NCBI GenBank assembly: GCA_964035015.1
Contig: OZ035998.1
Coordinates: 35,353,628 to 35,417,627 of the forward strand
Length of the DNA: 64,000 nucleotides
Source: Corallium rubrum
Taxonomy: Eukaryota > Cnidaria > Anthozoa > Scleralcyonacea > Coralliidae
Reading direction: 5' to 3'
The translations under genes were made by a program, and so were the position numbers. The notes under the pieces are model-generated. The model made no database searches and was not told where the DNA came from. It worked only from the letters and a program-made list of their open reading frames with translations. Of this stretch, positions 1 to 64,000 are shown piece by piece (the first letter of the stretch is position 1; each line of letters begins with the position of its first letter).

Positions 1-800
1 AACACATGTCCAATGAATCTATTTCTTCTTCCTACTTCTTATTACGTCTATTACAACATACAAAAATAGGCACGCTCAGCGTGCATGTATCTACTGTGCT
101 ACGGTATAAGTTGTAACAACATTCTTAATTTAGTAGTTCAGCATCGCGTAAATAAAACCACGTGCCTCGACTTTCTCGCTCAAACGACAAGCTTTCCATG
201 GACGAAAAGACAGAGCAAGTGCTTGTTTGGCTTCGAATCAAGATCTTTCTGATTTAACTAATGATCCTCGGCCAAGATGTCTTAGCTATAAGTTTGTGTG
301 CAGGCACTGCTTAAGCAATATATGTAGGCGTATACATCAAAAGCGCGTTGATCATTAATTCAGACAAATCAATGTGTTACCAGAGTCTAACATAGTATTA
401 ATACTATGTTAGACTCTGGTAACACATTGATTTGTCTGAATTAACAATGATCAACGCGCTTTTCATGTATACACCTACATATACTGCTTAAGCAGTGCCT
501 GCATACAAACTTACAGTAAGACATCTTGATCGAGGATCATTAGTTAAATCAGAAAGATCTTGATTCGAAGCCAAACAAGCACTCGCTCTGTCTTTTCGTC
601 TATGGAAAGCTTGTCGTTCGAGCGAGAAAGTCGAGGCGCGTGGTTTTATTTACGCGATGCTGAACTACTAAATTGAGAATGTTGTTACAACTTGTATCGT
701 AGCACAGTAGATACATGCACGCTGAGTGTGCCTATTTTTGTATGTCGTAATAGACGTAATAAGAAGTAGGAAGAAGAAATAGATTCATTGGACATGTGTT
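1..800. repeat. ~800 bp near-perfect palindrome (inverted repeat)
   Basis: The first 399 bases are mirrored as reverse complement by the next ~400, with the centre between 399 and 400 (AGTATTAATACT) and only scattered mismatches. The left arm begins at window base 1, so the palindrome may continue outside the window. The arms share sequence (for example CCTCGGCCAAGATGTCTTAG near 268) with the repeat family at 27680-28860, so this is a head-to-head pair of that dispersed repeat. No credible protein lies in the arms. Confidence 0.9.
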
Positions 801-1025
801 GTGAGGAAATGGACTTTCCAAAGAAACTATCGAAAACAAGAATAGAAGGAAAGTGCCCTCGAGGAAGAAGGTGAGCAATGATGTTAGATGACATGAAAGA
901 AAAGAAAGAGCTTTATGCCGAGATGAAAGAAAGAGCACGTAACAAGGATATGTAATTGGAGGACTAGTTAAGTGCTTAGAACCTGCCGAAAAGCAGAAAA
1001 CCAATGATGCATGATGATGATCATG
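735..1025 (+). pseudogene. 3' end of a non-LTR retrotransposon (LINE) ORF plus simple-repeat tail
   Basis: Read on the plus strand with frameshifts, this encodes a typical C-terminal LINE peptide: a 'RFIGHVL' stretch, then 'RIEGKCPRGRR', 'MMLDDMKEKKELYAEMKERA' and a stop, followed by a TGATGATGATCATGAT tail. Such basic tails and short repeats mark 3' ends of RTE/CR1-like LINEs. It is a short 5'-truncated, frameshifted remnant overlapping the right arm of the palindrome. Confidence 0.6.
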
Positions 1026-1035
1026 ATTATATATT

Positions 1036-1196
1036 AACTACTTATTGACCGAGCGTGAGGTCTGTACTAGTGAAATATCGGACCGATGTTTTTTTAGTAC
1101 GGACCGAGACGAGCGCAGCGAGTTGAGGTCTGTGCAAAAAACAGAGGTCCGATATTTCACTAGTACAGACCGAACAAGCGAGGTCAATAAGTAGTT
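1036..1196. mobile_element. 161 bp foldback MITE
   Basis: Terminal inverted repeats begin AACTACTTATTGACC and extend ~55 bp on each side, including the shared segment GTCTGTACTAGTGAAATATC and its complement. The non-repeated centre is short. It sits in AT-rich flanks, consistent with insertion at TA. It has no coding capacity. Confidence 0.8.
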
Positions 1197-2399
1197 TATT
1201 ATATGGCCATAAATGTTGTGAACGTTCTGTGAAATCTCGATCTATCTTTCTTGCGAACTAAACGAAAATGGCAGACATTTTCCCATTTTTAAAGTACATT
1301 CCGTTGAGTTATAATCCTGAACTTTCTACCCCAAATAGTATTTTTCCATTGCCTTTGTTTGACATACAGTATTGCTCAAGATCGTACGTTAAGTAGTTGA
1401 ATAAAAAATCATCTGAAATTCTAATACTTGTGAGAAGTAAATGTTATATTATTACGAACAATGTTACGAACGTTTTGGACATTTTAAAAACTTTCACAAA
1501 ACGTAGAAACTCGAACTGTATACATCAAGTGAAAGCTTATAAAATTTCTAACCTGCACGATATATTTCAACAATGAGTAGTCATGGCGAGAAATAATGGT
1601 CACGCATGCGCGTAATGCATGCCCACTTACAAACATTTTGACTAGAAAAGTTCTGCAAGATTAATAGGACTTACATAGAGGATGAGTGAAACAATCGTCG
1701 TAGCAGTGTCAATTTTTAAATTATTTCAAATGTTTCAATCTGAATCGTATAGTGCAACACATCTGCGATATAAATATCATGAGCGATATGCCACAGATAT
1801 TAAATCCGTTGCGGTTTTTGATATACTATTTTGAGCACAAGTCTAACATAAGCCAATATGGCGAATACGCAAATTGTACCAACCTTGCTGCTCACGTTAT
1901 CGAAAATCAAACAGAGGTATACTATTTCCATACAAGTTTCGATCTGATTCGGCTACTATAAAGATCCGTCTTTTCGATGATGTTCTTCATTTCTAGCCTG
2001 TATTTGTCGTTGTTGCGGTTTTCAATATCAAAGCTTCAGTATTTTCTGATCATCGAATGAAGATTTCATCCAACATTGCATAAATTAGTTGTTCTCTTTT
2101 CTTCTGAACCGCGGAACTGTGACGACCGCACGACATAGGTACTAGTTTAATAGGGCTTTAGCTCCGCCTCTATGTCCACCATTTCTCGCCTTGTCTAAAA
2201 TTATAATCCATCTTGTTGCCGATATACTGACATGACTGCCATTTTGTTTATAAAATTAACTTACGGTCCCGAACGGCAGCTTCCGCTCTGAGCGGGCGGA
2301 TACGGGAAATATCCGACCGCTTATGAACCAATCAAATTACAGGATTTCCGTATTCGGACCTCTCAGTACTGCTGCCATATAATAAATACATATATTCAC
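1197..2399. other. Unannotated AT-rich spacer
   Basis: I see no protein with recognisable composition, no RNA gene and no repeat structure beyond short AT tracts. Short open frames here have unremarkable sequence. Confidence 0.5.
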
Positions 2400-2412
2400 C
2401 TTTTTTTGTCCA

Positions 2413-2472
<60 letters not shown>

Positions 2473-2486
2473 TGGACAAAAAAAAG
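2400..2486. repeat. (AT)n microsatellite inside an inverted repeat
   Basis: An ~56 bp (TA)n tract is flanked by CTTTTTTTGTCCACC on the left and its near complement AGATGGACAAAAAAAAG on the right, so the whole stretch can fold into one long hairpin. Confidence 0.85.
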
Positions 2487-2793
2487 TGGCCATTATTAAA
2501 AATATGGTTAATGTGGAATAACTATTATTCGAGAAAAGAAAAATATGTAAAGTGATATATTTTAGAATGCATACGTCAATATCTGCTCAAATATGATATC
2601 AGATTCTAATTTTGTTATTGGTTTAAAAAATACATTAACTTTGAAAGCAAGCCACGCTGTGAAGCTGCAGTGAAATCAAGTGAAATGACAACAAAATATC
2701 TAAATATTTTTCCGTTATAACACTTTCATAGTATGCAAACTCCATTAATAATTTTAAAGACCAATTGGAATAAGTCGAACTATAACATATATT

Positions 2794-2797
<4 letters not shown>

Positions 2798-2845
<48 letters not shown>
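2798..2845. repeat. (AT)n microsatellite at the left edge of the ribozyme satellite
   Basis: About 48 bp of TA dinucleotides run directly into the first satellite unit. A matching tract begins where the last unit breaks off at 3818. Confidence 0.9.
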
Positions 2846-2849
<4 letters not shown>

Positions 2850-2939
2850 TGTACTTCACTAATGCTGTCCCACATGCGGTTGTCACCGACAATCGCATGT
2901 GTATAAGTAATTGATGAAATTCATTCAGATTGTTCCAAG

Positions 2940-2981
2940 CTACACTGATGAGCTGTAGTACAGCGAAACACGTGTCTGTAG
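2940..2981 (+). ncRNA. Hammerhead ribozyme, satellite unit 1
   Basis: Stem I is CTACA paired with TGTAG, followed by core CTGATGA (2945-2951). Stem II is GCTGT-AGT-ACAGC (five pairs), then core GAAA (2965-2968). Stem III is ACAC/GTGT, either two pairs closed by an ACGT loop or a four-pair palindrome usable in a dimer. The predicted cleavage is after GTC at 2976. All invariant core bases of the family are present. Confidence 0.9.
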
Positions 2982-3215
2982 ATTGAACTATGTACGCTCC
3001 TTCACTTCGGTGTTGTTGAGCACTCTGTGAAGTTGCCATGGGTACCTATTAGCGATAATGCAACGCTCACTACCCTTGTGGAAGTTTGAGCACTCTGGGC
3101 CCATGCGCACTTCACACTATCTGAATGTACTTCACCAATGCTGTCCCACATGCGGTTGTCACCGACAATCGCATGTGTATAAGTAATTGATGAAATTCAT
3201 TCAGATTGTTCCAAG

Positions 3216-3257
3216 CTACACTGATGAGCTGTAGTACAGCGAAACACGTGTCTGTAG
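3216..3257 (+). ncRNA. Hammerhead ribozyme, satellite unit 2
   Basis: It is identical in all stems and core bases to the unit 1 motif: CTGATGA at 3221, GAAA at 3241, predicted cleavage after 3252, which is 276 bases from the previous site. Confidence 0.9.
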
Positions 3258-3490
3258 ATTGAACTATGTACGCTCCTTCACTTCGGTGTTTTGAGCACTC
3301 TGTGAAGTTGACATGGGTACCTATTAGCGATAATGCAACGCTCACTACCCTTGTGGAAGTTTGAGCACTCTGGGCCCATGCGCACTTCACACTATCTGAA
3401 TGTACTTCACCAATGCTGTCCCACATGCGGTTGTCACCGACAATCGCATGTGTATAAGTAATTGGTGAAATTCATTCAGATTGTTCCAAG

Positions 3491-3532
3491 CTACACTGAT
3501 GAGCTGTAGTACAGCGAAACACGTGTCTGTAG
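3491..3532 (+). ncRNA. Hammerhead ribozyme, satellite unit 3
   Basis: It carries the same intact motif: CTGATGA at 3496, GAAA at 3516, predicted cleavage after 3527, which is 275 bases from the previous site. Confidence 0.9.
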
Positions 3533-3766
3533 ATTGAACTATGTACGCTCCTTCACTTCGGTGTTGTTGAGCACTCTGTGAAGTTGCCATGGGTACCTAT
3601 TAGCGATAATGCAACGCTCACTAGTCTTGTGGATGTTTGAGCACTCTGGGCCCATGCGCACTTCACACTATCTGAATGTACTTCACCAATGCTGTCCCAC
3701 ATGCGGTTGTCACCGACAATCGCATGTGTATAAGTAATTGATGAAATTCATTCAGATTGTTCCAAG

Positions 3767-3808
3767 CTACACTGATGAGCTGTAGTAGAGCGAAACACGT
3801 GTCTGTAG
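3767..3808 (+). ncRNA. Hammerhead ribozyme, satellite unit 4 (stem II mutated)
   Basis: Core elements CTGATGA (3772) and GAAA (3792) and the GTC cleavage site (3803) are intact. The 3' side of stem II reads AGAGC instead of ACAGC, putting a G-G mismatch in a five-pair helix. The unit is cut short 10 bases after the motif, so activity is doubtful. Confidence 0.75.
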
Positions 3809-3812
3809 ATTG

Positions 3813-3815
<3 letters not shown>

Positions 3816-3849
<34 letters not shown>
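3816..3849. repeat. (AT)n microsatellite at the right edge of the satellite
   Basis: A 34 bp TA tract truncates the fourth satellite unit. Confidence 0.9.
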
Positions 3850-3851
<2 letters not shown>

Positions 3852-3950
3852 TGAGTTTTGGTTCACGAAATGTTAGAGAGTGCTCAATGCCGTGTAGATA
3901 GAGCAAAATATAAAGCATAAAGTATAGTTACCTTAAAGTCTTCGCTACCA

Positions 3951-3979
3951 GAGGTTTCACCCTAAACGGGATCATCAGG
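3951..3979 (-). ncRNA. Degenerate hammerhead-like motif at the end of a PLE
   Basis: The minus strand reads CTGATGA, TCCC-loop-GGGT, GAAA, then CCTC. Both core blocks flank a three-pair helix closed by a U-U mismatch, and the short palindrome expected after GAAA is lost. It lies at the 3' end of the PLE-type remnant; PLE termini commonly carry hammerhead motifs. Confidence 0.4.
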
Positions 3980-5800
3980 CCACTGGGAAATATCGGTTGG
4001 TGGGCTGCTTAAATGCGTTGGTTGGGGCGTTGGTGTGGGCGTCGAAACGTCCGGCGCATTCCTTTGGAGCGTGGGTGTGGGCGTCGAAACGTTGCGCGCA
4101 TTCCTTTGATTGTTTAGGTTGTTGATCCGAAATCTGTTTTTGTGCCGACAGGTCGAAACTATTTCTGATCTTTTGTTTAGTAAAAATTGTTTGTCTGCCT
4201 TCATGATGAAAAGTTTTTCGTCCAAACATAAATTGCATCTTTTTGATCCTTCCGTGTAAGAAATTGAGTGCTTTGGTATAGACCAGGTTATGTCGAAACT
4301 TTGATTTTTTTCTTTTAGACTCTAAATGTATTTCGAAAGTTTCGTCTCGTTTGAATATTTTTTATTCTGGAAAGACTTAGTATGGTTACGATATCGCTCT
4401 TTGAATGTGCTTGCTGTCATGCATGCCAATGTATTGCTTAGTGATGTTCGTGTTGCTTGTGGAAATAGATGCCTTGGATACTATGTGTTTGTCATGCATT
4501 GCCCACGTAGGGGGCAATTGTCCTTAATCCTGCAATTGCAACTGCTTGTAACTATGCTTAGTGGCTTGTTTTTCCTGATTGTGCGTGAATTATGTTTCGT
4601 GATCATGATAATAGACGACGTTGTTCATGCAACTATAGCTAATCTTGACCGTTTCTGTTAAAAAATTTGTGAAGCTTGTGTCCTGGTGGAAAGTGCTTGT
4701 CAATAAGGCTAAGAAGATGCGTCCTATGTTTGTTTTGAAATTTTTGTTAAATGGAGGGTTAAACCAGATGATATTGCGGTGTCTATTTCTGCGTGTTTGT
4801 TGTGGTGCTTCATGTGTGTAGTTTAGCTCATGGTTGAAATTGCTGCGCCTTAATGCATTTTGGTAAGTTGGTGCGGTTTCATGGAATGTCCGCTCGTCAG
4901 AGGAGAGGAGGGGAATGCGCTTGTTGATTGATGTAGGTAGCTAGCTGTCTCAAAATGCTTGGTGGGTGGTTTTATTGCTTGTTTATGTATGATAGATCGT
5001 CATTGGGCCTTCGGAAAAGTTTGTATTTTCCATTGCTTAGGTCGAAAGTAACGTCTAAAAAGTTTACTGAAATGAAATTTGCTTCAAACTGTTCGAAACT
5101 TTTGTGAAGATCTTTTCTTGTTTTGTCTGCCAATCGTGCGGTCTTATTTTTTAGTACTGCAAATCCGTCGTCTCTGTATAGGCCAATATTTTGGTTGCCA
5201 AACTTTTTCCCTAGGTCGTTTAGAATGAGAAGGCCTACTATAGTTCGCATACTTCAGAGCCATCCTAGCTACCCATGGTAACGTCAAATAAACTGTTGCG
5301 GTCTTTTTTTATCCACGGTTTTTCGTTGTTGAAAAGTAGCGATTTTCTAGCGTGTTTTACTATTGAAATGTCATTTTCGGTATTGATAGCCAAATTTCTG
5401 GCCCAAGATAATGCTTGGTCCAGAAGGTCTTCAGAAATTGAAGGGTAGAAATTAACAATGTCAAACGAAATGAAGGTAGGTCTGCTTTTCTCTTCGATGT
5501 TGCCAAACCATTCGATTACTTCTTGTGTGTTTCTCCATTGATTTACGTTCAAAATGTTCCTTAACTAGAGTTGATTTTATCAAGAATTACTTTGCTGAGC
5601 TTTCCGGACTCACTTTTAGCGGATTAATTAATCGGCATGTTGGGTTGTTTTCGAAATTATCCTTATGGTCTTTGAGTGAAATAAATGTTTCGCGTTTTCT
5701 CATGTGTTCAATACGGTCGCCAATTCCCAAGTTATTCGAAATGTGTTTTAGTTCATTGTCTATCTGTTCTATGGTGCCCTCTGATCCATGTTTATATGTT
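3962..5800 (-). pseudogene. Reverse transcriptase pseudogene, PLE-type family A
   Basis: Read leftward through several frameshifts and stops, this gives a connected RT. It includes 'RETFISLKDHKDN' and 'NPTCRLINPLK' near 5700-5600, 'NVNQWRNTQEVIEWFG' and 'FISFDIVNFYPSISEDLLD' (RT motif A, 5552-5265), 'GLYRDDG' (catalytic YRDD-type motif, 5250-4972), 'VNFLDVTFDL', and 'NIIWFNPPF' and 'KISYSCMNN' near 4800-4640. The 3962-4240 end carries two ~45 bp direct repeats. From memory this family recurs in cnidarians and is related to Penelope-like elements; the GIY-YIG part is not recognisable here. It is a dead copy. Confidence 0.7.
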
Positions 5801-5810
5801 TTTGTTATAT

Positions 5811-5847
5811 TTATATATATATATATATATATACGCTACATATCGCG

Positions 5848-5895
<48 letters not shown>
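5811..5895. repeat. Interrupted (AT)n microsatellite
   Basis: Two TA tracts are separated by ACGCTACATATCGCGC. They end the PLE-type remnant on its upstream side. Confidence 0.9.
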
Positions 5896-5897
<2 letters not shown>

Positions 5898-6089
5898 CTC
5901 ACATCCCTATACGCAGAGAATACTGCATGATAGATTGCAGATGTGATATGGGGATCACGTAGCTGTTAATTAAATTCTGTTGGGAAGGGAGGAGGGGGTG
6001 AGAATGTGGGAAGGGGGCAAACATTGATTTTTAAGTAATATTTTTCAGTCATAGTTTAATATATGAATTTTGCTTAAACATTCAATTTG

Positions 6090-6330
6090 ACAAGAAGACA
6101 TATTGAAATTCTTCGAAATGCCAAGTGGAAATAACCCGAATTTCTTTTCTTCTAAGGCTGCTACGAATAGGTTAACGTTGGCGTACGATGGTGCCATCGA
6201 TTGATTCGGTGTGCCCATTGCTGTTCCGTGTGTTTGTATGTAGTATTGGCCGTTGAATTCGAAGTAGTTGTTGTTTAAAATTAGTTCGAGGCTGTTACGA
6301 ATAACGACCGTGTCTATACATGTGGTAATG
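6090..6330 (-). pseudogene. RT fragment of a second PLE family
   Basis: One minus-strand frame reads 'DTVVIRNSLELILNNNYFEF', 'QYYIQTHGTAMGT' and 'MAPSYANVNLF'. This is the RT motif B block typical of Penelope-like elements (G.AMG....P.YAN). Four extra residues interrupt the block after AMGT. It is too short to assign further and differs from the family upstream. Confidence 0.65.
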
Positions 6331-6350
6331 TATTAAATTTTTTAAGAAGA

Positions 6351-7960
6351 TTAATTGAGGCTGTTATGCCTCCGCATTAGGTATATATTATTGTAAAGAC
6401 TTTTTACGTCAATGGTGCATGAAGGCGTTAAAGGGAAGAGAATTGAGGCCCTGTAGAGATATGTTCGTTTACCAGAATTAGTGCGCGGGTAAGGAAGCTT
6501 AAGGTCATATAAGCATGCTCTAGTGCGAGCGTGTTGTCGAGTGGCAAATAAGAAACTGAACATAAATTTAAAAGACGGTAGAGCATTAGGATTGATTAGT
6601 ATATCTAATAGTAGAAGAAGCTTCCCAAACTTAATTAGATAAAAAATTGGAATCCACTTAAGCTGAGCATCTAAAGATAATGCGTGCATGCTGCACGCTT
6701 TTGAAGGCGAAGAATTCTTTGCAAAAGTGTTTTGGAACAATTACCCCAAGTGACAGAGCAGTAAATAATATTGGCATGAATGCAGGAGTGATAAAAACGA
6801 AGAGCACAATCTTTAGTTAAGAAAGGCTTAGTTAATCACTATTGAGGGTTGAACATAAGCTTTCGATGCGATTAGTCCAAGTTAAATGGCTGTCTAAGGT
6901 CACACCCAGTACTTTAGCTTGCGTGACCTGTTCAATTTCTTCGCTGTTTAATGCGACCGAGAGACATCGATCAGGAATATATATAACCCTTAATTGTTGG
7001 ATGGAATGGATGAGCGTGGTTTTAGTCTTGGATGTGTTAGCTATACCATCCTGTTTTGCTCGGTCCAAGCTGAGAGATCATTAGCAACAAGATTAAGATT
7101 TACATGTAAATCATGAGTAGAAGAACCTGTTGTTAGTATAGTGGTGTCATCTGGAAACATTGTAGAATTTGAGTTTGATGGTTGAGAAGGAAGATCATTA
7201 ATAAATAATATGAAAAGAAGGGGTCATAGAATGCTTTCCTGAGGAACCCGGTTAACCGGGCTAGCCCGGTCCATGTAATTAATCCGATCGTAATAGGGAG
7301 CATATCAGACAATGTACTCCTAAAAGAAGTACGTTGACAGCGATCACTAAGATAAGAAGTAAACCACTCCAACGCTAGTGGAGAAGATCCGTACATCTTA
7401 AGCTTAAGAAGTAAGATACGGTGGTCAACGAGATCAAAGGCCTTTTTGAAGTCAATAAGTAGAAGTCCGTTTGTTATCTATATTAGAGATCAGTGACTGC
7501 TAGTTCACATGAGCGAGATGTCCTAAACTCAAATTGATTATCAACAAGAAGATCGTGGTCAGTTAGAAAATAAACGAAACATGAACACGACGTTCAAGAA
7601 CTTTAGAGGTAATGGCCAAAACAGAGATAGGACGGAAGTTAGAACGGTCAGAAAGCGAACCCGTTTTAAATATATAGGGGGGAAACTTTTCCAATTTTCC
7701 ATATAAGTTAGGAAAAATAGCTGAGGTAATACTGAGGTTATAAATGTTCGTCAGAATGGGCGAAATGGCTGGTGCAGCTATTTTAAGAAAATATCCGTTA
7801 ACTCCATCCAACCCAGCGGCTTTCGTTACAGACAAATGGTTAAGGCAGTTTAGTACAAAATCCTCTGAAACTGAGGGAATAGTAAAGGCGGTATTTGGTG
7901 AAAGTTTAGAAGAAACAAGAAACAAGGTGGTCCCAATTTAATTTGGGTTGCTAGGAGAAT
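6351..7960 (-). pseudogene. CR1-like non-LTR retrotransposon RT pseudogene
   Basis: Leftward pieces in order are 'AAGLDGVNGYFLKIAAP' and 'NFRPISVLAI' (7925-7563, RT fingers), 'FDLVDHRILLLKLKMYG' with 'WFTSYLSDRCQRT' (7450-7290), a disrupted FADD region near 7150, 'AKVLGVTLDSHLTW' (6832-7068) and 'LPYPRTNSGKRTYLYRA' (6351-6740, C-terminal tail). This order and these motifs are standard for CR1/L2-like LINEs. Many frameshifts and a short insertion near 7250 show it is inactive. The endonuclease half is missing. Confidence 0.75.
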
Positions 7961-8219
7961 TATTAAGCTTTACAGAGTTTGTTATGTTAGCAAAGTGGTG
8001 ATTAAACACAGGGCCGGTGGAATATAAATTGAGGTCAGTTGCTGGGTATTACATTCGTGTTTAGGTAGACGTTGGAATCAGATCAAGAACAAACGCAAAG
8101 GTATTGTTTTTTAAATTTCCCGTTGTTTGACATGTATATTTTATATTTGCCCAAAAATATTCATTATTTCAACTTGCATGATGTTATATTAGCATCATGA
8201 AACAACTAAACCTTATCTA

Positions 8220-10097
8220 AATATGGTATAGTAGGTTAATACTGCCGAAACAGAGAACATAAGTGGTCTAACGTTTCGAGCGAAGGCCCTTCGTCAGAGA
8301 GAAACGTAAAGAGTAAAACAAACAACGAGCTTATATACGCGAGATAATCACGTGATAAAAATTAGCCAATCAGATAAAGGTAACCAAGACAAACTAATAA
8401 TGAGATTCAAAAGAATAAGCCAATCAGAGCAAAGTAACAATAACAAATAAATAATGAGATGTGAAAGCCATTTGCTATTCTCACCATCGATAAGTAAAAA
8501 AAAGAGAGTAAAAAATAGAGAGTAAAGAATGGAGAAGTAAAGTGAAAACACTGTTTATGTCTGCCCTTGCCAATACAAAAACAGCATCTTCAGAAGTGTT
8601 AAATAAAAGAAAAACGTTCGTTGAGTCCATGAGGATGAATGGTTCCAATTTTGAAAATGAGACGCTTTTCCTGTCGTTTGCGGCTATGATTACCACCGGA
8701 AATGGGTGAGATAGCACAAATTTTCATGTCAGAAATATGAAGGTTGACACTATTAAAATGTCGGGCAACAGGCTTGTCAACATCATTGTTCCTCACAGAA
8801 CGAAGATGTTCAGCAAACCTGTCAGATAAACGTCTGCCAGTTTCACCAATGTAGAGCATGCAGCATTTACTACAAGAAATACAGTAAATGAGGTTGGAAG
8901 AGGTGCATGTGAAATTATGCCGAATGGTGAAATTAGATTTGGGTCCTGAAATTAATGTGGCAGGGTCAAGAAACGAACATGTGTAGCATCGTGTGCGAGA
9001 ACAAGAAGTAGTACCCACAGGTGCCTGTAGATTTTCTCTAAGGGCACTGCGTATTAAACTATCCCGAATATTTTTATTGCGTCGAAAAGAGATCAAAGGG
9101 TTATCAGTGAAAATGGCAGATGTTTCAGGGTCATTCTTTAAGATGTGAAAATTATGGCTAATGATATCCTTAACTTTATAGTTGAAATGATGAAATGTGA
9201 GAACTAGTGGAATTTTATTATCAGAAAGTCTTTCCGAAGGTTGTTTTAAAGTGTCCGGACGGGGAATACTGGAAGCTTTATGAATAGCGGAGTCTAATAG
9301 GTGGTTAGGATAGCCACGTTGGACAAAAAAGCATCTCATTTCCAAAGATTTGGTCTCAAAATCTTTATCATCACTGCATAGGCGGCGAAGTCGCAGAAAT
9401 TGAAAATATGGGATGGATTGTTTAGTGTGGTTGGGATGAGATGATGAAAATAGAAGGTAGCTGTGTGAGTCGGTAGGCTTGTAGGAAACAGAAGTCGTGA
9501 GCGCATTACCACTAATCGACACCAAAACATCAAGGAATGACACACTGGTTTCACTGATTTCCCATGTGAATTTGAGTGCTGGATGGGAATCATTGACATA
9601 ATTGATAAATTTCTCTAAATTCACACGTGGGCATGATGCTGTTCCTAAACAGTCATCTATGTACCTCCCGAAGAAATCAGGAAGTGGTCCAGTATATAGT
9701 TCGAAGATTTGTTTTTCAACATAACCAACAAATAAGTTTGAGTAACTAGGGCCCATTTTGGTACCCATAGCAACTCCACTTATTTGTTGGTAATGTTCAC
9801 CATCAAAAGAAAAATTATTGAGGGTGAGTACAAGTTCTGCCAAGCGAAGTAATGTAGAAGTGGAAGGTTCTAAAATGGTGCGTTTGTTGAAGAAAAACTT
9901 CAGAACTTCAAGACCATCACAATGAGGAATAACAGTGTAAAGGGACTTGACATCCATGGTGAAAATATATTTGCTGGGATCAGTGAAATGTATTTGATCA
10001 AAAATCTGTAGGGCATGTCTTGTATCCTTGATATAATAAGGCAACTTCTTTACCAAAGGTGACATAACACGATCTAAAAAGCTGGAGTAGTATAGGA
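8220..10097 (-). mobile_element. Penelope-like element, copy 1 (5'-truncated)
   Basis: The element spans the RT/GIY-YIG frame and its ~380 bp 3' region. The latter ends in a hammerhead-like motif and is shared with copy 2 at 35262. The left boundary is where similarity to copy 2 starts (AATATGGTATAGTAGG). The right boundary is where RT similarity stops and unrelated GC-rich flank begins. Confidence 0.85.
8271..8297 (-). ncRNA. Hammerhead-like motif of PLE copy 1
   Basis: The minus strand reads CTGACGA, then A-GGGC-CTTC-GCTC, GAAA and the palindrome ACGT followed by T. Core blocks and a four-pair stem II are present, but one extra A lies between CTGACGA and the helix. The minimal palindromic stem III is the form reported for PLE ribozymes, which may act as dimers. 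Confidence 0.55.
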
Positions 10098-10437
10098 TAT
10101 GGGGGTACCAGGCCAGTTTATTTTGGGTGCTACGACAGGGATACCTCTCCTCCCCGAGGCGTAGACGAGATTTTTGTCCACTCCCAGGGATGTTTTTGGT
10201 TGGCCGCATGCACCACTTTTTTGAAGTTGCTGGAACCTCCGTTGGCCCCGGCCGTTGGCCCCAGCCGTTGGCCCCAGTGGTTGGCCCCGCTTGCCCCGTC
10301 AGCGCGGCCACTGGAACCACGGCATAGAACCACGGCTTGGCTATACGGGTGGTTATAGTTAATGGACCATCTGTTTTTGCCCCCGACTCGCCAGACCAGT
10401 CGGTTGCCGCCAGGAATCCAAAACCCAGGAATACCAA
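8599..10437 (-). CDS. PLE reverse transcriptase with GIY-YIG endonuclease (truncated N-terminus)
   Basis: The open frame is 612 codons. Residues ~1-113 are read-through of unrelated GC-rich flank; homology begins near residue 115 with 'YYSSFLDRVMSPLVKKLPYY'. RT motif A is 'FTMDVKSLYT' (159-168), motif B '[16 protein letters not shown]' (221-236), and the catalytic block 'RYIDDCLG' (258-265). A Cys-rich linker (C479-C487) leads to the GIY-YIG domain: 'LIYCISCSKCCMLYIG' (516-531), then R540, H544 and E590. In PLEs the RT copies the RNA and the GIY-YIG nuclease nicks the target. The N-terminal thumb/linker region of full PLEs is absent. About 490 codons without a stop suggest a young insertion. 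Confidence 0.85.
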   Translation of the reverse strand: MVFLGFGFLAATDWSGESGAKTDGPLTITTRIAKPWFYAVVPVAALTGQAGPTTGANGWGQRPGPTEVPATSKKWCMRPTKNIPGSGQKSRLRLGEERYPCRSTQNKLAWYPHILYYSSFLDRVMSPLVKKLPYYIKDTRHALQIFDQIHFTDPSKYIFTMDVKSLYTVIPHCDGLEVLKFFFNKRTILEPSTSTLLRLAELVLTLNNFSFDGEHYQQISGVAMGTKMGPSYSNLFVGYVEKQIFELYTGPLPDFFGRYIDDCLGTASCPRVNLEKFINYVNDSHPALKFTWEISETSVSFLDVLVSISGNALTTSVSYKPTDSHSYLLFSSSHPNHTKQSIPYFQFLRLRRLCSDDKDFETKSLEMRCFFVQRGYPNHLLDSAIHKASSIPRPDTLKQPSERLSDNKIPLVLTFHHFNYKVKDIISHNFHILKNDPETSAIFTDNPLISFRRNKNIRDSLIRSALRENLQAPVGTTSCSRTRCYTCSFLDPATLISGPKSNFTIRHNFTCTSSNLIYCISCSKCCMLYIGETGRRLSDRFAEHLRSVRNNDVDKPVARHFNSVNLHISDMKICAISPISGGNHSRKRQEKRLIFKIGTIHPHGLNERFSFI

Positions 10438-11030
10438 TGACCCAACCTATATGAAATTATTTTTCCATACAACATAAAGTTTACATCAGGTACGGTGGAA
10501 AAGACCACAGAGACCAAGTCGTTTGGCGATGGTCCCGAGCTTATGCTAAGAAGGACGCCCCCTTACTTCTTGGAGTCACCAAGGTCAAGTCAACCGTATG
10601 ACCATGTACCTAGCACCACACAACAGCCCCGAACAGCGGCAACCTGGAGTCCAGGCGGCCACACCGAGCCGAAGGCGAGGTGTTGGGCCGCAATCATACC
10701 AGGAGTCACCAGTGTAAAGTCTATTGTGAGTCAGATAAAACCTTCCAACAAATAGGCCAGTTTATTTTGCCCCCAACTCGCCAGACCAGTCGGTTGCCAC
10801 CGATCTTCCAAAATATAAGTCTTCACAGAATCCAAGTCAGATTTTATGAAGTGGTCCGCAGACTTAAAGAAACCACCTTTTGACTGTACGGAGAAAAATA
10901 TGTCAAATGCCAGCGTTTTTAGAGTCCTATATTTACAGCCTATACTAGCATAAGAGAAAATTGGGAATTTTAGCTGGTTTAGGCACTAGCACCACCTTTT
11001 TTACTCAGAAAACGCCCAACCACTCGTTCA
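10098..11030. other. Non-coding flank, possible left terminal region of the Polinton
   Basis: This is GC-richer than the surroundings. It holds a small minisatellite of the type CCGTTGGCCCCA (about 10230-10290) and two direct-repeat blocks: GGCCAGTTTATTTTG at 10111 and 10755, and a ~34 bp block containing CGCCAGACCAGTCGGTTGCC at 10377 and 10767. No gene is recognisable. Lying between the last Polinton gene and the PLE, it could contain the Polinton left terminal repeat, but the right end of the element is lost so this cannot be tested here. Confidence 0.4.
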
Positions 11031-12446
11031 CTACAGGACGTTTTTACTGAACAGATATCCGGCCACAGCTGTTACAACTAATATAATCCCCAGCTCATTA
11101 TCCGTCGTGTTTGTGCCAGGTGTGTGGATGGCTACATTATCAGTGTTTGTACCAGATGCATTTTCCTTATGAGGTGGCTTTTCCGGTTCCTCATCTAATG
11201 TTTCCAGATGTGGGACATATTCCTGGTGTAGCTTCTTTGGCTGCCTATGGACAACCTGCTGGTAGTTTACTTTAGAGTTAATACCAAATTTCATAGCATC
11301 AGACGCGTGTTTGAGTAAGTTGTTATATCCGATAATTTTTTTCTTCAGTATTGTGAGTGACCCTGGCACTAACCATGTGTCAGGACTTATGGCCAAGTTC
11401 TGGGTTACGTTAGTATCTGATATTGATCTGTTCATATTCAGAATCCAAGTGCTAACAGAGTAGTTAACGACGGCGTCATTTACGAGGACTCTGAATTCCT
11501 GTTGTGACTCCAGACTTCCAGCACCCTTCTTAACGATACTTACCCTTGTTTTAGCTTGAGAGCCTAGCACTGCATAGACATAAGCCTCGATAGACTCGTT
11601 TATATATTGTAGCCCTATCCTGGTAAAACCATCTGTCTTAAGTGGTATGAACCTTCTGTAGTGTGTTTTATAATCAGGGTTAAGACGCCACATCCACTCC
11701 TTAAATGCACGGTCATGATGCTGACCAGAGTGTGGATTAATCAGGAACTTTTTCTCTCTAGGTATATTATCCATATTGTCGATTACATCCTTCCCAGCAC
11801 CAAATTCCCTCATTAGATCACTTTTCTTTTCCTTTATAAGGCGCCTTAGTATACGTCGGGTAGTGAAGTACACATGGAAGCCCATAATAGACGTAACCAC
11901 TGGATAAACATCATCGGAGAACTTTAGATGCTCAACCCCAACACCACAGCAGTACGTACTTAGGTAGACGGCAAAGATTAGCTGGTAGTAGGGTTCGTTG
12001 TTATTCCACCACACAGCAATATCCGTCCTATTTCCTGGGTTAAGTACTGGCAATTTAGACATGAAAAAGTTATGGTCGTTAACATAGATCCTGAAATTGT
12101 TAAGGTCATAGTCTATAACATTTTCTGATAAGTATGTGAACTTTGAGAAGTCGTGTTTTCCCTCAACATCCTTCTCCCAATGTCTTTTTCCCTGGACTTT
12201 CTGCACGGTACCACCACCTAACCATATTTTTGGGAATCTTGGCGGTGGCTTATCTATCGTCAGGTACTTGGTATAGTTTTCATTACTTTTAAATTCCTGC
12301 TCCTCGGTGAAAATGTATGTTTTATCAGAGCCGACAGGTCCGAAGAACACACCTGGTTCTGTCTTACCAAATACCGAGCTAGTTATGAACTTACTTTTGT
12401 CAGCATATGGGTACTTAGCGAAGAATCTATTTAGGGTCCTGTTCAT
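11031..12446 (-). CDS. Conserved Polinton protein with C-terminal membrane anchor, function unknown
   Basis: The product is 471 aa. It is a largely soluble, aromatic-rich protein with a central segment 'YYQLIFAVYLSTYCCGVGVEHL' (split here: YYQLIFAVYL at ~153, then STYCCGVGVEHL) and 'FHVYFTTRRILRRLI' (~191-205). A low-complexity Pro/Thr/Asn stretch (~410-450) precedes one hydrophobic segment at the extreme C-terminus (~451-469). From memory, proteins with this pattern accompany capsid genes in cnidarian Polintons; a virion or assembly role is inference. The start ATG at 12446 follows CTATAGTAT, like other starts in the element, and overlaps the end of the next gene by 20 bp. The frame is intact. 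Confidence 0.75.
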   Translation of the reverse strand: MNRTLNRFFAKYPYADKSKFITSSVFGKTEPGVFFGPVGSDKTYIFTEEQEFKSNENYTKYLTIDKPPPRFPKIWLGGGTVQKVQGKRHWEKDVEGKHDFSKFTYLSENVIDYDLNNFRIYVNDHNFFMSKLPVLNPGNRTDIAVWWNNNEPYYQLIFAVYLSTYCCGVGVEHLKFSDDVYPVVTSIMGFHVYFTTRRILRRLIKEKKSDLMREFGAGKDVIDNMDNIPREKKFLINPHSGQHHDRAFKEWMWRLNPDYKTHYRRFIPLKTDGFTRIGLQYINESIEAYVYAVLGSQAKTRVSIVKKGAGSLESQQEFRVLVNDAVVNYSVSTWILNMNRSISDTNVTQNLAISPDTWLVPGSLTILKKKIIGYNNLLKHASDAMKFGINSKVNYQQVVHRQPKKLHQEYVPHLETLDEEPEKPPHKENASGTNTDNVAIHTPGTNTTDNELGIILVVTAVAGYLFSKNVL

Positions 12447-12978
12447 ATACTATAGGTTGTGTACTATTACCAGTCAGTTTGGTCTTATGCTGGTATATAT
12501 GCTTACCAGTTATGGCAACACCTCCGAGTAACCCTATAAGGGGTATGTATGGGCTAACTACTGATATAATACTCTCAACATCTTTTCTCAGTATGCCATT
12601 ATTTTTAAGTTCATCTGTTAGCGCAACAGGATCCTCAATTGCGTCAAGACCACCAAGCATTGTTGAGAACTGGCTTATTATTAAATCTGTCAGGAACCCA
12701 TCTGCGTCCTTTTTCCTCTTAGCTTCATAGGCCTTGTAAATTTTGTCTAATGTCTTCTCACTACATTTTCTTATATGCCCAGACTTCTGAGTGATGTACC
12801 CATCATCAGATGCAGTTATAAGTTCCTCACGCCTGGTGTCTATGCTAGGTTCCTCAGTGATCACAGTTTTAGCAATACTCTCTTCCACAACCTGTAGCTC
12901 ATCAACTAGTTTTTCAATAGCCTCATCTTCAATAACAACTGGCTCAGACTTACTGCGCTTACCTTCCCTCTTTGGCAC
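12427..12978 (-). CDS. Small Polinton protein with basic/acidic N-terminus, unknown function
   Basis: The open frame is ~183 codons. The N-terminus has a nuclear-localisation-like basic run (KREGKRSK), followed by an acidic helical region and a segment 'SQFSTMLGGLDAIEDPVALT'. Near the C-terminus is a glycine-rich hydrophobic stretch (~145-160) that could be a membrane helix. There is no ATG in the first ~108 codons: the frame opens at GTG (12978) just after an in-frame stop, and the nearby ATG is in another frame. Either translation starts unusually or the start is damaged. The position between ATPase and the 471-aa gene suggests a virion-associated role; this is inference only. Confidence 0.55.
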   Translation of the reverse strand: MPKREGKRSKSEPVVIEDEAIEKLVDELQVVEESIAKTVITEEPSIDTRREELITASDDGYITQKSGHIRKCSEKTLDKIYKAYEAKRKKDADGFLTDLIISQFSTMLGGLDAIEDPVALTDELKNNGILRKDVESIISVVSPYIPLIGLLGGVAITGKHIYQHKTKLTGNSTQPIVYEQDPK

Positions 12979-12993
12979 ACATTAGGTTATGTT

Positions 12994-13589
12994 TCATTTA
13001 ACTTCATAGGTTGGTGGTTGCGTACTGAGTCTGATGTCAAGGTATTTTCCTGTAGCAAGCTGCGCAATGATAGACTTCTCCGTTTCACTGTCTGCTATAT
13101 GTCCGAAGAACTCATCCCTCAACACCTTCATACTTCTCCTGTTATGTGTGCTGAAAAATAACAGTCTAGTGGTATTGTCCCTTATACCAGTCGCGACACT
13201 ATTCAGCTTCTGAGTGAGAATGAACAATGTGATATTATGATGCCTGCCACTGTATGATAAAAAGCCAGCATGCCATCGTTAAGATGTTGATCACCTGTGT
13301 TACTCATGTCGTCAACTATTACCGCAGTCTTAGACCCAGAGTAAATTTTCACTATAGCCTCAATAATAGGATCTAGTTTATCTGGGCTTATGCTAAGTCC
13401 GATGACATCGGGGTCACTATTCAGGTATCCCCAGTCTAGGTATGTCGTATTTATCCACAGTGTGGGACAGAGTATTATGATGAAGTCAAAATACTTCCCG
13501 TACTCTACAGAAAGTATTTCGTTAAGCAATGTGTAAGTCTTACCACACCCAGATGGTCCAACTATCAGAATAGTCTCTGGCTTATCCAT
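12994..13589 (-). pseudogene. FtsK/HerA-type (A32-like) DNA-packaging ATPase, frameshifted
   Basis: It would pump the element genome into a capsid. The first piece (13589 to ~13255) has Walker A 'GPSGCGKT' (residues ~10-17) and Walker B 'TAVIVDDMS' (~89-97). The rest of the family signature, the arginine/histidine block and 'LFILTQKL' sensor strand followed by 'STHNRRSM', continues in a different frame down to 12994. The frames switch inside a run of T (minus strand) near 13255, a single-base length change, and the first frame then stops at 13203. This could be a true inactivating mutation or a homopolymer error in the assembly. The start ATG at 13589 is preceded by TTAGTGT and abuts the capsid gene stop. 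Confidence 0.9.
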
Positions 13590-13592
13590 ACA

Positions 13593-14828
13593 CTAATACT
13601 GAATAGACTGAAGCTGACCATTAGCCAGGTTGATTAACCCATCCGACAGCACGTAAAGGTAGCAGGTACAGGCAGTGGTCCCAGCACTTTTCTCAACCTC
13701 GATAAGTATTCCGTTTTGTGTATCAGTCAGCTTTACACCCTGACCCTGTACCCTCTTTAACGCTGTTGTTGAGAAGTCGCAAACCAAGGCAAACTTATCA
13801 CTGAAGAAATTCGCCTCACTAACATTCCTATCAAACCGGTCATCACTTGGGAAGAACACCCGGCTAGCCTCACTGAAGAAATCGTACTTCTTCATCGACT
13901 GTGTGTACAGGAAGTTTGGCTGGCCCTGAAAACTTATCTTAACACTCTCAATAGATGGGTAGTAGAAAGACTCACTTCCATCAGTGGTTCTTTTAAAGAT
14001 CATTACGATATTTCTCAGAGACTTTCTCGGTAAGTTCACATTCTCATGGATCTTTGTGCTGGCAGCAGTTACTGGAAAGGTTTTAACTAGGGTTGCATGG
14101 CCGTAGTAGGAAGATTTCCCTCTACTGTAAATCCCCTCAACCTCACCCGCTAACATCTCATTCTCAACTGTCTCGTACCTCAACTTTAGGTTGTCAAGCC
14201 TGAAGCTACCTGGCACAGCCTTACCACTACCACCGGGTAGCAATACATTACCCGGACTGTTAATTTTCAGTATAGTCTCATGTGTGTTTTGCGATGCCTG
14301 GGGGTAGATAGCTCCATTCTCACTAAGCCAATCATCATCAATAGGCACTGTGAATCTGTCACCATAGACACCATTTACAAGAGCATCACCAGCAACGCTA
14401 GAATCACCACTAGCGTCCTGACTCCTTAGCTTAGCAAGGTTCACACTCCCACCAAGACCCTGGTCAATTTTTCCAACCCGCTTTGACTTAGACCAAAGGT
14501 CCTCATAACACCTGAGAACATGGGCTTCATTCAGGTCCCTGTATATTTCCCCATTAAGCTTGTGGGTTACTTGCTTGAACAGTGTGGACTTAAGGTTGTT
14601 CTGATGGTATGACTCCTTGTTACCATTTTTCAGGGTGAATGTAAGCATCCTACTACCAGGAATTAGTACATGATTAACTGGTAGTGTCGACAGCTTTACA
14701 TAAAGGTCTTGACCAGAGGATATATGTGTTGGGTTAAATGTTACGTCGACTACTCTCCTAGTGCCTTTCTTACTACTGTCCGGTTTCTTTAGTTTGTAGC
14801 TCGGATTGATTCTATCTTCCTGCAACAT
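13593..14828 (-). CDS. Major capsid protein candidate (jelly-roll type)
   Basis: The product is 411 aa, predicted almost all beta strand, with no membrane segment. Features include 'VLIPGSRMLTFTLKNG' (~55-70), 'VTHKLNGEIYRDLNEAHVLR' (~87-106), 'YEDLW' and a late 'FRLDNLKLRYETVENEMLAG' segment (~206-225). From memory this order (valine/glycine strand pairs, a 'DLW' block, then an 'L.YE.V' strand) is that of capsid proteins in cnidarian Polinton-like elements, which fold as double jelly rolls. Placement directly upstream of the packaging ATPase and in one operon-like block with penton and integrase supports the call. No mutation is visible. Structure prediction would decide it. Confidence 0.68.
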   Translation of the reverse strand: MLQEDRINPSYKLKKPDSSKKGTRRVVDVTFNPTHISSGQDLYVKLSTLPVNHVLIPGSRMLTFTLKNGNKESYHQNNLKSTLFKQVTHKLNGEIYRDLNEAHVLRCYEDLWSKSKRVGKIDQGLGGSVNLAKLRSQDASGDSSVAGDALVNGVYGDRFTVPIDDDWLSENGAIYPQASQNTHETILKINSPGNVLLPGGSGKAVPGSFRLDNLKLRYETVENEMLAGEVEGIYSRGKSSYYGHATLVKTFPVTAASTKIHENVNLPRKSLRNIVMIFKRTTDGSESFYYPSIESVKISFQGQPNFLYTQSMKKYDFFSEASRVFFPSDDRFDRNVSEANFFSDKFALVCDFSTTALKRVQGQGVKLTDTQNGILIEVEKSAGTTACTCYLYVLSDGLINLANGQLQSIQY

Positions 14829-14843
14829 AGACTAAGTTATATC

Positions 14844-16370
14844 TTATTTCTTTTTTCCATATCTATCATAAACCACCCATACGATCGCCAGAACCAACAC
14901 CCACAGATTGCTAGCCAACCAGGCCAGACCCATGGCACCATACTTTAGCAGAGCAACTATCAGGTTACCAACCGCCATGATAATAGGACCTAACACTGGG
15001 CCGAGTTTCTTTGCCAGATTCCTAAAGGCGTTATAGACTGACCGTCCAAATGATCCGACAGCGTTAGCACCTCTTTTGATATTATAGTGCATTTCCATTA
15101 TTACCGTCGTCAGAAGGGAAGCCACAGCTACAGCAAGCGATGTCGCACCAAGCCAGTTCTCCTTCATCCACTTCTTAAAACGTTCTAACCTAGACAGATC
15201 TTCTATACTCTCATTACCATCAACCTCTTCCTCAAACACTACCCTAGCCTCACTATATTTAGGGACACCACCTTTCTCAACAATATGTATTAGATCAGAC
15301 TTAAGCTCAGCAACCTCCTGAATACTTCTATACAGTTGCTCCTTCAGATTGTCGGTCTCTCTCAAAGCCTTCAGTCTGTATTCATTAGCCAACTGGTCCA
15401 GTGCTTCTATCTTAGTGTCGGCATCCCCCTTAGGATTCAGCATCCCTGAGAACTCACGAATCTCCTGCTCTGTAAGCTCACTGGCCCTCTCACGTAACCT
15501 CCCACCGATCTCTGAAACAGCTGACTCAACTATTTCCATGACTAAACCCTGGGGTATGTCTGGAAGACTAACTGGGTCATTACCTGTCCCGTCAAAAATG
15601 GTGGTGTCACTAAGGTCCATAAGAAGTCTGTCTATCTTCTCCCCCGGTTTTAGTCTAACACCGTGCCTGTTCTTATCCCTAACCATAGCCTCAATCACCT
15701 CAGGTGTGTGCTCGGCATACTCATTTTCACTAACCACATCACTAACTACTTCCTTACTTACCCCTGTTTCATCTACCAATGACTCTATATAGTGACTTGT
15801 AAGCACTACTACATGTTCAACTAGTTCGGTGAACTCCTTCTCTGTGTCTGACCCCACATTAAGTTTCTCAGTGATAGGGTTACCACTATCGTCATCACGG
15901 GACGTGTTAATCAACCTGACGTCTACACTACGGTAACTAAGAGTTAGCTCGTGACCGCCTGATACGACTTTCCCACTTTTCCCAAAAGAGACGCCCCGTA
16001 TTATTTCCAGACCAGGCTCATTATTTAGTATGGGTCTAGTAGTAAGACCTTCAGATACAGTTAAGAACGATCTGATAAGCCTAACCGCCTTGTTCTGTTT
16101 ATATCTCGACAATTTTTTACTGAAGGTGCCTTTATTAGTTATCAAATTGTTAACGAAGTCCCGTAGATTATCCTTAATTCCTACTCTCCTAACATTAGTA
16201 ATGTCCCTACCCTCATAGTTTATGTCCTCATCAATCCATTTAGTCTCAGCATAAGGGTCTTCATCCTGAAATAACGGGTCATCATATTCTGACCACTCTT
16301 CACCATCCCCTTCACCATTTTCAGGAGGATTGTTTTCAAAGTCGTCAAATACGTCACCACCTTCAGCCAT
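14844..16370 (-). CDS. Acidic coiled-coil protein with C-terminal membrane domain, virion-type
   Basis: The product is 508 aa. Residues 1-55 are strongly acidic (DEDPYAE, DEDINYE). Residues ~290-370 are long charged helices, probably coiled coil. After a basic 'RLERFKKWMKENWLG' hinge (~397) come at least three hydrophobic segments between ~410 and 503, ending 'YDRYGKKK'. The C-terminal 'LAWLASNLWVLVLAIVWVVY' signature recurs, from memory, in Polinton proteins of cnidarians. A role at an inner virion membrane or vertex is inference. The start ATG at 16370 follows TTAGTGTATAG; the gene lies 8 bp from the integrase and 15 bp from the capsid gene. Confidence 0.75.
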   Translation of the reverse strand: MAEGGDVFDDFENNPPENGEGDGEEWSEYDDPLFQDEDPYAETKWIDEDINYEGRDITNVRRVGIKDNLRDFVNNLITNKGTFSKKLSRYKQNKAVRLIRSFLTVSEGLTTRPILNNEPGLEIIRGVSFGKSGKVVSGGHELTLSYRSVDVRLINTSRDDDSGNPITEKLNVGSDTEKEFTELVEHVVVLTSHYIESLVDETGVSKEVVSDVVSENEYAEHTPEVIEAMVRDKNRHGVRLKPGEKIDRLLMDLSDTTIFDGTGNDPVSLPDIPQGLVMEIVESAVSEIGGRLRERASELTEQEIREFSGMLNPKGDADTKIEALDQLANEYRLKALRETDNLKEQLYRSIQEVAELKSDLIHIVEKGGVPKYSEARVVFEEEVDGNESIEDLSRLERFKKWMKENWLGATSLAVAVASLLTTVIMEMHYNIKRGANAVGSFGRSVYNAFRNLAKKLGPVLGPIIMAVGNLIVALLKYGAMGLAWLASNLWVLVLAIVWVVYDRYGKKK

Positions 16371-16377
16371 CTATACA

Positions 16378-17466
16378 CTAACCAATATTCTGGATATCAC
16401 TCTCAGGTACCCAGCTATTATGCTTGCTATCATACCCGAGCCACTTCACCAGGGCCATCTTCTTTTTCCTCTTCAGTATTTTCTCCACCTTATAAACATG
16501 ATCCTTCTTAACAACAGCACTTAGCTCCTCTTCATAAAACTTCCCAATTATTGGCTCACCCTCTAAGTCCGCTATTTCATAAACATTTGGATCACCCCTA
16601 ATCACCTTAGTCACCTTGAATAGTTCCTCTGTGAAGTTAGCCTCATAACCTTTAGTGAATATGCTTTTGTACTTACTTATCCTGACAGTATCACCAACTT
16701 TAAATTTAGCTAGGGGGTATTCTCCAAAGGTGTGGCCAAATAAGGTGTTCCACACTTCAACCTCATTACTTTTATTAACATTAGCAGGTTTCATCAGTAT
16801 AGTTCTGTGCTTACTGTTATTGTAATTACTAACCAGCGAGTCTAGAACATCAGTCCACTTATATGTTCCCTTACTGTAGAAGTACTTCCACATAGCCGTC
16901 TTGAGGGTTCTGTTGAACCGTTCCACAACAGCAGCCTTCTTATCTGATAGAGTGCTAAAGTACTTAGCACCAGCTCCCTCCAGTAAGGACCTCACCCCAA
17001 CATTGTAAAATTCCTTACCATCGTCAAACTGCACCAGTTCTGGATCCGCTCCCAAACGCTTCTTGAATTTCTTAAGTAACAACGTTACCGCCTTGGTCAT
17101 ACTTCCAGTGTCTTTCCTATACACAGGGATGGCAAAGGCATATCTGCTTAAAATTTCAACAGCCGTTAGTATCCAACGGTATCCCCCATTCTTATTCCCA
17201 TAATTACCCATATCAACAAGATCCATTTGAAGCTGCTCACCAAGGTAGTAAACCCTAGTCTGTCTGAACTTATGCTTACCAACTATTTTCCTGTACCGTG
17301 TAAAAGTGTCCTGCGATTTTAGCCACTCAGTGACCTTACTCCTACTCACACCTGGGAGACCATCCACCAAGGCTCTCTGGTAAAGTCTCTCAGCTGACTG
17401 ATAACCAGTTGCCGGATTATAGTATATATCTCTAAGCCCCTGTTCCAACTCTATGTCATTGTCCAT
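16378..17466 (-). CDS. Polinton integrase: retroviral-type DDE core plus C-terminal chromodomain
   Basis: The product is 362 aa and catalyses strand transfer of the element ends into host DNA. An N-terminal helical region (1-70) precedes the rve core: first Asp in 'LQMDLVDMG' (D82), second in 'VQFDDGKEF' (D148), and Glu in 'VVERFNRTLK' (E182), a D,D-33-E spacing. A small SH3-like part ('KFKVGDTVRISKYKS', 255-268) follows, then a chromodomain at ~325-362 ('YKVEKIL', 'ALVKWLGYD', 'NSWVPESDI'), expected to bind modified histones and guide target choice. The frame is complete and no catalytic residue is missing. It is the clearest diagnostic gene of the element. The start follows AGAGTAT. Confidence 0.96.
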   Translation of the reverse strand: MDNDIELEQGLRDIYYNPATGYQSAERLYQRALVDGLPGVSRSKVTEWLKSQDTFTRYRKIVGKHKFRQTRVYYLGEQLQMDLVDMGNYGNKNGGYRWILTAVEILSRYAFAIPVYRKDTGSMTKAVTLLLKKFKKRLGADPELVQFDDGKEFYNVGVRSLLEGAGAKYFSTLSDKKAAVVERFNRTLKTAMWKYFYSKGTYKWTDVLDSLVSNYNNSKHRTILMKPANVNKSNEVEVWNTLFGHTFGEYPLAKFKVGDTVRISKYKSIFTKGYEANFTEELFKVTKVIRGDPNVYEIADLEGEPIIGKFYEEELSAVVKKDHVYKVEKILKRKKKMALVKWLGYDSKHNSWVPESDIQNIG

Positions 17467-17471
17467 ATACT

Positions 17472-18137
17472 CTACGGGATGTACAGCTCCAGCAATATAC
17501 TCCCAAAACCATTAAGCGGGTTTCCATTCTGATCTGTCACATGGAATTCCAACTCGTTTATAACACCTTTACCAATTTCCAGCTCTGTCTCAATGTCAAC
17601 AAATGACTGTGTCGAACCGAACAGCGGCTGCTCACTAGTGACTGGAAGACTCACTAGGGTGTTACTCTTCCTTCCATTACACAGGTTCATTGATGTAGAT
17701 ATCACATTACACATCACCACCAAGTACTTCAGCCCATTATTCACATTTATCAACCCACTCTTTGTGCTACTGCCTGGCAAGAATATACGGGTGCTGAATC
17801 CCAGTAAAGAGGATAAGTTGTTATGCAGTACTAGAGTCGTGCTACTGTCGGTCACCATCGTACACTTAGCCTCTGGTTTACTAAGTGTTAATGTAACCCC
17901 GCTGTTCCCCTCAAGTATCTTCTTAAAATCCTGGAATGTGTAGTAACCATCCCCAAGGAATTTGTTCACCCTCTTATTGTGAACATAGTAGTTACCCTTA
18001 CTGCTGGATACATTATAGTACTCCCACATTATGTAGGCCTTCTTCAGCAGAATATGAGGATTTTTCCCTGTCAGTATAGGCTCCTCCAGTCTAATAACCT
18101 TATGTGATCCCTCTATAATCGCAGTAAGTTTCCTCAT
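17472..18137 (-). CDS. Penton-like minor capsid protein candidate
   Basis: The product is 221 aa and beta-rich. A 'GYYTFQDFKKIL' motif (~64-75) is followed by 'LLGFSTRIFLPGSS' (~110-123), 'VSLPVTSEQPLFGS' (~162-175) and the C-terminal strand set 'GKGVINELEFHVTDQNGN' with 'GSILLELYIP' at the end. From memory this is the pattern of the single-jelly-roll penton proteins of Polintons, which occupy capsid five-fold vertices. It is the first leftward gene, starting 40 bp from the divergent fibre-like gene. The frame is intact. Fold prediction against Polinton and virophage pentons would confirm or reject it. Confidence 0.6.
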   Translation of the reverse strand: MRKLTAIIEGSHKVIRLEEPILTGKNPHILLKKAYIMWEYYNVSSSKGNYYVHNKRVNKFLGDGYYTFQDFKKILEGNSGVTLTLSKPEAKCTMVTDSSTTLVLHNNLSSLLGFSTRIFLPGSSTKSGLINVNNGLKYLVVMCNVISTSMNLCNGRKSNTLVSLPVTSEQPLFGSTQSFVDIETELEIGKGVINELEFHVTDQNGNPLNGFGSILLELYIP

Positions 18138-18177
18138 AATATAGATAATATTATGGCAGGCTTATATGTCCTAATAT
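18138..18177. promoter_or_regulatory. 40 bp divergent promoter between capsid block and fibre block
   Basis: The two ATGs at 18137 (minus) and 18178 (plus) are separated only by this AT-rich spacer, which contains ATATTATC near the leftward start and CTTATATGTCCTAAT before the rightward start. Both starts carry the CTA-AT-AT-ATG-like context shared across the element. A bidirectional late promoter is inferred from the geometry. Confidence 0.5.
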
Positions 18178-18921
18178 ATGAGTCTTAATTTAGGTTTTAG
18201 CAATGGCACTGATACAACCACCACCAACGCCCTAGATGGTAAGGCAACGGGAGACATTAATATGGAAGGATTTCAGATAAGCCATCCCAGATATCCGTCA
18301 GATGGTACTCATGTGACTTGCAGGGATTATGTAACCGGGGAATTTCTCGCTAAGAGGGACAAACTAAAAGGTACAGCAACAGGAGACATTGATATGGGGG
18401 TGTACGGAATAACCCAGAGTAAGAAAGCAACTGAGGACAACCACCTGATAAATAAGAAGTATGCCACAGAAAAGTTCGCTAAGAAGGAAAATTACAGACT
18501 TAACGCCACAATGGTCTGGTACTACCAAGCAACTGGTGGAACGCCGGAAGCACTCAATAGTAACGCCTACCCAATGGTCCCAGTAAGTAAGGACACCATG
18601 ATAAGAACATTATGCCACTCGTTCGACACAGATGGCGTCGTGCCTGACAATGTTGTTTAGGTTGCGTACCGTCTGTACTATGTCACCTATAAAGATACAC
18701 AAGGTTCCGAGCTACTGGGTACACTAACCTTAGGTAATGCAGATAGACATTATAGCGGTCACTGGTCTATACCTGTTAATCATGACTTCTATGTGAAAGA
18801 TACTATCTCAGCACAGCAGGCTACTAATAAACCATCTGTCGGTTACATCTACCCAACAATAACTGGGCTGACTAGTGGTAATGAGAGTTGTCTAACTGTA
18901 GCGTTTTACGAGCCTGTTTAA
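18178..18921 (+). pseudogene. Fibre-like attachment protein candidate interrupted by an amber codon
   Basis: The same frame runs 248 codons from 18178 to the TAA at 18919, except for TAG at 18658-18660. The first part has two copies of a shaft-like repeat, 'ATGDINMEGFQISHPRYPSD' and 'ATGDIDMGVYGITQSKKATE', each followed by a 'YVTGEF/YATEKF' step. This resembles GD-L-M-G repeats of phage tail fibres and Polinton fibre shafts. The part after the stop is a beta-rich globular segment ending 'CLTVAFYEPV'. A role in host attachment is inference. The stop could be inactivating, read through, or an error. The context of the gene is the head of the rightward block. Confidence 0.65.
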
Positions 18922-18934
18922 TCCTGCCTATGTT

Positions 18935-19471
18935 ATGCTTAACAGAGAGAAGAGTATAATAAGATTCAACCACATATCCGATAAGCTTAGCTCGGAAGAG
19001 GTTGAGATGTTAAAGTCACTTTATGAGCATTACCACATGATGGCTACCTGCTACCAGTGGCAATTTAAGAGACTCTCTAGGATCAATCTTACCATGAACA
19101 TGTCTGCTATCTTCCTGACAGTTGCTGGCGGAGCACTTAGCGCATTGGGTGGATTTGCTACATTATCTATAAGTGCTGTCGGGCTTCTTATGCATGGGTA
19201 TATCAAGAATAAGAGAATAGCGGAGAAAGTCAGTCAGTGTGAGGTGGCATACAAGAGCTATACAAAATCCCTGAATACAATCAAAGGATATCTGAGAGGT
19301 ATTGAGTTTGACAGATCAACAATGTTCAGCAACCTGACCATGGTAGACAACATAATAAATGACAGCACTATGCCATTGGAGAAGAAAATAAAGGATAGGT
19401 ATAGTAGGGTCTACAGAGGCCATGCGTATATGAAATCATCGGAGTATTATGGCGGGCTTAGGGGAGTTTGA
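18935..19471 (+). CDS. Two-TM membrane protein with flanking helices (SLATT-like architecture)
   Basis: The product is 178 aa. An amphipathic N-terminal helix (~17-45) leads to a hydrophobic hairpin of two membrane helices (~52-69 and ~72-88, 'GGALSALGGFATLSISAVGL'), then a long basic helical tail with 'VAYKSYTKSLNTIKGYLRGI' and 'KDRYSRVYRGHAYMKSSEYY'. This helix-TM-TM-helix layout resembles SLATT-type proteins, but I see no diagnostic residue and do not assign the family. The end overlaps the next gene by 23 bp. The 'RGHAY' motif is repeated in the neighbour (residues ~86-90 there), hinting at interaction or shared origin. Confidence 0.7.
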   Translation: MLNREKSIIRFNHISDKLSSEEVEMLKSLYEHYHMMATCYQWQFKRLSRINLTMNMSAIFLTVAGGALSALGGFATLSISAVGLLMHGYIKNKRIAEKVSQCEVAYKSYTKSLNTIKGYLRGIEFDRSTMFSNLTMVDNIINDSTMPLEKKIKDRYSRVYRGHAYMKSSEYYGGLRGV

Positions 19472-20252
19472 GATGAATGCTTTAGGTAGTTATAAGGTTC
19501 CTAACGGTGATGACAGCCAGGTTGCTGACTACACACCTCAAACTGAGGAAACAGATTTCGGTGGAACAGAGAGTGTTGATCCTGGCAGAGATACTGCAGA
19601 GCCGCAGGGACTACATTTAGGTAGAACTGTTAATCAGCAGGAATATTACACTGACAGTCATTCCAGAATACTTGTTGGTGAGGATAGGATGAAGAAGATC
19701 AGGAGAGGTCACGCGTATAGAGACACGGAGGATTTCTTCACTAACATTCTAAACCTCGAGCCTGGATGTAATGATCCAAGGTTCGTAGACTACCTGCTGG
19801 ACAATGGTACCCTCGAGATCACTAGGGAGCTGAGCGATACAGGTCTTGTTAATGACTACTCTGTGAAGTACCTTGGCGGTGAGTTCATATCAATTGGAAG
19901 GGTTCTCACAGATGAGGATAGTGATATGCTAAGGACTGGTATAAGGGAGTACTATGATGAGTGGCAGAGAAAGATGCTTAGAAAGACTATGAAGAGGGCT
20001 GGTGTGATAGTGGATATTGGTCTTAGCATAGCGGCGATAGTCACAGGGCTAGCAGTTGGACTAACAAGAGGAGGCTCAGATGTGATACATGCGGGGAAGA
20101 AGAGGAGAAAGTGGGAGAAGCTTAACCCAGCTAAGGTAAGTATACCATGGTCAGATATTGAGGAGGCTGGTGGAGATGTCCTAGTATTTACTGGTAAGTA
20201 TCTCACAGTTATCTTAGCGGTATCTGCAGTGTATCTAACAGCAAGACGGTAA
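19449..20252 (+). CDS. Membrane-anchored Polinton protein, unknown function
   Basis: The product is 267 aa. An acidic, low-complexity N-terminus (1-75) precedes a soluble region with 'RRGHAYRDTEDFF' (~85), shared as RGHAY with the preceding gene. Two hydrophobic segments follow (~188-206 and ~247-264), separated by a basic loop 'AGKKRRKWEKL'. It starts inside the previous gene (overlap 19449-19471), indicating tight packing. No catalytic motif is seen. A virion membrane protein is a guess. Confidence 0.7.
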   Translation: MAGLGEFEMNALGSYKVPNGDDSQVADYTPQTEETDFGGTESVDPGRDTAEPQGLHLGRTVNQQEYYTDSHSRILVGEDRMKKIRRGHAYRDTEDFFTNILNLEPGCNDPRFVDYLLDNGTLEITRELSDTGLVNDYSVKYLGGEFISIGRVLTDEDSDMLRTGIREYYDEWQRKMLRKTMKRAGVIVDIGLSIAAIVTGLAVGLTRGGSDVIHAGKKRRKWEKLNPAKVSIPWSDIEEAGGDVLVFTGKYLTVILAVSAVYLTARR

Positions 20253-20275
20253 GTAAACCTGAGGTAATCTATAAG

Positions 20276-20596
20276 ATGCCTGACAGTAAAGACCCCAAGA
20301 TCACTACTGATGTTAAGACTAAAGATCCCAAACGTGTAGAGGCAGGTAAGAGGCTGGCAGCAATATCCAAAGCAGCTAAAGAGAAGAAGATGAGGGAGAG
20401 AATAAAGATGGATGAGCCAGATTCCTCATGGTCATTACCTTCTAATGGATATATGTTAGGACTAGCAGGACTTCTGGTAGCGGGTGTGTCATTATACTTC
20501 ACATGGAAAAGTGACAGGAGGGAGGTAGCTGCTGCTGCTGTCATCACCCCTGCTGCGGAACCAGAGACCATGAGCAGCAAGCTGGAGACATTGTAA
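20276..20596 (+). CDS. Small single-TM protein with basic N-terminal helix
   Basis: The product is 106 aa. A Lys/Asp-rich N-terminus contains 'DPKRVEAGKRLAAISKAAKE' (~17-36), then one membrane helix (~60-75, 'LGLAGLLVAGVSLYF') and an Ala-rich tail. From memory, 'DPKRVEAGKRLA' peptides recur in small proteins of cnidarian Polintons. It is 23 bp from the previous gene and 18 bp from the next. Function unknown. Confidence 0.7.
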   Translation: MPDSKDPKITTDVKTKDPKRVEAGKRLAAISKAAKEKKMRERIKMDEPDSSWSLPSNGYMLGLAGLLVAGVSLYFTWKSDRREVAAAAVITPAAEPETMSSKLETL

Positions 20597-20614
20597 CTAA
20601 ATATCACTAGTAGT

Positions 20615-20848
20615 ATGTCGGCTCAGAGGAAGGAACTTATGAATGAAGGATTCGACGCTGTTCTAGTTACGGTGGGAGTTGTACTATTTAGCATGGCAAG
20701 TAAGAAGCTGTTTAGGGAACCGCTTACATCAGCTGAGAGTGTGAAGTCATATGTAAAGCTAGCAGTTGGTATCACAGCATCAACACTAACTGTAAAATAC
20801 CTTCAGCAGAAGAAATACATACCTGAGGACCCCTTCAAGAATACCTAG
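20615..20848 (+). CDS. Small two-TM protein
   Basis: The product is 77 aa with two hydrophobic helices (~14-29 and ~48-62) joined by a polar loop. The start ATG is preceded by ACTAGTAGT. It sits in a run of small membrane-protein genes; a virion or membrane-remodelling role is inference. Confidence 0.6.
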   Translation: MSAQRKELMNEGFDAVLVTVGVVLFSMASKKLFREPLTSAESVKSYVKLAVGITASTLTVKYLQQKKYIPEDPFKNT

Positions 20849-20856
20849 TTAACATT

Positions 20857-21282
20857 ATGGCAGGTGCATTAGCAGGTGGGGCTCTTCAGACAACATTCGC
20901 TGCATTAAGTTTTGCTGGGGCAGGTTTCCTATTTAACAAGCTCAACCACACTGGATATGAGAAGGAAATTAAGAGACACAACCTAAGCTTAGAAAAGCTG
21001 GCAGCAGCTAAGGAAGCGTTCTATGAGAATGAGATAAGACATAAGGACAAACTGGCTCAACTTAGAGCGGAGTTAAGTGATGCCAACGCCGACATAAACA
21101 CCACTAACAGGGCCTTGGATAAGCTGAGAACATACACCTCAAATGGTATGACCTTCAGGGATGAGCCTAAACTTGGGGACTTCTATAAACCTTCTGAGGA
21201 GATGCAGAAGTACCAGGCAATGTTTGTTGCTATAGCAGGAGTCTCTGTGGGTTTCATAGCACATAGGGCATGGCTTATTTAA
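20857..21282 (+). CDS. TM-coiled coil-TM protein
   Basis: The product is 141 aa. A glycine/alanine-rich hydrophobic N-terminus (~3-27) is followed by a charged coiled coil (~33-95, 'LAQLRAELSDANADINTTNR') and a C-terminal membrane helix (~122-139). From memory, the 'LSDANADI' heptad region is a recurrent signature of a small protein in cnidarian Polintons. The frame is complete. Function unknown. Confidence 0.7.
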   Translation: MAGALAGGALQTTFAALSFAGAGFLFNKLNHTGYEKEIKRHNLSLEKLAAAKEAFYENEIRHKDKLAQLRAELSDANADINTTNRALDKLRTYTSNGMTFRDEPKLGDFYKPSEEMQKYQAMFVAIAGVSVGFIAHRAWLI

Positions 21283-21294
21283 AGATATACTCCT

Positions 21295-21819
21295 ATGCTA
21301 TATTATATGGGTAGAAGGGAAGACTATGTGGAGCGAAGATTCAGGAGAATCGATGAGATGTACACATGCGACTGTGGCGGTCAACGTATAAACTGTCATG
21401 GTTTCCCAACCTGCACGTCATGTGGTCTACAGGGGCCTTTCACAGTACCTGTACCAGAGTTGGATCTAATGTCGTGGAGCAAGAGTAAGACTGTTCATAA
21501 GAGAAGTAAGTGGTTTGCTAGAAGGATAGCAGGAGTTGTTAATAGTTCTGATGAAAGAATGTTGACAGCTGATTTCATAAAGGTTGTGTCAGTTCTGATG
21601 AGACTTAACCTGATAGGAAAAAATGTAAGTAGGTATAACTACTATATAATAAGGTTGGCAAGTCGCAGAGGACTAACACTACTCACAGACGTCAGTGACA
21701 TGTGTGACGGATATAGTAAGAACATGTTTGATGATCGGTTGTTCGGATCTGTATATAGGGAGCTGGGTTGGGACATTGATTGCAGATGTCCTATGTTCCT
21801 GAAGTGGAAGGACACTTAA
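21295..21819 (+). CDS. Zinc-ribbon protein, possible transcription factor
   Basis: The product is 174 aa. The N-terminal zinc ribbon has Cys at 25, 27, 34, 40 and 43 ('CDCGG' and 'CTSCG'), followed by a basic helical body ('KRSKWFARRIAGVV', ~77-90; 'NYYIIRLASRRGL'). A zinc ribbon plus helical body is the layout of VLTF3-like viral late transcription factors found in some Polintons and giant viruses, but the body motifs are not clear enough to assign. A second ATG at 21307 (MGRREDYVE) is an equally possible start. It lies between membrane proteins and nuclease-like genes. Confidence 0.6.
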   Translation: MLYYMGRREDYVERRFRRIDEMYTCDCGGQRINCHGFPTCTSCGLQGPFTVPVPELDLMSWSKSKTVHKRSKWFARRIAGVVNSSDERMLTADFIKVVSVLMRLNLIGKNVSRYNYYIIRLASRRGLTLLTDVSDMCDGYSKNMFDDRLFGSVYRELGWDIDCRCPMFLKWKDT

Positions 21820-21844
21820 AGAAATAATTTTATACACCTAGTAT

Positions 21845-22609
21845 ATGGTCAGTCGCTATAGGAAAGTCGTTAGTGAGATGGTCAGTTATATAGAGAAGTA
21901 TCATCCAGAGGTATTATTCACAGCAAGGTCTACGGACGGTAAAGGTCTTGGGTTACCCAACATCATGATACTTGAGAGGAGGGGTGGTTACATGAGGTTA
22001 TCAATGTGGGTGACGTCAAAGATAACAGACTATAGGATGGATCAAATGGATAGGTTCATGATGTCAGGACATGCTGTCAAAGTATCTGATGACTATGATG
22101 ACCTACGCTCTGCCCTTACGTATTACCTGTCGTTATACCACCCGGGTGGTTCGGGTGATTACGTGACGGATAGTAGACAGTTAGATCTTATAAAGGGCCT
22201 GAACCGTCTTGGTGTGATTAATCCCTTCGAAAGGTGTGAGAGGACACCATTAACCTCCATTGATATTGACACGCTATATGACGTTGTAGGATTTGTTATG
22301 AGGGAGTATAAGTATGCAGCTATAATACCAACGTTTGGGTCCGAGTCCGATCCAGACATTACCATATTCTCAAAGAACGCTATACACAATGGGTTGGCGA
22401 TATGGTTAAGTGAATCCTCAGAGTGTTACAACCTATCCAGTCTAAGCTACAGTCAGTTTCATCACCTACTTAATATGGCTAAAAGGCCGTACATAACCAT
22501 AGCGTCCCTGGACTATCAGGACATAACTGATATAATTGATCAGTATATGAGGGGGGAGTTTAATCATGGTGACCGCCTACCTAAGTTCTGCGAAGAGGAC
22601 TGTCCATAA
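21845..22609 (+). CDS. Tandem inactivated VRR-NUC-like (PD-(D/E)XK) protein
   Basis: The product is 254 aa made of two copies of a domain that also forms the nuclease of the BRO-N protein two genes on. Copy 1 (~8-98) has 'SYIEKYHPEVLF', then 'LPNIMIL' where the active enzyme has SDIII (Asp to Asn39), 'LSMWVTS' in place of the IELK block, and 'SDDYDDLRSALTYYL'. Copy 2 (~145-236) keeps 'DPDITIF' (D171) but has 'LAIWLSES' in place of the catalytic E-x-K. So both lack the E-x-K and copy 1 also the Asp. It is probably a regulatory or DNA-binding paralogue rather than an enzyme. Start context CCTAGTATATG. Confidence 0.75.
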   Translation: MVSRYRKVVSEMVSYIEKYHPEVLFTARSTDGKGLGLPNIMILERRGGYMRLSMWVTSKITDYRMDQMDRFMMSGHAVKVSDDYDDLRSALTYYLSLYHPGGSGDYVTDSRQLDLIKGLNRLGVINPFERCERTPLTSIDIDTLYDVVGFVMREYKYAAIIPTFGSESDPDITIFSKNAIHNGLAIWLSESSECYNLSSLSYSQFHHLLNMAKRPYITIASLDYQDITDIIDQYMRGEFNHGDRLPKFCEEDCP

Positions 22610-22614
22610 CCGAC

Positions 22615-22818
22615 CTACTTTCCTATATAGGGCCGGTACCTGGGTGAGTAAACCCGGGGTTTTTTATGTTTAGATTTTTTACGTCTTAGCCTTGTGTAAA
22701 GACTATTAAGATCTATTAAATCTCTCATCATTTTATCTATTTCTCTGTGGGGTACCTTTCCCTCCGACTCGCATATTTCATCGACCAGATTTCCTATATC
22801 ACGCTCTATGCCCTCCAT
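22615..22818 (-). CDS. Small helical/basic protein, divergent partner of the BRO nuclease gene
   Basis: The product is 67 aa: an acidic helix (NLVDEICESEG) then a strongly basic tail with Arg/Lys clusters (RLRRKKSKHKK). It converges with the preceding gene, with only 5 bp between the stops, and diverges from the BRO-N gene across a 175 bp spacer. Its start context (GACTATATGG) matches other genes of the element. A second small ORF in the equivalent position next to the polymerase supports it being real. Function unknown. Confidence 0.5.
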   Translation of the reverse strand: MEGIERDIGNLVDEICESEGKVPHREIDKMMRDLIDLNSLYTRLRRKKSKHKKPRVYSPRYRPYIGK

Positions 22819-22993
22819 ATAGTCAACGTAGAAAATACATTCTAATGGTAAACGCGTCTGACCTGCTGTTCTGAGAGGCCCTTAAACGGGGTGTTTGGCT
22901 ATAGCATGACTTTTCCCATATCGGGGAATGCCACATAATACCTGAGGTGTCAGGTGCGTTTAAATAAGTTTTATAAATATATAAACCTATAGT
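22819..22993. promoter_or_regulatory. Divergent promoter region upstream of BRO-nuclease
   Basis: The last 40 bp before the ATG contain GCGTTTAAATAAG, then TTTTATAAATATATAAACC and CTATAGT. This order and spacing is nearly the same as before the polymerase gene. Farther up lies the inverted repeat ACCTGA-GGTG-TCAGGT. An early-type promoter shared by replication genes is inferred. Confidence 0.5.
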
Positions 22994-23809
22994 ATGCTTA
23001 AGACATTTAAGTTCGGCGGTAAATTAATCAGAACACAAAAGTACGGTTACGAGATATGGTTCCTAGGTAAAGACGTTGCTGAGGCGCTTGGTTACAAGAA
23101 TCTGGATAAAGCTATCAGAGATCACGTTGATGTTGACTGTAAGAAAAAGGTCAAGCAATACCTGACCGACCGTTTTGGGGGGTCAGGTCAGAGGAGAGAA
23201 ATCAACGTGATAAACGAGCCTGGAGTATATAGTCTGGTGTTCTCATCAAAATTACCTATAGCAAAGAGGTTTAGGAACTGGGTGTACAGAGATGTTCTAC
23301 CATCCATAAGAAAAACTGGACAGTACGTAGCACCCAGACTTACTGGTAACCAGCTGTCACTGATGAATGAGACTGACCTTCATTATCAGGTTATTAAGTA
23401 TATAAGGAAGTACCATCCTAACGCTGTGGTCATACCAGGCTTAGGGGAAAATCAGGACACTAAATCAAAAAGAATATCTAGCTGGAAAAAGGGGTATATA
23501 GGTGGGCAATCTGACATTATCATAGGGAACCTACATAAGACATACTCTGGTCTGGCTATAGAGCTTAAGACTCCAAATGGTATGGGAGTCTGTTCGGACA
23601 AGCAGAAGTCGTTCATAGATACCATGAGCGATAATGGGTATAGGACCCTAGTGTCACATGATTATGACGAGATACACAGATGCATTGATGAGTATATGAC
23701 AGAGGCTAGAGTAAGATGTGGGTACTGTTGTAGGAAGTTCCGCAATAAAGTAACGCTTAGTAACCACTGTAAATACTTCCACAGGATCTCTTACACTTCA
23801 GAAACTTAA
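22994..23809 (+). CDS. BRO-N protein fused to an active-site-bearing VRR-NUC-like nuclease and a C2H2 finger
   Basis: The product is 271 aa. Residues ~5-110 form a BRO-N DNA-binding domain ('WFLGKDVAEALGY', 'INEPGVYSLVFSS', 'FRNWVYRDVLPSIRKTGQYV'). Residues ~128-236 are a PD-(D/E)XK nuclease with D174 ('GGQSDIIIG'), E190 and K192 ('LAIELKTP') and Q204. Residues 242-263 form a zinc finger (C-x2-C-x12-H-x4-H). BRO-N proteins are common in large DNA viruses and Polintons; the nuclease may act in replication or recombination of the element. Its nuclease part is paralogous to the dead tandem protein upstream. The gene is complete, with promoter-like sequence shared with the polymerase gene. Confidence 0.88.
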   Translation: MLKTFKFGGKLIRTQKYGYEIWFLGKDVAEALGYKNLDKAIRDHVDVDCKKKVKQYLTDRFGGSGQRREINVINEPGVYSLVFSSKLPIAKRFRNWVYRDVLPSIRKTGQYVAPRLTGNQLSLMNETDLHYQVIKYIRKYHPNAVVIPGLGENQDTKSKRISSWKKGYIGGQSDIIIGNLHKTYSGLAIELKTPNGMGVCSDKQKSFIDTMSDNGYRTLVSHDYDEIHRCIDEYMTEARVRCGYCCRKFRNKVTLSNHCKYFHRISYTSET

Positions 23810-23921
23810 TATACCTATCCACCAGTTCCCTCTCCATCTCAATTAAATTAAAAACTTCATCTACTAGTTTTTCTACTTGCTTACGGATCCTTAATATTCT
23901 AGCAAATACTACATCTTCCAT
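23757..23921 (-). CDS. Very small ORF divergent from the polymerase gene
   Basis: It has 54 codons, starting ATGGAAGATG at 23921 and ending within the antisense of the BRO gene 3' end. The peptide is helical, with 'QVEKLVDEVFNLIEMERELV' and a basic C-terminal part. Together with the 67-aa ORF at 22615 it forms a pattern: each replication gene has a small divergent ORF containing a LVDE helix and basic residues. The overlap with another gene and the short length make it tentative. Confidence 0.35.
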   Translation of the reverse strand: MEDVVFARILRIRKQVEKLVDEVFNLIEMERELVDRYIKFLKCKRSCGSIYSGY

Positions 23922-23982
23922 ATAATAAGTATAGAAGATATAGTACGTTTAAATTATTTAATAAAAAATATACAGATATAGT
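23922..23982. promoter_or_regulatory. 61 bp divergent promoter upstream of the DNA polymerase
   Basis: The sequence runs GTACGTTTAAATTA, TTTAATAAAAAATATACAG, ATATAGT, then ATG, matching the module before the BRO-nuclease gene in order and spacing. The opposite edge carries the start of a 54-codon ORF. It is inferred to drive early expression of replication genes. Confidence 0.5.
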
Positions 23983-26281
23983 ATGTCGAGGACACTTAAA
24001 GAAATAACTCCAGATGTTAGTATGTCAAGAACGGTTAAGAAAATAAACCCACTTGAAGAGATATCATCAGATGCTGATACGTTAGCGAGACGCAGACAGG
24101 ATCTGCATGATGAGCTGGGAGTTGTTGAGGCTAGAAGGGCTCTTAAGGGTTATACTAGAGGTATGGAAATTAGTATTCTGGACAGAGGTGATCCTGAGTC
24201 TGAAATAGATCAGACAAGAAGCCTAGTATGCAGAGTGCTCGAAATTGAGATGGAGGATATTGGTGGAATAAAGTTTGCGGAAATGCTGAAGATAAAGCTG
24301 AAGAAGGAACAAAATAATGGCGATTTCCTTTTCAAGGATGTCTACTTTGGGAGTAAAGCCGCTGTCGCTATAGATAGAAGTCACCTGGAGTCTCTAGCAG
24401 CAGTGGGAGGGAAGAACATGCTGAACCTATACGAGTCATGGACCTCTGAAGGTAGTGGTTGGGTCATAGACAGCATCATGAGTCATTATCTTAATGTGGT
24501 AGCCTATAGGCCGTTACAAGGTAGTAGTTATGCGGAACTCCCTAAAGAGTTGAGGAACCCTGCAAAGGGGCTGATAAATATACAGAACAGTGACAACGAA
24601 TGTTTCAGATGGGTGCCATATCAGATACCTGAACCCACAGAACACACATCCGGAAAGAATCAAGAAAACTGATAAAGCCTTACTACCTACACTGGAATAC
24701 ACCGGTGTGAGATTCCCAGTGGAAACAAGACAGTGCAGTAAGATAGAAACGCAAAATAACATACGCATAAATGTGTTTGGGTATGAGGGTGGGCAGACTT
24801 ATCCTATATATGTGTCAAAGGAAAAGCATGAGAGCTGCATGAACCTACTGCTGATTGATAGGCATTATGTGTTGATTAAGGACTTTAATAAGTTCATGTA
24901 TCTAAAGATCAAGCATAAGGAGAGGAAGCATTTCTGCATGCATTGCCTACAGTGCTTCAGCTCAGATGCTATACTGTCAGCTCATAGTGAGAACTGTATT
25001 GTGGTGAATGGTAAACAGGTTATAAAGATGCCTGAGGAGAGTGAGAACAAACTCACATTCATCAACCACCGTAAGCAGCTTGAAGTACCTTTCGTTATAT
25101 ATGCTGACTTCGAAGCCCTGGTGATGCATAATAACACACCTAGCAAAGATGATAGTAAGTCCTACACACAAGAGTATCAGAGGCATGTAGACTGTGGATT
25201 CTCATATAAGGTGGTATGCTGTGTTGATGACAGCTTTAGCAAACCGGTGAAGGTGTATAGGGGTGAGAAGGCTGTCTATAAGTTCATGAAAAAGATGCTG
25301 AAGGAAGTGGCCTACTGCCAGAGTGTCAAGGAAAAATCCTTTAACAAAGATATGACTATGACTAAAGCTGAGATTGATGAACATGAAAAATCAGAAGAGT
25401 GTCACATATGTGGTAAAAGCTATGTGGACTCAGATGTTAGGGTCAGAGATCACTGCCACATAACTGGGAAATATAGGGGATCAGCCCATAGCAAATGTAA
25501 TATGATTTACAGAATTACTGATAAAATACCAGTAATCTTTCATAATCTAAGGGGTTATGACAGCCACTTCATAATGCAGGAGATAGGTAAATTCGGAATG
25601 GATATAAATGTGATACCTAACAACATGAAGAAGTATATGTCATTCATGCTGGGCCGACATCTAGTGTTCATAGATAGTCTCCAGTTCATGTCCAGTGCTC
25701 TAGGACGACTTGTTGACAACTTACCTAGGGACGCTTTCGTGATAACGTCTGAGGAGTTTAAGGGTAAGAAATTTGATCTGATGACTCGCAAGGGAGTTTA
25801 TCCATACGACTATATGAGCAGCTTTGAAAAGTTTGAGGACACCTGCTTACCAACTAAGGATGAGTTCTATAGCGCCCTGAATAATGAACACATTTCTGAG
25901 GATGACTATGCACATGCTCATAAGGTCTGGACATCCTTCAGGTTGGGTAATATGGGAGAATACCATGACCTGTATATGAAGTCAGATGTGCTGCTGCTGG
26001 CTGATGTTTTTGAAAAATTTAGGATGACCTGCCTGCAGTACTATAAGCTGGACCCATGTCACTACTTCTCCAGTCCCGGATTGTCCTGGGATGCAATGCT
26101 GAAAATGACTGGCGTGGAAATTGAACTGATGACTGATATAAATATGTTCCAGTTCATCGAAAAGGGTATGAGGGGTGGCACGTCATACATAGCTAACAGG
26201 TATGCCCACCCAGAAATTTTGCAGCAACTGACTCATCAATCACCATTGACAAATTATAGGTTACTCGTTAGGGTAAAGTAA
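23983..26281 (+). pseudogene. Protein-primed family B DNA polymerase, frameshifted and truncated
   Basis: It would replicate the linear element genome using a protein primer. The N-terminal piece (23983-24672) ends in the conserved 'YRPLQGSSYAELP' and 'KGLINIQNSDNECFRW'. Homology then continues in another frame ('CHIRYLNPQNTHPERI'), the switch lying in a short G run near 24611. The second piece has a C2HC finger ('CMHC', ~116), Exo I 'YADFEAL' (171-177), an endonuclease VII-like HNH insert ('CHICGKSY', 'DHCHITGKYRG', 271-297), Exo II 'NLRGYDSHF' (319-327) and Exo III 'YMKSDVLLLADVF' (462-474). Similarity stops near 'NRYAHPE' (~26215). The polymerase motifs A to C and thumb are absent, so even a joined frame would lack synthesis. 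Confidence 0.92.
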
Positions 26282-26734
26282 CTGTTACAGCCTCATTCCT
26301 GTCTACCAAATCAAAGTAAAGATTATAGAACGAAAGCGATATAGTGTGACATTCTTTTAACAATGCGATTAGCGACCGCGTTTCCTGAGCGAGTGCTCGT
26401 TTGGCTTCGAATCAAATGTTTCAAGTGTACTGTTGACATGTTAGAGCGCGTTCATCATGCGATTAGCGAACGCGTTTCCTGAGCGAGTTGGTTCGAATCA
26501 AATGTTTCAAGTGTACTGTTGACATGTTAGAGCGCGTTGATCATGCGATTAGCGAGCACGTTTCCTGTTTTTCCCGTGATAAGGCAAACAACAAACTATT
26601 CACAATACACTAAACACTATAGCTAGCTAGCTACTAAACACGGAATGGCACAACAAACCATATAGACACGATTTACGCTGATCGTATTTCTGATCGCCAT
26701 TCAGTGCTCAACTCAGCGCGAACACATTCACAAC

Positions 26735-26989
26735 CAGTGGCGGACTACCAGTTTCGGGGCCTGTAGGCTAAATAAAATTCACGGGCCTTTATGATGATAT
26801 TTTCCGGAAAAAAGAGTCTCGGAAACGCCATTTCCTGCATTCTGAAGCAGTGTACGATACGGCCTTGATATTCTTATAAGAACTAATCTTGATGGAAAAA
26901 TCCATTCTCTGGAAATTACGGGCCTCTTGCAAGCCTGGGCCTGTAGGCTTCAGCCTACTCAGCCTACTGGATTAGATAATCCGCCACTG
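26735..26989. mobile_element. hAT-type MITE with perfect 8 bp target-site duplication
   Basis: The ends are CAGTGGCGGA and TCCGCCACTG (inverted), length 255 bp. It is flanked on both sides by the identical octamer TTCACAAC (26727-26734 and 26990-26997). The 8 bp duplication and CAGTGG end are diagnostic of hAT elements. The homologous copy B (near 28210) lacks the insertion, so it entered after the repeat was duplicated or is specific to this copy. Confidence 0.93.
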
Positions 26990-27442
26990 TTCACAACACA
27001 TTAAAACACAGCATGTCGCTCTGATCGGATTTTACATCATTCAGCGCGAACACTAGCAAAGCAAATTCATTTAATTCATCAACTATGTTATAGTTTGAAA
27101 TCACTTCACAAAACGACGAGGACATGTTCACAACACACTATTAATTAACACAAAATGTCACTCTGATCGCATTTTAGATCAACATTCAGCGCGAACATAT
27201 ACAAATCCACTATATGGACACAACAATATAGTGACACAACTTGTCGTCCTCATCGTATTTCTATTCGCCATTAATTCAGTGCTCAACTCAGCGCGAACTA
27301 TTAGATTCGTGGCAAAGTATGCTATAATTTAAAATCACTTCGGAAAACGACCAGATCTACAGTATTCGGCTATCACTTGCATTTTCATTGGCTCCGAAGG
27401 CATCATCCGCTAACATTCGGTACATTGTCGTTTAACTAATGT

Positions 27443-27547
<105 letters not shown>

Positions 27548-27780
27548 ACGTTTAATCAAAGGTTTTGCAGTAAAAAATACTGAATTACACAATTGTTTCG
27601 TACATTAGATAAATATAAAATTGTAATAAACTTACTGAAGCGTTCAGTTAAAGTCCAGTTCAAGTGTTACAGTTGTTAGATCCTCGGCCAAGATGTCTTA
27701 GCTATAAGTTTGTATGCAGAAATCAACTGTACTTGGCACGGCTTGAGTTATATGTAGACGTATACAATACTTATTTAAAA

Positions 27781-28890
27781 AGCGCGTTGATCATTGTTCA
27801 GGCAAATCAAAGTAAAGATTATAGTGTGACATTCTTTTAACAATGCGATTAGCGACCGCGTTTCCTGAGCGAGTGCTCGTTTGGCTTCGAATCAAATGTT
27901 TCAAGTGCACTGTTGACATGTTAGAGCGCGTTCATCATGCGATTAGCGAACGCGTTTCCTAGCGAGTGCTCGTTTGGCTTCGAATCAAATGTACTGTTGA
28001 CATGTTAGAGGGCGTTGATCATGCGATTAGCGAACGCGTTTCCTGTTTTTCCCGTGATAAGGCAAACAACAAACTATTCACAATACAGTAAACACTATAG
28101 CTAGCTAGCTACTAAACAACGGAATGGCACGACAAACCATATAGAGACAACACGTCTGTCTGATCATATTTCTGATCGCCATTCAGTGCTCAACTCATCG
28201 TGAACACATTCACAAGTCACAACACATTAAAACACAGCATGTCGCTCTGATCGGATTTTACATCATTCAGCGCGAACACATGTTATAGTTTAAAATCACT
28301 TCACAAAACGACGAGGACATATTCACAACACACTATTAATTAACACAAAATGTCGCTCTGATCGCACTTTAGATCAACATTCAGCGCGAACACATACAAA
28401 TCCACTATATAGACACAACAATATAGTGACACAACTTGTCGTCCTCATCGTATTTCTATTCGCCAACTCAGTGCTCAACTCAGCGCGAACTATTAGATTC
28501 GTGGCAAAGTATGCTATAATTTAAAATCACTTCGGAAAACGACCAGATCTACAGTATTCAGCTATCACTCGGTAAGTTGTTGTGCCACCCTGCATTTTCA
28601 TTGGCTCCGAAAGCATCATCCGATAACATTCGGTACATTGTCGTTTAACCCTGCATTCTCATTGGCTCCGAAGGTTCCTCAGCGTAAAACTATGCACCTC
28701 GACTTTCTCGCTCAAACGACAAGCTGAAATCTGAATAGCCTTTTAACTAATGTTTAACTGACATGTTAGATCCTCGGCCAAGATGTCTTAGCTATACAGG
28801 GTAAGTTTGTATGCAGAAATCAACTGTACTTGGCACAGCTTGAGTTATATGTAGGCGTCAACTCAATTCAACTCAACTCAACTCAACTCG
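27781..28890. repeat. Dispersed repeat, tandem copy B
   Basis: It is collinear with copy A from the TTAACAATGCGATTAGCGACC block through the CTCTGATCGGATTTTACATC block, with small indels and no MITE. It ends in a block shared with the palindrome at 1-800 (CTCGACTTTCTCGCTCAAAC, then CCTCGGCCAAGATGTCTTAG) and a short ACTCA run. Confidence 0.8.
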
Positions 28891-29093
28891 GTGTAGCGGA
28901 ATACATTTCTGAAACTATTAAAATAGCCAGTTATATTGACAGTTATATATGATTAATTAGTTTTGTTAATTATTTTCATTGTTTTTATTATTATTTAAAA
29001 ATTTCCAAAAACATGTATTATAATTTTTCTTTTTATTAACATTTTTAATTTATTCATGTATCTTCAATTATGGAGGCAATAAAGAATTTCACT

Positions 29094-29372
29094 CAACTTA
29101 ACTCAACTCAACTCAACTCAACTCAACTCAACTCAACTCAACTCAACTCAACTCAACTCAACTCAACTCAACTCAACTCAACTCAACTCAACTCAACTCA
29201 ACTCAACTCAACTCAACTCAACTCAACTCAACTCAACTCAACTCAACTCAACTCAACTCAACTCAACTCAACTCAACTCAACTCAACTCAACTCAACTCA
29301 ACTCAACTCAACTCAACTCAACTCAACTCAACTCAACTCGACTCGACTCGACTCGACTCAACTCAACTCAAC
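29094..29372. repeat. (ACTCA)n pentamer microsatellite
   Basis: About 280 bp of nearly perfect pentamers, with a short GACTC variant near 29340. All open frames through it are repeat artefacts. Confidence 0.97.
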
Positions 29373-29379
29373 TCATCAT

Positions 29380-30972
29380 TGATCATCGGGGAATCACTCT
29401 GCTTTGCAGTTTTAATAAAATTTTTGAACGTTTGATACTCAATAGAATCCAGAGCAACGTCAGATGTCACCCTCATGGCCTGCAAGGAGCTTACGAAAGT
29501 GAGAAAGATGCCCTGACAACATCATTTGTGATTGATGAGTCAATTAAGCACTGTTGTGAAGACAATGATAAAGTGTATGTCTGCTATGTGGATGTCTCTA
29601 AAGCTTTGATAAATTGTGGATTGATGGAATGTTATTTAAATTGTATTATAATTCAAAAATCAAAGGGAAAGCATGGAGACTTTAAAAGCTGGTATTCAGA
29701 TATGACAGAATATGTTTTTTATAATGGAATTCGCTCGAGGCAGCATGCTGTATTGCAAGGAACACGTCAAGGTGGAGTACTTTCTCCGTGGTTATTCCTG
29801 TTATTTATTGATGATCTTATTAAAGAATTGGAAAGTTTATCGACTGGGATAACAATTTATGACTCGTATGTTGGGACATCAATGTTTGCTGATGATCTCA
29901 CTATGATGTCGAGATTGAAAAATGGTCTTGACTGTATGCTTGTATAACTTTTAATGAAGGAAAACAGTGGTGTTAACATTCGGAGAAAAACCGAAGAAAT
30001 CTTTGGCACAGAAAGAACGAAAGTGGTTCATAGGTGGTAAACAAATTGAGGAGAAAGAAGTCTGGTCTAATCTTGGTAAAGTATGGCATGTAGATATTAA
30101 TAGCTTGCAGCCATTAGAGGCCGCTAGGGCAGGACATGGCTACAAAATTATGGAAAAGAATTGCCCTACCAAAAACGTTATATGGTGCTGAATTATGGAA
30201 TCTTAATAGAAATAAATTACATAAATTAGAAAAAGTACAAAATTGTTTTGTTAGAATTACTTTTGGGGTTGTTGGGTGGTACTTCAGGATCTTCTGCACG
30301 TGGACTGCTTGGACTTTGGTCTGTTGAGGCCGAAATTAACGAACGTAAACTCCTGTTTTTGAGGCGATTAGTAACAGCAAATGAATATTACATTTATCGT
30401 GAAATTTTTATGTTACGATTGATAAGATGGAAATGGAATCCACATAAAATCACTGGGTTTATACCTGACATCATAACAGTTCTAGAGAAGTATGACATGT
30501 GGAGTCACATGGAGGAATTTTTAAGATCTGGACACTTTCCAAGTAAATCTGTATGGAGAAGGACAGTAACTGAAAATATGGAAATTTAGAGAATGCAACG
30601 TGGTTGTTAAAGATACAAAGCAAACCTGGACTTCAACTATACCGCCATGCTGTTAAAGAATTGTCACCCAATATGTGGCTAAAACTGGCACAGGAAAGTA
30701 ATTCAATGGTTGACCATGTGTCTACTATTGTCAATGTCCTTTGTGGATCATTCCTTCCTGGAGGCGTGCGATTTAACGGAGGCAAAGAGATGTTTTGTAA
30801 TGCTTGCAGCAGGAATTACAAAAATCCTGTCAAACACTCTATGCTGTATTGTAGAGAAACAGCTGGAATAAGAGAAAGATTTTATGATTGGTTGATAGAT
30901 TGCCTACCCGTAGACATTTCAGCTAATCTCCGAGTTGAATATATGAAACATTTTCATTTTTTTAAGAAATAG
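29380..30972 (+). pseudogene. Non-LTR retrotransposon RT pseudogene (5'-truncated)
   Basis: Rightward pieces in order are 'ILNRIQSNVRCHPHGLQGAY' (29430), 'VYVCYVDVSKAL' (motif A), 'AVLQGTRQGGVLSPWLFLLF' (motif B, ~29750), 'MFADDLTMMSRL' (catalytic FADD, ~29885), 'LPKTLYGAELWNLNRNKLHK' (30160), a 'RKLLFLRRLVTANEYYIY' thumb-side block and a Cys-rich tail ('CNACSRNY', ~30810). The stop after 'KHFHFFKK' at 30972 looks like the natural end. There are several frameshifts (29947, 30190, 30250, 30589). It begins directly after the ACTCA array with no endonuclease, so it is a truncated dead LINE. Confidence 0.85.
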
Positions 30973-31256
30973 AAAACATTTTCCGTGTTTTTATAGAGTT
31001 TTGTATAACACTGGTTGCTATACGTAATACGTGTTTTCATTGGTTGTTGGCCATGATCTATTAGAGGACACACACATGGATCACGTCAGATCGCGTCAGC
31101 TGACTTGATTTTTTCCCGTCATGCCCAAAAATTCGGCAAGAGTTTTGACAAAGGCCTTTTAAGTTTTTGTATTGTGTAAAACAAATAGATTCCTTTTTTT
31201 TTGTTGTCTGTTCAGTTATAGATGCACAGAAGACGTAACAACGTGGTAAGAACATC

Positions 31257-31478
31257 ATCTGTGCATCTGTAACTGAACAGACAACGGCGAAATGGAATCT
31301 ATTTGTTAATTATAGAAACACGAGGAAGTTTGGGAGAACGAGAAATTACAGAGGGAACACGAGACCGCAGGGCGAGTGTTTCCACACTATTTTGAGTCTT
31401 CCACACTTCCACAAGTGTTTCTATAATTAACAAATAAATTCCATTTTGCCGTTGTCTGTTCAGTTATAGATGCACAGA
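31257..31478. mobile_element. 222 bp foldback MITE with ~72 bp arms
   Basis: The left arm starts CTGTGCATCTGTAACTGAAC and contains TTAATTATAGAAACACGAGG. The right arm is its reverse complement ending GTTCAGTTATAGATGCACAG. A further copy of the arm tip lies just outside on the left (31201-31229). It has no coding capacity. Confidence 0.85.
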
Positions 31479-31568
31479 TGTTAACTCTATAGGAACAAGG
31501 AAAAAATGTTTTTCTATCTCCTTTACAAAATAACCTGTCAAAAAGAGATTAAACGTTAAAATTAATAT

Positions 31569-31706
31569 GTTTGAGAAAATTGCTCGTCTGGCCTCAGCGG
31601 CGGTCATCTCAAGATGATCGCTGCTGAGGCCGAAACGTCAGTCACTACCACCACAAACAGTCTTTCTCAAGACTACTCTAGCCTATACGAGCAACTTTCT
31701 CAAACA
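31569..31706. mobile_element. Small foldback element with central hairpin
   Basis: The outer inverted repeats are GTTTGAGAAAATTGCTCGT and ACGAGCAACTTTCTCAAAC. Inside is an 18 bp-arm hairpin (CCTCAGCGGCGGTCATCT against AGATGATCGCTGCTGAGG), immediately followed by CCGAAACGTC, the sequence that follows stem II in PLE hammerheads. Confidence 0.7.
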
Positions 31707-32496
31707 TGTTATAATACTCCTGGGTTCAAACCATTAAAATTAATCCAAATAAAAAGCGTAAATTCTTATTACCCTCCATGGATGGCGTATTGGACGCGGG
31801 CGTTTGATGGCGTAGTGCATGGATGGCGTATAATGGTGTATCTGTACAAATTTGAATTAGAATGATGGCGTATTCAGTGAATGGCGTAATCTATCCATGT
31901 TTTCCATAGAGTTATAAAAACACGGCTTTTAACCAATCACGGCTTGCGTTTTCAAAATGTGATTTTATACTCATAAACTATTTGTATATCTCCGGAGAAA
32001 TCCACTCGTACTGTATAGAGTTGCTAAAAACATAAAAAGGCTATATAAACTTCTTTTTAAAGGCTTCTTAACTTCTTTTTAAAGATTGTTTTTATTAAGC
32101 GGAGATATTTTCTATTTCGCGTAGGCCCGCGCTCAAAACTGATTTCTATTGATCATATCGACATTTATAATTATATAACTTTTTTTTTATCGTTTGATAT
32201 GTTTGCCTATCCCAAAATGTGCATAGAAAGTTTGTTGACTGTATGAACCACGAGCAAATTTTGCATTTGTAAGATTGATTACTGTAAATATGACGGATTC
32301 AACATTTTTGTAGCGTATACCTACCTTTATAATAATTATATGGGTTTTTTTTTTTTGTTTTGATATGTTTCTCAACTCCCAAATGCTCATAAAGAGTTTG
32401 TTAATTCTATAAACTACACTGAAATAATGCTAAAATAAGAAAGTTTTGAGTGGTAAGACAAACGTTCAAAGGTTTTGAGTATTTTTCACCGAAAAT
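31707..32496. other. Unannotated spacer
   Basis: It contains a short minisatellite around GATGGCGTA (about 31780-31890) and AT-rich DNA. I see no gene. Confidence 0.5.
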
Positions 32497-32951
32497 ACTT
32501 AAAGTGCCTATGAAACGAAATTTCACTTCAGTTTTTTAAGATTGTATTTGAAAGAACACCTAAGATTTTACATGCCTTTCAAATACTACCCCATTCTTGA
32601 TCTTGATGTTATTGGCTATGCAATTTGAGCAATGACGTCACACGTATGTGGGAGAAAACCGAAAATCCGCCATATCAGTCTTTGGATTGTTTTAACTAAA
32701 CTGAATGAAACGATTGAAATTTTTCTTGGGGTATGGTTTGATTACATTTGCAATGTGTGGTTTCGTGTAGTAGTAAACCAATCCAAATATATGACTGATT
32801 TTCCGTTTTCTCCCACCTAGCTAAGCTAATAACTCAAGAATGGGATAAGGTTTGAAAGACATGTAAAAACCATTTTTCATTATCTTAGGTGTTCTTTCAA
32901 GTACAATCTTTAAAAACTGAAGTGAAATTTCGTTTCATAGGCACTTTAAGT
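32497..32951. mobile_element. 455 bp mariner-like MITE
   Basis: The ends are CTTAAAGTGCCTATGAAACG and its inverse, flanked by TA, with arms ~110 bp long. The interior holds one TGACGTCA octamer at 32633. TA target duplications and long arms fit a non-autonomous Tc1/mariner-type element. Confidence 0.85.
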
Positions 32952-33023
32952 AAATTATATAAATATCTTTATATTTTTAAATATTGCTTTTTCAACTTGC
33001 TAGTTTATTTTCCTTTATAATAG

Positions 33024-34119
33024 CTTGGACATTAGTCTTCAAAGCAGTCGCTGGTGTTCCAGGAGTTATGTCAGATTCTTGGAAATTGCCGTATGAGATG
33101 TACGAGTACTCATTGCAAGCTCTGAATAAAGAAAGTCACTTCAGACATCATTATAAAATCAGAATTGTTCGCTATTGGGTTACATCCAAACTTAATCAGG
33201 TAATTAAAGCGACCAAACTGTGGCAGAGCAGTGCAGGGCAGCACATTGCAGGGTAGGGTAGGGTAGAGTAGGGTCGGGGTAGGGTAGGGTAGGGTAGGGT
33301 AGGATAGGGTAGGGTAGGGTAGGGTAGGGTAGGGTAGGGTAGGGTAGGGTAGGGTAGGGTAGGACAGTGCATGGCAGTGAAGGGCAGTGCAGTGCAGTGC
33401 AAAGAGAGCCTTTGGCACAAAGTTAATACGCACTGTTTTAATAATAATATTAATTTTAATTATTATTAATAGAGTAGTTTTTGAATATAATTAGCAGTCT
33501 AGATACAATTTGTAGTTTGTCTAATAGAATATAACTTTTAGATGTCACTTAGTAGTTTATAGATACTCTATATATCTAACTCAGATAATTGTTCTTTTTG
33601 ATTATGTAAATTGTTAATACTATTATAAATAACTATGTAAATTTGATAAGTATTTTATCAAATACATGCAATAAAGACGGTATTACGGTATTATGCAAGG
33701 AATCGCAGGGCAATGCAGTGCTGCGCTGCCCTTCACTGTGCTGCACTGCCCAGTACATAGCAGTAGGGCAGGGCAGGCGGGCACAGTACAGGGCAGTAGG
33801 GCAGGGCAGTGCAGGATAGCGAAGGACAGGGTAGGAGGGCATCCATACTCAGCAAAGTGAACATGCAAACTTAGTATTTTACTATTATTTGTAATTTCTC
33901 TCTTTATATATATTGTCTTTTACTCTTTTCTGTACTGCATAATAACAGGTTCGAGTTGTTCTTTACAACCAAACAAAAGAAGAAGTAGTTCTCAGGTTTA
34001 ATGCCAGCAATACCAGCAACTCAACTGGTTTTCTGACAACAATCTCCAGGGAGCACCATGGACGGATATTAAAACCAAGAAAAATAATTTCTTTATCGTG
34101 GATGGTTCGTGTTTCTCAG
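33024..34119 (+). CDS. Partial spliced host gene: two in-phase exons of a secreted-type protein, unrecognised
   Basis: Exon A (33024-33199) has an acceptor TTTATAATAG and a donor CAG-GTAATT. It begins 'AWTLVFKAVAGVPGVMSDSW', which looks like the end of a signal peptide, and ends 'VRYWVTSKLNQ'. Exon B (33949-34119) begins after ATAACAG in the same phase with 'VRVVLYNQTKEEVVLRFNAS' and contains several N-glycosylation sequons (NQT, NAS, NTS, NST). A possible third piece (34160-34255, 'VVEITLVDDSWWW') would need a 40 bp intron. No start codon or family is recognised. Intron 1 is filled with AGGGT and GCAGGGCA-type repeats. It may be a real gene or a relic. Confidence 0.45.
33205..33405. repeat. 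(GGGTA)n pentamer array with GCAGTG-type edges
   Basis: The core at ~33252-33362 is AGGGT pentamers (not the TTAGGG telomere hexamer), bordered on both sides by GCAGTGCAGGGCA-like minisatellite. A related minisatellite recurs at 33690-33845 in the same intron. Confidence 0.9.
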
Positions 34120-34360
34120 GTTATTGCCGAGCTTTTTTATCAATCATGCTTACAAAGGTTGTCGAAATAACATTGGTGGATGACTCTTGGTGGTGGCAAC
34201 TTGTGCACATGGGAGAAAAAGTTGCCAATGGATTCGTTTCTATACAGCAAAGTGGATAAAGCTGTGAACTGGAACGAGTATAGTAAGTCTTAACCTTTCG
34301 TAAATTGTTATAACTCAAATTATTACCTCCGCCAGGAAGTCGTGTTTTTACCCCTTTCTT

Positions 34361-34708
<348 letters not shown>

Positions 34709-35169
34709 TCACCACGATATCTCAAAAACTATTGCACCGATTTCATGAAAGTTTGCAGAAGGGTTGGCCATAGACCAACGACCAATCCATTAAATTTTTA
34801 ATTTAGTCAAAATTTGGATGAGAAATTAATAAAAATCTGACTGAAAGATTCTCCGTGTAGACGAAATGCTTGATTGCATCATTATCTTCATTTTATGCAA
34901 ATATGTTGGCATAATTTTGGTACGAGTGCAATCAAGCATTTTATTCATACATGCATGTGTTGGTCTTGTGAGCTAGCCTGGCTAGCAGGGTGGCGATCGT
35001 TTTCTTTTTAAACATCTACAATAATTCCCGCTGGTGGAGGTGTATGCAGTCTCTGACTGTCCTCAGTTATTATTAGTTCATGATCACCTCGGTTTTCTTT
35101 GATGCACTGCGGTTGTTTATTTACAATAATTACTCCCAACCACGCATAATTCATGTTAATTGTCCCGGG

Positions 35170-35212
<43 letters not shown>

Positions 35213-35261
35213 ATAAAAGTAGTGTGCTGCGTAGGCAGTGTTGAAACAACAATCGAAATAT
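34709..35261. other. Unannotated spacer with (AT)n at 35172-35205
   Basis: I see no gene. A block CACGCATAATTCATGTTAATTG (as CACGCATAATTCATG at ~35142) resembles the terminal repeat of the element at 58651, suggesting a fragment of that family. Confidence 0.5.
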
Positions 35262-36845
35262 GGTATAGTAGGTTAATACTGCCGAAACAGAGAACGTAAG
35301 TGGTCTAACGTTTCGAGCGAAGGCCCTTCGTCAGAGAGAAACGTAAAGAGTAAAACAAACAACGAGCTTATATACGCGAGATAATCACGTGATAAAATTT
35401 AGCCAATCAGATAAAGGTAACCAAGACAAACTAATAATGAGATTCAAAGGAATAAGCCAATCAGAGCAAAGTAACAATAACAAATAAATAATGAGATGCG
35501 AAAGCCATTTGCTATTCTCACCATCGATAAGTAAAAAAAGGAGAGTAACAAATAGAGAGTAAAGAATGGAGAAGTAAAGTGAAAACACTGTTTATGTCTG
35601 CCCTGGCTAATACAAAAACAGCATCTTCAGAAGTGTTAAATAAAAGAAAAACGTTCGTTGAGTCCATGAGGATGAATGGTTCCAATTTTGAAAATGAGAC
35701 GCTTTTCCTGTCGTTTGCGGCTATGATTACCACCGGAAATGGGTGAGATAGCACAAACTTTCATGTCGAAAATATGATGGTTGACACTATTAAAATGTCG
35801 GGCAACAGGCTTGTCAACATCATTGTTCCTCACAGAACGAAGATGTTCAGCAAACCTGTCAGATAAACGTCTTCCAGTTTCACCAATGTAGAGCATGCAG
35901 CATTTACTGCAAGAAATGCAGTAAATGAGGTTGGAAGAGGTGCATGTGAAATTATGCTGAATGGTGAAATTAGATTTGGGTCCTGAAATTAATGTGGCAG
36001 GGTCAAGAAACTGCAGATTTTCTCTAAGGGCACTGCGTACTAAACTATCCCGAATGTTTTTATTGCGTCGAAAAGAGATCAAAGGATTATCAGTGAAAAT
36101 GGCAGATGTTTCAGGGTCATTCTTTAAGATGTGAAAATTACGGCTAATGATATCCTTAACTTTATAGTTGAAAGGATGAAATGTGAGAACTAGTGGAGTT
36201 TTGTATATCAGAAAGTCTTTCCGAAGCTAGGTTGTTTTAAAGTGTCCGGACGGGGAATACTGGAAGCTTTATGAATAGCGGAGTCTAATAGGTGGTTAGG
36301 GTAGCCACGTTGGACAAAAAAGGATCTCATTTCCAAAGATTTGGTCTCAAAATCTTTATCATCACTGCATAGGCGGCGAAGTCGCAGAAATTGAGAATAT
36401 GGGATGGATTGTTTAGTGTGGTTGGGATGAGATGATGAAAATAGAAGGTAGCTGTGTGAGTCGGTAGGCTTGTAGGAAACAGAAGTCGTGAGCGCATTAC
36501 CACTAATCGACACCAAAACATCAAGGAATGACACACTGGTTTCACTGATTTCCCATGTGAATTTGAGTGCTGGATGGAAATCATTGACATAATTGATAAA
36601 TTTCTCTAAATTCACACGTGGGCATGATGCTGTTCCTAAACAGTCATCTATGTACCTCCCGAATTGTTCGAAGATTTGTTTTTCAACTTAACCAACAAAT
36701 AAGTTTGCGTAACTAGGGCCCATTTTGGTACCCATAGCAACTCCACTTATTTGTTGGTAATGTTCACCATCAAAGGAAAAATTATTGAGGGTGAGTACAA
36801 GTTCTGCCAAGCGAAGTAATGTAGAAGTGGAAGGTTCTAAAATGT
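35262..36845 (-). pseudogene. Penelope-like element, copy 2 (damaged)
   Basis: It is collinear with copy 1, including the 3' region. RT motif B '[16 protein letters not shown]' is at ~36700-36760, 'RYIDDCLG' near 36640, and the GIY-YIG domain in 35636-36082. Differences from copy 1 are a stop after 'NLFVG', loss of ~9 codons before RYIDD, a frameshift near 36215, and an in-frame loss of the Cys-rich linker ('SCSRTRCYTC' in copy 1). The 5' end abuts a LINE fragment at ~36845. It is inactive. Confidence 0.88.
35308..35334 (-). ncRNA. Hammerhead-like motif of PLE copy 2
   Basis: The 27 bp core region is identical to that of copy 1 on the minus strand: CTGACGA, GGGC-CTTC-GCTC, GAAACGTT. Confidence 0.55.
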
Positions 36846-37661
36846 AAGTCCGTGGACCATCAAAGTCAGCATTCTTGTAATCGAAAACGATGCGTTTAAC
36901 AGACTCCACTCTCTGACAATGAACTCTTATGTCAAAGCTAAGTCAATCAAATAATGATCAGTCGGAAAAATGCCTTCTGGTGGAGTACTTGTTACGTTCA
37001 ATATAATGTTGGGCTGATTACAAAGCAGATGGTCCAATTTATTCCCCTTAATATGAGTGGAACCAACAACCATTTCGCCAAGAAAATTATCGGCTACCAT
37101 ATCACAAAAAAAGTCATTTAGGTCGTTGTTTACTATTGGTATAGGAATATCTCGAGACCAGTCGATGTGAGGTAGATTAAAGTCACCTACTATTATAAGT
37201 CTACAGGATTCATCCAGATTATCGAGATTTGATCTTAATTCCACTAGGGAATCTACTAAGGTGTCTGGAGGCCGATATACAACGCATAGCATCAGCTTAG
37301 TACTGTTAGAAGGAAATAACTCTTCCATAATGAAAAATTCAGCTTTTGTTCCCTCGAGGTACATCGAAGATCGAAGGTCAGCTTTAACAGCAATAAGGAT
37401 TCCCCCACCTTTCTTATCATTATCGCGATCCCTTCGGTAAATAGTGTAACCTGAGAGAATCTCATTGTCTAGTACATTCACATCCAGCCATGTTTCGCAA
37501 ACGCACACAATGTCGTACTGTTCCGTATAAACAAGATTTTGAAATATAGATAATTTACTTATTTTGTTGCCTGGAACATTATCATCCACCAGTGCTTTAA
37601 GGCTTTGGGAGTTCATATACAATGTCCTTAATTCGTCGACTTGAAAGAAACAACTGAGCAC
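36846..37661 (-). pseudogene. LINE endonuclease (EEP/AP type) fragment
   Basis: An intact ~240-codon frame encodes the apurinic-like endonuclease of a CR1/L2-like LINE: 'YDIVCVCETWLD' (catalytic Glu), 'YRRDRDNDKKGGGILIAV', 'CVVYRPP', 'LIIVGDFNLPHIDW' (Asp/Asn), 'GSTHIKGNKLDHLLCN' and '[12 protein letters not shown]' (Asp-His). The RT part is missing: after '[12 protein letters not shown]' the frame runs directly into PLE copy 2. The endonuclease would nick target DNA in a complete element. Confidence 0.85.
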
Positions 37662-37704
37662 CTTATAGTCACCCCCCTTGCAAAAATCCTGTATCCGCCA
37701 CTGT
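37660..37704. mobile_element. Solo hAT terminal sequence
   Basis: It ends ...CCTGTATCCGCCACTG, the inverse of a hAT-type CAGTGGCGGATACAGG terminus. The rest of the element is absent, apparently cut off by the LINE fragment. Confidence 0.5.
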
Positions 37705-38223
37705 CGAGAAATTTCGTAAAAGTTGATCGAGTACTACACATTTTTAGCGTACGGTTATCGAGATCGCGGACCAACCCAGGTCTACTATAGTATAAATGCA
37801 TTGCGAGCGTGTTTATCATTAAAACACAAATTCACTTCGAGCAACACAACCAAAGGCGTCAGGAGAAGAAAAAAACTCGCCACTCCTGCATGAACTTCAT
37901 CCGCCATGATGAAAAACATCAGCATTTGAGCTGTGACGTCACAAAAAAGGTAACAGGGTCACATTGTTTCGCAAAGCCTCTTGGGGCAATATCTCGACCA
38001 AAAAGAAAACCAAAAAAAAAAACCGTGCCGAAACTCTAATGTTATTCGAAAATTACTATAGATAGTTTTCATCTGACACTCACGGCGGCCATGTTGGTGT
38101 ACCAAAACAATGAGTTGGCGGCCATATTGGTGCACCATCTTTATCCTATGGGAATTTAGCTCTATTCTATTCAAATATTTCATATTGTTTCACTGCCCCA
38201 ATTGGTCACGTGAGTGAAAACGA
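37705..38223. other. Unannotated spacer
   Basis: It contains one TGACGTCA octamer (37934) and two GGCGGCCAT-TTGGTG blocks (38083 and 38112). No gene is seen. Confidence 0.5.
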
Positions 38224-39543
38224 TTTCAGGTCAAATTCAGAAACTTCCAAACGAATTTCAGACACTTTCAAATGATATGCATATTGTCCAAATGAATTTC
38301 AGACATTTCCAAATGAATTTCAGACACTTCCAAATGATATTCAGATTTTCCAAAATGAAGCGAGAGGCTAAAGTTCGCTTGAACAGTAAATAGTTCGGAT
38401 CATCTGAAGGAACACATACACCTTTTGCCCTGCATTACTCAATAAAAAAACATTGAATTGCACTCGTTGAAATAATAGCACTTTATTCATTAGCGCGAAA
38501 CGACATTCAATAACGCTTCTGTAACATCAACAGCATTTATTACGTAAAGTGCTATTTTTATTTCAATGAGTGCAATTGAATGTTTTTTATTGAGTAATGC
38601 AGGGCAAAAGGTGTATTTGTTATATACCAAAGACTTTCGTTTGCCAAAGATGAAATCCTATTGGTCAAATCATGGTCACGTGTTGTTCAACAAACTCAAT
38701 GTTTCTGTCTGCCGAGGGAAACATTGCACTGTTTCCCTCTGACGTCAACAACGAAGAAGGAAACAGTGCAATGTTTCCCTCTGACGTCAGCTTAATCATG
38801 CGTTGTTCACGTGAATACACAATGATTATTGCATCAGATCAAGAACTTTGGACTTTTCGGAACATTTTGAAAACAAGAGGTGTTTCGAGCTTGTTTGCTA
38901 TGAAATAATCCATTTTCCAAAGGAAAGAATATCTATACACACCTTCAAGAAGGTCTGAAGAAAACCTGGATAAATTTAAAGCCGTTCTTTGTACTTGTTG
39001 AGTCTGGTGTATTTGTTTAGTTGAATTGAAATTATTTACGAAGACAAAGTCAAAGTGTTTTGGTAAGTCTTTTTGCCTTTTGCAAGTTTCGAGTCAACTT
39101 TGGTATTTTGTATTTTAAAAGTCTTTGGTATATAACAAAACGCTTGTTGACTTTTGCCTCTGGGAACATCGAGTTTTACGGTCCCTCAGGCTTCAATGTC
39201 ACCCTCGGGCTAAAGCCCTCGGGTGACATTGAAGCCTTCGGGTCCGTAAAACTCGATGTTTCCCTCGGCGCCAGTCAACAAGTGTATAGTGTTTCCTCAG
39301 CTGATCCGAACTATTTACTGTTCAAGCGAACTTTAGCCTCTCGCTTCATTTTGGAAATGTCTGAAATTCATTTGGAAATGTCTGAATATCGTTTGGAAAT
39401 GTCTGAATATCATTTGGAAAATCTGAATATCATTTGGAAATTTCTAAATTCACTTGAATTATCTGAAATTCACTTGGAAAGTTCTGAAATTGATCTGAAT
39501 TATCTGAAATTCGTTTGGAAGTTTCTGAATTTGACCTGAAAAA
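38224..39543. mobile_element. Nested foldback element with repeat-built arms
   Basis: The outer arms (38224-38395 and 39315-39543) start TTTCAGGTCAAATTCAGAAA and consist of ~21 bp tandem units (CATTTGGAAATGTCTGAA-type). Inside are a second foldback (38418-38611, arms beginning ACACCTTTTGCCCTGCATTA), a third element with termini TGTTATATACCAAAGACTTT (38617-39138), and a hairpin (39163-39262) around CTCGGGCTAAAGCCCTCGG. It is Russian-doll nesting with no coding gene. The third element recurs inverted at 59517. Confidence 0.8.
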
Positions 39544-41626
39544 GGTGTATAACTAGCATTAGTACGGATTGTCTGAATATATTGTTCTTGATCGAAATCT
39601 TGAAATCAGTTAATTCGGTGCGAACCGATATTAAGATTTCATTAATTCTACCCCAAGGAAGTAGGAATAGTTGACGCATTGTACAGGGTTGCATTTTTAA
39701 ATTCCTAAAATTTGTCGTCAGTGCGATATCTGAAACAATAGGAACAAAAGATCGCCTAACACGTCTTACTGAGACCATAGTTAATGAGACCATAGACAAT
39801 AGAACATATGGTTTAGAAGCTCTAAATACGAAGCTCAACTTGAAGTAATGGTCATGTTGAAAGACAATGGAGTTCCTTATATGGAAGTAAATTCTATGAA
39901 CACGTGACGATGAAGGACCACACTAATTAAACCCGATCGTTGCTATTGGATGACTGCTTCATTATGCAGAAAATACAATCACCGTGAAGTTGCACAAATT
40001 TCCATAAACTTAAACAAAAACATAGAACAATGACTTTGGATGACTTTCCAAACTCGAACGTTTGTTTAATTAGACGTTGCACTAACGCTCTATATAGACA
40101 TGGAGTGCATGTGGAAAGTGCCGGCGCCGATTTTGAATGCCTAATTATAACTCAATAACAACATGGACTTTATTTCTAGCTCAGTAAAATTTTAAGACTT
40201 TTCTTAAGAATATTTCAGCTTCATGGGTAGAAAAAAGACGTACATGAAAAAACATTTATAAATCAGTTACAGAGTGTTTTGAACATCTATATACTAACAC
40301 TGATATTTGACAAAGTATTTCCATCAAATAAACACGTTAAATATTTACTTACAGCACGTCTCGATAAAGAGAAACCACTTTATTACTCGGGCCTAGCCCA
40401 TAATAAGTCTATTATTTGAGATCAGTGGCTAGACCGAGTCTAGGTTTCGGCTGCGATTTTTTCCCATTATTTCTTTTTTGTGTGTCACCATTTTGCATTT
40501 TTGCACTTTCTACTTCCGCTACTATTCATACTTCCGGTGAGTTGTTAGCCGTGTGATGGAGTGAGGCTGTGAGGCATGTTGTAAGTTCTTTGCTCCTTTT
40601 GCTTTTGGAGTTGGACAAAACGTTGAACAGCTTTGCCTTTTAATCAAGGTGTTCTTGCACATTGTTGGTAGATTTCGAAATAGACTGACTGACTTTGTAG
40701 TTTAACAGTGATCAGATGTAGCTGACAACTGTCATAATCGGCCATATATAGTTAAGAAAACGCTTGCTCAGGCGTTCACTCGGGCTACTGATTCTTGCAA
40801 TTAGCGTAGCCTGTGCACATCTAGCAAACCTGAAGAACAGCGTGCTTAGTTATGTAGAAGCGCTCTGAGACTGATTGCACAGTTCGGAATTATGACAGCG
40901 CAGTACGGCGCACTCTAGCAAAACTGCCATAAGATAAATTGAACGGGAATCCTCGTTCCCAGGGCCTCCTCGGTACACCGAATCAAGGTGCCATTACGAA
41001 TGACACAGTGCATTACCGGAAGTAAAATGTACGCATTGTTTACTTAGTAACGGCTTGCTGCTTAATTCAACAACTACAAAACGCAAGTAATAAGCACCGA
41101 ATAATGCAAAATTGCCAAAAAATATAGATAGTCTAGTTGTCGACATCTGAGTCGTCTATATTATGTATAGGTGTCGTATTACATTTGGAAATTTAAATAT
41201 TTTCTGTTGGTACGATCGTTTACATGAATTCTATATCGGAGCCATCTCTTGAATCCGCTGAATACTGAAAGTATGAAGTTTGTTTAATTATGTTTGTTGT
41301 TTAACCACACTTCATGGAACCAAGTACTTCATATAAGACCATCTATAGAGAAGCCCTCCTGCCCTCGTTCGATTAATGGTTCGATTTGTGTACAAATCTG
41401 GCTAGAGTGCGTACTGTACCGTCGTGAAGTTTAATAACAATCAGAGTTACCTGTAATCAGAGTTATCTGTGACTCTATACAATCACACAGTTTCAGACGG
41501 TTTACATAACTACATTGCTTAATGATTGCTTCTTAGAGTTTTGTGCTTTTTAACAAACATTAATATCATAATATGTACACGCTGCTCCGCAGGTTAAATA
41601 TGATCTAATGTCCTGGTCAAGGGTTT
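39544..41626. other. Unannotated 2 kb spacer
   Basis: I see nothing I can support: no RT motif, no spliced-exon signature, no long repeat. Confidence 0.5.
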
Positions 41627-42787
41627 CAACTTTGTTGAAAAATTAGACTGAAACATCAGGTTTAGTTTAAGGCAAGCTCAGCGTTTTTTCCAGCATTCGA
41701 CCAGCTAAATAATATGTCGTAACTATTTACTGTCAATTGGTTAGATATTGGATAGTCGCGAATTTAGTACTTTCGATTCAATAGAGGGGCGATAGCCGAC
41801 TGGGCGCCATCAAGGGGAGTCCGGGGAATGTCTACGCTCCGGAAAATATTCTAAGGTTTCGGAAATGGGATTTCCTGCAACAGCGTTTTCAGAGCATTTT
41901 TGAGGGGATATCTGGACAGCGGACACTGGTGTTCCAGTAAATTTGTCCCCCCCCCCTCCCCCCCCCCCCAAAAAAAAAAGTCCCCCCAGGGACGCATTTC
42001 CTAGGAAATATCTCCCCTCTTCGGAAATTTGTCCCGCCCTCAGAATGATTCCTTACAGGATAATTGATATACGTGTAATGTGAACAAAACTTTTTAAAAG
42101 TAAAAAATATATATTTTTGAATGATAAATTATAATAGCTAAATATATATATATATTTAGATAAGAAACTCTTTAAAGAGCGTGTTGGCTTTAATGTTTCC
42201 TCCGATTCCCACAAAAAGCTAGGGGATATGATCGTAGCTAGCTAAGACTGAACTCGGGGGGCATGAGCCAAGAGCTTGGAGCCAAGAGCTAGGAGCCAAG
42301 AGCTAGGAGTTCGGAGCCAAGACCAAGGATTGATATGAGTAAAACGATGGCTGCAAGTAAGGATGATTAGCCACCAGTCCTGTACCCTTTATCCTTTAAG
42401 TGTTTTTCCTAACACAGCCAAAAGTCACAAAGACAAAAAACAGTAACTGGAACAAATTTAACATATCCCAAATTCTGTAATTCCAATCATCTGCTCCATT
42501 ATTTTTTCTTGACATGACTTATTAAGATGTGACGTCATTCAGAACACCACTGCAGCAAGACTAAGACTGAAGGGGTGTTTACATGAAGCCGCCCCAACTC
42601 AGGCCGGACATGACTTTATAGCAAGGTCGGTTGTAGTGTTTTTACAGTAGAATGCTTTCATGAGTCCGGCCAGAGATTCAGTTCACGCCGGCCTAATCTC
42701 AAGTCGCCCGCTAGACCGAACTGAAATTTTGAGGCCGGCCTAACGGCGGGCCGCCTTTCAGTGTGAGCAGTCTGATTCGAACGATTT

Positions 42788-42844
<57 letters not shown>

Positions 42845-43133
42845 ACACACACAAAATCTTTTTAACTCAACACGTTGTTTATAATGAGATACATATGTAT
42901 AGGTTATTTTGAGGCCACGAGGGGATATGTGATTTATTCACCAATGGCGAAGCCCAAGGGGCTCAAAATAACGTATTTATTTTTCACATCGCCATGTGAT
43001 GCGGGGGATATTATACGGGAAGATTAGAGGAGAATATTATGGCGAGGAATGGTAGAGGGGAATATTAATCGATTGTTTTGCCAGGGGCTATTGAATATAT
43101 TCCCCTAAAAGAACAAAGAAACCGAGGCATGTG

Positions 43134-43203
<70 letters not shown>

Positions 43204-46200
43204 ATAGCCGTACTAGCTCGATTTCTTTGCAGTTGTTTATATATCACACAACTGCATGGCACCGCCTATGCCTATTGCGATCATCACTTTTCTTAAAAGT
43301 TTCGTTAATGCATTAATTAAACTTTTACTTTTAACTGATGTATTTCTGCCCAGTACTTAAAAGATTAGTATATATCGTGACTTTTATTGTATTTAACATA
43401 TCTTGTTTATACTTTAAATTTCAGAAAAGAGTCTATTATCAGAAGTCTTGCATTTTGTTACATTGACAGATAACGTCATCATCGGTTCTCTTTTAGAGAA
43501 TGAATATGGGACCTTTCTTCGCGACGATCACCCTGTTGAAGACACTGATCGGAGTGTCGGTACGTTGGGTCATGAACAGTAACTTTGTAATAGTTCGAGG
43601 TTTTTCTATAGTCTTGAACCAGGCGAGTGTTGTTGGCGCGGTGAAATGAAATCGCGTGGCTGATTATTTAGTTGCTATAAGTTGCGTTCAAAAAAACATT
43701 TAAGCCAGAATAACTTTAAACTATGTTGGGGTCTTCATCTGACTCTGCGTTGGGAGTGTATTTGTAATTTTAAAATAGACAGCTGCAATGCTTAGTATTT
43801 GTCAACAAGAATATGCGCGGATGTGCGCGTTCGCAAATAAGGAAGTTTACCTTACAAAACTATCGCCAGGCGTTCCTAAAAGTTTTTTAAAGTGCGCAAT
43901 ATACTTAGCTTTACAAATAGAACGCGGTTATACATTGAATACTGCAAAGAGTAAACATCAGCTATATACGCCTTCAACCGTCTCCTTGGCAACAAGGTAG
44001 AAAATGTTTAAACCAGCGTATAGTCGTGATGAGTTGTCCCTTTTAGTCTATTTTTGCAGAAATATCTTTTTTGTGTTTCGAAGTATATTGCACTATCTTC
44101 ACGATAATTCCGAGCAAGCAATTAATTATTGCTTTCAAAACAGGTGTTTTATAAAACTTAAAGGTCGTTTTAACTCTTTCACGCATGGCTTTTCGCGACA
44201 ACTCACATTAAGTATTGACGAGTAAAATTGACTGGCGTTAAGCTTCTTTTCATGCATGCAGTCATCGCAGAAATTGACTTGCAGCTCGCTGCGAGTACTT
44301 CCATCTAAAATTGTATAGATTGTCAACAAACAAGGTTTATTTTAAACAAGTTGGTGGGCAACTCAAGGGGACGTTGCCAACACAAATGATCAATATCAAC
44401 CGAGGTGGTCGTTGCCAAACCAAATAATCAATGTCCATCCACAAGGTCAATGCCAACCGAAATGGACGTTGCCAACCCATGCAAGTGGTCGTTGCCAACC
44501 CAAATGGTCGTTGACAACCTAAATGGTCCTTGCCAAACTAAATTAACAATGCCAACCCAAATGGGCGTTGCCAACTCTGCATTATATCGTCCCCTGGCCT
44601 CGCGTATTTTTCCGGGCCCAAAAACAGCGAGAAGTCCGGGCCTGGGGACGAAATCGGAATATGGCCAAGGCTTTGATGTCACCGCGGACAAATTACTGCA
44701 TGTTAATATATAAACTGCAAGTTAACAAAACGACGACAACAACTCACGAAGTAAGAAATTTTTGAAGATATTACCGACAAATATGTACAACGTAGTATAG
44801 GCAAACAGCATCATATACTTCAATAGAACACGTTTTGAAAACCTTTTTGTTGACAAAAGACTAGACACAGTGAAGCGTAATTGTATAATTACACAAGACA
44901 TCGTGCATGGTAAAGATATATATCGTTCATGCCCAACATGTTCTCAATTTACAAAATTGTCTGGTACCTCTTTGCTTTGTGGCCTATAAGCACGGTCTCC
45001 ATGCAGCATCGCTTGAAGTCTTCCTATTTTGCCTGCACATGTATTAGATGATCTAGCTAGGCCTGGCCACAACCGCATATCTTGTTTTTCCCAAAATACT
45101 CTTTTGTTTCTATAACTCCAAACTTGTCTGAACAACTGCATGGTGTTCCTTTATATAACATGTGCAGAATGTAATGTAATAACACGTAAACTTTTTCTAT
45201 AGCAAAGTAATAATTGCGAAATGGTTTTTTTATGTTTTTTGTATGTTAGATTCTATTATAATCAATAACATTAACTATAATGCAAGAAATAATTTATTTT
45301 AGATCAGCAGTTAAGTCACACAGAGCCACAATGATGATTCGCATATGCAAGGCACAGCCATGCACTTCGGCTCAACAGGCATGCATGCACAGCCGACAAC
45401 AGAATTAACTTTCATTCTCCTCGTCGTATACCATGCATGCACGTTTTTTATCCTTTTTTCTTTAGAAGTCACTGGCCAGCTAGGATGTCGAAGAGACATG
45501 TAACGGAAAACTGGAAAAACTATCTAGAAGGTATGTTATTGATATCAAACAAGTTCTAGCTCGCGCCAGATGTTTCCAGTGAGTCTCAATTCTATTTTCA
45601 TATTAATCGTCTTAAACTTTGAGGGTGCTTGATTGGATGTTGGGTGCATAAAGACTACTTCAGTGTTGTCAGTTTTTTTAATAAACATTTTACCACTTCG
45701 GCAGTTGCAATTGTCGCGCAACTGCCTTTGAAACACTCTTCATGCAGACAAGTCATCACAGTTTAATGACGCATAAATGTGTTTTAAATACGTTTTTAAA
45801 CTCTCTGCGTCAGAACAAAGAGAAACTTAAATCTTCTTTTTTTAATTCTTGTTTTATATAATCTCGCAGTATTCCTGGATGTCCCATTTTCCCTGAATGA
45901 AAAGTGCGGGAATCTGAAAAATAGAATAGTTTCTAAAAAATGTACTAGTTTTTGGCAAATTCGATTTATTTGTAGTTTTTCGTATACGTCTCTCCTGGTC
46001 CTGTTTTTATTTTGTCTATATGTTTGTAAAGATACATTTAAAGGTTAATTTATGCAAAGCTGCATGGTCACTAAAAATAACCCATACCCTGGAATATAGC
46101 AAAAGTGAAAACAAACAGAAGGCCCACGTTACAATTGGAGAATGAAACGTTTAACGCAAAAATACTGAACATTAAAAACACATTCAAATATTATGTGTTA

Positions 46201-46670
46201 TCAAAATGTGACAGAAAGAGTAGTTCATATCGCAGCAGAGTTAACGAGTTATTCTGAGTTGATCATACGAAAAGATGTTTTGTGGGTGTGGGTGTGTTTA
46301 TGTATGGTGGGGGTAAATAAAACACTCCTTTTTTTGGCGCGCATTAATGGGAAGTGGGCAGAAGATGACACGTGTATATATTACTCAAACGGACTTTGTT
46401 TTCTTTTTTGCACTATATATTATATTTTAGTATTTAAGTGGGGAAAGGATAATCCGATGGCCAATTTTGGTTAGACCCTTCGCATGCTTTAATTATTTTT
46501 TAAACTTTTCACCTTTTCAATGCGAATTTTGCGGGGGGAAAACGGTGTTGTACTCAACATCCACTTTGTACAGGTGTTACAATTACTTTCACAACAATGA
46601 ACGAAAGCGGAATTTGGGCGGGAAAAGAGTAATAGGAATTGCCGGTAGAATGGAAAGTTGAAACAGGGCA
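41627..46670. repeat. ~5.0 kb tandem duplication, unit 1
   Basis: The unit starts TTTCAACTTTGTTGAAAAAT and ends at AAAGTTGAAACAGGGCAA. It is collinear with unit 2 (46676-51827) with scattered substitutions and small indels. It contains hAT-like debris (41740-42060), a C/A homopolymer run (41946-41979), a GGAGCCAAGAGCTA minisatellite (42255-42325), (CA)n (42791-42850), a small foldback (42900-42975), (AT)n (43136-43202), an ~20 bp minisatellite around GGTCGTTGCCAAC (44350-44580) and only short frames. I find no convincing gene. Confidence 0.85.
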
Positions 46671-46675
46671 ACTTT

Positions 46676-47799
46676 GTTTCAACTTTGTTGAAAAATTAGA
46701 CTGAAACATCAGGTTATAAATGTTTAAGGCACGCTCAGCGGTTTTTTTTTTCAGCATTCGACCAGCTAAATATAATGGCGTAACTATTTACTGTCAATTG
46801 CTCAATTGCTTGGATATTGGATAGTCGCGAATCTAGTGCTTTCGATCTAATAGAGGGGCGATAGCCGACTGGGCGCCATCAAGGGGAGTCCAGGGAATGT
46901 CTACGCTCCGGAAAATATTCTAAGGTTTCGGAAATAGGATTTCCTGCAACAGCGTTTTTAGAACACTTTTGAGGGGATATCTGGAAAATGGGGACACGGA
47001 CAGCGGACACCGGTGTCCCAGTAAATTTGTCCCCAAGGGACACATTTCCTAGGAAGTATGTCCTCTCTTCGGAAATTTGTCCCGCCCTCCTTAATGATTC
47101 CTTACAGGATAATTGATATGCGTGTAATGTGAAGAAAACTTTTTAAAAGTAAAAAATATATATTTCGGAATGATAAATTATAACAGCTAAATATATATAT
47201 TTAGATAAGAAACTCTTTTTGGCTTTCTAAAGAGCGTATTGGCTTTAATGTTTCCTCCGATTCCCACAAAAAGCTAGGGAATATGATCGTAGCTAGGAGC
47301 CAAGAGATCAGAGATAGCTAAGACTGAACTCGGGCCAAGGATTGATATGAGTAAAACGATGGCTGCAAGTAAGGATGATTAGCCACCAGTCCTGTACCCT
47401 TTATCCTTTAAGTGTTTTTCCTAACACAGCCAAAAGTCACAAAGACAAAAAACAGTAACTTGAACAAATTTAACATATCCCAAATTCTGTAATTCCAGTC
47501 ATCTGCTCCATTATTTTTTCTTGACATGACTTATTAAGATGTGACGTCATTCAGAACACCACTTCAGCAAGACTAAGACTAAAGGGGTGTTTACATGAAG
47601 CCGCCCCAACTCAGGCCGGACATGACTTTATAGCTAGGTCGGTTGTAGTGTTTTTACAGTAGAATGCTTTCATGAGTCCGGCTAGAGATTCAGTTCACGC
47701 CGGCCTAATCTCAAGTCGCCCGCTAGACCGAACTAAAATTTTGAGGCCGGGCTAACGGCGGGCCGCCTTTCAGTGTAAGCAGTCTGATTCGAACGATTT

Positions 47800-47836
<37 letters not shown>

Positions 47837-48121
47837 TTTTTAACTCAACACGTTGTTTATAATGAGATACATATAGGTTATTTTGAGCCCACGAGGGGAT
47901 ATGTGATTTATCCCCGATGGGCTCAAAATAACAAACTTATTTTTCACACGGCGATGGTGCGGGGGATATCATACGGGAAGATTAGAGGAGAATATTGTAG
48001 CGAGGAATGGTAGAGGGGAATATTAGAGCCTTAGAGGGGAATATTAATCTATTGTTTTGCTAGGGGCTATTGAATATATTCCTCTAAAAGAACAATGGAA
48101 ACCGTCAAACCGAGGCATGTG

Positions 48122-48176
<55 letters not shown>

Positions 48177-51100
48177 ACTAGCTCGATTTCTTTGCAGTTG
48201 TTTATATATCACACAACTGCATGGCACCGCCTATGCCTATTGCGATCATCACTTTTCTTAAAAGTTTCGTTAATGCATTAATGTATTTCTGCCCAGTACT
48301 TAAAAGATTAGTATATATCGTGACTTTTATTGTATTTAACATATCTTGTTTATACTTTAAATTTCAGAAAAGAGTCTATTATCAGAAGTCTTGCATTTTG
48401 TTGCATTGACAGATAACGTCATCATCGGCTCTCTTTTAGAGAATGAATATGGGACCTTTTTTTCGCGACGATCACCCTGTTGAAGACACTGATCGGAGTG
48501 TCGATACGTTGGGTCATGAACAGTAACTTTTTAATAGTTCGAGGTTTTTCTATAGTCTTGAACCAGGCGAGTTTGGTTGGCGCGGTGAAATGAAATCGCG
48601 TGGCTGATTATTTAGTTGCTATAAGTTGCGTTCAAGAAACATTTAAGGCAGAATAACTTTAAACTACAGTATGTTGGGGTCTTCATCTGACTCTGCGTTG
48701 GGAATGTATTTGTAATTTTAAAATAGACAGCTGCAATGCATAATATTTGTCAACAAGAATATGCGCGGATGTGCGCGTTTGCAAATAAGGAAGTTTACCT
48801 TACAAAACTGGCGCCAGGCGTTCCTAAAAGTTTTTTAAAGTGCGCAATATACTTAGCTTTACAAATAGAACGCGGTTATACATTGAATACTGCAAAGAGT
48901 AAACATCAGCTATATACGCCTTCAACCGTCTCCTTGGCAACAAGGTAGAAAATGTTTAAACCAGCGTATAGTCGTGATGAGTTGTCCCTTTTTGTCTATT
49001 TTTGCAGAAATATCTTTTTTGTGTTTCGAAGTATATTGCACTATCTTCACGATAATTCCAAGCAAGCAATTAATTATTGCTTTCAAAACAGGTGTTTTAT
49101 AAAACTTAAAGGTCGTTTTAACCCTTTCATGCATGGCTTTTCGCGACAACTCATATTGAGTATTGACGAGTAAAATCGACTGGCGTTAAGCTTCTTTTCA
49201 TGCATGCAGTCATCGCAGAAATTGACTTGCAGTTCGCTGCGAGTACTTCCATCTAAAATTGTATAGATTGTCAACAAACAAGGTTTATTTTAAACAAGTT
49301 GGTGGGCAACTCAAGGGGACGTTGCCAACACAAACGATCAATATCAACCGAGATGGTCGTTGCCAAACCAAATAATCAATGTCCATCAACATGGTCAATG
49401 CCAACCGAAATGGACGTTGCCAACCCATGCAAATGGTCGTTGCCAACCCAAATTAACAATGCCAACGCAAATGGACGTTGCCAACTCTGCATTATCTCGT
49501 CCCCTGACCTCGCGTATTTTTCCGGGCCCAAAAACAGCGAGAAGTCGGGGCCTGGGGACGAAATCGGAATATGGCCAAGGCTTTGATGTCACCGCGGACA
49601 AATTACTGCATGTTAATATATAAACTGCAAGTTAACAAAACAACGACAACAACTCACGAAGTAAGAAATTTTTGAAGATATTACCGACAAATATGTACAA
49701 CGTAGTATAGGCAAACAGCATCATATACTTTAATAGAACGCGTTTTGAAAACCTTTTCGTTGACAAAAGACTAGACACAGTGAAGTGTAATTGTATAATT
49801 ACACAAGACATCGTGCATGGTAAAGATATATATCGTTCATGCCCAACATGTTCTCAATTTACATCCCAAGGGTTTTCATGTCACCACAGACACATAACTG
49901 CATGTTAATACATAAACTGAAAATTAACAAAACGACGACAACAACTCACGAAGTAAGAAATTTTTTAAGATATTACCGACAAATATGTACAATGTAGTAT
50001 AGGCAAACAGCATCATATACTTTAATAAAACACGTTTTGAAAACCTTTTCGTTGATAAAAGACTAGACACGGTGAAGCGTATAATTGTATAATACACAAG
50101 ACATCGTGGTAAAGATATCGTTCATGCCCAACATGTTCTCAATTTACAAAATTGTCTGGTACTTCTTCTTTGCTTGTGGCCTATAAGCATGGTCTCCATG
50201 CAGCATAGCTTGAAGTCTTGCTATATATTGCCTGCACATGTATTAGATGATCTAGGCCTGGCCACAACCGCATATCTTGTTTTTCCCAAAATACTCTTTA
50301 AATTTGTTTCTATAAATCCAAACTTGTCTGAACAACTGCATGGTGTTCCTTTATATAACATGCGCAGAATGTAATGTAATAACACGTAAACCTTTTCTAT
50401 AGCAAAGTAATAATTCCGAAATATTTTTTTTAGGTTTTTTGTATGTTAGATTCTATTATAATCAATAACATTAACTATAATGCAAGAAATAATTTATTTT
50501 AGATCAGCAGTTAAGTCACACAAAGCCACAATGATGATTCGCATATGCAAGGCACAGTCATGCACTTCGGCTCAACAGGCACGGATGCACATCCGACAAC
50601 AGAATTAACTTTCATTCTCCTCGTCGTATACCATGCATGCACGTTTTTTATCCTTTTTTCTTTAGAAGTCACTGGTCAGCTAGGAAGTAGAAGAGCCTTT
50701 TTACGGAAAACTGGAAAAACTATCTAGAAGGTATGTTATTGATATCAAACAAGTTCTAGCTCGCGGCAGATGTTTCCAGTCTCAATTCTATTTTCATATT
50801 AATCGTCTTAAACTTTGAGGGTCCTTGATCGGATGTCGGGTGCATAAAGACTACTTCAGTGTTGTCAGTTTTTTAATAAAAATTTTACCACTTCGGCACT
50901 TGCAATTGTCGCGCAACTGCCTTTGAAACACTCTTCATGCAGACAAGTCATCACGGTTTAATGACGCATAAATGTATTTTAAATACGTTTTTAAACTCTC
51001 TGCGTCAGAACAAAGAGAAAATTAAATCTTCTTTTATTAATTCTTGTTTTATATAATCTCGTAGTATTCCTGGATGTCCCATTTTCCCGGAATGAAAAGT

Positions 51101-51827
51101 GCGGGAATCTGAAAAATAGAATAGTTTCTAAAAAATGTACTAGTTTTTGGCAAATTCGATTTATTTGTAGTTTTTCGTATACGTCTCTCCTGGTCTTGTT
51201 TTTATTTTGTCTAAATGTTTGTAAAGATACATTTAAATGTTAATTTATGCAAAGCTGCATGGTCACTAAAAATAACCCATACCCCGGAATATAGCAAAAG
51301 TGAAAACAAACAGAAGGCCCACGTTACCATTGGAGAATCAAACGTTTAACGCAAAAATACTGAACATTAAAAACACATTCATATATGATGTGTTATCAAA
51401 ATGTGACAGAAAGAGTAGTTCATATCGCAGCAAGTTAACGAGTTATTCTGAGTTGATCATACAAAAGATGTTTTGTGGGTGTGGGTGTGTATGGTGAGGG
51501 AAAATAAAATACTCCTTTTTTTGGCGTGCATTAATGGGAAGTGGGCAGAAGATGACACGTGTATATTGTTTGTTTTCTTTTTTGCACTATATATTTAGTA
51601 TTTAAGTGGGGAAAGGATAATCCGATGGCTAAATTTGGTCAGACACTTCGCATTTTCTTTAATTATTTTTTAAACCTTTCACCTTTTTCAATGCAATGCG
51701 AATTTTGTGGGGGAAAACGGTTTTGTACTCAACATCCACTTTGTACAGGTGTTACAACGAAAGTGGAATTTGGGCGGGAAAAGAGTAATAGGAATTGCTG
51801 GTAGAATGAAAAGTTGAAACAGGGCAA
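46676..51827. repeat. ~5.15 kb tandem duplication, unit 2
   Basis: This is the second copy of the unit described at 41627. Microsatellites are shorter or longer, (CA)n at 47804-47832 and (AT)n at 48126-48171, and the GGTCGTTGCCAAC minisatellite has fewer repeats (49310-49490). It alone has an extra internal duplication (49579-50150). Short frames conserved between units, for example near 43788 and 48736, are explained by recent duplication. Confidence 0.85.
49579..50150. repeat. ~285 bp internal tandem duplication within unit 2
   Basis: The stretch from GATGTCACCGCGGACAAATT through CATGCCCAACATGTTCTCAA is repeated once, second copy from ~49866, with several substitutions. Unit 1 has only one copy. 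Confidence 0.85.
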
Positions 51828-52487
51828 TATACGAAAGCATGTGGGTATTGTAGCACTAAAAATGTAACTGAATATAAATAGTACGAGAACTGAAAAAGGC
51901 GTACACAAAAAAAATGTCATTCTATATGTATATTTGGTTTTCTCGGTTTCGTCATTTACACTATGCGTTTGTGTCTAATATTTGTATTTAACAACATTTG
52001 CATATAATATATACTTGGTTGACGTAGAAACTCAAATGTTTAGAATACAACCACTTAATTCAACGTCTTGCAGACGTCCTGTACAGTATCCGTATCCCAT
52101 TCCGGGTTAATTGACTGAGATCAGTAATAATACAGTTAGGGCATTTAGAAAGGTTATCACAGGTTTCACAGGTTTCTTTTCTTAGAACTCGAAACATTTA
52201 TTTGCAAAGCTGTCACAGAGTTTCTTTACAAAATTTGGGATATCCTATATAGCATGTATACCGACACTATACTTATTAGAATAGTTGTTAAACAATCGCA
52301 ACATTAGCCGGCGTGTAGTCATTAATCATGACGCCTATAATGCATGTTTACCTATATATTGACGTCTTGCTGTTCTCTAAGGTAGTTAGGTTTTAAGTGA
52401 TCCGTCTTTAAATGCGTGGAATATTTAAATATATAGCAGCTGTAACCTTCTTGAAATCCACATCAAGTGTGAAACTATATACTAGGG
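51828..52487. other. Unannotated spacer upstream of the host gene
   Basis: AT-rich sequence with no gene or repeat that I can support. Regulatory sequence of the downstream gene may lie here. Confidence 0.4.
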
Positions 52488-52495
52488 TATAAAAG
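52488..52495 (+). promoter_or_regulatory. TATA box of the four-exon host gene
   Basis: TATAAAAG preceded by GGG lies 109 bp upstream of the predicted ATG. A transcription start ~30 bp downstream would give an ~80 nt 5' leader. Confidence 0.6.
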
Positions 52496-52603
52496 ATCAT
52501 GCACCTTAAAATATCATGCACATAGTGGTGTTCCTTCCTTCACTATTACACAATCGATTCAGTTGAGGCTAAAGGTGGAAACTTCATTACTCCAATTCGA
52601 AAA

Positions 52604-53111
52604 ATGTATTTTCTCAAGGTAAGAATATTCAATTTTAACTTGACCCGAATAACTCCATAAAAACGCGGTTTTAAACTTTTTAATACCAAGAATGCACCTA
52701 TATATACACTCTAGTACTTTACTCGACCTGCAGACGAATTTACTCGTCAATAGAGAAACTCGTGATACTCCATTGGTTAACTTGTCTCCCTTAACTTTTT
52801 CAGTGCCAAGCATGAACCTAAATATACTCTAGTACTTTACTCTGGCTGACGCCAGATAATTTTACTCGTCAATAGAGAAACCCCTGGGACTCTAAGGGTT
52901 ACCTTTTCCAAATTACTCTTTTCTCGGAGTTAAAATAACTCCAAAATACGAGTGTAATTTGACTCCCCTTAATTGATCACGTAGGATAACCCCAAATTTG
53001 AAGTTGAGATGGCTCCAATCGGAGTTATATCTCATCCAAGACTGAAGTTAAAAGTTAGAAGATGTAAAATAACTCTTAACTCATTCCTAGCCAGAATAAA
53101 ATACTAAAGAG

Positions 53112-53187
<76 letters not shown>

Positions 53188-54826
53188 TTTAAAAGAATGT
53201 TCTGCGAGTTCACAACAAAACCCAATTCTTATAGGCTAGCTGTGCATGTCGGTCGTAGCCGTTAACCAAACTTTAACCAAATGACCTGACAAATGTTTTT
53301 GATTAGCTACTTATCACATAAATTAAATGGTCCAAGTCATCTCGTGCCTAAATCATGATTGCAAGTTTGATTAACTAACTAGACTTTTAAACATCCTATA
53401 TAATAATAATTTTGTAATGGTTATGTCACAACTCACAAACAATTGTTTTGCTTTGCTTAATAGATTTTTCTGATTTTCGCACTCGGTGCGTGTTTCTTTA
53501 TTGGTGGGACTGAAGCACGGCGGTGGCCAGAGGAAAGGTATACATGAACGTCAATCTGTATAGTCATTTTTATAATATAGTCTAAACAGGATCGCGTTTT
53601 AAATAAAAATGTCTCGTTCTACCAAAATTTCACTTATTGTATGTTCTATAACTGTACTGGAAACACGTCTGTGGTGTTTTCTATTTCTCAGTTAAATTTT
53701 GTGTTAAATTAAGTAAAATTAAGTGTAAATTTTGTTGTTTATATACATGTATAGGGTCTACTCAAAGGTATATGGAGAACAATTTCACAACCCCAAGTAA
53801 GTTAAAATTATATTAATAGTTCAACGCCCAAACAGTGTTATTTCTTATTTTTAAAATTTAAATACATCGACTTTGCAAACTTTCATTTTAAAATTCGCTT
53901 CAAAATATTTTAATATATAATCTACTGTAGGCATGATAGCCAACAGATGTTTTTTTCCAAATATATAAAGCTTGGGACAAAATAAGTAGACATTTAACGT
54001 TTTACATGCATACTCTGCGAACTGTCGATTAAATTAAATTCCGCGGCGTGAGCTATGTGACTTAATCATAACCCTCACTCCACATAAAATTCAGTATATT
54101 TCAAAAATAACTGAATTGATGTTAACTCTGCTGAAAGTTAGGTTCAATTCAAAGGTTCTATGGAGAACAATTCGACAACCCCAAGTTAAAATCATAGTAA
54201 TAGACCATTTGCACAATGACGTACTATGGCGTTGGGTGACTACAACTCAGAATGCTTTGTCAGTATTCTAGGATTTCGGCTAAAAGGGATTACTCCAAAG
54301 GACCCGTCCAGTCCTTTCGCGGCTTTTCCAAGATATGTCGTCAAATTTGTTTTTTTCCAAATTTGCCATCAAGTTTCAGTGCATGAGTCTCAAGATTTTA
54401 GCAATCTTTTCGATACCCTAACCCCCAACATATACCCTAACCCCAACATATACCCTAACCCTAATCAGAAATCTGGTTTACCCCTAGTTTAGTTTGGAAA
54501 AACATATTTGACAATATATTTTGGAACAGCCTCGAAAGGACTGGACGGGTCCCTTTGAGTCATCCCTTTTAGCTGAAACCCTAGAATACTGGCAAAGCGT
54601 TCCAGTAGTTGTAGTCACCCAATGCCATCTCAGTCACGTCGTCGTGCATGTGGCTTATTGTTCAACCCTAAAACGGTAAAAAGAAAGTAGAGATCGACAA
54701 TTAGGGAAACATTTTCGCTATTTTTCGCAATTTCCATGATACAAACAAGTTTTTTGTAAAATCGAACGGTTCAACAAGATACGCCAACACACACACACAC
54801 ACACACATTGCAATTGTATGTATGGG

Positions 54827-54911
<85 letters not shown>

Positions 54912-55549
54912 TCTGAAGAAGGGCTGTGCCCGAAACGTAAAGAAAGAACTAAGTGTTGAAGCGTTCCTGTCTTGTCTATTCTATTAATCCTTGGAACAAC
55001 CTTTGGACCAAAAGCTGGCTCTTTGATTAAACTATATATATATTAAACTATATATATATATATAGCTATAAAGAAAAATTTGTAGTGTAAGAATGTAACC
55101 ATAACCCTATATATCAATCATATATATAGTTTTTTTATGCGTTTATATATTGCAACAAAAATACCAAGCATATAAAGAATATTTTTAACTAGGATAATGA
55201 TTATTTTAATTTTCTAATTTCTCTTCCTTTTTGTTATATTTTATATCTTTTTAGCAACCAGGCAAAACGCTTCTCACAGAATAAAAAGAATGTTTGCGAA
55301 ACTCGAAAGTACAATACGGAGGTCAAAAAGATAGTAAAGAACTACGATGGAGAATTTAAGCCCACCAGCATTCAGGAATTTTCCTGCAAAAATGAGTTGG
55401 ACCCTGTTGGTACAGATGGCTACGTTTGTAAAACCTTGCGCATCTGGACAGGATTTCCAAAGCTTGACAACAACTACAAGTTTGATGGAGTTGTGTACGG
55501 TTATGTAAATGTCAGTTGTGCTGCTCACCGATATGATTATAACGGTTAG
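52604..55549 (+). CDS. Host gene, four exons: 141-aa secreted four-cysteine protein
   Basis: Exons are 52604-52618, 53464-53537, 53755-53796 and 55255-55549, with junctions AAG/gtaaga, taatag/ATT, AAG/gtatac, tatag/GGT, CAA/gtaagt and tttttag/CAA. All phases agree, giving one 141-codon frame. Residues 1-22 are a clear signal peptide ([20 protein letters not shown]), followed by a short pro-region and a dibasic KR at 48-49. The mature part has Cys at 58, 88, 102 and 132, and an NVS sequon at 129. Four spaced cysteines after a dibasic site suggest a small secreted ligand or toxin-like factor, perhaps with a cystine-knot-type fold; the family is not recognised. A TATA box and AATAAA signal frame it. 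Confidence 0.78.
52690..52900. repeat. Local ~115 bp tandem duplication in intron 1
   Basis: The block CTCTAGTACTTTACTC then TTTACTCGTCAATAGAGAAA occurs twice (about 52708 and 52828) with divergence. Confidence 0.7.
53117..53180. repeat. (AT)n microsatellite
   Basis: About 62 bp of TA followed by TGTGTGTG, inside intron 1 of the host gene. Confidence 0.95.
54142..54186 (+). pseudogene. Duplicated copy of host exon 3 with lost donor
   Basis: The block is homologous to exon 3 (53755-53796) and its 3' flank: both contain CTATGGAGAACAATT-type sequence, ACAACCCCAAG and a following TTAAAAT-AT-ATAG stretch. Here the donor GTAAGT has become GTTAAA, so it is unlikely to be spliced as such. It marks a local duplication of ~390 bp offset. 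Confidence 0.6.
54205..54658. mobile_element. ~450 bp foldback MITE in intron 3 of the host gene
   Basis: The arms of ~115 bp contain GTTGGGTGACTACAACT and GGACCCGTCCAGTCCTTTCG with their reverse complements at 54528-54650. The centre carries an 18 bp minisatellite (AACCCCAACATATACCCT) ending CCCTAACCCTAA. Confidence 0.85.
54787..54911. repeat. (AC)n and (AT)n microsatellites
   Basis: (AC)11 at about 54787-54808, then interrupted TA tracts running up to the hammerhead-like motif. Confidence 0.9.
54913..54939 (+). ncRNA. Hammerhead-like motif (PLE terminal remnant)
   Basis: CTGAAGA, then A-GGGC-TGT-GCCC, GAAA, ACGT, A: two core blocks around a four-pair stem II and a palindromic minimal stem III, with the same extra A as the other PLE motifs here. 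No PLE coding sequence is adjacent, so it is a solo terminal fragment in intron 3 of the host gene. Confidence 0.5.
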
Positions 55550-55661
55550 ATATATATGTAATAGATGGTCGCTGAACATGAAATTAGTGATAGATACCAA
55601 TATAGTAATTTAAAATCGCGTTACAAGTGTATAAAAATGTCACGTATAACAAGAAAGATGT

Positions 55662-55667
55662 AATAAA
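55662..55667 (+). terminator. Polyadenylation signal of the host gene
   Basis: AATAAA lies 113 bp after the stop codon at 55547-55549. Confidence 0.6.
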
Positions 55668-55708
55668 CTTATACTTCTTATTGCATCCAATGTGTTCTTT
55701 TATTTTTA

Positions 55709-55737
55709 ATAATAATAATAATAATAAAAATAATAAA

Positions 55738-55768
<31 letters not shown>

Positions 55769-55770
55769 TA

Positions 55771-55860
<90 letters not shown>
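55709..55860. repeat. (AAT)n microsatellite
   Basis: About 150 bp of AAT with a few interruptions. Open frames in it are artefacts. Confidence 0.95.
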
Positions 55861-55862
<2 letters not shown>

Positions 55863-56009
55863 GGCACTGGACACGGTGGTGGCACCTTTTGCAAGTGCCA
55901 GCAGCCCCAAAGCCACCCCTGCATATTAGGGATACAACAAAAAAGGGTAGGAGGAGCCCTAGATGGGAACTCCAAAAATAAAATTCCTGCTTAATTTCTG
56001 GTGATGCTA

Positions 56010-57890
56010 AACCTTCTCAATTTTGATGAAAATGGAAACTAAGTTGCACTAGAGAAAACGGGATAAATGGGACTGGAACTAATTCAAGTGAAAGTGCCTC
56101 GCCCGGAAGGGAAGTGGGGGAACAGCAGCCCACTCTAGGTCGTCATCAAGCTACTGCTAGATTAAAGTGGAACAAGGAAGTGAACAAGATTGTAATGAGG
56201 TGTTTCCTTAAGAGTGAACCACCAAAGAGGGGATACAGGAAAAGAATGATTGGAATTTGGAAAGAGATAAGGTGTCCAAAATTTCCGAGCGGAGGTTAGC
56301 CGATCAGGCTAGAGCGATCCGGACAAATGGCTGGCTTTTTGAGGTAGAGTTGGAGAGAGCTAAAGAGAGAGCTAAGTCACGATATGCAGCGTGGAGAGAT
56401 TTTAGATGAGGTGGAAAACCATCCAGACCAGAGGGAAGAGGGGCACACAGATAACGGGAATGACCATCTACATCAATATTCAGAGATTAATGTTGAGGAT
56501 GTGGTATGCAGGATGGAAAGAGAAGGGTGTAACGCAGACCAGATCCAGTTGGCAAGAGAAGTCTTGAAGAGTATGAAGAATTAGTCTGATCCTCCTCCGA
56601 ACTTGGGAAACATCGAATGGCGCAGGTTGAGAGAAAAAGTTAATGAAGTGAACAAAATTCTCACTTTCATAGAAACCAAAGATATAACCCAAACTAACGA
56701 GTTGTTACTTGCGGCGGGACGAGTGGTTGCAAAGAGTCTTGGGGTTCAACAACGTGAAAGGAGACCTAAATAGTGGAACCATGGTGGAAACGAAGGATTA
56801 ACAACCATATCGCGCAGCTAAGGAAAGACGTCAGTATGTTGGAGAGGTTGAGATCTGGTCAGCTGCACAATATAGCTGTATGCGAGGGTTTGGAACGAAG
56901 GTACTATTTTAAAAAGAAAGGAGTGGCAGTTGTTCTAGGAGAACTGAAGCCGGTAGCAAAGCAGGATAGAACAGTATCGGCAAAATAGAATGTTTTAATT
57001 CAACCAAAAATGCCTTTTTGAAATGTTGGAGAATGAAGAGGGGGATAATTCTGTTATAGCAGATAATGAAAAGAGCATGAGATTTTGAAGCAGTATTTGG
57101 GATAACCCGCGTGAGTCACAACACAGGTACATGCAGAATGGCTAAAAGATGTAGAGAACTAGCTTGCTGGAGTACAGAAACAGAATGATATTATGATAAC
57201 AGTAGCCCAAGTGAATAAACAACTAACGAAAATGGCTAACTGGAAAGCTCCCGGGCCAGATGCATTGCAAGGTTTTTGGCTTAAGAATCTTACATCATCC
57301 ATGCAGAGAAAGAATTGGCGCTTAATTACATGACTGTCTTACTACCAACCAAACACCAGAATAGTATACCAAAGGTCGAACAGTGCTTGTCCTTAAAGAT
57401 TAGGAGAGAGGGAATATGACAACAAATTTTAGACCTATAACTTGCCTGCCCCTAATGTAGAAACTGTTCACAGGGATAATGGACTCTACAAGCACGTAGA
57501 GGATGGGAATTTATTGCCAGACGAACAGAAGAGATGTGGGAGGAACTCAAGGGGTACCAAAGATCAACTGTTAATTAGTGGCAAGATGGTTATCAGGAAT
57601 TGTAAAAGGAGAGAAACCGGTCTTGGGATGGCTTGGGTGGATTACAAAAAGGCATATGGTATGATTCCGCACTCATGGATCGTCAAGTGTTTACGAGTGT
57701 TTGGAGCTGCTGAAAATATGGTCCTGTTGTTGGAAAGAAGTATGAATTGATGGCAAGTGGAATTATCTGCAGGCCGGAGGGCGTACTCTTTGGTCAATAA
57801 ATGTAAGGAGAGGAATTTTTCAAGGCATTTGTCTGTAACCACTGTTACTTGTGTTGGCCCTTGTACCATTGTCGATGGTGCTAAGTATAG
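56010..57890 (+). pseudogene. Non-LTR retrotransposon pseudogene (R2-like/other LINE family)
   Basis: Scattered frames in order are 'WNKEVNKIVMRCFLKSEPPK' (56170), 'RLADQARAIRTNGWLFEVEL' (56294), 'EPWWKRRINNHIAQLRKDV' (56775) with 'LERRYYFKKKG', 'MANWKAPGPDALQGFWLKNL' (57232, RT fingers), '[20 protein letters not shown]' (57620, RT motif A) and a disrupted RRGIFQG block near 57810. Frameshifts and stops occur throughout. It ends where the inverted repeat at 57893 begins, before the FADD motif. I recognise the family from cnidarian genomes but do not assign a clade. Confidence 0.75.
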
Positions 57891-58016
57891 GTTAATATTA
57901 CCAGGGTTAAGTCACGTTGGCCTGAAAAAAAGAGAAAAAAATAAAGAGAAAAAAAAAAGAAAAAAAGAAAAAAAAAAAGAAAAAAAGAAGAAAAAAAAAA
58001 GAAAAAAATCTTCACG

Positions 58017-58043
58017 ACGTTTCGAGCGAAGGCCCTTCGTCAG
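58017..58043 (-). ncRNA. Hammerhead-like motif, left arm
   Basis: The minus strand reads CTGACGA, GGGC-CTTC-GCTC, GAAACGT followed by C, matching the PLE copies at 8271 and 35308 but with C at the predicted cleavage position. Confidence 0.5.
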
Positions 58044-58059
58044 GAGAAATTAATTTCTC

Positions 58060-58086
58060 CTGACGAAGGGCCTTCGCTCGAAACGT
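58060..58086 (+). ncRNA. Hammerhead-like motif, right arm
   Basis: It is identical to the left-arm motif but on the plus strand, 16 bases away head to head. Transcripts of either strand would contain one sense motif and one complement able to base-pair with it. Confidence 0.5.
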
Positions 58087-58142
58087 CGAGAAGATTTTTT
58101 TCTCTTTTTTTCAGCCCAACGTGACTTAACCCTGGTAATATT

Positions 58143-58650
58143 TGGATTTCAACCGTGGCCGACGCTGTCCTAGAAGCTTTTAAGTATAGGTTAGTTACCG
58201 AACCCAAGGTAACGGCGTCAGTTATTTATCGAGGCCCGAGGTAAATAACTTATCTATAGTTACCGAGGTTGGGGTAACTAGCATGCTTAGTTTAAGATCA
58301 CAGAGGTTGCCTAAGAAACACTTCAGTCGTGATGATAAATCCTTTATCACATTCGTGACCACTGATTAACCCTTATTTTCCCAAACAGGAACAAAATTGA
58401 AGGAACAAAATTAAAACTCTTAATTTTTAATTTTTACCACTCAATTTTTACATTGTATTTTTTTTGTTTTTGTTATTTATTTATTTTTATGTATTGATTT
58501 TTATCTTAATTTTTGTAGTCTCCATTTTTAACAGGTCCTTGGTTGATAGCAGTATAAAAATATATGTATATATATATATATATTTACCTCGTATACTGAA
58601 CAAGAAATAACCTGTATAAAGATTGTTGATAATAATAATAATAATAATAA
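58143..58650. other. Unannotated spacer
   Basis: It contains a small imperfect inverted repeat around GTTATTTATCGAGGCCCGAG (58216-58250), AT-rich DNA and a short AAT run (58630-58651). No gene. Confidence 0.5.
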
Positions 58651-60048
58651 CACGCATAAATCAAGTTAATTGCCCTGGGTTAATATATATTAGCCCAGGG
58701 CATTGATATACACTTGTTGATTGGCGCCAAGGGAAACATTGAGTTTTACGGACCCGAAGGCTTCAATGTCAGTGGCGTCGCTAGGGGGGTGGGACTGGGG
58801 GGGACGCGTCCCCCCAGTTCTCTTCAAGACCAATTTTGAGATTCTTCCAAATCCGGTAAGAAACATGGGGGGGGGGGGGGTATGTAATGATTCCAAGTGC
58901 TCAGCTCACACCGCTAGCCGAACAAATAGTTTACAAGTGTGTGAATGTGTCTTTCATATCTTTTCTTGCGTTAGTTCACTCAGGGCCGTATCCAGGCGGT
59001 TTGAGACGCCGGTACACCGGTTTGGACGTCCAAACTAGGTGCCCAAAAATATAAACTATGTACTACAATCAGAGAGTTTTTTCAAAAACCGTACAAGAAT
59101 TTAAAAATCACCCCTCAGAATGTAAAAATTCACATCTCAGAATGTAGGAAATGGCATTTCCGAGACTCTAAATTTCAAAATTTTCTGGGAGGCATGCCCC
59201 CGGACCCCCCTAGAGCGTTTCTACTATGTGTTAGGTCCACACAACAATTTGGGTTTAGTTTACGAATGTTTGGGGGGTAAGGTTAATGCACCCAAAACGA
59301 TCATATATACATTTTAAAATCACAATTATCTATATAAAAACTATTATATGGAATTAACATGAAGTACCAACAATTATGAGGTCAGATACCGATGACGTCA
59401 TATAACGATGACGTCATCATTCCCCCCACCCCCCACCCACCCACCCACTCTCCCAGGTCTGGCAAGGCCACTGCGTAAAACTCGATGTTTCTCGAGGCAA
59501 AAGTCAACAAGCATTTTGTTATATACCAAAGACTTTTAAAATACAAAATACAAAACTGCCTTGAAACTTGCAAACGGCGAAAAGACTTACCAAAACACTT
59601 TGACTTTGTCTTCGTAATTTCAATTCAACTAAACAAATACACCAGACTCAACAAGTACAAAGAACAGCTTTAAATTTATCCAGGTTTTCTTCAGACTTTC
59701 TTTGAAGATATGTATAGATAATCTTTCCTTTGGAAAATGGACTATTTCGAAGCAAACAAGCTCGAAACAGCTCTTGTTTTCAAAATGTTCCGAAAAGTCC
59801 AAAGTTCTTGATCTGATGCAATAATCATTGTGTATTCACGTGAACAACGCATGATTAAGCTGACGTCAGAAGGAAACATTGCACTGTTTCCTTCTTCATT
59901 GTTGACGTCAGAGGGAAACAGTGCAATGTTTCCCTCGGCAGAAAGAAACATTGAGTTTGTTGAACGGCACGTGACCATGATTTGACCAATAGGATTTCAT
60001 TATTGGCAAACGAACGTCTTTGGTATATAACAACTTGATTTATGTGTG
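58651..60048. mobile_element. Composite foldback element, nested insertions
   Basis: The outer termini are CACGCATAAATCAAGTT and its near complement AACTTGATTTATGTGTG. The left end has a hairpin TGCCCTGGG-TTAATATATATTA-GCCCAGGGCA. Inside lie hAT-like debris beginning CAGTGGCGTCGCTAGGGGGG (58771), more GGGGG/CCCCC-rich hAT-type sequence to ~59474, and an inverted copy (59517-60030) of the TGTTATATACCAAAGACTTT element of 38617. It carries four TGACGTCA octamers. The short frames are not genes. Confidence 0.75.
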
Positions 60049-60351
60049 GCTAGGAGTAATTATTATAGCAACATATCCTCTCACTTGAGTATCATGGTAA
60101 TCATCAGCTGGTTTGACGAGTAGAAAGGGACTTTTAAAGCATCTTTTATTAATGGTTGATTTAAAACTTTACCGAAAGAACGAGAAACAACTAGATTTAA
60201 AGTAGATGCCCTTATAAACACCGTTCGCGTTTGAAATTAGTAAATGTGTATGCAGTCGATCCTGGTCATGCACGAAAAGGGGAAAGACCGTCCAAGTTTG
60301 AAGAGATTAGGATACCAGATGCCAATATTACACCCCAGTGATACATGTACA

Positions 60352-60645
60352 GTGCGACTCAAATCAATAGAGCGAGACGCGGACGCTTTTTTCATCACTT
60401 CTGATGTGACAGTTTCGTTAAGCCCAGATCAATTTTAAAGCAATCATGTGGTGTATTTGTACTATGTGATTGCTTATTACGCACATTGTGCGTACAGTAA
60501 CAATTGAATGTTTATTACATGGTACATGAGAATACACCATGTGATTGCTTTGAAATTCATTTGTGGGTATCGAAACTGTTGCATTGGAAGCGATGAAAAA
60601 ATCGTCAATGTCTCGCTCTACTGATTTGAGTAGTATGTGTACCCC
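60352..60645. repeat. Inverted duplication of a coding-like segment
   Basis: The plus strand (about 60352-60470) encodes 'LKSIERDADAFFITSDVTVS' and the minus strand (about 60640-60530) 'LKSVERDIDDFFIASNATVS', both followed by ...F and a SNH-VY stretch. Amino-acid agreement is better than expected for non-coding arms, suggesting two copies of an exon or a palindromic duplication of one. The protein family is not recognised. Confidence 0.5.
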
Positions 60646-61935
60646 CATACACATATCACTAGTGCATCCTTGGTGTAAGATTAATTAGTACACAAAATGT
60701 TTCTCAGTTGCTGAAAACTCTGTATAACACTTTCAAAAACTCATTAATAATTCATGAGGAAAACACAAAAGAAAATCACGACCGTACCGTATCTTTATAT
60801 GTGATAAAGATTTCTCCTGATTTACATAAACTTTAGCTTTGATTTTCTTGGCTTAGACAAGGTTATTTTTCAAACTAACTCCGCCAATCAACTTACCAAG
60901 TGGTTCGTTTTTGAAGCCGTATAATAAACTCGCAGTTCGTGTTTTATCAGATATAAAAACACTCGGCTTCGCCTCGTGTCTTTATATCTGATAAAACACT
61001 CCTGCTCATTTATTATACAGTACATTAAATTTTGTAAAATAGAGTGGTTTATTATGTTATAAAAAAAGAGAGAAAACACACTAGTCTAATGCCTAGCTTT
61101 GACACCATCCTCATTATCAATTTGGAAATATTTTACAAACCTCGATATAACAATAATTAGTATAAATTGACAAGTTTCTATCACAAATCCTTGAATTTCA
61201 ATGGCTATCGCAGGAGTTTCTGTCTGCTATTAGTATAATTTCAAAGTGGAAAAGAGGCTTTCCAGCTTTCTGATTGGTCCGCTCAGTGGTGAATCTATTA
61301 CATCACAAGAAATTGTTCTTCAAAAGTAGTTTTGCAAAATTCAAGACTGCACTGAATTTACTCGTTTCAGTCTCCCCCCCCCCCCCCCGAAGTTGTCATT
61401 TTGAAGTATGAGCTTTTAGAATTTGTTGATTCGTTGAACCAAGAGAGCACGTTAGAATGTGATACGTCTTGTAAATAAACTAAACTTTACTTGCCAAAGT
61501 TGTTGACGTTTTGTGCGGGTCGCCGAGTTCGATAAAATCGCTGACAATATGAGCCCCCGACAAGCGAGCCCAATAGACACCCGTTGCTCACGTTGTAACC
61601 AATAAACTACTGTAATTGTAAAGGCATTGTATCCAGTAAGTTACTGGAAATTGTTTAATTCTAAGATGCGCCAATTAACGGATTAAAACTCGCTGCGCAT
61701 CCCACAATCTTTGTCAAGAACTGTTGACCATAAATTACCAACACTATTAGGGGGGTTGGACGGGGAGGAGTGGGCTTAAAAAACCCCCCGACAATTTTCA
61801 AGTTAGGGTTACCCCCGGAAAACTCACATCGAAGTCGAAGAGTCGAAGTCGAGGGTCGAGGGTTGAAATCGAGTGTCGATAAATTGACCAGAAAATACCA
61901 AAAAATCACTATATACTATAATCGATTATGTATCG
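60646..61935. other. Spacer with a small foldback and G/C homopolymers
   Basis: A ~103 bp foldback (about 60918-61020) has arms GTATAATAAACTCGCAG and CGTGTTTTATCAGATATAAA with their complements. A C16-type run is at 61374-61388, and hAT-like GGGGGTT/AACCCCCC debris with a GAGTCGAAGTCGAGG minisatellite lies near 61750-61870. No gene is seen. Confidence 0.55.
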
Positions 61936-62279
61936 AAATTCTATGCACCGCGGGATATATTTATAACCGATATACAAAGCTTTGAGCCTTTGATCTATTC
62001 ACTAAAAAAAAGTTAAAAAAGAAAACGGCCACTTTCACGAACAGCTTACATAGAAATAGTTATGTATGCGTCGCTTTTTAGGCCAGAGTAATTATGCAGA
62101 GATATGTAAACATAATATATATTTATATACAGTATTTTACTCTGCGTAACGCTGGGCGCCATTTTGTTGTGAAAAGGAAGTTTCAAGTGGAGACTTGCCC
62201 GATTGCGTTTCGTTTCGTTTCGTTTCGTTTCGTTTAAAGCATATACGTTTCGTCGTGTGTTACACACCTTCCTAATTGT

Positions 62280-62955
62280 CTTGATGATTCCATGCCTAGC
62301 ATGTTTGCTGATGATACAAATGTATCAGTCAATGGAAAAACGATCGATATAACTCAAGAAAAATTAAATTCGAATAAAAAATATTGGCTAGTAGCAAATA
62401 AATTAACTCTAAACATTGACAAAACAGAATATATGATTATTGCATCAAAGCATAACATATCGATTATCGAAACTGACCCAATCATTAAAATTGGAAATAA
62501 TTTTGTCAAACGTGTAATAAAAACAAAAAGTCTTGGAATCATCATTGATGAAAAACTAGATTGGAAAGAACAAGTAGAAAACATCAGTATAAGAAAGCAT
62601 CTAAAGCAATAGCTGTTCTAAGATTATGCAAACCTTATGTTTCTAAAGATACTTTGAAAACAATGTATAACGCATTAGTCCTACCACATTTCAACTATTG
62701 TTCCCTGGTGTGCAGAAATTGCTCAGCAACTCTAAAATCTTCACTGTAAAAACTTCAAAATAGAGAAGGAAGAATAATAACAGGAGATACCTATGCATAC
62801 TATAATTTACGAACTTTTTAAAACATGCAACAATTTTAATTATAATTTAAGAAGCAATAATAAATTACTGATGTTATCTAAACCAAATACTAATTCCATG
62901 AAGCGAAGCTTTAGTTATTTATGGGCTAAGGTTTGAAATCAATATTCAGTTAATT
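62280..62955 (+). pseudogene. LINE RT C-terminal fragment
   Basis: It begins at the catalytic motif 'MFADDTNVSVNGKTID' (62295) and continues 'NKLTLNIDKTEYMIIASKHN', 'KSLGIIIDEKLDWKEQVENI', then after frameshifts 'TMYNALVLPHFNYCSLV' (62663) and the C-terminal 'MKRSFSYLWAKV' (~62895). The tail CAATCAATCAATCAAA at ~63195 may be the 3' end. It is a CR1/L2-type remnant, 5'-truncated inside the RT. Confidence 0.8.
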
Positions 62956-63008
62956 AAATTGACAAATTGTTTACCTTTTTAATAATATTACAAAACAAAT
63001 TTTAAAAA

Positions 63009-63053
<45 letters not shown>

Positions 63054-63329
63054 ATGTATGTGTAAAATAGTTCTTTTCTTTTTTTTTTTTGGTTTTTATA
63101 CCAAAAATTTTTAGCTTGTAAATATTTAAAGAAAGCACGGCCCTTTTAAAAACGACGTAAGTTGAAAGGCTTATCGTGCATAAATAAATTTAAATCAATC
63201 AATCAATCAAACTGTTAGTGATGGATGAGAAAGCTATTTCTAAGTTAAAGTTTGCTGACGCATTGAAAAAAAATTTGGTTGCGTTTGAAGCCGATGCTTG
63301 GGGCATATAAAATACTGTATATAAATACT

Positions 63330-63693
63330 ACCAAAATCAGTAGAGTGTCTTTTCCGGAAGAAAAAAGGTTGTCTGGAAGGCGGCAAAACGTTTATGCTTT
63401 GTGACGTCAACGGCTCAGGAATGTAGCGTGGCGTGTGAACGAATTCAACGAAATAAACGAATTCTGTTGAACAAGATGTTTTTTGAATGGTGTGTACTAC
63501 GTACAGTATCACATTCATTTTACACTGCGTTCAAAATTATAACATCTTATTCAACTGAATTTGTCTATTTTGTTGAATTCGTTCACACGCCACGCGGCAT
63601 TCGCGAGCCGTTGACGTCATAAAACATAAACGTTTGGCCGCCTTCCAGACAACCTTTTTTCTTCTGGAAAAGACACTCTACTGATTTTGACAC
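63330..63693. mobile_element. ~360 bp foldback MITE
   Basis: The arms begin CAAAATCAGTAGAGTGTCTT and end in the complement, ~145 bp each, including GTTGTCTGGAAGGCGGC and AACGAATTCAACG blocks. Each arm carries one TGACGTCA octamer (63402, 63612). Confidence 0.85.
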
Positions 63694-64000
63694 TTAACAT
63701 ATATATATCTCCGCATAATTACTCTGGCGCTAAAAAGCGACGCATACATCACTATTTCTATGTAAGCTGTTCGTGAAAGTGGCCGCTTTCCCCCGGTTTT
63801 TAGTAAATAGATCAAAGGCTCAAAGCTTTGTGTATCGGTTATGAATATATCCCGTGGTGCGTAGAAATAAGGGAGGGACGGTGGGAATATCAATTTCCTC
63901 TGACTCCAACACTGCGTCTGTCTGCCAGCCCGTTAACGCAGCGATGACGACGCTCAACTATTCCATTGCCGCTGACCCCAAGCCTGCACCACGCGCGGTT

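Follow-up and report, generated by a model that had tools for sequence, protein, structure and literature searches.

The tandem array analyzed here, which lies in a 64-kb stretch of Corallium rubrum DNA (the window), is one copy of a dispersed family and not a satellite. With a probability of roughly 0.7, we interpret it as a single insertion of a non-autonomous retrozyme of the metazoan (non-LTR) type, moved by the cycle proposed below, with the Penelope-like (PLE-like) element that ends at 3850 on the minus strand as the candidate autonomous lineage. The anatomy of the insertions suggests that a PLE-like reverse transcriptase (RT) starts inside the RNA, beside a hairpin common to the two elements, and copies it into (TA)n by target-primed reverse transcription. 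The larger element next to the array, which has the same landing-site preference and the small RNA hairpin, probably does the copying of the retrozyme.

The features of the array and of its right flank are listed in Table 1. TRF placed the repeat at 2842-3818, with a period of 276, 3.5 copies and 98% matches. The 276-bp unit has a GC content of 47%, within the range of metazoan non-LTR retrozymes (150-450 bp, <50% GC). At its 5' end the array is truncated within a unit, the first base being ambiguous with the TA tract, and at its 3' end (3815) it stops at the base of stem I of a hammerhead ribozyme (HHR). All four HHRs contain the stem I strands CTACA/TGTAG, CTGATGA, a stem II, GAA(A), the palindromic stem III ACACGTGT and a GTC site. 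The preliminary description had assigned these parts, with a five-pair stem II, to all four units; the motifs, the GTC site and the palindromic stem III stood, and the five-pair stem II was found in three of the four, the last copy having a mismatch (GCTGTAGTAGAGC). The end of this last copy is the 3' junction of the insertion. The predicted cleavage sites were 276, 275 and 276 nt apart, as had been stated. Because stem I resumes past an internal loop (CAAG/ATT) as GTTC/GAAC, a pairing also bracketed in the HH9 alignment, the ribozyme is by sequence a canonical and not a minimal type I hammerhead. Motif and pairing agree with a type I hammerhead with a loop-bearing stem I, and its activity is putative.

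Table 1. Coordinates of the retrozyme array and of the adjoining PLE-like element (positions within the window)
Feature	Position	Strand	Remark
5' flanking (TA)n tract (target)	2787..2846	.	TRF
Retrozyme array	2846..3815	+	3.5 units of 275-276 bp
Hammerhead 1	2932..2988 (descriptor match 2940-2981)	+	canonical type I with outer stem I GTTC/GAAC; predicted cleavage after 2976
Hammerhead 2	3208..3264 (descriptor match 3216-3257)	+	predicted cleavage after 3252
Hammerhead 3	3483..3539 (descriptor match 3491-3532)	+	predicted cleavage after 3527
Hammerhead 4	3759..3815 (descriptor match 3767-3808)	+	stem II mismatch; predicted cleavage after 3803
Hairpin module a, unit 1	2996..3026	+	GCTC..TTGAGCACTCT; 7 nt downstream of the 3'-junction equivalent
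Hairpin module a, unit 2	3272..3301	+	
Hairpin module a, unit 3	3547..3577	+	
Hairpin module b, unit 1	3065..3096	+	
Hairpin module b, unit 2	3340..3371	+	
Hairpin module b, unit 3	3616..3647	+	
(TA)17 tract	3816..3849	.	lies between the 3' ends of the retrozyme and of the PLE-like element
Decayed PLE-like element (candidate partner lineage)	3850..5564	-	3' end at 3850
PLE-like element, RT pieces	5564-5268, 5253-4975	-	
PLE-like element, further piece	4940-4593	-	
PLE-like element, C-terminal piece	4321-3965	-	
PLE-like element, hammerhead-like motif	3953..3978	-	CTGATGATCCCGTTTAGGGTGAAACC; motif only, stem I weak here
PLE-like element, hairpin module	3877..3904	-	one stem-2 pair broken in the window copy

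A descriptor scan of both strands of the 64-kb window found these four HHRs and no others; in 60 Markov-shuffled 64-kb windows scanned in the same way there were two matches, both in one window. In the covariance-model check proposed in the preliminary description, Rfam returned no match over the whole window at the gathering threshold, and below the threshold it listed copy 4 alone (E=1). On a 1-kb stretch all four copies matched below threshold, copies 1-3 with HH9 (21.3 bits, E=0.019; gathering score 52) and copy 4 with RF00163 (22 bits, E=0.017; gathering score 34). Such scores may be what is expected for a two-pair stem III with a palindromic ACGT loop. The unit is highly self-paired, like the RNAs of metazoan non-LTR retrozymes: its linear fold had -95.3 kcal/mol (z=-5.4), and folded as a circle it had z=-4.5 against 60 shuffles, with 70% of the bases paired. 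The putative unit-length circle of 275-276 nt is predicted to carry the junction ..CACGTGTC joined to TGTAGATTGAAC.

To define the family, the source genome (474 Mb, 312 contigs) was searched. A DNA search with the unit, as suggested in the preliminary description, found dispersed copies, with at least 95 matches when the best 40 of 760 candidates were scored. When the HHR pattern was searched with a tolerance of 3 mismatches, 552 matches were obtained genome-wide, a count of HHRs and not of separate insertions, and none in the reversed control. This agrees with the many copies of metazoan non-LTR retrozymes. The earlier proposal of a retrozyme family is supported. Two samples were then used. 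Sample 1 consisted of the 40 best DNA matches among the 760 candidates (the window array is L048), and these loci had 1.6-10 units (median, 2.0). Sample 2 consisted of 20 further loci, the exact HHR matches listed first on contig C1, with 22 insertions; 16 of these 22 HHR-picked insertions were less than one unit long.

The 3' end of the insertions was fixed. In sample 1, 39 of 40 loci ended at ..TGTAGATTGAA(C/A), the foot of HHR stem I, usually followed by (TA)n; this usual end lies 12 nt beyond the predicted cleavage site. The exception, L022, ended at the cleavage site itself. In sample 2, 20 of 22 insertions ended at GAAC, the exceptions being L083, which was 2 nt shorter, and L075, which was cut elsewhere. 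L083, L084 and L088 are probably one event, since all three are located in copies of one host repeat. Of 61 insertions, 54 had a (TA)5 stretch no more than 30 nt from the 3' end, and 43 of 60 had one equally close to the 5' end, compared with a window background of 1.1%. The insertion of L074 lies within a host repeat, at a tract rich in TC/TA, and the paralogous copy in L036 is an uninterrupted (TA)n without an insertion. Any target site duplication, which in metazoan non-LTR retrozymes is longer than 4 bp when present, would be masked by the TA tract. The 5' ends varied, with hot spots. Microhomology between template and TA at the 5' junction averaged 1.72 nt, against 0.68 nt in simulations. 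This average covers the 29 of 61 insertions whose TA flank was clean and leaves aside 32 that lacked such a flank or were unmappable; counted at 16 distinct start points, the excess had p=1.5e-4. Several loci showed further arrangements. In L036, at about 2492-2504 (minus strand), a 13-nt CTGTAGATTGAAC directly precedes (TA)n and is perhaps an extremely truncated retrozyme. L080 contains two retrozyme copies in opposite orientation with their 3' ends outward, as double-strand priming would give. In L024, L034, L077 and L081, a single (TA)n tract lies between the opposed 3' ends of different HHR elements, an arrangement also present in the window.

The substitution patterns bear on how the arrays arose. 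At 16 family-polymorphic columns, the mismatch between units was 3.7% within loci and 21.9% between loci. Among the variant columns, deletions included, 92 were common to all units of a locus and 345 were partial, and where at least three units covered a column, 111 substitutions were confined to a single unit and 10 were present in more than one. L011, with 7 units, had no private difference, and L013, with 10 units, had 30 private substitutions in 2,760 nt. Since locus-specific variants are common to the units and the other differences are mostly confined to single units, each array arises in one step from one template; once made, the arrays age with little homogenization. The term satellite array, used in the preliminary description, therefore does not apply: the copies are dispersed and short, and their variant sharing and unit counts do not agree with concerted evolution in long arrays. 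The usual 3' end extends across the cleavage site, which means that the template was uncut or religated there. Several rounds of one sequence favor a circular template, and rolling reverse transcription round such a circle is the best explanation. Both units of L026 carry a C3 change in the core that is expected to inactivate the HHR; the template at this locus may therefore have been uncut or cut by a helper. Transmitted substitutions in the family-1 arrays showed a transition excess (76:9, against 152:115 among private ones), which remained after removal of duplicates (p=0.0018). They were rarer in the HHR (7 shared and 52 private, compared with 78 and 215 elsewhere; raw p=0.019), a depletion that is suggestive only, as it was no longer significant after removal of duplicates and clustered changes (4/41 versus 35/166, p=0.12). 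Selection for preserved RNA pairing among transmitted changes, initially at p=1.5e-5, was discarded when duplicates were removed (p=0.38).

Another family, unrelated to the first, has its end at the equivalent point of the structure. The loci fetched for family 1 also contained six HHRs that differ in sequence and belong to units of 229-231 bp, and the four array ends of this family 2 there read TGTAGT followed by TA. In a genome search for family 2, 40 array loci were counted, with the best 40 of 493 candidates scored. Of these 40 array 3' ends, 20 were picked by terminal match, 18 were others, and L017 and L081 completed the set; 33 of the 40 were at TGTAGT, the foot of stem I. Among the 20 ends picked by terminal match, 19 had five or more TA repeats within 20 nt. 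The seven exceptions were L109-L114 and L126: L126 and L111 end 2 nt earlier and L112 and L113 at other points, all four against (TA)n; L110 lies in (GT)n, L114 extends further, and L109 is disrupted.

Both families contain, twice per unit, the motif TTGAGC(A/G)CTCT. Outside retrozymes, it was found at the 3' ends of other HHR-bearing elements, including the right flank of the window array (minus strand). Together with its 5' half, it forms a GCTC-stem-loop-stem-TT-GAGC-RCTCT hairpin. The retrozyme start sites are 7 and 8 nt before this hairpin, the same relation as that of the short PLE-like end described below. Pairing in stem 2 was assessed in 11 lineages (4 retrozyme sites and 7 PLE-like groups), and covariation was counted by a script because MAFFT could not anchor the hairpin (A1, A2). 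At the first four stem-2 positions, 40 of 44 were paired, against 26.5 when partners were shuffled, and none of 50,000 shuffles was as good; slid controls gave 10-17. For three positions, the count was 31 of 33 against 21.9 (p=1.2e-4). Module a of family 1 paired poorly at two of the four positions. In this set, fam1a and fam2a were included, the truncated L016 was left out, and L040 and L044, whose hairpins are identical, were counted as one. L039 stood for lineage G, the window and L081 copies having one broken stem-2 pair, and fam2a was taken from L036, the L081 copy having TC for TT. The structured module pattern had 121 matches in 312 kb, a set enriched for these elements by choice, and none in 100 shuffled windows. 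We consider it reasonably probable that the RT of a PLE lineage that bears hammerheads and targets (TA)n recognizes its RNA by this hairpin, which two otherwise unrelated retrozyme families carry beside the start site at the foot of their ribozymes.

The PLE-like element (5564-3850, minus strand) abuts the array across the (TA)n tract, and its relatives include L022 and L024. Its RT was 24% identical over 156 aa to that of the canonical PLE ORF of the window (pair E=2e-7), a weak link in which that ORF was the sole reference; tblastn between the two gave 1.8e-4. In the relative L024, GIY-YIG (PF01541) was matched with E=0.0013 and 19.4 bits, below the Pfam cut-off of 22.6. We use the name PLE-like because the RT was compared with the canonical PLE alone and the GIY-YIG match is below the cut-off. 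The ORFs examined were broken or partial. A C-terminal piece of an RT/GIY-YIG-like ORF was found upstream of the hairpin module, on the same strand, in L018, L022, L040, L044, L063, L072 and the window. Downstream of the C-terminal piece, 14 ends could be compared, and all 14 had GAAAC with an HHR-like core or its remnant. All 14 also had (TA)n within 275 nt, a count that is biased because most loci were fetched around TA-borne retrozymes. An exact or near-exact module preceded the TA tract at eight of them (L040, L044, L022, L063, L018 minus, L072, the window and L081), and the exact module was missing from five. In L080 and L034, TC replaces TT and stem 2 still pairs, a variant found after the covariation test and not counted there; in L018 plus, L024 and L066, TA was reached before any module; and the sole module match of L085 lies beyond its TA tract.

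For the element of the window type, 20 ends were fetched, chosen to cover both kinds of end. All six short ends read CATGCTTTA followed by TA, just before the hairpin; their junction lies 3-9 nt before it and is ambiguous because of the TA. Among the other 14, ten read AACTCACT followed by TA, L133 and L136 are close variants against TA, L137 lies in (CA)n, and L143 is truncated. The ends of L141 and L142 have a short TA stretch only, and their flank is common to both. Judged by motif and 3' ends, the PLE-like lineage has a hammerhead motif and an optional 3' tail. The distance from start to cleavage site is 12 nt in the retrozyme and longer in the PLE-like elements. This lineage is the likely mobilizer of the retrozyme.

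Mobilization by the PLEs of the window had been proposed in the preliminary description. The proposal holds in that the PLE-like element beside the array is the best candidate, and it is weakened for the two canonical PLE copies at 8215-10446 and 35252-36844 (both minus strand), in which no match to the hairpin module was found. These copies contain minimal HHR-like motifs at 8297-8272 and 35334-35309; Rfam found no hammerhead on the canonical PLE end, and a PDB search with the PLE ORF found nothing. The canonical PLE family has two alternative 3' ends, and some copies abut TA tracts, while many lie outside them. The HHR-like motif of the canonical PLEs also occurs as a head-to-head pair, 58018-58043 (minus) and 58060-58085 (plus), inside a palindrome. 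Elsewhere in the window, a near-perfect inverted repeat of 800 bp (95%), a large palindrome, occupies 1-800; the region 11000-26300 encodes an integrase core with a chromodomain, BRO-N and endonuclease VII, a gene set we take to be Maverick/Polinton-like; and 41623-51827 is a tandem duplication of ~5 kb, with pieces 89-98% identical and (TA)n tracts inside.

We propose the following cycle. Judging from the motif, the HHRs would cut an array transcript into RNAs of 275-276 nt, and a host ligase would circularize them, as has been published for other animals. The RT of the PLE-like element, with its GIY-YIG-like endonuclease, would then recognize the HHR and the GCTC..TTGAGCRCTCT hairpin and nick a (TA)n tract. 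Copying would begin at the fixed internal site at the base of HHR stem I, which precedes the hairpin by 7-8 nt; the start site, the hairpin and the target in this scheme are those read from the insertions themselves. One or several turns round the presumed circle would give the identical tandem units of one insertion, in keeping with its single-step origin. The 5' end would stop at varied places and be joined to (TA)n, where the excess of microhomology is statistically evident.

Several other explanations were weighed against this cycle. The tandem units and their 98% matching are also what would be seen in ordinary satellite DNA that contains a chance HHR and is spread and homogenized by unequal exchange. 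We regard this as very improbable, as the family is dispersed (552 HHR matches), nested sharing of variants is scarce (111 single-unit against 10 multi-unit substitutions), and a fixed 3' end is combined with a variable 5' end, mostly against (TA)n. It is also rather improbable that the element brings (TA)n with it as a tail instead of inserting into it. Some loci have TA on the 3' side only (5' 43/60, 3' 54/61), as a tail would give, but most insertions have TA on both sides, and the empty (TA)n at L036 that is paralogous to L074, though one case, argues for a target.

The more serious alternatives concern the template and the enzyme. The same PLE-like RT might copy uncut linear multimer transcripts, the HHR being dispensable and no circle being formed. 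The usual 3' junction 12 nt past the cleavage site, which calls for an uncut or religated template, would agree with this, as would the core change in both L026 units and the insertion of uncut RNA by PAc in vitro (PMC11167929, in the part drawn on here). However, 16 of the 22 HHR-picked copies do not reach the length of one unit, and templates that stay linear would therefore be likely to lose length at each round; arrays of 7 and 10 units of one template sequence fit rolling copying better; we therefore think the linear template unlikely. Another RT, that of a LINE or of the canonical PLEs of the window, might instead prefer (TA)n, with the hairpin serving otherwise, for example as a promoter or for stability. 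A LINE-type endonuclease and other RTs are present, and the canonical PLEs also have two 3' ends, some of them abutting TA tracts. Against this, the canonical PLEs of the window have no module match and many of their copies lie outside TA tracts, whereas the module adjoins the start site in retrozymes and PLE-like elements alike; this explanation appears doubtful to a similar degree. Copying of a circle by the PLE-like RT remains the reading we prefer.

Parts of this picture resemble known systems. The metazoan non-LTR retrozymes, as described in the parts of Cervera & de la Pena 2020 (PMC7229834) used here, have type I HHRs, tandem repeats of 150-450 bp, GC below 50%, many copies and highly self-paired RNA, with PLEs in the same genome, and the C. 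rubrum family is like them in HHR type, unit size, GC, copy number, self-pairing and PLEs in the genome. Unlike that account, as far as it is drawn on here, the C. rubrum family resolves a 3' insertion point, a (TA)n target and a hairpin common with a PLE-like lineage; there, PLEs are named only as a strong candidate mobilizer, and the portion of PMC11722881 consulted leaves the choice between LINEs and PLEs open. In axolotl HHRs, according to the same part of PMC7229834, helix III is short and cleavage is most efficient in dimers. The short stem III of the present HHR (two pairs and a tetraloop) is like that of HHR_Amex2 of newt and axolotl, and a dimer is expected to work better; HHR_Amex2 differs, by its description, in a unit of 330-350 bp and far more copies. 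PAc, the Penelope-like element Poseidon of Anolis, is similar in that, in the sections of PMC11167929 relied on, reverse transcription begins internally, downstream of the HHR, at an AT-rich target and from two adjacent start sites (tail), which the two-end pattern of the window-type PLE-like element resembles. In the same sections, HHR cleavage was not required for insertion in vitro. PAc differs in being autonomous and in starting about 85-92 nt after the HHR cut (coordinates of the text), in coding sequence. The W elements of Schistosoma share satellite-like HHR repeats, dispersed copies and a possible target site duplication, and differ in that no TA targeting is given in the excerpt of PMC8490949 used.

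If this reading is true, the PLE-like lineage would be the first autonomous partner to be identified for any animal retrozyme, and its target-primed reverse transcription would begin inside a circular RNA and run round it. It would also explain dispersed hammerhead "satellites" as insertions and not as satellites. The junctions supply a start nucleotide, a target, a candidate for the RNA handle and an enzyme lineage; with these, retrozyme mobility becomes a question for the bench, with one purified RT and a 276-nt circle.
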